DNA from: Styela clava
Lineage: Eukaryota > Chordata > Ascidiacea > Stolidobranchia > Styelidae
NCBI RefSeq assembly: GCF_964204865.1
Contig: NC_135250.1
Location: 1,364,001 to 1,428,000, forward strand
DNA length: 64,000 bases
Direction: 5' to 3'
Shown here: positions 1 through 64,000 of the stretch, in pieces
How positions within the stretch are numbered: the first letter of the stretch is position 1
Layout of the letters: every line of letters begins with the position of its first letter
The notes under the pieces: model-generated
What the model was told of the DNA's origin: nothing
Database searches by the model: none
What the model saw: the letters and a program-made list of their open reading frames with translations, nothing else
Program-made: the position numbers and the translations under genes

Positions 1-39
1 AATATATATTACTTTGCTAAACTTTGCTTCTGTTTTTAG

Positions 40-1718
40 TATCAGAGGAGGACGCCATGTTGGTATTGCAAGCTGAAACTCTGAGATTCATTGGTGACAG
101 AACGAACAGCAAAGTCATTGGTAAGATTATGATATATAAATAGTTCGGGCTGGAGGAATTGTCCTCAGCTCAAGTATTTACTACACATTACCAAATAACT
201 GTTGTTTTCATTTTACTATTTACTGTTACCTTATTTATGTTTTTATGCACGATATGCTGTAACAATGCGAGGTAAAGAGTCCTAAGGATGGGACGAGTGC
301 GGCATTACAGAGATTCGACGAATCCGAGTAATAGGTCAAGGACTCGAATCGAATCCTCCGAGTCCGTGACGTCACAATGTTAACATAGAAAAACACGTTT
401 TTGACCATACTACAGCATCGCGCGCTTACAAACATACGGCGTAGCTCATATTTTTTTCCCTAATGGTTCCGCAGATAGCTGTTGAATCAATTTAAAAATA
501 TATTTTTCTTCTTTTTTGGCGGCCATAATACAATGTAAACGTGGGTCAATTCAATGTGCGCCTTGGCTGTGAACTGGATTTCCAGCCCACCACCTTGCAT
601 CAATTCTGGGCGGCTATTAAGAAATTCTTACATGTCAATATAAAAAATAAAAAGCTTTTGACTACAATGCTTTCCCATAATTCCAGATATTTCTAGCCTC
701 AAATTTACTACGTCGTGTGCGCAAATGGTAAAGAGATGCCACTCGTCGTCAATACAATTCTTGCAATTTAGTAGTTCATGTAAACGTTCTAAAACGCTCC
801 ATGCTTTCCATTGCTTCATTTTTAGAGAAAGGATTGCACGTAATAATATTGATGTGATTCCCTCTTGGGTTGATCCTGCGCATGTTTCCTATTTATTTAC
901 GCGAATCGAAAACTCAGATATATTGCGCTGACACATATTTTATTGTGTACCACATGTATACCAAAAAGGATAGATAGTTTGAAGGCGACTGGCGCATCAT
1001 TGTTATAAGCTATCAATGATTTTTAACTTGCGTTATAATATCTGGATATCTGTCGTCGTTTTTATTAGGAGTGTTTATAATACACACGACTGACACGAGT
1101 GATATTGTTACATATCTAACCTTGAATTTCAACTAGCTAAGATATGTAGTGAGATTTATAAGGGTAAAAGTATAAACAAATTAGTAAAAACAGAATTGAT
1201 TATAGACTCGGTAAAAACGATGTGGACTCGAAATTGAATCCGAGTCCAAAAAATGCCTGGATTCGACTCGAATCAGAGTTCGGATCCGAATCCCGGCCCA
1301 TCCCTAGTAAAGACTCGTACGATACAAACAACATTATAGACATTTTTGATGTTGTGTTACGATATAATTGTATGAAATCGTTTGGCAATTTGCAATAACG
1401 GTATTTCAATTTGTTGTTGCATAGTAATTTAAAAAAAAAATTTGTTTTGCTCTCGCCATCAATTCGGGTTTCGTCATTTTGCAATAAATAGTTACACGTC
1501 CTTGGCTAAACAATAATTCTTGTATCGTTTCAGACACCAACACTGTCTTCGCTTGGCGCGCTATCTGGGCTGTGAGAACCATCCCTGATGATTCCTGGAT
1601 GCGTTTCGTGCGTCTCAACCTCAAGTTGAGTGAGGATGTGATCGAGAGAGTCAAACTGAAGGGAAAACTCACTGAAGAGCAGAAGCACCAGATTGCAAAC
1701 TTTGCGATGTCGAACTAA
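40..1718 (+). CDS. Death-fold gene model 1, 3' part (gene starts before the window or upstream exons unknown)
   Basis: Two exons are visible, 40-120 and 1534-1718. The first follows a polypyrimidine-AG and ends at GTAAGA; the second follows TCGTTTCAG and runs to TAA. Both are entered in phase 1, and the joined reading frame is open. The first encodes a short segment with SEEDAMLVLQAETLRF. The second encodes WRAIWAVRTIPDDSWMRFVR then LTEEQKHQIANFAMSN and stop. The pattern (amphipathic helix, DDSWMRFVRL, then TEEQ) matches the second death-fold module of the next gene (NDDWPRFARLVLG, then LTEEQK), so I infer a death-domain-like protein-interaction module. It stops where the paralogous module has a splice donor, so helix 6 is missing: a short isoform, a decayed donor, or a mis-modelled end. 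No catalytic motif. The function is not known. Confidence 0.5.
280..1306. mobile_element. hAT-like non-autonomous element inside an intron of model 1
   Basis: Left end TAAGGATGGGACG near 283; right end CGGCCCATCCCTA at 1306. The outer sequences form degenerate terminal inverted repeats of the GGGATGGGCC type. Flanks gtaaagag (272-279) and gtaaagac (1307-1314) match at 7 of 8 bases, the size expected for a hAT target duplication. The subterminal parts carry repeated GACTCGAATC motifs in both orientations. It accounts for most of the 121-1533 intron. Confidence 0.55.
628..790 (-). pseudogene. Possible fragment of a retrotransposon C-terminal zinc-ribbon
   Basis: A minus-strand frame contains CKNC, DDEWHLFTIC and NLRLE. 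The C-x2-C then D-E-x-H-x-L-x3-C then LR arrangement resembles the short cysteine motif after the reverse transcriptase of some non-LTR elements. No neighbouring reverse transcriptase is seen, and it lies inside a hAT-type element. A weak call from one motif. Confidence 0.2.
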
Positions 1719-1837
1719 CGTGTAAATTTTTTTCTAGTAAATTTTTAGGTCTTATTTCAGTGGCTTCCAACTGTTTTCGATAAATACCTCTCTTCGGATA
1801 GCTTGTGCTATTTGAGGCCTGTTTGAATAGTTTATAC

Positions 1838-2266
1838 CAGAGGTGTGCAACCTTTTTTACAGGAGGTCCATATTCAAGTAATTAGGTGAAGCCGTGGGCC
1901 GAACCTTTATTTATGATATCCTTTTTAGTAGTTTCATGCACAAAAATGGGTGCTCCAGTAGTATTCGTACCAAGATGGCGCAAAACCTGAACATAGTATG
2001 TGTACCAAGTATGTGTTAGCAGGTTGTGCGTCATTTTGGTACGAATACTACGGGAGCGCCCAAAAATGTTTTATCTCGTTATTGAACTTACGGTATATTG
2101 GGGTTCATTGCAGAAATAGTGAGTTAAAACGGATAAATTGCTGAAGGATAACGAAACTAAAAACACGTTTCGCGGGTACACCATTCAAAATTGACATTCA
2201 CCGCGGTCCGCACAATATTTTTTGCGGGCCGCATTTGGCCCGCGGACCGCAGTTTGCACACCCATG
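1838..2266. mobile_element. hAT MITE, 429 bp, perfect 8-bp target duplication
   Basis: The left end CAGAGGTGTGCAACC and the right end GTTTGCACACCCATG are imperfect terminal inverted repeats. The element is flanked on both sides by gtttatac (1830-1837 and 2267-2274). CGCGGCCCGC-type subterminal sequence is seen near the right end. An inner foldback segment (about 1951-2060) with the CCAAGATGGCG motif is a second, smaller MITE nested in it. Confidence 0.8.
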
Positions 2267-2600
2267 GTTTATACTGTATGTATAAATATGTATTAAAACA
2301 CTACTAAACAACTAGTAAATATCAATAATACCTCACCGAATACAAAGTAATATTTGTCTATTTTCTTCTCGAAAAACAGAGCATTTTTCTTTTCTCCCAG
2401 CAAATTTTATGATTTCTGAGTCTTTTTCTTTGATTTTGATTTTATCACCATTGAAGGTCTCTTTTTATCTATTTGTTTGTTTGGGTTTTTATGATAAAAC
2501 AATATTGCAGTATCAATACAATATAAACGTCTCCATCCCCATGACAAGATAAGGCGCCATCTTGTGCCAAAAGATTTGATTCAAATATTTTCTTTTATAG

Positions 2601-2665
2601 GGACAGAAGATAAGAAGGATATTGACGCCCTCGCCTTATGGTTACAAGATAAAAAAAAACATTAA
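2601..2665 (+). other. Possible terminal exon in the death-fold region
   Basis: After TTTTATAG the phase-1 frame reads GTEDKKDIDALALWLQDKKK, one more residue, then stop. The phase matches every other exon in 1-10.5 kb, and the peptide is helical and charged, like the last helix of a death fold. Too short to be convincing; it could be an alternative 3' exon of model 1. Confidence 0.25.
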
Positions 2666-2699
2666 AAATATTTCTACACACAAACATCAATTAGCATTA

Positions 2700-5600
2700 G
2701 AGGACTTTTTAACCGTTATATCAGAACCCGCGTGTATATGTAGTTATTTTTTCAATGTCAACTTTATAATTGAGCATACTGTCAAAACGCAGCGGTTTGT
2801 ATTGCCGCCTTGAAATTGCATGTATATTAATTTACTCAGTTACATTACAGTTACAACGTACATAAAATATGAATGGTTAAACCATCGAACCGCATTTGCA
2901 GAAAAACAATAATCAGCTAGTCGATGCCTCAGTTATGTTGGTTTGAAAGACGTTGACTGCTAGTGTCGTGTGTCACGATGCGTTTTCAAATTTAAAACAA
3001 ATTTCCGAATTCGGTTTATCCAGTACAAAAAATGAAAAAAAAAGATCTGATGTCATAACAGGTGGTTCAAATATTCAGAATCTTCCCTATTCATTTGGGG
3101 CGAGAAGATTCTGATTGTGTATCGCCAAACTTACCCATATTTTGCATGTATATTTGAAAAACGAATTAAAAATCATGTTCCGGTCGGTATAAAGTTTCAG
3201 AATCTTTCCGCCCAAATAAGCAGCAAAATGGCGGGAAGATCCTGTTTATATATCGTCTTCGGGACTTCCTGTAGATTTACAAAATGTGGCGTCATATCAG
3301 AAATCGTGAAGGCATAAACTGAAAATTTCTATCACAATACCCTACAACCAACATATATTTTCTGATCGCATGGTTACGTAAATGGTGCGCTGTAACAACG
3401 AATAGAAAGCATCTTATTCGACTTGTCATTTCACAATGGTAACTCAAATATATCTATTTACAATTTAATATTTTTACTTGAATTTAGAGTGTACACTTGT
3501 GTTCTGAGGTAATTTCTGTTGTTTTTGTGCTGATTTATAGCTCCCTACTTTCCTATTGTTTTTGTCAAAATTGGGTTTTCGTTAACTTTTTCCTATTACA
3601 AACGTTATATTGATTGCTAAATTTTCTGTGATGAAAATTATGCTGTCTTTGATTTCGTGAGTGGTATGATATGCTTCATGTAATTTTGCATTCTTTTTTC
3701 GTGGATCTTATCGCTTCCAGCCCACGCCTTCACAAGATACTTTCAAAACTCACAAACTACACACTCAAAAAGTAATTGTTTTCTTGATGCCACCACAACT
3801 TGACTTTGCATGACATTGTCCCGAATTCGAATATTCGTTTGAAATTGGTCACGTTCGTTCAAGTATTAAAACTGTTTGTAGAAATTCGCAAGTCCTGTTC
3901 AGCAAGACTCGCGAATCGCTCAACAAAACAGCCACAGAATAAATTCCAACATATTAAAACGCCACATCTTATAAATCGTTGAAGGTTGCTTGTAAAATAA
4001 AGAAAATAACCCCTAAAAAATAATCCTCTAATTCGGGCACAGCCATATACAAAAACATGATACACGGTTAATAAATCATAAAGAACTAAAAACTCGAATT
4101 CGGGACAGCGCTGCTTACATCCGATGGTCGGCAAAAGAACTATCAAACCGAAGGATCGGCTTATGTGCCAAGATTCCCGAAAAATGGATGCTCAATTATA
4201 TGGAACCATTCAATAAGCATCCCCATACACGAATCGAATATTGTTTCATGGTCGTATAATGTTCATACTTTTCCCGTTAATATGCCCATTTCAATGCTCG
4301 CAAAAATGCTTTTCTACCGGTAACAAAATTGAAAATGAAAGCATGTGTTACGTATAATCTTTTCGACTAAAAATTAGTATATGTCACGATTGGTGAATTT
4401 AAAATGTTGTTGGAAAGAACAACAACTAATAGAGACGGAATGTCAAATTTAAACTAAAACTACGTTTGCGACCATCAAATTCTGATAAAAGGCCCTTTAT
4501 AAAAATTATCCACTCATTGATGCCGAGGAAAAAAGTTTCAGGATTTGAATTTTGCGCCACGCGAAAAAATAAGTATTTTTCCCACGCCCACAAAATATAC
4601 TCTCATATAAACTCGAGTTCACGTTCTTTCGCTTTTAATTTGAAATTTCTATGGTGCCTTCCGATATGCTCCACCATGTTCATCTTTTACTGTTGAATCT
4701 GTATTGCTTTCTGGGTGAAAGGGGCAAAATACCTGCCCTGAGCTACAAACCGTTTTTTTTTTATTTTGTTCTGAAATTCTTATGTAGACAGTGTATTTTA
4801 CTACAACTAGGATAACTTTATAATAGATGAATCGGTGAATCAATATTTTGCCAAGAATGAATTGGGAACTATTTCCTAAAGAGTTGTAGGTGGCCTCCAT
4901 TTCATTTTTTCGAATTTCGTAAATATCATCCCTTATTAATTGTCTTATAGAAAGGAATTGCAACAAATGATTTGTTTTATTAATTAATTGTATAATAGTT
5001 ATCATCCCTACTAAACATTATATCCGCGTGTATTTGTAGTAATTTTTTCTGTGCAACCTTTTAATTAGCCTTACTGTAAAAACGCAGCGGTTTGTATTAC
5101 CGTCTTAAAATCTCAGGTAAATTAACATTAAAATTACTTTTGTTTTTATATTTCAAAAACGAATGAGAAATTTTCCTCCGATCGGTATGAATTTTCAGAA
5201 TCTTCCCGCCCAAATAAGAAAAAAATGGCGGGAAGATTCTGTTCATATATCGTCTTCGGGACTTCCTGTAGACTTACAAAATGTGGCGTCATATCAGAAA
5301 TCATGACGTCATAATTTGAAAATTTATATTACAATACTCTACAACCAACATAAAATTTCTGATCGCATGGTTACTTAAATGGTGCGCCGTAACAATTAAT
5401 AACATCTTATGTAACCTGTCATTTCATGACGGTAACTCAAATCACTGCATTTTGACGATTTCCATTTTTTACTCAAATTTCGAGTTTACTAAGATTACTT
5501 GTGTTTTAAGATAATTTCTGCTGTTTTTGTGCTGATTTGAATTTTGTGCCACGCGAAATAATTACTTTTCCCACAAGCACAAAATATACTCCCATATAAA

Positions 5601-5760
5601 CTATGATATATATTATTAATTACTGTGGAATTAGTGGTTCACGAAACTATTTCCGAAAGAAGTGTATGCGGCCCCCATTTTTTCTCCCTTTAAACCGTTG
5701 TTCTATAAAAGTTTGTTTTATTAATTGTATAATAGTTAGCATCCCTACTAAACACTATTT
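2700..5760 (+). repeat. Direct duplicated blocks between the two death-fold models
   Basis: Sequence around 2730-2830 and 3180-3320 recurs at about 5020-5125 and 5190-5310. Both have the run AAACGCAGCGGTTTGTATT, and then AAAATGGCGGGAAGAT followed by ATATCGTCTTCGGGACTTCC. A second pair is 4850-5020 and 5640-5760, sharing ATAGTTA(T/G)CATCCCTACTAAACA. The copies have diverged by substitutions and small gaps. No open reading frame is shared, so this is non-coding duplication. Apart from this I see nothing in 1719-5920. Confidence 0.6.
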
Positions 5761-5920
5761 TGTTGACTCGTCTATTGATAAAAAAAAAATTCCATATTTC
5801 ATGCTCAGAAGCTTATTTTCAAAACGGCCGCTTACAACTTTTGACTCTATATTCTTGGCAAAGATTCTCGATTTCACAATTTTGTGCCTAATTTTTTTCA
5901 ATTTTTGTGTTTGTGTGTAG

Positions 5921-8900
5921 TTGAAACCCACAGTTATTTAAGAGATATTGCATTAAAAATACGTTGCCCTTCCGCTTTACCTATCATGGGTGAAAACCCA
6001 ACAAGAGTCGATGTGCCTGAAGGTATGTATGCAGGTGTGATATTTTTCCTTTTGCTAACTCAGTGTGTCCATAGAATAAATATCATAGTGTCACTGCTGT
6101 GTCAGTGCTGATTTCTTTAGCACAAACCAACGACAAACTGGATATAAAAATTAAATTCTATTAAAGCCACTCTCACTCACTTAACGTGATCTCAACCGCA
6201 TACCAAAGTGATTTCATAAAGACATTCTCATGGAATTCATTTCCTAATTCTAACTAAAATACTGAGATCACAAAACCGATGAGCTCGCGTACCAGAGTAG
6301 CACCGACGGACTCTGTGCTATCTCAATAATAATTAAAAGGTTCTCCCGCGGTGTTCGTATCAGGTTAGGGTTAGGCCATAATTGCATTTCGATTTTTCTT
6401 ATTTTAGTTTCATTACGAGTTTGGGGACTGTCTGTGTTAGCCAAGTGAATACGCCCCTTGCCCAGTTGTTTCAGTTTTTTTACACAACTTGATGTAAAGT
6501 AGGTGAACAAAATTAATTACCTCCATATTGGTACACATACTTCTGGAGCGCCAATTGAATGATTACATTTTACAGGCATGCTGGAGGAGTACGCCCGCAC
6601 AATCGGAAATGACAAGTGGTTTGGCTACTGCAGAAACCTTGGGATCCCACCATCTGATATTGATCGCTGGAAGATGTCAACATTACGAGAGGAGGACAAG
6701 TATCAGATGATCATGGAAGCATTCAAAAATGGTTATTTCTATGTATTTTGATCAAAATTTATCTTGGTAGTTTTTAAATTTTTTTGATATATTCCTCTCT
6801 TTGCCTATTTTTGATCTTTTTTCTTTCTCATTAGAAAGGGACGAAATCGTGTACCTTTCCGCGTACCACTGATTTTATATATTCACATTCTAGATCCGCA
6901 TGGAATCTCGAGGAGCGTGCAAGATAACTTTGGATCGCAGAATGCGCTAGTCTGGGACGACAGCGGTAAGACAATTCATTTTACGACGTATTTCCACTTT
7001 GAACTCTAAACAAGGCATTGCACAAGCAGCCACTCATAATTCTCGAGCTACACTTGAAACCCCGTGAAAACATTCATTGCGCCGTCTAGCATCCCAAGAC
7101 AGTAACGATCCGTGTAAAGAAAATCAGTGTTATCCATCGAATAGAACAATTCAACGCTTAATATTACAAAAAAACGCATCAGAGTTTACATTACATCACA
7201 CCGTCCATATCAATTCTGACGCCTCAGACTTACTCGGCAGAATATCATCACACTCCACGAGAAAAGTTTCATCTACCGATATGTCCCACCGATTTTCTGG
7301 AACTTTTGGTCCTTGCTATTCGCAGTACATCTACAAATGACGCATCCAATATCACCTCTGAACTCATTTAAAATAGCCCGTGATGTCGAATCTTATCCTA
7401 CTTTTATTTTGCAATTTTTTTTAGCAAACTGATAAGCAAATGATGTTTGAAATATGTTGCCTCATTTGATGGCGCTACATAGGATACCATAGGATATGGT
7501 CTTAGTGCAAAAAAACGCATTGCGGCAGTTGCTTAAAATTTTTTTCTTAAAAAACGTAAAAAGTAGCCGAGATGACTTTATGATCGTACTTTATTTTTAC
7601 ATAAGCCATTACCTCTTATTAACAATTTAGCAGAATGGAGGGATGGGTCAAATATTTGTTCATGAGAGCGCGCGCATACTCGATATCTCTGAGACATTTG
7701 AATAAAACTGTTCTATTTTGCGGGTCTGCAACGAAAATCTTCTTGCGTAACATTTAAAGCATTGTTGCTCGTTCGAGACATGTCTGTGAGGTTGTTATCG
7801 GCCGACCAAAATCAAAATGAGTTGCGTAGCACGATCAGAATATCGTGCCCAACAACCTGATATTTTACTAAAGTTTCGATTAATTGAATGGGAATCTTTT
7901 TCCGCTTCATTGCATATATTGTGATTTTCATTGTGTAATATTCAATAATTGTGTTGTGCGTACATTTTTAGAGGAGCATTCTATTTCCCATCTGCAACCT
8001 CCAAATTTCACACTAGTGGGAAATTTCCCACCGGTTGGGAACCACTGAGCTACAGTGACCGGAATTTTTCCGGTTCGCCATTGTCTTCCTAACAAACTAA
8101 AATCTGAGTGAGATGTCAGACATGGTGCCTTAACCGGTGACACATCTCTGCGCAAAGTTACCACTAAAATGTCAAAAGCTGCTGAAATAAACAAATGGTG
8201 GTGCTTTATAGGCGCTCACTCAGAGGTAAAGAAGACTCATTTCTGAGCAAAGTTACGAGCACTCGCTCAGACGTAAAAGAGACTCATCTCTGAGCAAAGT
8301 TACGGGCACTCACTCAGAAGTAAAGGAGACTCATCTATGAGCAAAGTTACGACATTCACTCAGAAGTAAAGGAGACTCATCTCTGAGCAAAGTTATGGGC
8401 ACTCACTCAGAAGTAAAGGAAACTCATCCCTGAGCAAAGTTACGGGCACTCACTCAGAAGTAAAGGAGGCACATTTTAAGCAAAGTTAAGGGCCCTTAGG
8501 GTCCGGCTCTGGTTCGATGAAAATATTGACTCCGGCACTGGATTTGAAGCATCCGGGAATCCGAGGGAAGTGTCTGAAATTTTCCCCGTAGTTTTCTATT
8601 CATGTTTTTTACCTTTGGCAGGTCAGTTGGATGACAATATCGTCTATCGCATCATCGACCTCATTCCAAATGATGACTGGCCACGCTTCGCGCGTCTCGT
8701 TCTTGGAGTAAAACATGCCAGATTCAGTTCTTGCAATCTCACCGAAGAGCAAAAGGTGTTGATGCTAAAAAAATGGGCGTTTTATCGTAAGTTATATTCA
8801 AAGGTTTCCCAAAAATACGGTTTAAACGAAACTAGCGCTATTTGAAAATGCCACAAGGTGGACCCATGGCAAGAAATCGGGCCGAATGTCACAAAAAATG

Positions 8901-10516
8901 TACCGGATTTCATATAAAAGTGTCCCTTATGACTTGGTCCATCAGTTGTATAAAAAAAATGAAATTTCTCTACAATTTAAATTACCGACGTTCATAGGAT
9001 GGGATTTTTTCGACGGGAGATTTCCCGAGATTCAGAAGGTTATGGAAATAGTTAAGCAGATAGCTACGCTCACAAATACTAATTGCCAATTGTCTACCTT
9101 AATTAACGTATTTAAATATCATATTTCTAGGACACCCAACAGTGAATATAAGAGAAAGGTTGGTAGAAGCTTTTCACACACTTGGACCGATGATGAAAGG
9201 TAACATGCGACAGTTATATATAGGGAAAGTGGGGAAGGTTGGGGCACTTTTTTTATTTGCCTCGTTTGAGCCCTAAAACCTGCACATTCATTTGGCATTG
9301 CTGGGCTGGTGCAAGAAGGGGAAAAACTAGTTTTTATTCAGAGACAAAGAAATAACCTAGCTACACCTATCTTAGCTTTTAAAAAACGTTTGCCAGGTGC
9401 CCCATTACACCCCACTGGTGGCGCAACTTTCCCCATATATTTTTATACCACGCTTACTCATGCTTTTTGTTCCGAGCAAGGTCAGGTGCAAACAGTCACT
9501 GATATCTGACAATAAGCATAGGTTCCGCAATAATGATAAGCCGGATATATGAGTTAAATGAAGTGTGCGCAACCTGCGGCCCGCGGGTCAATTGAGGCCC
9601 ACTAGAATAAATTGTGCGGCCCGCGGAGAAGTGTCAATTTTGAATGGTGTGCCCGTGAAACGAGTCTTTAGTTTAGTTAATCTGGTACGTGCGAGCAATT
9701 CCAATCCTTTTGCGTCGCAAAGCCTATACCAATACCTGAGTGCCCGAGTGAAAAACTAGATAGCAAAATACGCGGAATTATAAAAACGTGTTTCTCACTG
9801 AATTGAAGTATAAAGCCAGTGGCAATAAATTTTAATAGCAGTTTTCTTCAGAAATTTATGCGTTTTAACTCACCATTTCTGCAACGACATCTAATAAATG
9901 CTGTAAGATCAATAACAAAGGGAAACAATTTTTTTGCTTGTTGGTGCACAACCCTGACGTAAATTAGGATTGTATCGTGGTTTTAAAATGAAAGTTTTTG
10001 ATGTCACTTTGGTATGCGATGTCAGCGATTGTGTGGTCTCAGTGATTTTAGAAATTGATTACACACACTACTTAGAGGGAAAAGGAACAAAAAAGGACAC
10101 TTGCCACTGCCATATTTATGATTTATTCAAATACGGTTCCCATCAAGCTTTAAATACAGAAATCAATGTAAAACGTATGTGAGAGGAAAACGTGTCATTT
10201 AGAAGTAAATGAATATTGGTTTTCATATATTTAAAAATCTCGTAACTTTTTATTTTGTTGTTGATCAATGAAAATAAAACACATCGCCTAAAATAGGCCC
10301 TAGTGTTATTAAAATATAAAATTGAAATAAGACCCTGTTATGTTTTTTGGGGAACACAGTAGATTAGGTTATCAAATATACGTTTCATATACCAGAACCT
10401 TGCAGCTCTACTTGGCTGGTACTTGCTGTCCATTTATTATTGAATTGCTCTATTGTTTTTCAGGCCCTACAAACGTTGGTACCGTCATCTCAAATGCAGA
10501 ATGTGCATATCCCTAA
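5921..10516 (+). CDS. Death-fold gene model 2 with two death-domain-like modules
   Basis: Six exons join in one frame: 5921-6022, 6576-6731, 6894-6965, 8622-8786, 9131-9199 and 10464-10516 (TAA). All junctions are phase 1. Donors are GT (GTATGT, GTTATT, GTAAGA, GTAAGT, GTAACA) and acceptors follow pyrimidine runs. An in-frame ATG lies at 5986, but the frame is open back to the acceptor at 5920, so an upstream exon may exist. From 5986 the product is 183 residues. Module 1 (exon 2) has ARTIGNDKWFGYCRNLGIPP and DIDRWKM. Module 2 (exons 4-5) has NDDWPRFARLVLGV, LTEEQK, and RHPTVNIRERLVEAFHTLG, a typical death-domain last helix. Expected role: homotypic adaptor in a cytoplasmic signalling complex; no partner can be named. 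The GTTATT donor of exon 2 is unusual; reading through gives a stop at 6749. Confidence 0.62.
6339..6552. repeat. Foldback MITE copy in intron of model 2
   Basis: Left end GGTTCTCCCGCGGTGTTCGT and right end TGGTACACATACTTCTGGAG are related to the ends of the foldback family seen complete at 43966-44153. The inner sequence has the family motif CAGGTTAGGGTTAGGCCATA. Confidence 0.5.
8209..8491 (+). repeat. Minisatellite, about six units of ~47 bp
   Basis: The unit runs from CACTCACTCAGAAGTAAAGG through GAGACTCATCTCTGAGCAAA to GTTACGGG. About six units in tandem differ by a few substitutions, and one is shortened by a few bases. It sits in the 6966-8621 intron of death-fold model 2. The rest of that intron holds low-complexity AT-rich DNA and a hAT-like end near 8000-8060. 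Confidence 0.85.
9562..9957. mobile_element. Degenerate hAT-like element in intron
   Basis: The left part has TGTGCGCAACCTGCGGCCCG and the right part ends GGTGCACAACCCTG. This is the same terminal style as the complete element at 1838-2266. The left end has decayed and no target duplication is clear. Confidence 0.4.
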
Positions 10517-13500
10517 CATGGAGGGAGATATATAGGGAAATGTATATATATATTGAAAAAAAAACAGGGAGCAAATATTTATCGCCTGGATATGTATTTC
10601 TGCAGAAAATATAAAAACACATTTCAATTTCCGATTTACCTTCAGTTATAGAGTTAAAGGATCCTTTGAGTAATGGACATTTTTCTAGGATAGAAATAAT
10701 TTTGAATTTTCTTTCCGCTGACATTATCTACGCACTTTTTTAAAATTTTCGCTTTCAGTTATTTTATAATACTATATTCCGATGTTAAACTCTGGCTATA
10801 CTGGGATTGCCATACGTCCAGTTTTGCCCGAATCATTGCCACCATCAACTAAATAAACAAGAAATTGTCTGAAATTTTCGAGTAACATCAAATGGATGGC
10901 GTGCGTTGTATTGTAGATTATTTCATAACCGACTATGAATGATGTATATTGGAACCATAAAAGTCTATTTTAGGGAATTCATTAACGCATGTAACCGTAA
11001 TTGGTGCATTGGTCCTTTTGGAATTCAAATTTTATCTATATGAAAGACGTGTTTTATCCATTAGCAGATGAATCAAAGAAATCTCATAGTGTTCGCTAAA
11101 AATGATAATTCGGGGTGAATAAAGAAGCGATTAATAATTACTGAAAATTTTCGGGATTTTGTTGTTCGGCATTGAAAGTATGGTAATCTCAAATCGCTCA
11201 TCTTTTTTTTTTTAATTTAACTCGAGGGCTTTGACACAAAAGAGCATTTGTCGAAATTTCGGAAAAACTTATCTGGAAATACTACCAGTTATAGTTCGAA
11301 TAAATATACGCAAAGCAAATTTATAAGTAACAAGATTTTAAAACTCAAAAACGTTTTCTCCATTTTTATGAAAGAGCTCTCTCAAGTTCTGTCCTTGTGG
11401 ATTGAAGCCCTCGAACTATTTTTTTACTATTTTCACTTTACACAGACAATAAATGTTTGCTCTCTACAAATTTTTTGTGCTGTATTCCGATAGCAGAAAA
11501 TAGCTGACAACTTATCAAATACTAAGTATCCTAAGAGAACTTAACTAACAGCTGGGGTTACGTAAAACTAACTATCTTTCCTTGCTCTATAACTTTGCGC
11601 AGGTGGATCCCTATGCGTAAAAACGCAAGGCTCTCGAATTGAATATCCCAAAAGAGATAGTATATTTTCTAATCTGTCATTACACTACAACGAGTCAAAG
11701 AGAACGCAAGCTCAGGAAAGGTTTAAAAGTGCGACGTATAGATGCGGTACAGGAAATCGTACTGTGTGAGATAGAAAAAACCTCTTTAGTCGGGATAGCC
11801 GATAAGACAGCGTAACTAGGCTAAGACAATGGTTATTTTGATCCATTGTTAAAGATATCGATCATCAAACAAAACAAGATGTATTGAAAATAGGGTTGCC
11901 AGTAATATATATTAGTAATACTGGCGCTCCCGTTTCTGTCTACAATCCCTAAAGGTTTATGACTTCAAGCCAACCATACACCGAATCGGCTGAATGCTTC
12001 GCGGGCCGCACGAAATTCCTTGGCGGGCCGCAGGTTCGTCACCTCTGAGTTAGATAAACCCAACTAATCCGTACCTAAACAGAATGGAATCCTGTCAGAA
12101 AATTTATTAACAGGACAGTATCAATTATTTGCGCAAGTCGTACTGCTTGGTCCGATATCAAATATCTGGGTTTCGAAATTTATATATAAGCCTAATAGTT
12201 TCGCATTGAAGGGGAAAAGATAAAACAGTATGGACGCTTTTAATCATTTGTAGAAAGCCCCGCCACTAACGCAAAAATGTGAGATATTTGGTACGAAAAA
12301 ACGCCACGTTTTAGATAACCAATTAGTAATTGTCAAGTTGGGACCAGGGCAAGAAATTACTTGAAATTCCAGTGCAATCTGCATTCCTATCCGAACCCTT
12401 TTAGTACCGTAGTTGTGCGTTGAATCATACTGCTATAACACGGGTTCCAACTGCTTGTCAGCGAGAAGTTTTCTTGTTTTGTCATCTTTCTGCCAACGTA
12501 ATCGAACGTTGGTTGTTCGAACTGTTTTTTGAATTTGGGGTTTTCAAGTTCTAGTCCGGGACAAAACATTGAAGAATGAAACTCAAACACAGGCTATTAT
12601 TTACTATTTTATTCATCAAAATTATATTTAATATTATCGCCCCTGGTTGCTTAGTTGATGATTTTAATAATAATATTACAAACATTTCACTCTTACTTTG
12701 ACCTTTAATTTATTTATTCTCACGTATAACAATATCTATAATTTTGTATTCCAAACATTATTTTCAAAGTTAGGTATAAGGGCCAGTATTATCAGAAACT
12801 CGCCTGAGTCAGCAGGGAAGTTTGATACGTTCCGGCCCGACAGAGTAGCGGCGTGTCGAACCAGCCTTTTGCAACATGTAAGGTGCCGGCCTTCAAGTAA
12901 TCCAAGGTTTCCAACATAAAAATATCTGCAGAGATGAGTGTTTTGATGTATATCAACATGAAAAAAGTCGCTACGTTCTTTTATCCAATACAAATGAATC
13001 CCGCGGTGGTTGGCCTGGCACCTTATGTTACATCGAGAATAGCATTCACTTGATTTTTGTATTGACTTAAACATTGCGTCTGTTTAACTTGTGTAGTAAT
13101 TTATTTGTTATTGTTGACGCCGTAATTTTCTTGATTGACAGTGTGCTTCTACACACTTTGTTACGAAACAATTGAGAGAGTCTTCGTGGCAATTGCTTGC
13201 CCAGACATGTCTCGCTTAGACAGGGATAGTTTCGGTAATTTGTTTTAGATAAGCGCTTTACTTTCGCAGAGAATGGCGCTCGTTTCGTTGTAATTTGTAA
13301 ATAAGTTAAAATTGACCTTGACTTTCTATTTTGACAGTAGGACGATTAAATAATGTAGATTATGGCTGCCCCACATAGGCCTAGTTTAATGATATTTTAT
13401 CAGCATTAGATTGCCTTTGTGATTGTTTTTACAGTTATAGTTTATTTAATTGATTTGTTCGGATTTCATTGACGAATGATTTCTTGTTCAACTTATGATA

Positions 13501-14295
13501 ATTTAAACCTGGAATAGCAGAGAAATTTGGTATGTTATAATTTGTAACTTTTTCTGATTTGAAGGCTGCAAGTTATTTAATAGTAATTTGGTTAGACTTG
13601 GTAATTAACTATGTTTGATAAATGTGTTCATAAATTTGAGTAGGCTTTCTAAAGGCTGAATTGTGTATGATTATTTATTTATTGCAAGTATTTTGTATTG
13701 ATTTGTTTTTACGTTTGTATTAAGATAACCGTGTCAACTGTATACTTCGAGTTGTGTGATTTTCTGGATTGAGGATACAAACTTGGGGCTTGAAAGACCG
13801 CGTTATTGAACTGTTAATAAATATCTAATGTGCAGTCGGTGTCGTCCAGGTCACAAAGAACGGCTGTTACACCTTAGATTACTCTGATCGAATAATCAGT
13901 TTGCTGCTTATATCAGACATGAACCGGTGTCAACATCTATAATGTGGGATACAGAACAATACAGTAGGCCTTCAGGCATCCCACCTCCCACCACATTGTT
14001 ATTCCTCGACAGCTTGGAACGGCAGTCATCCAGCAAAAGATACTCCCCTGGATTTTGATAGATAACTATATTCTAGATTTGGATTCCACGCGAAAATACC
14101 TTGACCCCAGGTTATTAAGCAACCGTAAAGAAAAGTCGATGCATTTTGTTGACAAGAAGCCTTAACTTACACTGGAAAATTTCTAATAATTGAATAATCC
14201 TATTCGTCACGCATATGTTATATCATAATGAACTTATAACTGAAAATGGCTACCTGGGAATGGAGATATGACCTAACACTCTATTACGCTTTTTG

Positions 14296-14525
14296 GGGGT
14301 ACTCCAGAAGTATGCGAACCAAGATGGCGGACACCGGAATGCGGTATGTGTACCAGGTTAGGGTGAGGCCATAATTTCAGGTATAAATACTACGGGAGTC
14401 ACTTGGCTAGTACCCGAACTCGTAATAGAACTAAAATAAGGATAATTGGAATAAAATTATGGTCTAACCCTAGCCTGGTACACATACTACGTTCCGGTGT
14501 CCGCCATCTTGGTTCGGGAGTACCA
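14296..14525. repeat. Head-to-head foldback MITE
   Basis: The left part GAACCAAGATGGCGGACACC and the right part GGTGTCCGCCATCTTGGTTC are inverted copies, each bordered by a GGGTACTCC / GGGAGTACC-type end. Inner motifs AGGTTAGGGTGAGGCCATAA and its inverse also pair. The centre has a second pair of ends (TACTACGGGAG), so this may be two copies side by side. Confidence 0.65.
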
Positions 14526-15741
14526 CTACAGGAGTATCATTTTTTATGGTGTTACCGTATAATATAGCTCACCGTCAGTAAATTGATTTGATTAGGTTTT
14601 TGTCCGTACGTAAGGACGCAAAGATTATCGGGTCACCTTACAAAGCTTATTAGACAAACTGAAACTCAATATGGTTATTGAATTGTTTTCAAACGTAAAA
14701 CGGCGGTTTGTGTATAAAATGGATTTTTTGTACAAAGCCCCCGCCACCGCCCAAAAAAAGAAATTATCCAGTTAGGTTTAGGAAATCAGATTGCGCTAAA
14801 ATTCAAATCATTCCTCGGATAAATACTACTAACTTGTTAGTCTTCAGACTTTTTTAGGGGTTATGCGAGAAATAGATGCTACTTTGCATTTTTTTTTTAT
14901 TTCTCGCTTGCAATGCAGTTGGAATGAAAACCAAGAGATCTGAAATAACAACGGGGCACTATGAGAGTGCCTTAATGTGGTTGAAAGCTGATCGAAAAAT
15001 ATAACTCTATCAGAGTGGAACTCTTTGGAACCTCAGAGTGGAACTCTTAAAACTCTTTGGAACCGTAAAATAATTTGCAGCATCAATCTAAACGTTATTG
15101 GTAATTCAAAAAATGTTTAATCCACCTGGACTACAAGAATTATAAATGTCTTTTTATATTGATTCATTTGTGTTCAGGACAAAATAAAATATTTCTGTGG
15201 ACATCAAAATGTGAGATGCGGTTGCGTCAACGAAATATAAGCATTATTAATACTCAAAATACCACGACAATCCGCGGACATAAAAACGTGTGGCAAAGTG
15301 CTAAATTATATCTTGTTTTGATTTGTATTTTCGTGAATTTGACTGTTCTGTTCTTGTAACACTGACACCGCACTATCGCAATGCGTTTTATCAATTTAAT
15401 TAGTATCACCGTTAGACAAATCCTTGCACCCGCAATAAAATTTCATGAAGTTGAATTTATTTTAAAAAAAATTAATTGAAGATACTTTACGTTAATTATT
15501 TTATATGTCGCCATTATCTGGACAAAAGTTACGCCAGGCCGTCGGTAGTTTGGAATGGATGAAAAATGTCTCGTGCTCACAATTGACTTACTTATAGTGT
15601 TTTGCGTTTTATTTCAGCACTGTATTTCATATTCCCGCTTTCTAATCTAGGAAATTTGAGTTGTGGATTCATTCCTTTATTTATCTTTACTTTAGCATCT
15701 CGTCACCGATGATTATATGATAACTCGTTTTTCCCAATGGA

Positions 15742-15810
15742 GACGACACAGTCCTGTGCGAAAAAAAAAATTCATCTTTCCGGTGGCACAGGACATTCCG
15801 GTTTGTCGTC
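15742..15810. repeat. Short imperfect hairpin
   Basis: GACGACACAGTCCTGTGC is followed after an A-run by GCACAGGACATTCCGGTTTG then TCGTC. The arms pair over about 16 positions with a bulge. It could be a MITE core or a transcribed hairpin; nothing decides between them. Confidence 0.35.
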
Positions 15811-16297
15811 GGAAATTTGTGGTTTTGGGAGGATAAACTAAACGCCGAAATAGAATTCATTACGGCCCAAATAACACGTCACGCTGACGAAAACAATCGG
15901 TGAATTTAATAACAAAATTATCGCTGTGAATTGTCATAAATTGTGCATTTTCAGCGATGATTGTTGGTCTCGAAAAGGGTTACTGATACTCCGCAGAGCT
16001 AATGCGTCAGAAGATTCAACCCATCCACTTAACGATGTACCAAAAAAGATCGCGTGGCATCGCCGCAAGTTTTGCACACCATAAATTAGGAAAAAGCTAT
16101 TCAAATACAGCTCTTAACGAAAACGATAGGGACATCCCTACCTGGCAACACTGTAAATATTATTCATAAAAAGAAACTTTTTAATAACGTCGCACTTACA
16201 TGGCTCGCCAGCAGGGGCGGATTAAGCCCCTTTGGTGCCCACTGGAGACTTTGGTGCCCCCTCATGTGTAATTTAATTATAAAAACAACAAAACATA

Positions 16298-16896
16298 CAT
16301 AGGCGTGGCCAGAGGGGGGGGGGGGGGGCAGAAGGGCCATGGTCCCCCCCCCCAAAAAAAAATTTCAATAATTCCATTCCTAATCCACCAGTTTTGTGGC
16401 ATCTCGTCTCGTCAAGCGTGTACACCGCAATACAGATCGTTATGACGCTACTAGCAACCACCGTTGAGGCTGAGCGGTCTTTCTCCTGCATGAAACGGGT
16501 AAAGACATGGCAGCGCTCATCAATGACGTCCAATCGCCTTTCTGATTTGTGTGTGCTTCACTGTCACCGTGAAATGGTCACCGAGGAGAAAATTAATCGA
16601 GTTGTGTCGAGCATAGTTGGCGCGAAGCGAAGGATGGACTTTTAATTGGGGCGATGTATTTTACTTATTCAAATTAGGTTGTTAATATTTGTTGTTTCAA
16701 ATAAAAAATTGTTTATTAATGGATTTTGTAGTCACAAAAATCCAGCTGAGTAATTAAATCAGTTTGCTTGGTGACCAACTGTTGTTGTTTTGCGCTTGAA
16801 GAACGGGCGCTTGAAGAACGGTGTTTTAAACCCAATATAATTTCTAAAATTTTCAAATTTGGCCCCTCCCAAAATTTTGGGCTGGCTACGCCACTG
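16298..16896. mobile_element. Nested hAT element with transposase remnant
   Basis: Left end CATAGGCGTGGCCAG followed by a long G-run; right end CTGGCTACGCCACTG. The 8-bp flank AAAACATA is perfect on both sides (16290-16297 and 16897-16904). It lies within the larger element at 16212-17645, so it is the younger of the two. Confidence 0.85.
16394..16645 (+). pseudogene. hAT transposase C-terminal dimerisation domain remnant
   Basis: The frame has TTVEAERSFSCMKRVKTWQR followed by SSMTSNRLSDLCVL. The E-R-x-F-S ... K-R-x-K-T ... R-L-x-x-L pattern is the conserved C-terminal dimerisation (hATC) region of hAT transposases. Only about 80 codons remain. The DDE catalytic part and the BED finger are absent, so the element cannot move by itself. 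It ends in-frame at TAA, as expected of the natural C-terminus. Confidence 0.85.
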
Positions 16897-17901
16897 AAAA
16901 CATATATAAGTGTATTACTCATTAAAAATAATCACAACCAGCAGTAAATGAAACGACTTCTACGAACATTTTTAAGTTTTTTAACTGTTATTCATGCCTC
17001 CAGTCTCAACGTGAATCGAAATACCAAAGGATACAAGTCGCAACTGTAGTTTGAAATTTTACCGGTACCTATAGTAGTCTACCTCAGGGTGGTTCAAGGT
17101 TGCTAGGTTGAAGGACCGCAAAAACTTTTGAGGAGGTCTCGCGGGCCGCAAGTCGGAGAAAACCCAAAAGTGATCGAAATATCGCAAGTTTACTTACTAT
17201 AAATTTAATAAGCAACGAATCAAAAAACTCCCCACTTCGCTGACCACTAGATCGTTGAAATGCGGAGGTGGAACCGCCACATAGTGTGAATAGTTCATTG
17301 GTCCAATTGTTGAAAAAAAAAAGAAATTTTTTTAAAACGAAAATGCAGCAACAAGGAGAATACTAGACGGAAAAAACAACAACAATTTAAGAAAACGACT
17401 CATAGGCCCATTTCGTGTCCAATAAATAAGTTTCAGTGTTTATTTTCTAATAAAGAAAGTTAATATGATATTTGAAGACCAAAAATAAGCAAACATTTTG
17501 AAGTTTGAGTCATCTGGTGAACTCGTAATATTTTGATAAACACCGATAAACTATATAAAATTTTGCTATAAAATTTCTGCGGTGCTCCTTTTTTCTTGAT
17601 GCCCTAAGCACTTGCTTATATTGTTTAATGGTTAATCCGGTGCTGCTCGCCAGTCTAGATGAGCAACATTTTTTGCCACTGGTTCAAAAACCTTGCTCTA
17701 TACATACCTAGGCGTATTGGATTTGAAATGCCAAAGAAAACAAATTAGAGCCAAATTCACATTACCGGTAGGCCTACTACAATTCTCTGTATGAGAAATT
17801 CGACAAAAAAATGTTTTGCATTCTTAGAAAGCATTTCGTTATCCGATGCAGAGCACCCAGGCATTGCCAGCGACATGCACACCAAATATTGGTACTAGGG
17901 C

Positions 17902-17960
17902 AGTGGTTCCTAATCTGGGATCCGCGGACTTTTTGGGGTCCGCGAAACAAATCTGTAATA
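17902..17960. mobile_element. hAT left-end fragment
   Basis: CAGTGGTTCCTAATCTGGGA followed by CCGCGGAC...GTCCGCG is the usual left end of a hAT family. No matching right end is seen nearby; a SINE begins a few dozen bases later. Confidence 0.4.
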
Positions 17961-17996
17961 CAGTATGACTATAGTTACTAGGCCATCGGGTTGGTA

Positions 17997-18344
17997 TAAT
18001 AGGATAGGAGGATTTACATCTTTATCCCGGGGGAGAGGAAAGCCGATAAGACGGCTTATCCATATGGCGAACCACAGCCTCTCGTCCGGTCACCATTCCA
18101 AGTCGGGTATGGGATTAATTTTACTGTATTGTTTGTTTTCGGAAGCATGGACTTGGTGGGGGAGGAAGCCGTAACCGACCAGCGGTTACGTGAACCACCC
18201 AACGACGACGAGGAGTCCAGCAATCCTCTCGCACATAATCATCCCTGCATGGGATTCGAACCTGCGAACCCACGCAGAGTAATTAGAGGTGCGGTGGCGA
18301 GCGTATTCCTAACGCTTAGCCCGTTGAGCCACACCGCCGCGCCA
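17997..18344 (-). repeat. tRNA-derived SINE, full-length copy
   Basis: Read on the minus strand it starts GGCGCGGCGGTGTGGCTCAA. TGGCTCAACGG fits an RNA polymerase III A box, and GGTTCGAATCC about 70 bases later fits the B box. The spacing allows a long variable arm of Ser/Leu tRNA type. A ~270-bp unrelated body follows and ends in ATCCTATCCTA. It is nearly identical to the copy at 47703-48045, so the family was active recently. Open frames across it are accidental. Confidence 0.85.
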
Positions 18345-20895
18345 ATCCTACCGGTACATTTGCAATTTCGCCCGACATATCACAGATAATATGGGTTTCT
18401 GCCCTACATAAATAAAATCAAACCTGCTCAAAACAAATATCAGGATATCGTCCCTCGAAGTTAATCACCAAGTAATATCCGATTCCACTGGTCTTTAAAA
18501 ATGTATGCCTACTAGTGAAATTAATTATTCCTGTGTTCGAACTAAACTGACAGTCGGTCATCGGTACCTTCAACAAAAGATCAAAATTAGCATTGTCTTA
18601 CTTACCATTGTTACAATGAAGATCATAAACGCACGAGTGAACTTCTGTTCCAGCGCTTTTTCGGGCAGCGAGCGTATAGGAATTAGGGGCCTGTAGCCTA
18701 CCTAATTAACAAAATTTGACAAAGCAAAATGGCGGAAGAATTTGAACAAAATGGCGGAAGAATTTGAACAAATTGTCGTGAGCTTATCAGGTAACTCTCC
18801 GGGTCGGATTTTCAGGCAGTAGGATTCCGAGAGTAGATTCAATAGTTGACTCGTGCCGTCGCATGACATTGTACGGGATTCAGTTATTTTCAAACAAACC
18901 TTATAAAAGTATGAGATTTACTGTGAACTATTTTAAGCGTTTTAGCGTGTTTAGTATATATATATTGGCTGCTATATATATATATTACCATCGCAAAACT
19001 AAGCAATATATAGACTTTCTAACAAGATATCAGTGGGAACATTTGTTTTTACAAAGTGCGTATTTTCCTCTATTCTGTAAGCTCAAATTTCGATTTTATG
19101 ATAATTTCACAGAGGTCCATTCCGATTATATTTTATAATCAATATTCCTTTTTATACTAAAACGTGTACTTTCGTGTCATTCGGAAATAAATTAATAGTT
19201 AAAAATCATTGTGTATTGCGCTTTTTGCGTTCCGTGCTATTGCGGTAAAAACTGTTTAATTGATTTAAATAAGCATATTGCGATTTTAGAGAGGTTTTAA
19301 AATCAGGCAGTTAATAATGTAAAGTGTGGACAGAAGTTGGGTGATTTCATAATTTCGGCAAAACGGGTGGCGACAACGTTAGGATTACGCTTGTAATCCT
19401 GCGTGGGTTTGTAAGTTGCGTCCTGTTTTTATGTGCTAGAGCAGTCCTGCCTAACCGTTTTTTGTTTTACGAACCACTTTCAGATGAAGATAATCACTAT
19501 GTGGCGATGAACATTTTTACTAAACTCCAATGCAATTCTAGTTTATGTGAGGATTTACCGTATGAAAAGCAAGTTTATTTAAATAAAATCAATTAAGTCA
19601 ACAATTGCTCGTCGAGTCGTCAACGACCTGGGATGGGGAAAATATCCCAATATCGAATCTAACAATTAAATATTCGAATGGCATTTCACTATTCGAGTAT
19701 CTGGTAACTCGTGGCCGGGGTCATTTCACTGGACGCGGCGCTTGCGTTGCGCTGATCCAAATAGTTGGATAACACGCGGCACTTGGGTTATACAGACGAG
19801 CAAGCGAGAATTTTTGCACACATTTCCGCTGACAGACAGAGACGTCCAATAGAAAGGTTTGTATTATGGTGTTTATTGCTATTATTATTTTTATAATAAT
19901 TATTTCAGAGCCTATCGTTTCAATTTTTATTTGACCATAATGCGCGCTGATGAAGCACAAATTTCAACAACTTCTCGAAACATCAAACACGTAATTAAGT
20001 ATTACATGTAATTTTTCTGAGATTTTGTAGAATTATTTTAAATATGTATAAATGCCGTTATTGCCGATTTTATCATCATTTTAATGGAAAATGCGGCACT
20101 GACCAGCTACTTACTGTACTGGTATACACAATTACGACTTTAACGGAAGTTTTCATTTGACGTGATATCACAGATGCGACAAAAGAATAAAACGGAAAAA
20201 TACAACAAATTCCGCAGCCAGCACGAAAAACAAGAATCGGAGTGAAATTAATTTGAGATGCAAATTCATTCCTATAATATTCGTTAATGTCGACGACCTC
20301 ACAATAATCGTATTGACAAAAAAAACTAATTGTTCACGCCCGCCGGGGAGCAAGAATCAATCTAACTAAGGCATATGATTCGATCATTTTAAATTGAACT
20401 ATTCGAAAACCACAGAAGAACCCGATTCACCAATCTTTTCGAGACATTTAAATTTGGCCTATACAGATATTCCGTACTGGATTGTCTCTAAATCATTATT
20501 ACTGTAGGTTGAGTGCTCCAAAAGTAAAACTGCCCGAAGGTTCAATACATCCGCGTATTTTTTGTTTGTTCATTTCTGGCCCAAGCCATGTTTAAAAAGG
20601 TTTGTGTTTATTGTAATTTTTTTGCGTGTGTGCTGGTGGGTGGGCACATGATATTTCTCATGTTTTAAACTTTTCAAAGGTTTTGTTCGCTCTCCAGAAT
20701 TCTCCTTTTATATTTTGTGTGTATTATGGAGTCTTCAAAATAAATCTATCTATCTATGAGACAAGGAAAACTGGGGGAAATATAGCTTACCGAATCAATT
20801 ATGCCAGAATTGCAAAACATGATTGAAAATATATAAGAGTACTAAAATATATTATGATAATATTGGAAGTCTGCTTACAAATTTACGCGGCCAAG
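18345..20895. other. Gene-free AT-rich stretch
   Basis: No exon is supported. A 22-bp unit (AAAATGGCGGAAGAATTTGA) is repeated twice at about 18728-18772. A hAT-like left end may lie near 19440. Runs of TATA occur around 18955-18985. Confidence 0.5.
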
Positions 20896-21714
20896 TACAA
20901 GCCGGAGCGTTAATTGGGCAGCTCTGTGGACTCTTCTCCGTCGTGAGGTGGATGGTTCATGTAACCACCAGTCGTGTATAGATTACCCCACCATCAAGTA
21001 CACATACATAAAACAAATAACTAGCTTAACACAATCTCAGCCGACATGGACTGAAACCGTGCGAGTGACTGTAGTGTGCCATATGGGTTAGCCCAGTGTT
21101 TCCCAAACTTTTTCGTCAACGGGACACTTACACTTTTTATCTCGCTTCGCGGAACACCAAAAAAAGAAAGGGTAAAGTTGATAATGAATAACGGTGTAAT
21201 GTAGCCGTTCCCAGTGGGTTCTCAATGCGCCGCGAAAATTAACAGGATTGTTTTGAATATTTTACATAATGCATTTATTATAAATGTTTTATTATTTCCT
21301 AATTTAAATGCTGTGTATATGGATCAATTCATTTATTTTACTGCAGTTCATCTACTGAATAGAGTTTAGCGAAATGAGTAATTTTTTTCAGCATTCTAGA
21401 GTAAAACCAGGCAGAGATGGGGAAGAAGTGTTGACTTTTTGCCTTTATTCTTTCTACTCGTTTGCCTATAGCAAAAATCAAAAGGATTGCTGTAAACTCG
21501 TTAATGAACATTCAACAAGCTAGGCCGACGGAAAAAGCCACTACCCCAGTAAGTAAAGGTGACGGCCAGTTAGACGACAACTTCACGTTCCAAAGATCGC
21601 CATGGCGACCATTTTAGACGTAACACTTCGATGACGCTCGCGGAACACTAGTGTTCCTTGGAATACAGTTTGAAAAACGCTGGTTTAGCCAATCTTGTCA
21701 GATTTCCTCCCGGC
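20896..21714 (+). repeat. SINE copy, truncated and split by a hAT
   Basis: The sequence has the SINE body (GGTTCATGTAACCACC, CAAATAACTAGCTTAACACA, ACATGGACTGAAACC), breaks at 21093, and resumes at 21683. Its tRNA head is missing. Another SINE copy starts immediately after, at 21715. Confidence 0.6.
21094..21682. mobile_element. hAT element inserted in a SINE
   Basis: The left end CAGTGTTTCCCAAACTTTTT and the right end TTTGAAAAACGCTG are inverted. Flanks ggttagcc (21086-21093) and gtttagcc (21683-21690) match at 7 of 8. The inner ends have CGGGACACTTACAC and GCGGAACACTAGTG. It is 589 bp with no transposase. Confidence 0.75.
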
Positions 21715-22030
21715 TCGGCGGCGTGGCGCATCATGCTGAGCGTCAGAAATACGCTCCGCACCTCTGCGTGGGTTCGCAAGTTTGAACCCCGTGGGCCGTG
21801 AGTGATGATTAGGTGCGAAAAGATTGCTGGACTTCTCGCCGCCGTAGGGTGGTTCACGTAACAACCCTTGGTCGGCTACGGCTTCCTCCACCATAAAGTT
21901 CAAGCATCTGAAATAAAGACCTGGCTAACTAACCTTATATACTCGACATGGATCGGTAACCTGACGAGAGGCATTGGTTCGCCATACGACTAGGTCTTGT
22001 CGGCTCCCCGGGTAAATATGTGTAAATTCT
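21715..22030 (+). repeat. tRNA-derived SINE, plus-strand copy
   Basis: The head has GCGTGGCGCATCATGCTGAG, a decayed A box, and AGTTTGAACCCC, a decayed B box. The body carries GGTGGTTCACGTAACAACCC and ends TCCCCGGGTAAATATGTG. It is older than the copies at 17997 and 47703. It ends about 180 bp before the TOLLIP start, so it may sit in that gene's promoter region. Confidence 0.75.
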
Positions 22031-22210
22031 AAATATGAAAATCCTATAATATTATGACCTTCGACCCTTAAAGCGTATCAAATTGTATTTTCTATTCCGC
22101 TCTCTGGCTCTGATCTTTGTGGGTCTAGTTCTCTTTTTCCAGTTTTCCGTTGACCTGTCGTTTTCAATCGTTTGAAATTTTTGTAGATTTGAGTTATCAC
22201 TTAGGGTTCT

Positions 22211-23125
22211 ATGGCTTCGGCAGTTCAACCTCAGCCTGCACAGGCTCCAACAGTAAACGGAAATGGCGGTATGAAGTTGACAGACACTAAACGAGGTAAA
22301 GTCCTTCTGGGACAACTTTCATCTGATTTTTTGAGAATAAAAACCGCTGTTTCAACAGGACAATCAAGGAACGACGCAACCCTGGCACAGCAAATGGCGT
22401 TACAGCAGCAACAAATGCTGACACAAACTGCTGTTGCAGGAACTGCAAACAGATTGAATTTAACTTTAGTTGAAGCAAAATTAAATAAGAATTATGGTGT
22501 TACAAGAATGGATCCATACTGCCGTGTTATTGTGGGACATGCAGTTTATGAAACTGCAACAGCACAAAATGGCGCAAAGCTTCCATATTGGAATAAAACT
22601 ATTTCAACTACGGTGGCACAGGATTTAAAACATATCAAGATAGAAATTTACGATGAAAGAGCCTTTTCTATTGATAACAGAATAGCGTGGGGTAAAATTG
22701 ACATTTCGGACGCGATAAAAAGTGGGAAATCTGAAGATGATTGGTGGCCGTTAAGCGGAAAACTTGGCGACGAAAAGGAAGGAATGATACATTTACAAAT
22801 TTCATGGTCCAAAGTTCAGCAACCAATTATATACAACGCTCCAATGCCGATGATGTTCCCACACGTCTATAATCCTGCTGGTGTACCTATGATGATGCCC
22901 GCGGCAGCAGGTGGGTACATGGTGCCACCTGGTGTCCAAGTCGGGGGTATGTATCCACCAAGTCAGCCGCAAACACAAATTCAGCAACCCGCGATCACAG
23001 AACAAGATCTCAAACAAGTTAAAGAAATGTTTCCGAACGTGGAGGATAGCGTGATTAAAGCAGTTCTAGAAGCAAGTGGAGGAAATAAGGATGCAGCTAT
23101 TAATTCTCTATTAAATATGCAATAA
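22211..23125 (+). CDS. TOLLIP: Toll-interacting protein (TOLLIP), intronless
   Basis: A single 304-codon frame. In order: a Tom1-binding-type region near residues 28-45 (GQLSSDFLRI), a Gln-rich stretch to about 72, a C2 domain at about 81-199 (RLNLTLVEAK, DPYCRVIVGHAVYETATAQN, IEIYDERAFSIDNRIAWG, EGMIHLQISW), a Pro/Met-rich linker, and a C-terminal CUE domain at about 262-304 (LKQVKEMFPNVEDSVIKAVL, GNKDAAINSLL). The order and the key motifs are those of vertebrate TOLLIP (274 aa); the excess length is in the linkers. In the family, C2 binds phosphoinositides, CUE binds ubiquitin, and the protein links IL-1R/Toll signalling to endosomal sorting and selective autophagy. The ATG is the first in frame. 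TTTTTGTAG at about 22178-22186 upstream could be an acceptor for a 5' UTR intron. Confidence 0.97.
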   Translation: MASAVQPQPAQAPTVNGNGGMKLTDTKRGKVLLGQLSSDFLRIKTAVSTGQSRNDATLAQQMALQQQQMLTQTAVAGTANRLNLTLVEAKLNKNYGVTRMDPYCRVIVGHAVYETATAQNGAKLPYWNKTISTTVAQDLKHIKIEIYDERAFSIDNRIAWGKIDISDAIKSGKSEDDWWPLSGKLGDEKEGMIHLQISWSKVQQPIIYNAPMPMMFPHVYNPAGVPMMMPAAAGGYMVPPGVQVGGMYPPSQPQTQIQQPAITEQDLKQVKEMFPNVEDSVIKAVLEASGGNKDAAINSLLNMQ

Positions 23126-24849
23126 TAAGTTTGGTTTAAAAAATAGGAATGTAACATGATGTAATATACTTCAGAAAAAAATTCATCCTTATCGTGTAGT
23201 CATTGAAGCTGAAACTAGCAGCATCAACTATATTCTTCTAAGATGGTAAAATCTTCCATTTCATAACTTCTGTTGCTATTTCATTTACATAAGTGAAAGT
23301 GCGTCTTTTTTAAACTGTCCTCTTTTTTGTATTTAATGTTCCCTACCCATTATAATGATCCTAAACACGGTTGACTGCTAGTCCATTAAACTCAGAACAA
23401 CAAAAAAACAGAGGATATTCCCATCAAGAATATTCCATCCAAATATTTGAATACATCCCTAATTGAAGATAGTCGATACAGTAAAATTGTAAAATTAGGA
23501 AGAATTAAAAATAATTTTGTTTAAAAAATTTATCATTGTAAAGATTTGACATCCGATATCAGACATAATTCACCTTTGACACTGTAATGTGTGAAATATA
23601 TACTATTTGAATCATTCTGCAATACCAATTTCAATTTATTACGAATTTACAGTTATTTGCTCAAATATCTTTTTTTTTCATAATAGTGCTTATAAATATA
23701 GTAATTATACTTGCAACCCCACAACGAGAAAAGTACAGCAATTTTGAAAATCAGTATTCTGGCTATTTCTGACTCGTATTATCAACTGTTTTAAATATGA
23801 AATATCCAGTTGTATATTATGGAGAAAATGTGTTTGTTCATCTATTGAAATATTTCAGATATTTTCATGCTAGTGTTGTTTTTTGTACATACCGTAAATA
23901 TTCTCTTAAATTATGCTTTTAAATAGGCATCAATTATGTTTGTGAGGTATTTCCTTATGTTAGAGTAACTTCTGTCAGTCAGTAGTTTATTTTTCACCAA
24001 AATGAAAATGCACTCACAGTGAACATACACTTAAAAAAAGTTGAAAATGACATTTCATATTGAAAGGTGACGCGAACAACCAAAGTTGGTTATCGAGCAG
24101 CGACACCTGTGATAAGAGTCTAACTTTGATACAAGTTTAATAGAAATAAGACGAACAATATATATATAAATTAATATATCAAATATTAAAGTCGAAAAAC
24201 CAAATTTGTTGTCATTTCATTTACTTTTAGTTTTTTACTATTTGTTATGGACATCACTGGTAACCAGACAAGATGCTGCCGTAGATGGTATTCCCATTAC
24301 CCGGTATAAATATCCAAATCCTTTCCTTTTGCTACTTTGTTAACTGAGCAATGTTAGTTCATTGTTTCCCAAGATCTTTTAGGTTCGACATTACCTATCC
24401 AATTTATAAGCTGAAAATTACGGCTGTCGTGTATTTTGGTCTAATTTGGTATCCTTCAGTCTCCTCCACTTCCGTAAATTAATGAAGCCTGACTTGTTAG
24501 AATATCTGATTGTTATCCGGGAGAAACCAATGCTGCTATTTCATGCTTCATAGATTAGCACCAAAGTAAAATTGTTCTAAATCTAGTTGTTTATGTTTAT
24601 TATTTCATTTAATCATTGTTCTTATACTACTATGTCTAATAATCAATATTTTATTGTTAATATTTTAATTCAGCTTTAAATTAAAGTTTATCGAAAAATC
24701 TAGTTTTAAATTCTATACAAAGGACGAAGAATTAATAAATTTCTGTGCAAATCAAAATCTGCCTGTACTTCGCAAAGAGAAAATTTATTATTTCTGAATT
24801 GGATAAAAGTGCCAGATTTTGCTCATTTTGACAATATAAATCAACTAAA
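23126..24849. other. TOLLIP-PPP4R1 intergenic region
   Basis: It contains the TOLLIP 3' UTR and the PPP4R1 upstream region; both genes point right. I see no exon. ATTAAA at 24186 is a variant poly(A) signal, but no canonical AATAAA stands out. At 1.7 kb the gap is too large for an ascidian-type operon pair. Confidence 0.5.
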
Positions 24850-27795
24850 ATGACTGATTTACGGATCGTCCTAAACCTTCCGAACGAGGATATGGAGGTG
24901 GACATGGACGAGAACTTTGACGACCAGGAAGATGACAATAATGAAGGTGACCAGCACGGTCAAATGTCATTTAGCACAATTGGTAGCGGAATTATGGCTT
25001 TTAACGATTCTTCAATTCCGTCACCACTCGATGTCACTACACCTGAAGAGCTTCTGACACCGTTAGCAAGATTGAGATGTTTCGCTGTTAGTGACAATAT
25101 ATTTAATCGTAGAATGATTGCTCACGATGCTTGTAATGTTTTTGAAGCCGTGCAAAATGACGAGAAAGATTTCGAATCTGCTATTCAGTGTTATCTCAAG
25201 CTTTCAGAAGATTTAGAACCGTCAGTTCGAGTCGAACTCATGGAACAACTTGCTGAGATAACAGAAATATTTCATACAAGATTGCTAGACAGTGCTGTGG
25301 TGCCTATTTTACTCCGATACCTCACTGACGTGAATAATCAAGTCCGCAAAACCTGCCATAGTGTTTTAGTAGACATAACCAAAGCTGGGTATTTAAAAGT
25401 TGGTCAGTTTGAAAATGAAATTTTACCGTTGCTAAAGGATCTCACTTCACGTAAACAGGCCCCTGACGAATACCGTACAGAAGCTATCGCCCTTGTGTGT
25501 CAAATTTGTGAATCCTTCGGCTCAGAATTCGCAAAAGAATATTTTTTGCCAATATTTTTGGATTCTTGTTCTGATGACACTATATTTCATGTCCGTAAAG
25601 TTTGTGCCGCCAATTTTTCAGCATTTTGTGACATTCTCGATGATGCACTTATCAACAAAGATCTTCTGCCGCGATTTATCGGTTTATGCAAAGACAATGT
25701 ATGGGGGGTGAGAAAATCTTGCGCAGAGAGTTTCCCTGACTTTGCTAAACACATGTCTGAAGAAGTTCGTATCAACACGCTCTCTCCATTGTACAGTGGC
25801 CTTCTATCAGACCAATCTAGATGGGTCCGCGTCGCAGCTTTCGAGTCTCTCGGACCTTTTATATCTACGTTTGCTGACAGCAAATCGGCGAGTGATAATT
25901 TTAATCAAGCGGCAACAGGTGTGCCTGGTTATAAAATCACTGATGATGAACTGAAATATGATTTTGATTCCTTCCTTTACTGGCGTGACCCGATACCACC
26001 CGTCACTTTCGAAGAAGATTTTGATGATGTCACTCCGATGGATCAAAACAAGGAAACAGACGAAATTCAGTCTCAAGTTTACGTGAATAGTTCTAATCCC
26101 ACCCACCAAAACGAGGAGGATAAACCGGATGAACAATTAGAGCAAAAAGAAACAAGTAAGCAGCTGAAAGTTCAAACTGCAGTTGAACAACAGGATGATG
26201 ACGTTTATTCACCGACCAAAGATGATGTTTTGAAATCGATTGAGTTTTCAGCGGAAAAAGAAAACATGCCGATTCATTTTGATATTAATTTGGATAAAGC
26301 CGAAAACGAGAACGCTGAGTCAGCAGAAATAAAGGATGATAAACAAGAAGAAGAATATGATGAACTTAACGCCGTTCCTTCGATAAATTTAACAACAACA
26401 AATGGAAATGTCGAAGTATTTACAGATGATTCTGGATTGGAGAAAACCACAGAAGAAGTAATTCCAAATGACGATTCTGATTTAGCAAAAGGAGACTCGA
26501 CAGAAAGTTCCATTACAGAAGAGACCAAAGAGCAAACTGAAACCGTCACAGAGAAAACGCCCTCGGCTGCAGAAAACGGAAATCAAGAAAGCAGCGAGGA
26601 CAGTGATGATGAATACTATGATGAAAACGAGCCACGAAATTGGCAAAGTCCGAGTTTACAGGAATACCCAGATTTGTATGAAACGGAATCGAGTGATAAT
26701 ATGGAAATCAATTATCGAATGTTCAGTACGCTTAATGATATCAACTACACTCGTGATTTTGCCGACCGTATTTCCGGATCAGATCACTATGCCCATTTCG
26801 ATCCTATATCTTCTGTACATAGTCCCACTTCCAAAGCATCAAGCCAGCAGTCAGTCATTCCACAACAGTTGCTTGATAATTTCTTATCAATGACTGATCC
26901 GTCTAGAAAGCAAACCGTAGACACTGAAATAACGATGCACTGTGCTTATAGTCTTCCTGGTGTCGCGTACACTCTCGGACGAAATAATTGGCATTGTTTG
27001 AAAGACGTTTACCAAAAGCTGGCTTCAGACGTACAATGGAAAGTTCGGAGAACAATAGCGTCATCAATTCATGAATTGGCAAAAATTTTAGGCGAAGAAT
27101 TGACAGCGACTGAGTTAGTTCCAGTTTTCAACGGATTCTTGAAAGATTTGGACGATGTTAGAATCGGAGTGTTGCGCCACCTAGCAGAATTTTTAAAGCT
27201 ACTCAAACCTGAAGTCCGTGGAATATATCTTTACCAACTAACGGACTTTCTCACTATCGATAACAGCCGTAATTGGAGATTCCGCTATGAGCTGGCAAGA
27301 CAATTGTGCTCTCTCACTGAGCTGTATAACTGTGACGACATTGTGAAGTATATTTGTCCAATAACGATGCGTCTGGCCACGGATAGAGTCGTCGCAGTTC
27401 AAGTGGAAGCTGGAGGACTAATCGGGAGGCTTTTGAACGAACTACATGAATCGGGGGATGAGAGAAATTTCCAGATTTTTACGGAGCGAGTTACGTCCGC
27501 ATTGGCGAAGAGTACTCGCTGGAAAGAACGGGCATTATTCTGCAAAATATGCAACCTTATTCTACGAGAGCTGCTCTTACCGTTCAACATATTTTTAAAG
27601 TATTTTTCAACTACATTGGTCGAGATGGCACGCGACGGAATAGTGAATGTACGAATAATCGCAGCCCAAGCTCTCTCGTACGCTGTCCAAACGTTCTGTG
27701 ATGAAGGGGAGGGAGAGGAAATGTGTGCAATGCTCAAAGAACTTCAAAGTGACAAGGACAGAGATGTCAAGTTTTTTTCAGCAATATCTTGCTGA
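24850..27795 (+). CDS. PPP4R1: Serine/threonine-protein phosphatase 4 regulatory subunit 1, intronless
   Basis: One uninterrupted 981-codon frame. Residues 1-60 are acidic. About 65-335 are HEAT repeats with KDNVWGVRKSCAESFPDFAK, QSRWVRVAAFESLGPFIS and FHVRKVCAANF. About 395-600 are a low-complexity acidic linker rich in Glu, Asp, Lys and Asn. From about 620 to the end HEAT repeats resume (WKVRRTIASSIHELAKILGE, NWRFRYELARQL, VAVQVEAGGLIGRLLNEL, VNVRIIAAQALSYAV). The split HEAT architecture and length match PPP4R1 (about 950 aa in mammals). The family scaffolds the PP4 catalytic subunit and directs dephosphorylation; it has been linked to restraint of NF-kB signalling. The whole gene lacks introns, unlike the vertebrate gene. 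Context near the ATG (tcaactaaaATGact) is good. Confidence 0.96.
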   Translation: MTDLRIVLNLPNEDMEVDMDENFDDQEDDNNEGDQHGQMSFSTIGSGIMAFNDSSIPSPLDVTTPEELLTPLARLRCFAVSDNIFNRRMIAHDACNVFEAVQNDEKDFESAIQCYLKLSEDLEPSVRVELMEQLAEITEIFHTRLLDSAVVPILLRYLTDVNNQVRKTCHSVLVDITKAGYLKVGQFENEILPLLKDLTSRKQAPDEYRTEAIALVCQICESFGSEFAKEYFLPIFLDSCSDDTIFHVRKVCAANFSAFCDILDDALINKDLLPRFIGLCKDNVWGVRKSCAESFPDFAKHMSEEVRINTLSPLYSGLLSDQSRWVRVAAFESLGPFISTFADSKSASDNFNQAATGVPGYKITDDELKYDFDSFLYWRDPIPPVTFEEDFDDVTPMDQNKETDEIQSQVYVNSSNPTHQNEEDKPDEQLEQKETSKQLKVQTAVEQQDDDVYSPTKDDVLKSIEFSAEKENMPIHFDINLDKAENENAESAEIKDDKQEEEYDELNAVPSINLTTTNGNVEVFTDDSGLEKTTEEVIPNDDSDLAKGDSTESSITEETKEQTETVTEKTPSAAENGNQESSEDSDDEYYDENEPRNWQSPSLQEYPDLYETESSDNMEINYRMFSTLNDINYTRDFADRISGSDHYAHFDPISSVHSPTSKASSQQSVIPQQLLDNFLSMTDPSRKQTVDTEITMHCAYSLPGVAYTLGRNNWHCLKDVYQKLASDVQWKVRRTIASSIHELAKILGEELTATELVPVFNGFLKDLDDVRIGVLRHLAEFLKLLKPEVRGIYLYQLTDFLTIDNSRNWRFRYELARQLCSLTELYNCDDIVKYICPITMRLATDRVVAVQVEAGGLIGRLLNELHESGDERNFQIFTERVTSALAKSTRWKERALFCKICNLILRELLLPFNIFLKYFSTTLVEMARDGIVNVRIIAAQALSYAVQTFCDEGEGEEMCAMLKELQSDKDRDVKFFSAISC

Positions 27796-28000
27796 TTTCA
27801 GAACCTGCATTTTGCATCTTAATATGAAGTTCAATATAAGCTCTGTGATTTGCTTCAGTGAACTTTTGAAGATCAATGAAACGTATCCAATCAGTGTATA
27901 AATTAAAACAATAATCCTCAAATACTAGACGCCTCGTCTCTGCAGTAAAAACTATTTCTCAACTATTTTATTTTAATTGTAATCAGGGATATCCAGAATT

Positions 28001-28006
28001 AATAAA
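28001..28006 (+). terminator. Likely poly(A) signal of PPP4R1
   Basis: AATAAA lies about 205 bp after the PPP4R1 stop, followed by T-rich sequence. It is the first canonical signal after the stop that I noticed. Confidence 0.5.
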
Positions 28007-29360
28007 ATCTTGGATTCTCAATTTTAAAATATTGAAAAATTGTCGAAATTTGTTAAAAGTACCGATTAGTAAAATCTGACAGGTGAACCAAAAATATTTA
28101 TGCAGCTCTTGATTACTTTGAAATTAGAAAATCAATCGGTAACAATGTTCATCTTGATTTATCTACATTTTCAAATTTAGTCTTAAATATACCTTTGATT
28201 TATGTGAATTTCTTTGTTGAATATAACCCAATTTAAATCTATTAGCAAGGTATTTGGACATTTCTAGTTCCAATTTATCCTAGTTTCAACCAGAAGACTG
28301 TCACTGGAACCCTTTCAAAAACTTTTGCATTAGGGGCAATTAAGAGGGGGCATGTCACTTAATGAAACACTCAATCTGTAAAATTTATCATAAATCTGAT
28401 TTTATTATCAAAATTGTCAATTTTTGGGGGGGAAAACAGTCATTTGTATTATTTTAGTTCTGAAATAATATTTAAGGATGGGTTTGAAAATGTATTTTAC
28501 CCAAAACCAATTTTTGGATAACATAGCACCATGCATTACACTATATATACTGTGAGTAGTCCTATATCCTTACTATATAAGTCAATTCTAATAGCAAATA
28601 GGAGTCCTTATCTGTCTTTGTTTACATTTACTATTCGATTTATTATTTACTTTCAAGATTTTGTGAAATATCAACCACCAAATTATCTGATCTAATATTG
28701 ATATTGTAATTGGGCTTGCTATAGGGTCTTAGAGAGGGTGGGACTTATCTATCCATTTCAAAGTTATTCAAAAATTGAACTTGCTGGCATTTACAGCAAA
28801 ATTTAGCTCTGAAAAGCAAAATTCTGACGCAGAGTTTTCGTGTTATTGGTGGAATTCGGGTTTAGAGATTTTATTGCTGTAGTTCATACAAATCTATTTG
28901 ATTCAGAATTATTTAAATTCTGGTTTAGCAAAAAAATTTAAATTTGGCTTTGATGAACCCGTATCTCAGTATTTAATGTCAAATATATCTCTATTACCAC
29001 AGTTTGTAACAATGTCTTCTCTCTGCTTATCTGACATATGCATGGTGATGAGCTGTCTTTGTTAATATTTATTTTTGTTTTTAAATCAATTTTTGATTTC
29101 TACCAAGTAGTTTTGGAGTAGGTGTCCATAAGTTGTATCCTGATTCCATTAAATTACAAAAGTTTAATATTTCAATGCATTTAGGATTCCTCCATTATCT
29201 GAGAATATAAATATTTTTAATAATCAGCATTCAGCAATAATTTCCAATTTTGTATAAACTGATTTCCGACTAAATCTCATTGTATGACCATTTATATTTA
29301 TTTGATTTATTTTAAAATGTCGAACGTGCTTTAAAATTATATCGCTGGTGTATTATCAAA

Positions 29361-29608
29361 GGGTATGGTATACTTGAATACTCATACTAACTAAAGTTAT
29401 TGAAGCATGAATAGGCAGCGAGGAACCTCTTTATATGAAGATGAGATTATTCTGACCAATCAAGCCCTGTTGATTCTAATTAGTAGTTGGAATGGTATAT
29501 GAGGTTTGGCAGCAACTGCGCCTTTATTTGAAGGTGCGATTATTCTGATCATTCATGCTTCATTTAATCTAAATCGTGGTTAGAATGGTATTCAAGTAGA
29601 CCATACCC
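29361..29608. repeat. MITE with ~22-bp terminal inverted repeats
   Basis: The left end GGGTATGGTATACTTGAATA and the right end ATTCAAGTAGACCATACCCC are inverted copies. The inner part is also partly palindromic (GAGATTATTCTGACCAATCA against GATTATTCTGATCATTCATG). About 248 bp, no coding. Confidence 0.7.
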
Positions 29609-29895
29609 CATTTTCTTGTTCCTGAGAATTTATCTTTAGTTTATTGAAAACATATTTTTTTGCTGTTTTGCCAAAAAGTGCTGCATGATTGTTTTTCCTT
29701 ATTTTTGTATATACCTGCAATTCATTGGTTTTCAATCACAAATTATTTAATTTCCACACAAAAATAACTATGCCACGATTTACAATAATTTTAGGTTATT
29801 TTTCAAAAGAGCATAGAATATCAAAAATTTACACCGGACCTATATTAGTTACTCTACCAGGTGTTTGTTTCCTTTCTTGATTTATTTAATTAAAC

Positions 29896-30209
29896 CAGGG
29901 GTTCCCAAACTGGAGCCTGCGACCCTTCAGGGGGACGCGGAACGAATTTTAAGCGTAGCAAAGAGTACAGCAATTTCACATAAAGTACTATATCTATTGT
30001 GCTTTTTAGACTTTTAATTCGAAACACAATTATTAAAACTAGTGCAAAACATAAATCTCACGATTTCGAGAGAATACATGGGATCAAAGAAGAGGCCTGC
30101 TTGCATAACAATGCTGGCTTTGATTGCAAGACCCGCGAAGCGTGGCACTTTTCGGAGGGGGGCATTTTAATAAATTGGAAGAGGTCGCTTAAAAGTTTGG
30201 GAAGACCTT
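29896..30209. mobile_element. hAT-like element
   Basis: Left end CAGGGGTTCCCAAACTGG; right end AAAAGTTTGGGAAGACCTT. Flanks aattaaac (29888-29895) and atttaaac (30210-30217) match at 7 of 8. About 314 bp; no transposase. Confidence 0.65.
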
Positions 30210-31838
30210 ATTTAAACCATGATAGCATGGTGTCCAAAACAAATACAATAAAATCCAACTACATTCATTTAGTAACTTTTTTCGAAGCTTTTGGAATATT
30301 TTCTTTGTAAATGTGAACCACTTAGCATAAATAATAAGAAGTACCATATTTTATTGATCGTAAGGCCGTCTATAAATTGCTTAGATTGGGTTTTTGTTCA
30401 TGTGTAAGGCACACAAGACTATAAGACGCAACCGGTACTGTTTCTAATTGTAGGCAATAAAGCACTACCGGATTCATGCATTAGGCGTGCTGGCTTGAAG
30501 GGGAAAGATCTACTTTTGAAAAATAGATCTTGAAGTACGCCGTATGATCCGTAAATATAGTAACGAAACTAATTCTCATGCTGCCTTCCTTAGACTTACT
30601 TCATAACTATGATAACCTTTCAAAAGTAGCTTAGGTTCTTGAACCTTGTTGGTCGAGAACATAACTTTCAAATATACAATTATTTTAGATGATATTTTAT
30701 TTAATGCAACACTTTGAAGCCATGCTTATTTTTTTTCATTGTTATTTATGCTGTAGGCTTTGTAATGATAGGAACCAAAGACAGAATATTCCTATTGTTT
30801 GTTTTCTATCTACATAGCGATATCCGTGGATGCTCATACATGGCTTATTTGAAGTGAATCAATTGAATAGGAGTACAAGATGACACCCCCTCCCTCCCCC
30901 CAGAAAAAAAAATATCTAAGTCATATATGAAACATATTCTAGAGAAAACATAACTTTTGGTCAAAGCGTCCCGGAACACTGAAATTTTTGTGCACAATCA
31001 TACTCGAACAGAAGTTCAAGTGTTAAATAAATTTTAGTAGTAATTATGAAATTTATGAGTTTTGTTTGTTCTTGAATCACCCTTATATTATAAAAATGAG
31101 GCATTTTATCCCAAACCCCCTACTATTTATGGATGCATATTCATTAAGACCATTCATTCAAAAATTATGTATTCAAAATTAGCCTTTATTTACAAAATGC
31201 CCAACTCTGGGTTAGATTAACCACAACAAATGTTAATACAAGGTCTTGTCTTGTACCACATTGGCAAGTTATAATAACACTATTGTCAGTGCTGGCACAC
31301 CTAGACCAAAGTGAATGTCTCAATTTCAGCATTTTTGTTTCGAATATTGAGAAATCATTCTGTCAATTTTTGTCGTTTTAAAGGTATTTGTGGACGCTAT
31401 AGACTTTTCACTGTTGAGCTTTTTTTTTTTCGTTTCTCTCTTACTTAGCAGTGTGTGATAATGAGCATTTCTCTTGGCGCTTTTTCTGCTGATTTTATCA
31501 AGTTTTCTTGAAAATAGTTCACAAATATACATCAATAAACGTGAATTTCGTTTTATCCAAGTATCCTATGGATGTGAGTCTGATAGAGCTTGAACTGGGA
31601 GGAGTTTGGAGATTTATATGCAGGGTGTACGCTGAAAAATTGGCTCTTCCAACGTGCACGTAATCACTGTGACTGTTACAGACGACAATGGGAAATTCCG
31701 ATTTTGAAACCACCCCTTTTGAAAATCCTGGCACCTGAGGGGTGTCTATTAGGTCCCTTTACAATTTCAATTTGTTACGAGAGCCAAAATATGATTGAAT
31801 TTCCTTTGTAATTTTAAGACTTTATAGACAACATATAT

Positions 31839-32021
31839 CAGTGGTTCCCTACCAGGGGCCTATAGACCCCTTCCCCCAAGGCCGAGGGGGCCACCCACAA
31901 TCCTGGGCGCGAAACTGATGCTACATTTCGTTTAACAAGAAAACTTCTGCCTGGTTCATTGCTTGATAAGATTACTTCACACAAAAGGAGGCTATGAGTC
32001 ATAAAAGATTGGGAACCACTG
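31839..32021. mobile_element. Small hAT-like MITE
   Basis: CAGTGGTTCCCTACC and GATTGGGAACCACTG are terminal inverted repeats. The interior has CCCCTTCCCCCAAGGCCGAG. No clear 8-bp duplication, so it is probably old or has one altered edge. Confidence 0.5.
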
Positions 32022-33986
32022 CTATAGACCTTGAATTGAAAAGGGCTTCGAAGCTCTTTATACATCTAGAAGAGGTAAGAGACAGATTAGACAAATTGTG
32101 TGCCTAGTCGGATGAAAGATTGGAGCATCATGCGGATTCGTGCATTCATCCCACTGCTGATTACATACGTACCCAGTGCTTGATTAGAGGTTTGAATCTT
32201 GTGAGCTGCATAATTATGCATGAGGTTTGCCATCATTTATTGTCACATGGTGATTTATGTAACCACTGGTCGGTAACAAGAATGCAATAAGTGCCTGAAT
32301 CCTAATTAGATTTTCAAAATATTGATGGCTAATTGAGGTTTCAAATATAATATTACGGTAATTCATTTGGAGGTTATGTTCTTAAATTTACCATGGCTTG
32401 TGATTCAGAACAGTAGCAAATAGGCTTAACAGGATTTGGCAAAATTCAAACATGAAAACTTTACTGCGACCCGGACTTGACATTTAAATGTCCATTGGCC
32501 GAAGATCTAGGAACTTGTATCTAACACTAATGACATTCACCACAGAATTTTTTTTAAAGAAATTTGCACAAAGCAAGGTCACGTTGTCATGTTGAAATGC
32601 ATACGTCTAACAACAACAAATTAGAAAAAATATTATACAGTCTGCCCAAAATTCAGAATTTAATTTTACAGTGGTGGTAAAACATGCTTATAGAACATGC
32701 TGTATGAATTAAATGGGGTTTATTGGTGCTCTATATTCATGCAACTAGAGTTAATTGGCTATTAAAAGTTGATTTGAGATGACTTTCAAGTTTTTACACT
32801 ATATTGCGGGCTTTAGGCAAGCAGCTACTGATATAAAAATGGTTTCAACAAGAAGACAAAATCATTTTTGTTTTGCATTGCCTACCAAATTTATTGAAGC
32901 CTTGGTGATGTGATGGGCATGAAGATTGAACCCGGAAATCTCCAACCAACATAGTTAATATCACAGCTTAACACTGGAAACAGGCCATTGCACCAAAAGT
33001 AGCAATTTTATACGTTGACCATACTTTTCTTTTTTGTGCAGGTGGCCCAAAGCTTACATTTTGCCTATTTTAAATGGAGCTTGAGCAAGATTGAGACACC
33101 ATACCAAGCTATGTGTTTGTACGCACGTTTGATGATGGCCAATTTCATATTAAAATTTTTTTATTTCTGAATGATAAATTGCCTGTTTTCGACTGTTCCT
33201 GAGCACGAACAAAAGGACAATTTGAAAGTAAAAAATTTGATCATGGAGTTTAAAAAATAAGACACCTGATAAAACTGCATAGGAATATGTTAGTGTATAA
33301 GAGTGGATTGTAGCATATCTCAAACTTGGATCAGCGCAAAATTTTTCCAATAAAAAGTAAGAAATCACGTTAATTGCAGAATTATATACAACATAATTTT
33401 AATCTGTGGCGCAATTCATCAAAATCAGTGAAATTTTTATCGAGGTGAAATATAAAAACAATTAAAAATAAAAAAAGCCTTACAGTGACAATCAGGCATT
33501 AGCTGTTTTAGATTAATAATCAAATTAACAAATTTTGGTCCAAATAAGTCTCAGGGGGTTAACAAAAAATATAAAAACAATACAAAACTCCTGTAGAAAA
33601 TCAAGTATCAAAAATTAATTGTAGATCGTTTTTTTTTCTTTAAAGACACAAATATTACATTGCTACTTAGCATGTGGTATACCACCATATGCCCAGGTGT
33701 AGTCTTACCGTAGGTTAAAATATGTACAAATTAAGCGTTCTTTGCTAAATTTAATTTCTAGAAATAAGTTACATCCAATGCTGATGGAAAATTCACAGGT
33801 GAACATTGAGCATTAACTATCGAAATTCTATTTAATATTTAGCTCTGAATCAAAGCCAGAAATATATTTCAGCAAAGTCGAAGTCGATTTTCATTTCCAC
33901 TCCAGCCCAGGTGAGTTTACTTGGTTTATGTTAAAAAACTTAGTCAATCGTTGGACTAAGGTTTGCTTGTTTTGTGTCTCGCAATG

Positions 33987-36900
33987 TTACAACCGCTCAT
34001 ATCCAGATCTCCGAGATGTTGGAAGTGCTCTTTCACGCCAACTTCTGGTCGGAGTGTTTCTTCTTTCTTCTTGACTAACTGGATGCCCTTGAACAGATCC
34101 TTTATAAATACAAAATCGAATGCTCATGTTAAAGAGGTTGAATAATTCACAAGCAAACAAGTCATCAACACATTGAACCTTACTGATTGCGTACACCAGA
34201 GGTGTGCAACCTAGGCCAAATGTGGCCCTCAAGGAAAAATTGTGCTGCTTGCAGGGAAATTTAATTTGGTGCGTGCGAGTAATTCCTTTGCTTTGCAAAG
34301 CCTATACCTTAGTCCAATCTATTATCTATGCCAAGGCTGCCCAACCTACGGGCCACATGCGGCCCGCCGAACAGTTTTTGCCGCCCGCCCTATAAAGTTT
34401 GTAAGCAGACTTTCTAAATTTTTACATACATTTTACTATACATAAGTATCTTTCGTGATTTTGGTGTAATTATTCCTGTCATCTATCTACGTTCAAATGC
34501 CGGTTCTTATTATTATGTTTGTGTCAAGTCTTGCATTTTATCAAAATATACGACCAGGCGCTGATAACAATTCATTCATAGTTTTTCTGAGATTAATTTT
34601 TGATTACTGCAACTGTATTGCACATCAGGGTCAATTGATGCATGATGGTATGATTAAGAAAATAGCTAACCCGTAGTGCCTGGCACATTATAATTATGGC
34701 TTTGTCCAGAACCAACATTGACAACCCCTCCACCATCCAGTACGACATCTCCACCGTTTTCTCCAAAGTTTGCATTGGCGGTTTGAACATGATATTGTTG
34801 AAGAGGTTGGGTGCCAGCTGTAGTTCAAAAACATAACCGTATGTGTTTATAAGGAATAGAATTTTCATATTAAGAAAACAAAGCCAGACCGATGGCTTGA
34901 GCACATGGCGAAGCAGGTTTCTCATCTGGGTACCAGTGCCAAAAATTGTTTCACAATTTTCGTTCCTCGTACTTAATAGTGAGAGAGAGAAAGAGATTCA
35001 TTTTTTGCCAACCAGAAAAAAACAAGCATTCTAGCAATAATAAAAATATACAACAACATACTCGTTCGTTATTTCGTTTAGGTTCTATTTGATTTCTGTA
35101 ATATTCTGTGTTATATAATATTCATACCCGACATGGACTGGTAACAGGACAAGAAGCCATGGTTAGCCATATTATTAAGTCGTCTTATCGGCTTTCATCT
35201 CCCCCAAAATAAATATGCAATAAGTCTTATCCTATCCTATAAAGTTTGTATAAAAGCATATCTACATATATTATAATCAATATACCTGAATTTAAGACAA
35301 ATGGTTCAGTCTTGATCAGGTCGCCATTTTCCTCTATTTTGAATTCGAGAACGAATTTGCCTCTTTCCGAAGCTCTGGCAACAAAACTATACGCCACCGT
35401 GTGGTCGTCCAGAAGCAACTGATCCTCCAATTCGTGACCTTTGTCTGGGTAGACAGGAACAGACCTTGCTTCGCAGTTTAGCTTACTCTTGTATTTTCTC
35501 GAGCTGTACATGATAATGGGGATTGATACAGGGCGAATAGTGCTGTATCCATCATCAATCCATGTTTGTAAAGTATTCTTCAGTTCTTCCTCATTTAACC
35601 CATACAGAACACTTATATCGTGGGGATCCTTCTTGACTATGTAAACATGTACAGTGTATTTGCCGGCTGAAAAATATCATTTAAATTTTTATAAGACAAA
35701 GATTTAGAAAAGGGCCAATCTGGCCACGGGCAAGGACTTTCACTAAATACGGGGTGACCTAAAAATGTAGGTCACGGCAGTTTTGTGCACCGTTGGGAAT
35801 ACGCTCACCACCGTGCACCACTAATTACCCTGCCTAGGTTCCCAGGCTTGAATCCCATGCGAGGATGATCATGTGCGAGAGGATTGCTGGAATCATCGCC
35901 GCCGTAGGCTGGTTCACGTAAGAACCGCTGGTCTGTTACAGCTTCCTCCACCATCAAGTCCAGCATCTGAAACAAATAACTGTTCAACTAATCCTATACC
36001 CGACATGGACTGGTAACTAGACGAGGCAATGGTTCACCATGTGATCAAGCCGTCTTATTTTTTTTCTTCTCTCCCGGGATAAATATGTGAATCCTATCCT
36101 GACATACTTACTACATTTCTTATAAATTTCTTTTTTCTCCCCAACTAGGCCATGAGAATTTGTTGCTTGAATAGTGAAGCGGTATTTTACTCCTGGTGTT
36201 GGTGATTTGAGCCAAAAGTTTGACAGGTTCGTATCTTCACTGCCAATGAGATTCCATCCCCACCAACTCTTTTCATAGCTGTTAATTTTGTATCGAATAT
36301 TGTCTTCTTCAGCTTCGTCCCAAGATAAAAATATCTTTCCTTTGTCTTCATTAACTCGCAAACCACGTATTGGCGTTGGATCTGTAATAGTGTGGTGGCA
36401 GTTTTTTTAATCAGAAGGGAACGTTATTTTGGGATCTGCAGGAGGTTGCTATGTTCAATATTCCAACAAACTATAAAAATTTAATGATAAAAACTACAAC
36501 GAATTACATAATGTAATATTGTGGTGGCAATGTTTTTGGCGTTCCGGAAAGATGTGCACCAAGATCGCGAACATCGGTTAGTGTACCAGGTTAGGGCATA
36601 ATTTTATTTCAATTCCAATGTAAGCATTAGAAATAAATAAATAAGCATTTAACCTCATAACCTGTTCGTTTACTCTACATGGGTGCACAAGGTGTATTCA
36701 AGCTATCTCATAGACCAGGAGTGGGCAACTCCTGGCACGCGTGCCAAACTTGGCACGCGAGCCCATTTATTCGGCACGGGAGCGAGGCCTCGAAGACGAG
36801 ATTATTCTCCTTTAGATAAAAAGTTTCGAGGCTCTGATTCATCCGATGAAGCTCGGTGTTTGTTTATTCATTATCGTTTGTTAACAATCTGTTATTCATT

Positions 36901-39900
36901 TAAAATTTTAAACTCTTTTTGTCTTTTCATGACATGGCTACAAAGAAATATATTATGACATAACAACTGAGTTAGCTCTTGACTAATTGTGACGAGACAC
37001 AGCATTCATTGGGTTCATTGTTACGTAATATATAGTCTGTGCCACAATTTCTCTTCATTTCTGATTGATTTATGGAAGTTGTACAGCTCATGTTGGTTAG
37101 AGTTACTTGCTACCTTACTGAAATAAATAGATTTCGAAAGAAATATAAGCAATTATAGAAGGGAATACAAGAGAGAAGTGCAGAAAACGAACTATCGCAT
37201 GATTGGGAAGCCATTCCCGAGAATTTTTCGTGTCTCAAAAACTTTGCAACTGCATGTTGTTATCTACATATGCTTGTGATTTTCTGTTCTCAGTTATGCA
37301 CTTTATTAAGGCTCATAACAGGAGTAGCCTGAAATATGAAACCAGTAGTTCAGAATTTTTTTTCAATGTAAATCTCTATCAACGGTAATGCAGTAGCAAG
37401 AGTCTCACTTATATAGAATAGAAAAAGTAATAAAATCTATTTGTCGGACTCATATTTTCCCGAATAGTGAATCTGTCTGTAGCTTACATGTTTAGAGGGT
37501 ATATTATTGTGTATTTTTGCTTTAAAAGTAACAAAGCATTGTTTTTAATTTTGATCGGGACGCGGAAGAATTTTGTCGTTAAATTTAGCCGATTTGGGCA
37601 CGCGAGCCGAAAAAGGTTGCCCACCCCTGTCATAGACTACCCTGAGATGAACATAAAATTCCTATCCTATATGACAAACCTGTCCAAAATATTCTGCTTA
37701 TTCCTGGACCATTGATAACTCCTTCAGCATTTCTTGGATAAACAACAACTTTGTACTCAGACGACGGTCTGCATCCAACAATGGTAAAAGATGTGTCATT
37801 GAGTTTGCTTTTTTGTCTCTTTAAAAAATCAGAGAAAATATATGTTAAGTCAACAGGCAATAAAAAATAACTGACAGCAATATTATCCTTTGATTAGGAT
37901 GGGATTATTCTGCCAATCTTATCTCCGCTGAAAATGAGTTCAAAGGAAATCAAATCCAATACGGTGGAATTCAGCGATTCAGTTTTGTTATGTTTAGTGG
38001 GTGAGCGAGAGAATCGTTAAATTAATGAAATAGTAGAATTTATTGTCGTTGTTGCAATCAATTCTTTTATTTTGGATATTTGTAAGTAAGAGTATTTTCA
38101 CACATTCAAGCAAGAACTTGAAAGAAGCTCTAGACATGCAGCAACAGATAGGATGGGCTTTACATATTTATCCTGAATGTGAAAAAAGTCAATGATAAGA
38201 CCACTTAATCATATGGCACACAACAGCCTCTCGCGTTTTTACCGGTCTATTTCGGGTATGGGATTAGTTGGCCTGTTATTTGTTTCAGATGCATAGACAT
38301 GACGGTGAAAAAAGCTGAAACCGACCAGCAGTTTCTTGAACCCCCCCGCTATGGTGGGGGGTAGTCCAGCAATTCTCTCGCACATGATTTCTCTCCATTC
38401 CCGGTAGCAAGAGTATTCCTAACACTTAGCATGACGCGCCGCACTGCCAAGATACATTTAGAGCTATCATTTTTGGAAGAAACTATTTCTTCTCTGTTCT
38501 GTGACGCATCTGCTCAATTTTTAGACTCTTGTGTGAGAATTAGGGTAAAACATGAGAACTTAAACCCTCAGACCGAAAATGGTTGGGTAAAACGCTCTAG
38601 CAAGGGCCCGAGGATCTTGTTAGAGATCACAATGGTTTTAGCCCGATAACAAGGTTTTCCGGTACGACCTCTACCATAAACATTGACCCAAATGCAGTTT
38701 TGAGTGAGGGGAAAAAAATGATAGGGTTTTAAACTTTCAAATGAAATTGAAAATAAAACTATAACCAAAAAAGGATGGATTTAATTATTTAAACATCGTA
38801 TTAAAAATTATAAACGTGGAGTAATAACTAGATGGTTAAAAGCTAGAGTCTTTGAAATTTCCGGTAGCTTGGACTCCATCCAGTTGGTGAACCTGGCTCC
38901 AGCTCTTAAAATATGCTACTGGTCCAGGTTCCAATTCCTGATCCCGGCTCTAAACGTATTCAATTCTATTTCTCACCTCAAGTTCTTGGTTCCTAAAGAC
39001 TACAACATTGTGAAAAACTGCATCACAAGCAGGGGCGGACACCCGGGGGGGCGAGGGGGGGCGGTCGCCCCCCCAATAATTTCGCAAAAAAAATTAATAC
39101 ATGTTGTTTCCGCCTTACAAAATTATCATTTCCGAAAAGTGCGATAGTCAAGCGCAATTAAACGGTTAATAGTCACCGATATTATAACTGTTTTCTTACA
39201 ATAATGGACCAGGGCGCCTTCGGAGCATCTCACATTTTCGTGAAACATGCGCGCCCGCACGGGTAATACTCCGTCTTCAAACGCACCGCCGATCACGCGC
39301 CATGGTTTTGCACAACTAATTCATTTTTGTACAATTTAATATGATTTTCTCATTGTCAAAATCTTTCAATAGTGTTATTGTTGGCACTTGCGAGAGAAGT
39401 GAATGAGGCAAACTGTTTTTCATTACAACAATTAATTATTATCGCTAAAAAATTAACTAGATCTAAAGTTGTTATAAACAATTTTCACCGCTGGACGTAT
39501 CTTTTCACGTTATGGATTTCGTGCAAGGCCCAGCATAACTTGCGGGCAAAGATCAAAGCATTTACTATGTCGAAAAGTTGAAAAGCGGCAATATAAAATA
39601 CTAAAAATAAAACTGTAAATAATATAAGTTTTGTTGAGGCCCGCAATAGTCTAAAATCGCAAAATTTCACAAATTATGTTTGCTTGACCTTTAAAAACAT
39701 TTCGTCACTAAAATCGAAACACGGTCAATTGTGAGCGGCATTTACTTTTTTATCCATTACTTTTAAATTGACGTTGAAAATTTTCGTGTTAACATTAAAC
39801 AAAGCTGACAACGCGACTTTTCCCCGGTTTGTGATGATATATAAGATATTAAAGTATATTCGATCACTTTTTGTATTTATTTATGTATTTTTATTGTACT

Positions 39901-41857
39901 GAAATAACTTTTACTACGTGAGAATTGACAGAAAATTTATGAATTTTTCGAAAGGTTTTATCTTCAAAAATAATCGGAGTGACAACATTGCGATTGAGCG
40001 GAGCCAGTGTGACAAGTACATCTCAAATTTATCAAATTCGCAAAATAGCAAAAATACGGATCAAAACAATATATAAACGGGCAGTTTACCACACATTTTT
40101 ATGTCCGCGGATTGCCGTCGTGTTTTAGAGTAGCTCTTGTTTTGTCGACTCATCCGCAGTTTAAATTGAAGACAATTAAATTAATAAATCAAGACATTTT
40201 GAATATGCCGGTATCGGTCTTTGATTGATTACTTTGCACAAGTGAAAAATCATTTTTCGTTGATAAAGTCGGCTCTTTTAACAAGTGGCGTAATAGCGGC
40301 GACTGTTCCGCGTGGATTTCGAGGCGGTGAATTTGTATTTTTGATTTACTAGTATACTTTATAATTATTTTCATTGTATGAATTAAAATTGTACTATATG
40401 GGATTTTATATCAGATATCGAGATTTTTGTAAAGGCGATAACGAGTTCGGAAGATTGCAAAAATACGTATCAAAATTAAATACATCAGGCAGCTTATTTC
40501 ATATTTTTATTTCCCCATATCACCGTGGTACTTTAGTTTAGTGATATTTTTATTTTGACGTAAGAAGTCGCAACCGCGGGTTACGCTGCACACAATTAAA
40601 TTAATATATAAGGACATTTTAGAATCTCGTGGCTGTCATGGATCGACAGAAAAATCATTATACGCTTAAATAGGCGGCTCTTTTAACGAGCGCGTAATCG
40701 CGGTGCTTGTTGCAGACAGCAATGGGAAGTTCCGACCTCAAATTTGTTATTTTCTGTTTGTTAGCAAGAAATTGGTTCAGTGACGCGCAAGTTCCGTGTC
40801 CGAGCAAAGCAGCCTAGGTAATCGATATATGAGTAGCAAAATGACATGCTAATACTTAGAGAATGACATCGACAGGTTATTGTTACGTGACGATACACGG
40901 CGCTGTGTTTTTCGGTAAGCGATCCGGGTTCGCCCCCCCAAAATTATGGAAAGTGTCCGCCCCTGATCACAAGCTTTCTTGATTTCCCACCGTGCTTGGA
41001 AGCCAAAATCCAGAATTCTCTTAAGATATAATTTCTTCACAATATGAGGCACTGAAAAAAAGCATGTTGCATAAAAATATGTTAAACACTTTTTTTAAAC
41101 ACAATTTTTCATAAGGGAGGGGAGGGGCTTTATTAAAAAAAATTGCTATGTTTTTTGTGTTTGATTGCTGACAGAAGCTGGATATTGATGTATTTCATGA
41201 TCTATCCTGGGCATAATGGACCTGAGCAGGCGTTCTTAATCTGGGTAACGGAAGGGGTACCCATGGATCATTTTGTTCCGCCAGCTTAGGTTTACTTTTA
41301 TATATACATCGATAGTTTATACAAGACCACTGGCACAGCTACAGTTTCCATCAGCATCAACTAACGAGGGACTAGAAGTACTTCAAATTAAAACAGTAGG
41401 GCAGTGAGGGAAAATATGCTATACGACGAAAAAAAATTCCACAGAACAGAAAAAAACTGTATGATTGAGTGCCTACCTGAACGCCTCAGATGTTGGGAGG
41501 CTCTAATGTAGTCTTCCATTACTGTAAATACAAAAACGTTTTGTTAATATTCTAGGAAGGTATTTCCGTATTTAATAGAATTGAGAAAAAATTAGATGCA
41601 GCAAAAGACCTCACACTCCTCGCGCTCAAAAGCTGGAGCAAAGTATGTTTGAGATATGGTAGTTATTACCACCGTGCAGCAACCGCAGAGTCTTCATTTA
41701 GTTTGAATAAAATTATTTGGTCAATAAATATTTATATATATACCGGTACTTCATACATTGCCATGGCTGCTAGTCATCGCATGGTAATATCAGTCAATAT
41801 CACTCCAAACTTACCTTCATCTGGACTTTGCCAGGGGACTGACTGGTTACTTCCCAT
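33987..41857 (-). CDS. FN3 gene copy 1: myristoylation-type N-terminus, two FN3 domains, unknown domain; exon 3 split by a hAT
   Basis: Eight minus-strand exons: 41815-41857, 41477-41521, 40966-41051 plus 38977-39021 (one exon, split by a transposon), 37680-37818, 36112-36381, 35286-35666, 34671-34817, 33987-34099. Phases agree throughout (1 everywhere except 0 between exons 3 and 4), giving 422 residues if the insertion is ignored. The N-terminus MGSNQS fits an N-myristoylation signal (G2, S6). Exons 3-4 form FN3-1 (GFQARWEIKKA, IVGCRPSSEYKVVVYP). Exon 5 is FN3-2 (WLKSPTPGVKYRFTIQATNS). Exon 6 is a ~127-residue domain I do not recognise (DDGYSTIRPVSIPIIMYSSR, LEDQLLLDDHTVAYSFVARA). Exon 7 is Gly/Asn-rich and exon 8 is basic (RRSGYERL, stop). 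There is no signal peptide or membrane segment, so a cytoplasmic membrane-bound protein is inferred. As sequenced, the transposon should inactivate it unless spliced out. Confidence 0.7.
34196..34400. mobile_element. hAT end fragments in intron 7 of FN3 copy 1
   Basis: CCAGAGGTGTGCAACCTAGG near 34196 and CCAAGGCTGCCCAACCTACG near 34330 are two left-type hAT ends, the second followed by GCGGCCCGCC. No right ends or duplications could be matched, so both are truncated. Confidence 0.4.
35108..35240 (+). repeat. SINE 3' fragment
   Basis: ACATGGACTGGTAACAGGAC through AAGTCGTCTTATCGGCTTTC to the TCTTATCCTATCCTAT tail matches the SINE 3' half. The tRNA-like head is missing. It lies just outside exon 6 of FN3 copy 1. 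Confidence 0.65.
35780..36100 (+). repeat. tRNA-derived SINE in an intron of FN3 copy 1
   Basis: Begins near GGGAATACGCTCACCACCGT, has B-box-like GGCTTGAATCC, the body motif GGCTGGTTCACGTAAGAACC and ends CCGGGATAAATATGTGAATC. It fills most of the intron between exons 6 and 5 and points against the gene. Confidence 0.75.
36716..37629. mobile_element. hAT element, 914 bp, perfect target duplication, in intron 4 of FN3 copy 1
   Basis: Left end CAGGAGTGGGCAACTCCTGG followed by CACGCGTGCC; right end GGTTGCCCACCCCTG. The flank TCATAGAC is perfect on both sides (36708-36715, 37630-37637). A related element sits in the matching intron of copy 2. No transposase recognised. Confidence 0.88.
38148..38445 (-). 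repeat. Degraded tRNA-derived SINE
   Basis: Minus-strand copy: AGGATGGGCTTTACATATTT at the tail end, the body motif CCAGCAATTCTCTCGCACAT, and a decayed head (CTAACACTTAGCATG). It carries small changes throughout and a C-run. It lies in the intron after exon 3 of FN3 copy 1. Confidence 0.6.
39030..40965. mobile_element. hAT element inserted in coding exon 3 of FN3 copy 1
   Basis: Left end CAGGGGCGGACACCCGGGGG; right end GTCCGCCCCTG, preceded by CGCCCCCCCAAAATTATGGA. The flank ATCACAAG is perfect (39022-39029 and 40966-40973). Deleting the element and one flank copy leaves an exon of exactly 131 bp, the same length as the uninterrupted exon in copy 2. The 1936-bp interior shares a long core with the hAT at 48045-50151. 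No transposase frame survives. Confidence 0.92.
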
Positions 41858-41929
41858 ATTTCAGTAATTGGTCATTCGATATTCATATTATCATAAATCT
41901 ACATATCTATGTCTCTTACTTTTAAGCTA

Positions 41930-42390
41930 ACAATTAGTTGAAGGTACTGTAAATTTGTGAATATTCAAATTAACTTTGAATACTGCGGATATCAAATATT
42001 TTGCAAAAAAATATGTAAAGGGATTAGGAGGAAGCCAAAACATAAAAGCGACGAAGTCGCATTCAACGGTACCGTACCATGCGACCCGGGGGAATCCCCC
42101 AGTGAAGTCCAACGGACATCACAAAGCGGTCGGCTATGATGTCGTCCTCTGCACAGATAAGTAGTCGAACTTGATAAGTTTTGGCGATATCGGACACCGT
42201 TTTTTACATAATATGGGTCATTTTTTAATTGCTGTTGTTTATTTGGGTTCAGGAAGAATCTCAACTAATAGACCAATTTTTCATTAACTAGAGATTGAAA
42301 ATCTCCTACGACTGAGCAGACTCAATATAAAAATGCTATTCTCATTAAAATGAACGATAATCCTGTTGTGAAAACCATCTGTGGTGAACA
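41930..42390. other. Upstream region of FN3 copy 1
   Basis: It lies 5' of the copy 1 start (minus strand). A short perfect hairpin CCGGGGGAATCCCCC occurs near 42087, and several GT/AG-like sites surround it. No promoter element is recognised and no further exon is supported. Confidence 0.25.
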
Positions 42391-44300
42391 TGATAACAAA
42401 GATGAATAGATTATCATTGCTTTATTAACAGAATATCAAGTAATAGAGCACAGAATCACACAAATTGATAAAATATAATCCAAACACAAACAAGAGACAA
42501 TCGGATCAGCCTCCGCCCCCACTTGAAAAAATAACTCAGGTGTGAACAAACTATGACAACCACTACGGAACAAATCTACGAAATCCACCGCAAAGTAAAG
42601 TTACAGGTAACCACTGCAATGCTAAGAGCCACTGAAACAATAATAGAGTTATGATAGACACAAATCAGTTCAAAAGCAGTGGCTCTAATACAGTGTTTTC
42701 AGCCAAGGTTCCGCGACAACCTAGGGTTCTGCCAGTACAGAGATTTGTAAGCTTGCATTCAAACCAGAGCGTCTATCTATATTATATTAATATAGGTATA
42801 TTGTTTAAATATACAATGAAATACTTATCAGGTTTGCCACTTATATTAAATTTTAATATTTAATACTGCTTTGATAAATTTCTATAGTTTATACAATTCA
42901 ATTAATAAAAGACGATCAAACTTTTGCTTGGTTTCACAATCATTATGCAGCATAATAAAACAAACGAAACAAGTCACAAAGAAACTCTATCTGTTGGATG
43001 CACAAAAAAATATCATAGCTATCTTTTCTTTATATCAATGTTTTTAGCATGAGGTGCACGCGCAGCCCCAGGGATGCAAAAAGTGTTCTTAGAGAGTGTG
43101 AGAATGGTGAATCATGAGGTTTGGTTAAAAGTACAAGGCCTTTAATACATTGAATTGTGAAAAAACTCTCCCCTCTTCTCCTTTATCATAAGACTGTTAA
43201 AATGAGATACATGAAATTATTGAATGTAATACAATGGCTTCGCTATTTACACATATGTAAATACCTTTTTTCAGCAATTCTAGAACGGGGGTGCGATAAT
43301 TTAGGGACAATATTATAGAGGTTCAAAGTGGAAAAAGAAATAAATCCTTGTGTTAGTTGAGCCATATGCTCATGATGAAACAATACTAAAGCAGAAATAA
43401 AGATGACTCTTTTAAGTGATTCAAGATTATGCGCTCTAACACAAATGGCACAAAAAATAAAAAGAGGAAACTTCCTGTACAAAAATATACTTGTGTTAGT
43501 GTTCAGTAAGACTCCTAAATCACATCACAACTCAAAAAGAATCGTAGTTATCTAACTGTCTGTACTTAGATTATGCTAGAGCAAGCATCAATAAGTTGAA
43601 ATTAGAAATTTATATTGCACAAATAATAATAATACCATAATGCAATGTCACAAAAAGCATAGATAAAAGTCGATAAAAAACAACAAGATATTGCACTTTT
43701 TAAATCAATTTTATTCTGCGACAAACTTTTTATGCATAGTGAGGGAGAAATAAAGAAATCCAAAATAGGTGAAAAAGAAAAAAAAGTTAGAACCATTACT
43801 GATAGCAAATGTTAATTAGCACTAGCAGTGAATTGATAAACATGTTATCTTAAAGTTAAGCATGATGAATCAACAATCATAAACAAACAATATAAAGCTA
43901 TACATTTAATCTTAGTACAGTGCGGGTATGAATATGAGCACTATCTATGTAGGTATATATAGGTAGGTACTCCCAAAGTATGTGTACTAAGTTGGCGGAC
44001 ATCGGAACATAGTGGGCATATATGTACCAGGTTAGGGTTAGGGCATAATTTTATTCCAAGTATTTTGTACCTGAAATTATGGCCTAACCTTAACCTTCTA
44101 CACTTACTAAGTTCCGGTGTCCGTCATCTTGGTTCACGTACTTTGGGAGTACCGGTATTTTTATATTGACACACAGAATAAAATCAGGTAAGTAATTTGC
44201 ATAAATTAGAGAAAAACACATTTGAAAAGGCCCAATTCTGATAATAAAGAAAACAAAGCATAGGAGATTAATCAAATAAGATGAATAAAAATTCACTATC
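42390..44300 (+). repeat. Repeated block A (also at 60040-61800)
   Basis: It shares with 60040-61800 the order TTATCATTGCTTTATTA, ACAGAATCACACA, GTAAAGTTACAGG, GGTTCTGCCAGTACAG, GGTTAGAACCA(T/C)TACTGA, AAGCATGATGAATCAAC, and AAATCAGGT(A/G)A(G) near the end. Similarity is patchy, with inserted elements. It forms the 3' flank of FN3 copy 2; the other copy lies just 3' of the FN3 module at 63.2-63.5 kb, which suggests a segmental tandem duplication. Confidence 0.6.
43966..44153. repeat. Foldback MITE, complete copy
   Basis: GGTACTCCCAAAGTATGTGT and ACGTACTTTGGGAGTACC are the ends. GGCGGACATCGGAAC pairs with GTTCCGGTGTCCGTC, and CAGGTTAGGGTTAGGGCATA pairs with ATTATGGCCTAACCTTAACC. Almost the whole 188 bp can fold. 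Family members also lie near 2000, 6339, 14296, 36540 and 46522. Confidence 0.8.
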
Positions 44301-44689
44301 ATAATTTGATTTTCTTGAAGCTAGAGTCGTTTTCCACAGTCCTGTACATAAGTGTGTGGTGATGCACGAATTAAGCTTGTTTGACAAACAAACTTATGTG
44401 TTTTTATACAAGTTTGCTCGTTTCTTGCTCGAAACATCACAACGGTCGATATCCAGGTTTCCGGGTTATTGAGTTAAAGCTGGATCTTCTAAGCGAACGT
44501 CTGATTCGATTGTTTGGTCTATTTCCTTGAGGAACTGAATGTCCTTGAACAGATTCTGTATAAATAGAACATAAAATAGCTTAGATCAGAGAGTTCAAAT
44601 AATTCACAAGTAAACTGAATTGATTGTAGGTATAATGGGCGAGCGGTTTAAGAATCATTCTTCAGAGTTTACACATTGCAAGTTCAGGA

Positions 44690-44850
44690 TCCCGTGTTCA
44701 TTAACTCACTCAGACGTGGGGACATTGGGTAGCCAATGCCAAACCGGGATGATCCCACTCCATCTAAAAACAGTATCTTGTTGTATATCAGTGGATATGT
44801 GTACAATGCCTTGTACGACGAAAGAGGTGCAAATAAACATTATATCAGTT
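44690..44850 (+). repeat. Second SINE-like family, fragment
   Basis: ATTGGGTAGCCAATGCCAAA through TGGATATGTGTACAATGCCT resembles the body at 46400-46500 (TTGGGTAGGCAGTACCAAAC ... GCTTGTACACGGCCTTG). A B-box-like GTTCGAATCC follows at about 44893-44902. Confidence 0.4.
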
Positions 44851-45552
44851 GCTTAGGAGTTGACCTACTATATTGGTGTCACAAGATCTTGAGTTCGAAT
44901 CCAGGTCCTTTACATAACTTGTGAGAGTGCCTTTAATTGTGTAGGCAAAGCTATTTATTAACACTGTATTTTTTCCTGATGTGATAGATCCATATCCACA
45001 AGTGACAACTAGTCCAGAGCCTATTTCTTTATAAAAAGGTAAAATATGTAAAAACTATGTATTTTGGAGAATTTTTCATATATGTACAGAGTTAGAAGGG
45101 ACCACCGAACTGCTAAGGGCTATTTAAAACTGTAAAGATGCAATGAACGCCAGTACTGTAAACCCAATATGATCAGGAGAATAGCTAACCTGTAGAAATG
45201 CCTGAATTATGGCTTTGTCCAGAACCAACATTGAGAACCCCTCCTCCCTCAACTTTAACATCTACACCGTTTTCTCCAAAGTTTGCATTGGCAGCTTGAA
45301 CATGATACTGATGAAGAGGTTGAGCGCCAGCTGAATATCAAAAACATAACAGTAAAGTTAATACAATGTATGATAATATTATATTATTATTCACATGGGT
45401 GAGGATGGCTTTAATGTGGATAAAATCCGATTGAAAAATATAATTCTCTCAGAGCAGAATTCCCTTCCGATTTTTTTCTGGAACCAATTTTCTTCGAAAC
45501 TCTTTCGAAAAGATTTGCCGTAGCATTATAAACGTTGTTCAGTAATTCACGT

Positions 45553-46041
45553 TAGAGGTAAGATCGGGCCCAAAAATTCCAGCCCCGCCCAGTCCAGCCC
45601 ATGGGCATTAAACCTGATCCAACCCCGACTAATTAACTGGCTGGAATTACCGATTTTCTCATCAGTACTCTTGAAAAACATTTTGTTTCATGCGATGAAT
45701 TATAATGATGGTTTGAAACAAATACTCCATTTTATGCGAAACCACTCTTAAAATAGGCCCGAAAATTTTGCAATGGTGTGGTATGGGAAGAATATTTTCG
45801 GGGTCAAAGGTCGGGGAAAGATCCATTACAGCTTCTTCTGTTTTATGCAAATTATTTTATAACGAGTATTTCTTAGTTAGGTATTCACACATAGATTTGG
45901 TATATATTTTTTATAAACATATTTATTTAAAAAAAAAACCAGCAATAGAGAAGCCCGAACAGACCCGAGCCTAATGATTGACATTTCAGGCCCGACCCAA
46001 CCCAAATTTCGGGTCGGGTCGGGCTTCAGATCTTAGCTCTA
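45553..46041. mobile_element. hAT element in FN3 copy 2
   Basis: Left end TAGAGGTAAGATCGGGCCC; right end GGGCTTCAGATCTTAGCTCTA. Flanks attcacgt (45545-45552) and atacacgt (46042-46049) match at 7 of 8. Rich in GGGTCGGG / CCCGACCC near the right end. It lies in the intron between exons 7 and 6. Confidence 0.72.
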
Positions 46042-46324
46042 ATACACGTACATGCGAATTCATGTTTCCGCCTATGAAATTCCTCTGCTGCATGTGTCAA
46101 GTTCAAAACTATTCGACCATGGATTGTGGGACTCAGGGATACGATGCAGTAGCAACTTCATCATTGATGTATACATTGTTTAAACAAAACCCACTGCTGT
46201 AATTTCCATAATGAAAAAAAAATTGACCTTCATTCAAAAAAGTTCGCCACCCCTATGACACCAACAGTTTTATTCTCAATCTAGTCAAACACACAATATA
46301 TGTAGCTCTCTATTATCATATAAT

Positions 46325-46515
46325 ACTGGCCAAGCTGGTTAAAGCATTACATTCAACTATATCGGCATCACAGATTACACATCTCAGGTTTAAATCCTAC
46401 AGTTTAAAAATTGGGTAGGCAGTACCAAACAAAATGGTATCTCCTTACACATGCTTATAAATCAATGGAGTGCTTGTACACGGCCTTGTTTTGAGTGTGC
46501 ATAAATATAGATTGA
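46325..46515 (+). repeat. Second tRNA-like SINE family
   Basis: TGGCCAAGCTGGTTAAAGCA fits an A box and AGGTTTAAATCC a B box, about 60 bases apart. A body with TTGGGTAGGCAGTACCAAAC and GCTTGTACACGGCCTTG follows. It differs from the major SINE of this window. Confidence 0.5.
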
Positions 46516-46521
46516 AAAATA

Positions 46522-46630
46522 GGCGCTTCGGAAGTAGTGCATCAGGATGGCGCACAACCTGAACCCCAGCCTGGTACACTTACTATGTTCTGGTTGTGCG
46601 CCATTTTGGTGCACATACTTCAGGAGCACC
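46522..46630. repeat. Short foldback MITE beside exon 6 of FN3 copy 2
   Basis: GGCGCTTCGGAAGTAGTGCA and TGCACATACTTCAGGAGCAC are the ends; GGATGGCGCACAACC pairs with GGTTGTGCGCCATTT. It ends about 40 bp from the exon 6 donor. Confidence 0.65.
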
Positions 46631-47702
46631 AAAAAATATACAATATATATAGCATTCCATAGTTAATATACCTGAACTTATGACAAATGGTTCAGTCTTG
46701 ATGACGTCGACATTTTCCTCTACCTTGAATTCGAGTACGAATTCGCCTTTCTCCGAAGCTTTGGCAACAAATTTATAAGCCACCAGGTGGTCATCGAGAA
46801 GCAACTGATCCTCCAATTCGTGACCTTTGTCTGGGTAGACAGGAACAGATCTTGCTTCGCAGTGTAGCTTACTCTTGTATTTTCTCGAGCTGTACATGAT
46901 GATGGGGATTGATACTGGACGAATAGTGCTGTATCCATCATCAATCCATGTTTTTAGATATTTTTCCAGTTTTTCCTCATCTGACATGTATAAAACCATT
47001 ATATCGTTGGGATCCTTCTTCACAATGTAAATATGTACAGTGCATTTGCCGGCTGGAAAATATGTTTAGTTTTGTGTAATCGAGGTAAATCTTTCATCTT
47101 TATTCCAGACTCAGGAAAGCTAAAAGTATGAATCTATAATATGGTGGACTGATTGAAGTTTTTGACCAATTGCTAGCATGTCTCACACATTTTTTTCAAG
47201 GTACAAACCTAAATGCATAGTAATCTAAAAATCGACCAGAAAAAGAAAACAGCATACAACAAGATACTTCTACATTTCTTATAAATTTCTTATTTCTTTC
47301 CAACTAGGCCATGAGAATTTTTTGCCTGGATTGTGAACCGATACTTTACTCCTGGCGTTGGTGATTTGAGCCAAAAGCATGGCTGTGTCGTATCGTCACA
47401 GCCAATGAGATTCCATCCCCACAAAAAAACCTTTTTATAGCTTTGAATTTTGTATCGAATATTGTCTTCTTGAAGTTCGACCAAAGACAAAGAAATTGCA
47501 TCTTTGTCTTCATTCACTCGCAAACCATATATTGGCGTTGTACCTGTGATAGTGTGAAATTTTTTTTTAAGAGCAGGTGACACTATAACGAAACACTTCT
47601 GTGTGAGTGAGCTTGCTTGAAACAATTTATACCAAGGAGACAGACACAATACATATATGTAAGTATTAGGAGATAGAAAGTAGACTTGCTTTTGCACGTT
47701 AG

Positions 47703-48045
47703 ATTAGGATAGGATTTACATATTTATCCCGGGGGAGAGGAAAGCCGATAGGACGGCTTATCCATATGGCGAACCACGGCCTCTCGTCCGGTTACCATTC
47801 CAAGTCGGGTATGGGATTAGTTTTACTGTATTGTTTGTTTTAGGAAGCATGGACTTGGTGGTGGAGGAAGCCGTAACCGATCAGCGGTTACGTGAACCAC
47901 CCAACGACGGCGAGGAGTCCAGCAATCCTCTCGCACATAACCATCCCTGCATGGGATTCGAACCTGCGAACCCACGCAGAGTAATTAGAGGTGCGGTGGC
48001 GAGCGTATTCCTAACGCTTAGCCCGTTGAGCCACACCGCCGCGCC
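47703..48045 (-). repeat. tRNA-derived SINE, full-length copy
   Basis: Nearly identical to 17997-18344 over its whole length, with the same A and B boxes on the minus strand and the same GGATAGGATTTACAT tail. It directly abuts a hAT end (CAGAGGTCGGCAACCCC), leaving no room for a target duplication of either element. Confidence 0.85.
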
Positions 48046-50151
48046 AGAGGTCGGCAACCCCTGGAACGCGTGCCACAATTGGCACGCCAAGTGATTTAAG
48101 GCAGATTCAGATATTTATTTTAGTAGTTCGACAAACATTCTACATTTGAACAAAAAATACCAATTCGACAAATTCATTGATAAAACATGTAATATTCAAC
48201 TGCAATCGACAAGAAGCCAAAATCTGTATGCGAAATCAGTGTAAATAGGCGTGTGCGGTGCGGTTTGCCACATTTTGCTACTTTCGGAAAAGCAATGGAT
48301 CACAGACTGAAATCTGTACGGGAAATCAGTGTAATTGAGCGTTTGCGTGCAGGGTTGCCAGATTAGGCTACCTTCGGAAACGCTTCGCTATTGAAACTAC
48401 ATGTTCAACTACCATCGACTTTTTATACTACTGTTGGGGTACCTTTTGCTCTCTAAAAATCGTGATATATTGAATATTATTTTATCAATTCATACTTGGG
48501 CAATTCGTACAACTTTTTGCTAAAATCGCCCTTTGTTTTTGTCAGCGGGACGTGTTATTTAGGTCGTAAACACTTTTAAGTTGGTGTTTATTCTCCCCAA
48601 ATCACAAAACTTTTTTCACGACAACGATAATAATTCCTTTCTTTTTGTACTCGCTCGCTCAGAATTGTGAATTCGCTGATAGTTATTATACAATAATCGG
48701 CGGCGAGTTGCTTGAGTCAAATAAAAGAGTGAATCGGCGACGCAAATTTTTTTATGGAAAAGCAGCAATATAAAATACTAAATATGGAACCGCAAACGTC
48801 GCAAAATTTCGTCTGCCTAGGGTATGCATAAGTTTGGACGGCGTTGACAATCATAATGTCACTAGAATCAAATTCGCACAGTTAGTTGTGTGCAGATTTT
48901 GTTTTTTTATCCATTACTTCGAATTGCGGTCACAAATTTTCGTGTTAATATTATACGTATCATATTACAAGGTTGGGAACGCGACTTTTTCCTGAGTCGT
49001 GGTGATATATAAGATAATTAATTAAAGTATATTCAATCAATTTTTACTGTACTAAAATAAATTTTACTCCGTGAGATTTTATAGCAGACTTGGGATTTTT
49101 CTAACGGTTTCATCTTGGAAATAATCTGAGTGGCAGCATTGCGATAGAGTAGAGTCATTGTTGCAAGTACAGCTCAGATTTGTCGAATTCGCAAAACGGC
49201 AAAAATACGGATCAAAACTAGATATAACCGAGAAGTTTACCACACATTTTTATGTCCGCGGATTGCCGTGGTATTTTAGGGTAGTGAATAGTGAAGCATT
49301 TATTTTGTCCACACAACCGCAGGTTAAATTTAGGATAAGTAAATTAGAATAAAGCAAGACAATTTAAATATGACTGTATCGGTCATGGATTGATTACTTT
49401 GCATAACGGAAAAGTCCTTCCGCAGGGATTTCAAGGCGATAAATATGTATTTGTGATTTACTGATATCAACACATTGAGCGGTATTTTAGACTATTAATG
49501 TTTATATTTTGACAAAAGAAGACGCAACCGCGAGTTACTATGGACACAGTTATATCAATATAGAAGAAAGTTTTATAGATTCTCGTAGCTGTCGTGAATT
49601 GAACATTTTACGCGACAGAAAAGTATACACTGAAAGTCTTTCTTCTTACGAACGCTTAATCACGGAGACTGTTTCAGGAGGAAATGAAATTTCCCGATTT
49701 GACCACCCTGCTTTTTGAAAATTCTGGTCAAGCGCCTGGCTGACTGGGTACCTCACTGAAGCCAAAATTTTGATCATGTAGCGAACGCTGAAATGATAGC
49801 ACAGACATGCAAAGAGTCAGCATGTGTATCCCTAACAAAAATGATGGAATAAATTCTCTTTTCTTTAGTATTGACGCGTTCACATCTTTTCTGGCTACAA
49901 AACTAATTGTGAGTGGCCTTCAAATCTATTAATTAAGTCGTGCAAAGACAGGTCGAAGGTAGAAATGCCATATGCTGAAAGCTCGCGTTAGCTAATTTCC
50001 ATGCACGTTATCGTATAAAATAAATCTGTTTTACATTCTCTTACTATTCAAATCAGGTAGTTGCAAACCAAACACATAAAAATGTTTGGCACGCAAAGGT
50101 GCTCGTTATTCATAAAATGGCACGCTGAGTTCAAAAGGTTGCCGACCCCTG
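48045..50151. mobile_element. hAT element, 2.1 kb, in intron 4 of FN3 copy 2
   Basis: Left end CAGAGGTCGGCAACCCCTGG followed by AACGCGTGCC; right end GGTTGCCGACCCCTG. The ends resemble the 914-bp element at 36716-37629, but the interior (about 48610-49740) matches the interior of the hAT at 39030-40965, for example ACACATTTTTATGTCCGCGG then ATTGCCGT. Flanks do not match, so the left edge was altered, probably where the SINE joins. Confidence 0.72.
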
Positions 50152-51587
50152 GAATACTCTATCCAAGCAATTGGCTCGACTTATAGACTTCCCATCGCTG
50201 CAATAAATATAAAATCCCTATCCTATATAACAAACCTGTCAAAAATATTCCGCTTATTGCTGGTCCATTGACAACTCCTTGGGCATTTACAGGGTAAACT
50301 ACAACTTTGTACTCGGACGACGGTCTGCATCCAACAATAGTGAGAGATTTGCCATCTAGTTTGTCTTCTTGTCTCTATAAAAAATCGGAAAAAAATCTGT
50401 TGAAGACGGCAGGCAATCAAAACCAAGTGACACCAGCTATTTGGAACAAGCTTATCAACTCATCTCTTGATTGTACTGGGTGGGTTCGTGTATGATGGGT
50501 GGATTGTAATGATATTGCATAAGAGACAAATGATTGAACCTTCAAGCATTTCAGGGTTGTTTACATATTTTATACAGAAAGGGCAGAGGTCTTTCGTATG
50601 ATTAAGCCAACTTATTGTCTTCCTTCTCCCACATATATTCTATATTTAAATAGCTGTATTCTGCAATGCCATTAACCTTGAACATAGGCTCTGGACAAGT
50701 AGTCACTATTTTGAAATGACTGGAACCTTTAAGGTTATGCATTGCATATTTGATTTTTACAACCTTGGTGAGGTGGTGGATATAGATGGGTTGAACCTAA
50801 GATTTTGATTCGTAACATAGTCGGTGCAATGCTCTAAGTAGAGGTTTGTCTTCAGCCCCACTAGAGGGCTACTCAATAAACTACTAGCAAATGGATCTGC
50901 TAGGTACCATTTCAAATGACTACATTAATTTGAAGTTACTCGACGGTAATTTTTTAATTCTTGGGATGCGGTGGGTTTCTTGTTTTATGTTCATTTGCTG
51001 TTTTTTTAACAATTAAACATGGATAATGAAATAACTGATAGAAACCAATTAAAAGCAGAACTAAGGTATTTTATATTGAGAAGCATGAAATTTTGAGAGT
51101 TTTATAAAAGGGACGATGGATGATGAAATCTTGACAACCAATAGCCCTGACCACATCACACAACTCTAATTCTCGCCTCAAGTTCTTGATTCCTATAGAC
51201 TTCAACATTGTAAAAAACTGCTTCACGAGCTTTCTTGATTTGCCACCGTGCTTTGAAGCCAAAATCCAGAACTTTCTCAAAATATAATTTCTTCACAATA
51301 TAAGGCGCTGAAAAAATACTTATCGCATAACAATAGGTTGACCATTTGAAAAATTGTATCTAGAGTCTTGCAATAACCGCTGAAAATTAGAAACAGAGAA
51401 ATCGATAAACTTTAGATTGGATAAACTTACAACAAGGACTGTTTTGAAAACAAAATATCTTTATGTATATATATAATATATAGCGCAGAAAATGGCCATG
51501 AAATTATTAAATTATCATCAAGGGAGGGGATTTATTTCCAAATGCTAATCAATATACTGCCATGCGCCGAACCTTCATTTAGTCGGA

Positions 51588-51645
51588 GCGATGGTGTGGC
51601 TCATCTTGCTGAGCGTTAGGAATACGCTCGCCTCTGCATAAGTAT
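51588..51645 (+). repeat. SINE head fragment
   Basis: GATGGTGTGGCTCATCTTGC and TGAGCGTTAGGAATACGCTC are the tRNA-like head of the major SINE. The copy breaks off before the B box. Confidence 0.55.
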
Positions 51646-52432
51646 AAGTTTATTTCGACTCCATAATCAGCAATAGACGATAAAAAAATAGATAAAAACA
51701 AAAGTATATGATTATAGAATCGGGAAAGCGAACAAAACCTAGAGTAAGGTTTGAAACGTACAGATTTTAGATGGAAAGGTATTGATAAAAGAAGTAGTAC
51801 GTGTTCGCTCACCCAAAAGTAAAAAAAAACAAACTAATTAAGGCACGCACGCACACACACACACAATCAACGAGACATTATACAGTCGGAAGCGAAAAAA
51901 GCGAGACTTAAAAGTAAAAAGGAAGGAAAATATACAAACAAATAAAAAAAAAATAAAAAATAAAAAAATGAAAATGAAAAATGAAAATAAAAAAATGAAT
52001 AAATTCTTTTGCCACACCAAATTAATAATTTTATGAGGATTGCCAAATTGGATACCGAATTAGTCAACAAGAGTAATGTATTGTGGATAGAAAAGTATTC
52101 CTCAAAAGATATCGTCAAGCTGATTATAATTGGACTCACCTAATGCCAAATTGCCCAATCAGAATTGCCAAGTTGGATGTATGAAGAGGTGGGCTAGACC
52201 TGCTTCACTCATCAAATAGAAGCCACAACAAGCCAAATAACGTCCAAATTATTTTAAATACTATTAATCAATAACAGTACCGGTAATCATAATTAAAATC
52301 AATTAGGGCGGTATGATACAGAGGTGTGAAAATTGGTTAAGGGAATATATATGGTGTTTAAGGTTCAAGTAAGGTTTCTAGGGTCATGGATTATAGGCAA
52401 GTAACTTTAATTTAGGTTGTTGATCACTGCGG

Positions 52433-52536
52433 TCAGTTCAAATTCATCACGGATGATTCATCAGTCTGCAAGTTTTGTGGATGTATACACCTTTCATGTT
52501 GACATAGATAGCATTTAAATTGATCATCATGACGTC
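52433..52536 (-). other. Possible short coding exon
   Basis: After TTTTTCAG the phase-1 frame reads GRHDDQFKCYLCQHERCIHP and continues to LQTDESSVMNLN, then TGA. The phase agrees with the FN3 exons, and the peptide has a Cys/His cluster. There is no partner exon; a chance frame cannot be excluded. Confidence 0.25.
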
Positions 52537-52919
52537 CTGAAAAACGAAAAATATATCTGCGAGTACGATATTCAATGATTGCAAATAAGGAATCAATAGA
52601 AAACTACCCTACACCTTTGAGTGGAAGTTGTTGAATTGTATAAATATTGATTAATATTAATTGAATATCATTAGACTGCTAGTTAAAAGACCTGAGAAAG
52701 AAGAGATTGTGGTTGGGACACAAGAGAAATTGTTCACAAACCATGCAAAAACCTTTTGATGTCGGTCAAACCACACACATGTATGTCATTATCTTAGCCA
52801 TTAACATCACACTAACCCTTACACATTTGCATGCTATACACAGCATAAATTCGACCAAGGATAAAAACTTTGTACACACGCAGGACACAGCATATAGTAC
52901 TACAGCAAGTTAAAATGTA

Positions 52920-53551
52920 GGGGAGAATCCAAATATACCTCGACTGGTCACCTAATTACAATATTAGGTACAGGAGTTAAATTATACCGTCTACAACCCT
53001 CACAATAAATCACACCACCCAAACAGAAAACAGAGTTCACGCATGTGGAATATCAAAAACCCAACATTGAAAGAAAAGAAAACATGCGCATGCAGATATC
53101 AGAATGTGAACAGCCATATTAAGGAAAATCTTATGCTATAGAACAAAATAAATGGCCAACTAGAATGCAAAACAGATGGAGAGAGCTCAACTGCTAGTTC
53201 AAAATTAATTAGTAATCTCAGAAACAATAACAATAGGGGAGAATCCAAATATACCTCGACTGGTCACCTAATTACAATATTAGGTACAGGAGTTTAATTC
53301 TACTGTCTACAACCCTCACAAAGAATCACACCACCCAAATAGAAAACAAAGTTCACGCATGTGGAATATCAGAAACCCAACATTGAAAGAAAAGAAAACA
53401 TGCGCATGCAGATATCAGAATGTGAACAGCCATATTAAGGAAAATCTTATGCTATAGAACAAAATAAATGGTCAACTAGAATGCAAAACAGATGAAGAGA
53501 GCTCAACTTCTTTTTTAAAAAATAAATTAGCAATCTCAGAAACACTAACAA
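52920..53551 (+). repeat. Tandem duplication, two units of 316 bp
   Basis: The unit beginning GGGGAGAATCCAAATATACC at 52920 restarts at 53236, and the two are nearly identical until about 53510. The left unit ends with AACAATAACAATAG. It lies just beyond the 3' end of the minus-strand LINE, so it may be a duplicated LINE 3' UTR. Confidence 0.8.
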
Positions 53552-53693
53552 TGTTATGGGTGTTCAACATTCTCATGAAAACAATAAGTATGTGCAAGTG
53601 CTGAGTGTCCCAACTTATGTCATGGTCTTTCTTTTGAAGTTGTAGCTAATTACATACGAAAAATATATAACAGTGTGATTCTAATATTAAATT

Positions 53694-56640
53694 TTAATAT
53701 TTTGATACCAAGTAGGACTTGACTTTTTTCTGAAAAGATTTTTTGGATTTTAATGTCTTCAAATTCAAGGGGAGAGAATTCCACAGCTTGGGCCCAGTAT
53801 AACATAAGGCATGTTGGCTCACAGATGTACTCATAAAAGGTATGAACAGGTTGGAACTACTTCTTCGATTGGAAGTAATTTTAGTTAGTATGTCGTCGAA
53901 GCAGTTTGGCAAGGAATTGTTATGGAAATCATGGACTAATGATAATACTTCAAATTTCATTATATCTTCAACTTTGAGTATATTTAGCTTTTTATAGAAA
54001 TGGTTTACACTTTCACGTTTACCTTTCCTAAAAAGAATTCTTAAAAAATTATTACAAATACTTTGCAATTTTGAGACAAGTGTTTTATTGCCATGGAGCC
54101 AGACTGAGCAACAATATCGGATATGGCTGAGTAGTAATGATTGAAACATTGCTAGTAAAGCTGATTGATTAACACACTGGGATACTTTGGCAGCAACTGC
54201 CAAGTTTCTTTTTGTTTTACCAATAACATGCAATATGTGTGATTTCCAAGACAGATTTTCATCGAAGATAACTCCTAGAAATTTTATTTCTTTCACTCTT
54301 TCAATTTCATTGCCATTGAGCAGCAGTGGTTTTGTACAACTCACACTTTTATGCTTGCTTGGATGGAATAATACAAATTTAATCTTGTTAGCATTAAGAG
54401 ATAATTTATTAACTAACATCCAGCTATGAATGTTGGCTAGTTCGTAGTTTGCAACTGTGAACAGATCTTCAAGGTTTTCCCCATGAAGAATCAAGTCAGT
54501 GTCATCAGCAAACATGATTGACTCAGAGGATTTCAGACACCTGGACATATCATTAATGTAAGCTAGAAAAAATAATGGACCAAGTAAAGATCCTTGAGGA
54601 ACTCCGTGCTTCATGACACAAATATTTTTAGAGAATGAATTGTCAATTGCACAATTTGTTTTCTGTCTTGCAGGTAGCTCCTGATCCAATTGAATGGAAC
54701 GCCTCTAATTCCATAGTGATAGAGCTTACAAGGATGGAATGGTCAATGGTGTCAAAAGCTTTTGAAATAACAAGGAATATTTCAATTGCATGTTGTTTGC
54801 CTTCAAAAGCCTTGGTTAGTTTGTGTACCAAAACATTAGCAGCCATAGCAGTGGAGTGTTGCTTGCGGAAACCGAATTGATGCGAGTGGAAGAAAACACT
54901 GTTGGTTTCAAAGTAGTTTGACATTCTACTATACATTATTTTTTCAAGAATCTTAGAAAACGACGGTAGAAGACTAATAGGTCTATAGTTCCCAAGATCT
55001 GAGACACTACCTTTTTAAAGAGAGGAAGAACTTTCGATGTCTTGAAACTTTCAATGAATAATCCAGTAGATAGTGAGAGATTGAATATGTATGCCAGAAT
55101 ATCAGAGATGTGTTCTGGAATATATTTCAATATTTTGAATGGTATACCATCGATTCCAAAGCTTGACTTGGGCTTCATTTCGCGTATAATATTTTTTATT
55201 TCTAATGCTGTAGTAGGCCTTAAAAACATGGATGACAATTCTTGCTTTCCAAGATATGAAATGTAATTTTTGTCACAGCTAGCTGGTTGTGGCATATTGT
55301 CGAGCAATCTTTGTGCCACTTGGGAAAAGAGTTCATTAAATTTATTTGCAATTTGTGTATTACTGCATTCAAGTCCAATCAAAGGACATGAATTGTTTTT
55401 ATTTTTACCGATTAGTTCATTAATTGTTTTCCATACTGCCTTAATGTTGCCTTTGTGAGAGGCAAATTTGGACATATAATAACTTGATTTCTTTTTATGG
55501 AGAAGTCGAGCATAAAGATTCCTGCATTCATTATAATGTGACTTGTGTTTGTCATCTATGTTTTTATTGTTTATTAATTTCTTATAAAGTTTTTGTTTGA
55601 CTTTGTTGAGTTTGCGTAACTCAGTATCATACCAAGGTTTGTTTAATCTGTTTGTTTGTGTTCTGTAAGGAAAAGACTGAGAGTAAACAGTAGAGAATTT
55701 ATCAAAAATTTTTTAAAAGCATATGTTTGGATCATGTATGCTGTTGAAGTCATCAATATCAATGGAATTCAATTCATTTATAAAAGTATTCAAGTTGGAC
55801 GAAGTAAATTGGCGACGAAGTGTTTCAATTCTGTTTTGGATTTGCTTTTCTAGGAGAGAGCATTGTACAATTGGCAAATGATCAGAAATACATTCTGCTA
55901 AAACAGCACTGTTAGTTTTTTTATCATATACGTTTGTCCAGATGTGGTCTATACAGGTAGCAGAACTTGAAGTTATCCTGGTGGGACAGTTTATCAGAGA
56001 GTAATAGGCCAGACTGTGCATAATATCAACAAATAGGCTGGTATTCATATTGGACTCATCAATAAGATTATAGTTGAAATCACCCATTATATAATTATAA
56101 TTCGACCTGTTGATCTTTGAGAGAACTTGGGACAAAAGATGTCTAAAGTTAGCATTGTTCAATTCATCAGTTAGTGGTGATCTATATATAGTACCGCAGG
56201 GTATTGTTTTATTTTCTAATGATATGTCAATAAATATGGATTCAAAAACCTTCTCACACATGATAGTGAGATCCTTACGGACAATGTATTTCAGGTCATT
56301 TCGAATGTACAGACCAACACCACCACCTCGGTGATGAGATCTACTATTAGAGATGAAAACATATCCATCCAATGCATTGAAGTGGCCATTTGTATCAGAT
56401 ACAATCCATGTTTCATTTATAACAATTACATGTGGCTTACAATTCAGTGAATTTACTAGTGCTTCAAATTTTGTGTAGTTTTTGAAGGAGGCTAAAGATC
56501 GGATATTGGTTGAAAGAGTCATGAAGCCACTTAGTTTTGGACTATCATTGAATTTAAGGTCATTGACATCACTGGAGCAAATATACTGATTTGAGCTATT
56601 GTACATGAAAACATTTATACGTTTCCGTTTTGTTTGGCTG
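53694..56640 (-). pseudogene. Degenerate CR1/L2-type (Jockey-superfamily) LINE
   Basis: Read on the minus strand. An AP-endonuclease part at 56640-55713 carries INETW, YIMGDFNYNLID, CIDHIWTN and SDHLPIVQ. A linker and the reverse-transcriptase start (55475-54936) has GIDGIPFKILK and SFKTSKVLPLFKK. A further piece (54936-54643) has HQFGFRKQHSTAMAA and SKAFDTIDHSIL. The rest (54689-53694) has HGVPQGSLLGPLFFLAYIND and the catalytic FADDTDLI, then IKFLGVIFDENLSWKSHI and the C-terminal PKLWNSLPLNLK. The parts fall in different frames, so frameshifts have killed it. FADD in place of YADD and the conserved blocks are typical of CR1/L2/Daphne-like elements. The 5' end stops at the THAP repeat arm near 56610-56640. 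Confidence 0.9.
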
Positions 56641-56646
56641 TTGAAA

Positions 56647-56843
56647 ATGGTTATTTCGTATTGTTCCGCTGGCTGTACGTATAGTATAGACAACGAAATG
56701 GATCTTCAGTTATATTCCACTGTTTTCAAAAGCTCCGGAGCGTCGCGCAATGTGGATATCATCTATTGGTGGGACTGCTTGATGTCAAGTCCAGAAGCCA
56801 TCTCACTTATGTTTCACTGTTTGCGGAGAGCACTTCGTTGATG
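56647..56843 (+). pseudogene. THAP zinc-finger exon, frameshifted
   Basis: The start frame gives MVISYCSAGCTYSIDNEMDL. A shift then gives PLFSKAPERRAMWISSIGGT, an in-frame stop, and CGEHFVDG directly before a GTAAGT donor. C-x3-C, the P-E-R-R-x-x-W block and C-x2-H-F are the conserved parts of the THAP DNA-binding domain (a C2CH finger found in P-element-type transposases and their host derivatives). One frameshift and one stop make this copy non-functional. It shares its layout with the minus-strand copy at 59537-59645. Confidence 0.8.
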
Positions 56844-57127
56844 GTAAGTCATAATGTGCCGTTATCAATTTTTTTGAATATTCATAAGCTCCCTCATTTC
56901 AATGGAAAGCAGATGACAAACTACTGTTATTGGTAGGCCTAGGCGTAGGCCTACTTGCAGACTCGACTCGTGTAAGGTATTAATCAATAATTGCCATAAG
57001 GTATTGTTTCCCTAGTTAGCTATTAAGTTAATCAATTAGTAAGTGTGAAAAGTTGAATAGATAACTAAAGTTTAACACCAGTGCTAATGCAAAAAATAAC
57101 CAGAATTCAACTGAATTCTCCATCTAA

Positions 57128-57392
57128 GAATACGCTCGCCACCGCATCTCTGATCCCCCTGGGAGTTTCACAGGTTCCAACCCCATGCGGGGATAGTTAT
57201 GTGCGAGGGGATTGCAGCTCTCCTCCCAATGAGGGTGGTTCACACGACCGCTGGTCGATTACGACATCTCCCACCATCAAGTCCATGCTTCTAAAACAAA
57301 TAACTGGATAACTACTCCCGACATAGAATGGTAATCGTACGATGTTGCACCTTGCAATCTGTCCCCAACCACAGATAAATTCTATCCTAAAA
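57128..57392 (+). repeat. SINE inside the left inverted-repeat arm
   Basis: AATACGCTCGCCACCGCATC, AGGTTCCAACCCC in place of the B box, and the body GGTGGTTCACACGACCGCTG. The extreme head is missing. The same truncated copy is at the same place in the right arm. Confidence 0.75.
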
Positions 57393-58604
57393 ACTGCCCA
57401 CATTGGTAGGCATAGTTGCGTTTTAAATTGAAAGAAATCTTCATTAATGGTCAGAAGGTGTTGTCAGATTGTTTTGTTAGTTAGCAGGTAATTTATTACT
57501 GATCTGATACACAAACTTGGCACTGTCAAATGATGATTAGTGTTTGATTTATTTTTTCAGGAAAAAGGGAAGATAACCCATTATCAGCTGCTTAGATGTC
57601 CCATCGATATTTGAATTTTCGCCATCCCCAGAGAGGAAGAGAATAGTTAGAAAAAGGGGGGTTTTGAAGAAAGGCAAAAGGCAGGACCATTTCAACAAAT
57701 TCTGTTAACTTGTATGCGTTGCAATATTAATTTGCAGTTGTTAGCATAAACATTTAATGTGTCTTTCGACTAGACCTACCACACTTTAAAAAAAGCCGCC
57801 TACACCCCTTTTCACTAGAACCATAATACTGTAAAATATTTGATAGAAATTACCCCCGAGGCATCATATCTTCCATTTGAAAGGGCTGTGGAGGCAGATA
57901 CATTTTTTACTCTAAATTATGGAATGTTACTTCCAGGTTATCTTTTCCTTGCTTATAGATATCTTGGGGTTAGTGACTCCAACTGACCCATGCATGCCAC
58001 ACTGAAAATTCTCTTGTGTACCCATAAAATAAGGCTGTTGGAGCCTTCAGACCTTGAAAACAGTCGAATCTGAGCACGATGGATTCATGTGAAACACGTA
58101 ATATGCATTTAGAGGCAAAAATATCCCATCCTGAGCAGCACCGATCCACAACCTCCTGCCTATGGAATCAAAACATTAGACAAATTGGTGTACTGTGCGC
58201 ATTCACAAATCTTTGCGAATCAAGTGTGCCTTTTGACTAAAGAAAATTTAGCATTGAAATGGTCAATCTCAATATCAAACTAGTATCTGCAGATAAAACG
58301 AATTGTTTTTTAAGAATACATTTTTGATGTGCTTTATTTTTCAAATATAATTTATAATTACTGTAAAGTGTGTGATACATTTGGTAACATGAATACCATT
58401 TGCAAATTAGCTTGGGTTACACCCCTCTCAAATAAAAGTTTAGACTCTTAAGTCATATCTCATAAATTCTTTAAACAAAAGGTTGCGCCTAGCCGGCTAC
58501 CCATCAGAATTTCCTTTCAGATCACAAAGTCGCAATATTACGCCTCGGTAAGTTTCATTGGCAACTGTATCTGGTTGTAGTATCGGTGTCCAACGTTAGA
58601 CTAA
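57393..58604. other. Spacer between inverted-repeat arms, first part
   Basis: AT-rich sequence without a recognised feature; the remaining spacer holds the YqaJ-like exon at 58605-58860. Confidence 0.4.
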
Positions 58605-58860
58605 AATCTTCACTACCAGACCCACCGAAACAATTTTTTTTCTTGATAGGGTCGTCTTGAAGTTGCTTTTGTTAAAGCACAATGGACACTTTATCTCCAC
58701 CAATCCACAGTAATCACAAGTTACTTTGTCATTACGATAAGCATCAATAAATGGATACTGAGGATGTATTATCAAGTCACGCAAGCTGAGGTCTTGTGCC
58801 ACTGTGGTCTTGTTGCAACTTATACTTTGCCATACATCTATTCCATGGTCGCACCCATAT
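58605..58860 (-). pseudogene. YqaJ-type nuclease exon fragment
   Basis: After CTTACAG the minus-strand frame reads YGCDHGIDVW, then LIIHPQYPFIDAYRNDKV, then CDYCGLVEIKCPLCF. The Tyr-Pro-(F)-x-x-A-x-x-D ... C-G-x-V-E-I-K-C-P pattern matches the D...E-x-K core of YqaJ/lambda-exonuclease-type domains found in transposon-borne and phage proteins. About 85 codons are seen; the frame continues without a clear donor and I find no second exon. It lies 3' of the minus-strand THAP exon (59537-59645), as expected if both came from one THAP-YqaJ protein gene. Confidence 0.65.
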
Positions 58861-59035
58861 CTGTAAGATAATGGATACAGATAGAGTTTTCATAAAATCT
58901 AACGATCAAGGAGTGTGAAATTTAGGTCCATATCCCACCACAGACACTAGTCCCAAATAAGTTTGATTCCGGGTAGCATATCTTTTTTACCAATGACAAC
59001 AAAAAGACATTATGGATCAGTTGTACAAGCACCAT

Positions 59036-59262
59036 TAGGATAGGATTTATCTGGGGAGGAGGGGGAGCAAGTTATTTGTTATCAGAAGCATGGACTTGGA
59101 TGGTGGGGAATGGTCGTAACCGATCAGCGGTCATGTGAACCACCCTCGGTGGGAGTAGAGCTGCAATCCTCTCGCACATAACTATCCCCGCATGGGATTG
59201 AAACCTGTGAAACTCCCAGGTGATCAGAGAGGCCGTGGCGAGCGTATTCCTAGATGGCGAAT
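59036..59262 (-). repeat. SINE inside the right inverted-repeat arm
   Basis: Minus-strand SINE with the TAGGATAGGATTTATC tail, body CAGCGGTCATGTGAACCACC, and head broken at GGCGAGCGTATTCCTAGATG. The break is the same as in the left arm. Confidence 0.75.
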
Positions 59263-59536
59263 TCGATTGAATTCTGGTTATTTTTTGCATGACCACTGGT
59301 GTGAAACTTTAGTTATCTATTCAACCTTTCACACTTAGTAATAGATTACCTGCTAATTAGGGAAACAATACCTTATAGTAATTGAATATTAATTCCTTAC
59401 TGTCTTACACAAGTCAAGTCTGCAACTGCAAGTAGGCCCACGCCTAGGCCTACTAATAACAGTAGTTTGTCATCTGCTTTCCATTGAAATGAGGAAAAAA
59501 ATGATAACGGCACACTATCACCACATTATCACTCAC

Positions 59537-59645
59537 CATCAACGAAGTGCGTTCCGGATCTTTTGAAATCAGTGGAATATAACTGAAGATCCATTTCGTT
59601 GTCTATACTATACGTACAGCCAACAGAACAATACGAAATAACCAT
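59537..59645 (-). pseudogene. THAP zinc-finger exon, internally deleted
   Basis: MVISYCSVGCTYSIDNEMDL at the start; the middle is deleted relative to the 56647-56843 copy, then THFVDG and a GTGAGT donor. The finger lacks its tryptophan block and third cysteine, so it cannot fold normally. Confidence 0.75.
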
Positions 59646-60039
59646 TTTCAACAGCCAAACAAAACGGAAACGTATAATCCGACTTGCAACTAACAGGAGC
59701 CAAATGGACGTTTTTGTTTTATTGCCGTCCAGTAACAAAGTCACGTGACCCGTGCAAGTCTTCTATATGCTTGTTTTTGTGTTGACAAATAAAAGATTGA
59801 TTGATTGGTCTTCCTGAACACGGTGGAGCTTGATTTCACTTCATATTTTTCCGTTTTTATCAATTTGAGAGACATTTTTGCAGCTCTAATGTTTCATTTA
59901 ATGCGTATATGACCCCAGATTGCCTGTTTTATCACTTTTCCTCTTCACATGATAAATAGGAAAATCTAGCACCCATGAATGAAGATGAACCATGTCCTTG
60001 CTAAGCCAGCGATCTGCGGTGAATTACAACGATTTTAAA

Positions 60040-61800
60040 GCGGTTATCATTGCTTTATTATCAGAGAACAGAATCACACAGATTCACAACAGATAAGCTA
60101 AAAACAAACAAAAGAGCATTGAATTGAAGGAAGGAAGGTAAAATAGGCTCATATCTGAGTAAAGTTACAAGTCGCCAAGGAAATTCATCTCTAGGCAAAT
60201 TTACAGGCGACCAACTGAAATGCGAAGACCACTGAAACTATATAGAATTATGATGGTTCAGTACACACCAATAAATATGAATTCACACGATACTTGAATC
60301 AGTACAAAAGTGGAGCATTACTCTAATGTAGTGGTTTTCAACCTAGGTTCCGTGGCCCTCTGGGGGTTCTGCCAGTACAGTACAGACTTTACACAACTTT
60401 ACATTCAAACCTAAGGGTCTATATTAATATATGAATATTAAATATAACCAAATATCAGGTTTACCACTATAGTTGAACTTATGTTTTGCCAGTATTAGAT
60501 TTGTTTCGTTATGTATTTATAATTTACACAATTCAGACAATAAAACCAATGCGCAAGGGTCCCTTCACCCTCTAGAACAGGGGTCTAGAACCCGTGGCTC
60601 TTTTGGTGACGGCATAGGGCTCCCAGAAAAATCTAATATTCTAAAGCTAAGCTTACTATTGTTACGAGTTTTCAAACTCTTTTATAGCCAAATTTGCCAA
60701 TAAGTTTGAGAACGCGCGCCCAGCGCATGTCTATGTTATGCGAGAGAATTACCAGACAGGCATTGTGACAAAACTAGGGGATTCCTAGTTTTTAAAATAC
60801 TGTGGAGATGCCTAAACATAAAAAGGCTGATGACACTGATGAGTATCGTAGATTTCAACTTGTGCTGCATGTGAGCACCCTTTCGAAGCCCTCAGCGACA
60901 ACATGCAGTATCAGGATGTGTTGACTTTTGAGTAAAAATTTCAGGCCTGATTAAGTGAAGAAATTATAGGCCTATATGGCTCGCACGGAAATGCAATCGA
61001 GAATACGAGTATGTGCCTTTTATGGCTCTCTTGGCCAAAAAGGTTCCCGACCCCTGCTCTAAAATGTTTTTTTCATTGGTGCTCCGCTCCACCAAAGAGA
61101 TTGGACATTACAGGACTAGTAGATATTATTAGACCCGGAAAATCAATCGAGCTATTTCATAAAACAGCAAGAATCAATCAAATTTGGGGAAATTAGTGTA
61201 AAATAAAAACTCCATTTGAAATCCACACATAAAACACTTTTGTTACAAGCTTATTTCGGCACTATATCAGGTGGTGGAGACTCAAATTTAAAAAAAGCGA
61301 GGAAGGAATAACAAAATTCGAAGTAGGCAAAAAAGGATGTATTGAAAAAAAGGTTAGAACCACTACTGAAGCCTATCTATCATCAGTAACTAATAACAAA
61401 TATGAATTAGTTGATAAGTTTATTTCGAATCCATGCTCAGCATAACAGCCGATAAAATGATTAATAAAAACAAGCAAATAAAAACTAATTATGAAATCAG
61501 GAGAGCAAACGAAACCTTGGATAAGCAGTGAGATAATTAGCAAGTATATATCCTAAAGCTGAGCATGATGAATCAACCCATGAATCCCATGAACAATCAA
61601 TATAAAGCCATACATATATACTTAATACAGCGTGAGAATAACTAATATATAGAAGGTATTTTTATATTGGCGCAGCGCAAAAGAAAATAAAAGAATGGCA
61701 CATAGAATTAAATCAGGTGAGAAATTTGCATAAATTAAAAAAAAATGACTTTGAACACAAGTAAAACAAATTGTAGGTAGTTAATTTACTTAAATTGAGG
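60040..61800 (+). repeat. Repeated block A, second copy
   Basis: Partner of 42390-44300 with the same order of landmarks, interrupted by the hAT at 60578-61056. Similarity fades after about 61790. Confidence 0.6.
60578..61056. mobile_element. hAT element, 479 bp
   Basis: Left end CAGGGGTCTAGAACCCGTGG; right end AAAGGTTCCCGACCCCTG. Flanks ctctagaa (60570-60577) and ctctaaaa (61057-61064) match at 7 of 8. GGCTCTTTTGG near the left pairs with ATGGCTCTCTTGGCC in the right. Confidence 0.78.
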
Positions 61801-61949
61801 CAATAAAATTTTGCGTAAGAACATTTGCATAGAAAATACGGTAAATGATATTCACAGGGTATCCCTGCCACACTTTGAAAACATTGGAGTGCATAGAATG
61901 AAACAAAAAATGAACAACGGAAATTCAGAATAAAAAAATCTAGTTTCAT

Positions 61950-63191
61950 GGCACTAAAGATTGGAAAATAGATAAATTATGTTCACATCATAAGCGAGAC
62001 ATCAAAGGTTCAAGCAACATTCATTCAGTTTATTGCTCAACTAAAGGCCACCAATACCTTATCAAAGAATACATAGTCTTGCCCAGACAAAATGTGAAAC
62101 ACCATTACAAGCAGAAAGTTACCCCCACCAAAATGAAGCATAGATCAGCAAAATGAAGATCTTGAGGGTCCACGAGATAGAGGGACAACCAAACCACAAG
62201 ATGTCAAAGAATTTAATAAATTTATTTTAATTCAAGTGGGTGTGATGAGCTCGATTTTATTGGCATTGTCTAATGGTTGAATCTTCTGAGTGAGTATAAA
62301 TTTAGGTAGGCAATGCAGAACAGGCCAGCTAACTGGCTGGCTGCTTGCACAAAGACATAAATATCAATTTTAATCAAAAATCAAACAATTGGTAATCATC
62401 ATTTAAATATTATAATATTGTCATGTATAATCAAAATATAGATTTAATACAATTTTGCAATTCAGAAAACAAAAAATTATTCTTTATGGAGTCAGCTCTG
62501 GAAATTTTTTTCACTTTCCTAAAAACAAAATAATTTTGATTAGGATAAGAATTTCATGCCCAAGAGTTTTATCAAAATCAAACACAGTGAACGCTTTAGC
62601 CATTATGGTCTATTTCTTTATATTTTAGAATGAATATGGAGGGGCGTTGACTGATTGGGGATTGGACTGAAAAGAGCAATACGACTGTTCTCGGTTAAAT
62701 CAGGTAATCAATCAATCCCACAACACAAATAGACTACGGTAATTCACAGTTCTGTATCCAGTGAAAGGTTAATTTAGAGCAAGAATTGACCACAAAGATT
62801 ATTTCTGCAAATTCCATAGCAGTTTCATTTGAAATATTATCATTTCGTACAATGAAAGCGTCACAGTGTGACTAAAATTTTCATTTTATTCCACAACTTG
62901 TGACTTGTGTCAAATATTATGTTAAAATGTTCTTCAACCTGACTTATCGCAGCATAATCTTAGTAAAATAGGAGGCTTGAGTCAACCAAACAAAATGACA
63001 GTGACTCAACTTGGCTTTTTCCCCAAAAAAAAGGCTTTCAACAAGCTGCCACTAACATTAGAAAACCACCACCTCTAGAAAAAACAAAATCTTTGTAGTT
63101 TAGCATATTGCCTCATAATTAATTACACAGTTGTTGAGAAAAAAGACATAGATTTTGAATAGACACTTTCTTGACTAGAACAAATACTCAC
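61950..63191. other. Stretch without a recognised feature
   Basis: If the FN3 module at 63192-63467 belongs to a third gene copy, its downstream exons should lie here. I searched for sequence like exons 6-8 of copy 1 (LEDQLLLDD, VGSGQSHN, basic tail) and see none. Confidence 0.35.
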
Positions 63192-63467
63192 CGATTCTAT
63201 GATAAACTTTTATTTTTTCCCCTTTTATACCATCAGAGTTTTGTACTCTTATCTGGAACTCGTATTTGTCTCCATATTCCCATTGCGGCAGATCGACTAG
63301 AACAAAATTTTCTTTAACGAAGTATGTGCGAATGTATTGATTTCGAAAGAGTTTCACTTTCTTAATCTTGACCTTGTATCTGATGATTCCTTCACATACA
63401 GCTCCCCACTCAACTTTGATCTGGCCTTCTTCTTCAGAAACTTGTGGATCTTCTGGCACAGGAATTT
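63192..63467 (-). CDS. Single-exon FN3 module of a third, divergent FN3 gene
   Basis: Acceptor CACAATTTAG, donor GTGAGT, 276 bp, phase 1 at both ends, as for exon 5 of copy 1 (270 bp). The frame reads PEDPQVSEEEGQIKVEWGAV, then IIRYKVKIKK, then YGDKYEFQIRVQNSDGIKGE. The Pro-rich entry, the W of strand B, the Y of strand F (Y-x-F-x-I-x-V-x-N) and the closing G-x-K-G-E are FN3 features. NIRYKI in copy 1 corresponds to IIRYKV here. Neighbouring exons could not be assigned with confidence. Confidence 0.72.
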
Positions 63468-63765
63468 CTAAATTGTGAAATACCAGCTGCAGTTATTGGA
63501 CTTTCATAAATATTAAATATTGTGAAAGCCTTTTAAACAAAAATATCTTGGAACAACCGGGGTTGTAATCAAATTCTTTTTCAAATGGCTGGGAATTTGA
63601 TGTCAAGTATAAATTCTAGAACTCACCGCCCAGATTGGGGTCACAAACAGCGTTAATTAAGTAGAAGTCCCATAAAACTAAACTAGCAATCCTAGACGAG
63701 GGTCACCAGAGTCTTGAGCCGACCAAAACTCCTACTTGATATCTTATAAGTACGATTAATTTCAT

Positions 63766-63959
63766 TTATATGAAGCTAGTCTTTGATAAATGATGACTGA
63801 AGTCAATGAATGGAGCCTCCCGAACAAACACCTCGTGGGGAGACTGATATTGATTGACAGTTGCCACATTGCATTGCATGTTAGTCACGATGACATCTCT
63901 GATAACACTGAATGCGTGAGCAGGCTTTAATCTTGTTCTAATTATCCCCATAATATTTA
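63766..63959 (-). other. Possible terminal coding exon of a gene extending past the window
   Basis: After TTTTTGCAG a 64-codon phase-1 frame runs to TAA, with RTRLKPAHAFSVIRDVIVTN and SPHEVFVREAPFIDFSHHLS. The phase agrees with the neighbouring FN3 exon and the composition looks coding, but no domain is recognised. If real, it ends a gene that lies upstream of the FN3 module. Confidence 0.33.
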
Positions 63960-64000
63960 CTGCAAAAACATACTAGTTTTGTAGTCGGTTGATGATACTA

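Follow-up and report, generated by a model that had tools for sequence, protein, structure and literature searches.

The 422-residue protein that a sequence-only reading proposed for this region is not encoded intact in the window, that is, the whole 64,000-nucleotide stretch of Styela clava DNA analyzed here, because both close copies of its gene are interrupted, copy A by a jumping element and copy B by a stop codon. Neither copy yields a full protein by ordinary splicing in the assembly. The best explanation of the sequences is a small tandem gene family, represented in the window by two close copies and one diverged fibronectin type III (FN3) relative. We tentatively favor, at somewhat less than even confidence, the reading that this lineage-specific tandem family encodes, or lately encoded, a leaderless lipid-anchored FN3 scaffold and that both copies here are damaged.

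Exons 1, 2 and 4 to 8 of copy A are open on the minus strand, with matching phases and GT/AG borders (Table 1). Given a 131-nt exon 3, the eight exons total 1,269 nt, corresponding to 422 residues and a stop. The borders, phases and sum of the eight-exon model proposed earlier are thus upheld, but its exon 3 is interrupted, a hAT-like insertion separating the first 86 nt from the remaining 45 nt. The sequence-only reading was silent on this insertion, and its 422-residue product must have bridged the element.

Table 1. Exons of the gene copies and the insertion, in window coordinates.
Feature	Position	Strand	Remarks
Copy A exon 1 (E1; MGSNQSVPWQSPDE)	41815..41857	-	Myristoylation-type start; supported by phase and donor AAG/GTAAGT
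Copy A exon 2 (E2)	41477..41521	-	Supported only by phase and splice-site borders
Copy A exon 3, first part	40966..41051	-	86 nt; first half of FN3-1; 100% to query
hAT-like insertion, 1,936 bp	39030..40965		CAGGGGCGGAC at both ends, inverted; target duplication CTTGTGAT
Copy A exon 3, second part	38977..39021	-	45 nt
Copy A exon 4 (E4)	37680..37818	-	Second half of FN3-1; copy B 74% identical
Copy A exon 5 (E5)	36112..36381	-	FN3-2; copy B 75% identical
Copy A exon 6 (E6)	35286..35666	-	381 bp, 127 residues; unplaced domain, probably beta-rich
Copy A exon 7 (E7)	34671..34817	-	Gly/Asn-rich, VNVG core; copy B 76% identical over 45 residues
Copy A exon 8 (E8)	33987..34099	-	Basic tail and stop; copy B 42% identical, E 0.007
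Copy B exon 3	51177..51307	-	Uninterrupted; donor GC for GT; 72% identical to copy A over 43 residues
Copy B exon 4	50236..50374	-	74% identical to copy A
Copy B exon 5 (limits approximate)	47271..47543	-	In-frame TAA at 47292-47290; changed donor; 75% identical to copy A
Copy B exon 6	46672..47052	-	381 bp; gapless, 82% identical to copy A
Copy B exon 7 (limits approximate)	45188..45331	-	Found by tblastn with copy A exon; 76% identical
Copy B exon 8 (limits approximate)	44437..44555	-	Weak match, 42% identical, E 0.007
Copy C, third FN3 segment, diverged, from a relative that the window edge truncates	63178..63492	-	29% identical to exon 5, E 1.9e-6

The two ends of the insertion are inverted copies of CAGGGGCGGAC, and a perfect 8-bp target duplication, CTTGTGAT, lies on either side of it (40966-40973 and 39022-39029). 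Inverted ends combined with an 8-bp duplication form the signature of a hAT-like transposon. Read from copy A exon 3 into the element, the frame reaches a stop after 38 codons. Eight ORFs of at least 60 aa overlap the insertion; the six lying wholly inside it were scanned and gave no Pfam match above the cut-off, and the two running out of the element were left out. Because no transposase was recognized among the six inner ORFs, the element looks non-autonomous. A diverged relative of it lies at about 48858-49602, between copy B exons 4 and 5.

Copy B, oriented like copy A, spans about 51.3 to 44.4 kb, and its exons were located by tblastn with the copy A exons. The damage differs between the copies, consisting of the exon 3 insertion in copy A and of the exon 5 stop and altered exon 3 and exon 5 donors in copy B. 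Detected nucleotide similarity between them extends no more than about 60 bp beyond the exons; all remaining matches fall in the element or are repeats and short matches. Over 349 codons of exons 3 to 7 (NG86, with the stop codon skipped and exon 8 not used), dS was 0.28, dN 0.13 and dN/dS 0.47. By exon, dN/dS was 3.15 for exon 3, a value based on only 13 changes, and 0.42, 0.51, 0.36 and 0.42 for exons 4 to 7, which points to past constraint on exons 4 to 7 but is no proof that either copy works now.

A family HMM of the three exon 5 segments matched those three only among 1,581 window ORFs at E<=1, and the exon 6 and exon 7 HMMs had two matches each among the same ORFs. No relative was confirmed in viral and prokaryotic contigs, which says little about an animal gene. 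The window as a whole reads as eukaryotic and probably animal: its genes are spliced, and it contains a LINE encoding reverse transcriptase and endonuclease domains, repeated elements, a hAT transposase fragment, and long ORFs in which C2-CUE and HEAT domains occur. ARAGORN found no tRNA in it, an uninformative result.

The claimed pair of FN3 domains was confirmed by Pfam fn3 (PF00041), which scored 31.8 bits, with two stretches at E<=1, against a gathering cut-off of 25 bits. This score applies to the 422-aa product joined across the insertion, whereas single exons fall below the cut-off, copy A exon 5 narrowly (23.0 bits) and copy A exon 4 more widely (15.3 bits), as does the copy C segment (18.5 bits).

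The exon 6 domain, described earlier as 127 residues conserved at exactly 381 bp, indeed aligns between the copies without gaps. The earlier reading could place it in no family, and this agrees with our searches: no Pfam family matched exon 6 of either copy at E<=5, in a search that drops most weak matches, the best PDB sequence match had an E-value of 0.17, and no fold match was convincing. AF2 models of exon 6 had pLDDT values of 68.8 and 67.2, and the domain is probably beta-rich.

The best lead for exon 6 is the UPA domain, one half of the FIIND of NLRP1 and CARD8, although most tests gave it no support. The idea was raised after the fact, from one fold list and inspection by eye, and was then tested. 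The score of exon 6 against the UPA domain of rat NLRP1 was reached by none of 229 controls, compared with 7 of 229 for human NLRP1 and 55 of 229 for CARD8. With a UPA profile, the local score was reached by 0 of 150 shuffles and the global score by 71 of 150. The HMM comparison of exon 6 with UPA ranked 155 and 222 of 1,829, and hhalign gave a probability of 7.1. Of all these comparisons, just two were distinctive, the one with rat NLRP1 and the local profile score. The favored local alignment covers exon 6 residues 4-29, with residue 4 at about rat residue 1002, and the structural range in rat NLRP1 starts at residue 985; the two do not obviously agree. FIIND was absent among the 50 fold matches listed for the second exon 6 model. 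The joined product had no ZU5 match at E<=1, and it is FN3 exons that precede exon 6. UPA families differ greatly, with 12% identity between CARD8 and UNC5b over the aligned C-terminus (PMC3210808). Should exon 6 be UPA-like, a precedent would be the UPA of CARD8 and NLRP1, which lowers the concentration required for filament formation (PMC7794386). Animal fusions of UPA-ZU5 and FIIND modules with other domains are also reported (PMC8195603), in an article whose main text lacks the term FN3.

Downstream, exon 7 of both copies retains ANANFGENG and NVGSGQSHN, and the core reads VNVG in copy A and LNVG in copy B. The tetrad of the RHIM is given in PMC9444067 as (V/I)-Q-(V/I/L/C)-G, and as an RHIM the Gly/Asn exon was rejected, N replacing Q in both cores. 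A loose pattern, [VIL][QN][VILC]G, has three occurrences in 229 control ORFs totaling 18,632 residues; a match in exon 7 is therefore uncommon, but it proves nothing. Since RHIM-like motifs extend beyond mammals to flies, fungi and bacteria (PMC7889193), exon 7 may carry a relaxed RHIM motif. The last 37 residues of the joined product include 8 basic and 4 acidic ones.

At the other end of the gene, an in-frame TGA lies two codons upstream of the MGSNQS ATG, and on a rough scale the E1 donor outscores the gene's six others. MGSNQSV fits the N-myristoylation substrate pattern, a fit of sequence only, and among the six first-exon candidates upstream of copy A exon 3, E1 is the only one listed as doing so; the copy A product would accordingly be a putative N-myristoylation substrate. 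The candidates were single exons with an ATG plus a phase 1 donor, taken from the roughly 4 kb that precede exon 3 in each copy; none of the six of copy A appears to encode a secretory leader, and none of the 11 of copy B encodes a hydrophobic leader. The joined product also has no hydrophobic span, its top 19-residue Kyte-Doolittle mean being 0.44. The earlier description of an MGSNQS start without signal peptide or membrane span therefore stands as far as leader and span are concerned, whereas the start itself lacks comparative support, because tblastn at E<=1 found no counterpart of exons 1 and 2 in copy B. The evidence for these two exons is their splice signals. With the caveat that they have no paralogue, a leaderless, myristoylation-type start is the best reading for copy A.

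The scaffold that we favor is consistent with the exon order and phases, the paralogue for exons 3 to 8 with its gapless exon 6, the dN/dS of 0.47 over exons 3 to 7, the FN3 domains, and the lack of a membrane span and, among the candidates scanned, of a leader. Against it stand exons 1 and 2 without a paralogue, the exon 3 dN/dS, three N-glycosylation-type sequons in the joined product that an extracellular protein could use, and the phase 1 borders. It is quite possible, if doubtful, that both copies are plain pseudogenes, that working family members lie elsewhere, and that nothing useful is made here. The copy A insertion argues for this, as do the stop, the changed donors and the missing exons 1 and 2 of copy B; however, the dN/dS of 0.36-0.51 for exons 4 to 7 reflects past constraint, and the copy A insertion could have arisen recently, be polymorphic or be removed by splicing. 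The last of these, in which the insertion acts as an intron and a slightly altered protein is still made, appears improbable. A donor within the target duplication (CTT/GTGATC) and an acceptor past it (GATGCAG/TTTTTC) would keep the frame, but 13 of 50 scanned donor-acceptor pairs do so without a stop, so that frame-keeping is unsurprising, and the candidate donor scores -2.2 on the rough scale, on which the seven native donors range from 0.8 to 8.5.

FN3 domains flanked by phase 1 borders are a typical feature of extracellular modules. An FN3 protein of the extracellular kind, whose actual leader-bearing first exon was missed and to which exons 1 and 2 are foreign, would fit these borders, the sequons and the fact that exons 1 and 2 are not common to copy B. 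This explanation nevertheless seems unlikely, given that no hydrophobic leader appeared in the 6 and 11 single-exon candidates within about 4 kb upstream of exon 3 in copies A and B, respectively, and that the joined product has 4 cysteines in 422 residues.

The lipid-anchored scaffold would comprise, in order, a short N-myristoylated head, two FN3 domains, the exon-sized beta-rich domain, the Gly/Asn-rich segment and the basic tail. The lipid and the basic tail would hold it on the cytosolic side, at the inner membrane face; the FN3 pair, judging from the FN3 family, would bind partners; and exon 6 and the Gly/Asn segment might cluster the molecules. The lipid anchor may be wrong, since exons 1 and 2 lack a paralogue. 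A far more specific version, which we regard as very improbable, is a membrane-tethered signaling scaffold of an animal lineage in which FN3 domains present a UPA-type oligomerization domain and then an amyloid-prone Gly/Asn motif, allowing inflammasome- or necrosome-like clustering without a death-fold, and which diversifies by tandem duplication and gene death.

Intact members, if they exist, would bring together an FN3 architecture lacking a leader and an exon-sized domain unrecognized by Pfam, which might be a UPA-like fold found apart from ZU5. The main value of the present analysis lies in correcting the proposed protein, which had been pieced together across a transposon, and its domains are thus better studied in an intact relative.

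We could not name a known type that the FN3-FN3-exon 6-Gly/Asn architecture matches, and no description of it was found in the literature at the level of titles and abstract openings, which is not proof of absence. Compared with the UPA/FIIND proteins NLRP1 and CARD8, the copy A product differs in that no ZU5 or death-fold domain was recognized, and as a UPA domain, exon 6 is unsupported against human NLRP1 or CARD8 and by HMM or global alignment. Exon 7 resembles an RHIM as a short Gly/Asn-rich segment with a VNVG/LNVG core and differs from it by the N at the Q position in both copies. Although no transposase was recognized in its six scanned inner ORFs, the insertion resembles hAT transposons in its 8-bp target duplication and short terminal inverted repeats. 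The copy A product differs from fibronectin type III proteins (PF00041) in that no leader or membrane span was found and a domain without a Pfam match follows, and it resembles them in its two FN3 stretches.

The two minus-strand FN3 genes, copy A (whose exon 3 is split by a hAT-like insertion) and copy B, showed an exon synonymous divergence of 0.28, while no similarity was detected between their introns more than about 60 bp from the exons, repeats excepted. Gene conversion or rapid intron turnover could account for this contrast. A 60-bp repeat was present at two sites, the first lying approximately 200 bp beyond the stop of copy B and the second 1.4 kb beyond the FN3 segment of copy C, a diverged relative cut by the window edge, and it possibly represents a 3' flank common to both copies.

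Other features identified in the window.
Feature	Position	Strand	Evidence
ORF with Death domain match below threshold	8480-8845	+	15.7 bits vs cut-off 22.6
ORF with hAT dimerisation domain	16212-16645	+	PF05699, 23.7 bits vs cut-off 21.4
C2 and CUE domain ORF, 306 uninterrupted codons	22205-23125	+	Domain matches
HEAT-repeat ORF, 987 uninterrupted codons	24832-27795	+	Domain matches
60-bp repeat, two sites	44167-44226, 61696-61755		82% identity
287-bp unit, two direct copies	52918-53520		95% identity, starts 316 bp apart
Broken LINE-like element, at least three ORFs	53694-56705	-	Reverse transcriptase and endonuclease domains
Nested inverted repeat pairs I1, I2, I3 and I5	56615-59677		89-97% complementarity

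Among the repeats, the nested inverted pairs surround a centre of about 1.8 kb and may constitute one large inverted-repeat element. A copy of the end of the insertion in copy A, with one mismatch, directly precedes the hAT dimerisation-domain ORF.

Neither the C2-CUE nor the HEAT-repeat ORF contains introns at its locus. We take the former to be Tollip-like, and the latter is presumably similar to PP4 regulatory subunit 1.
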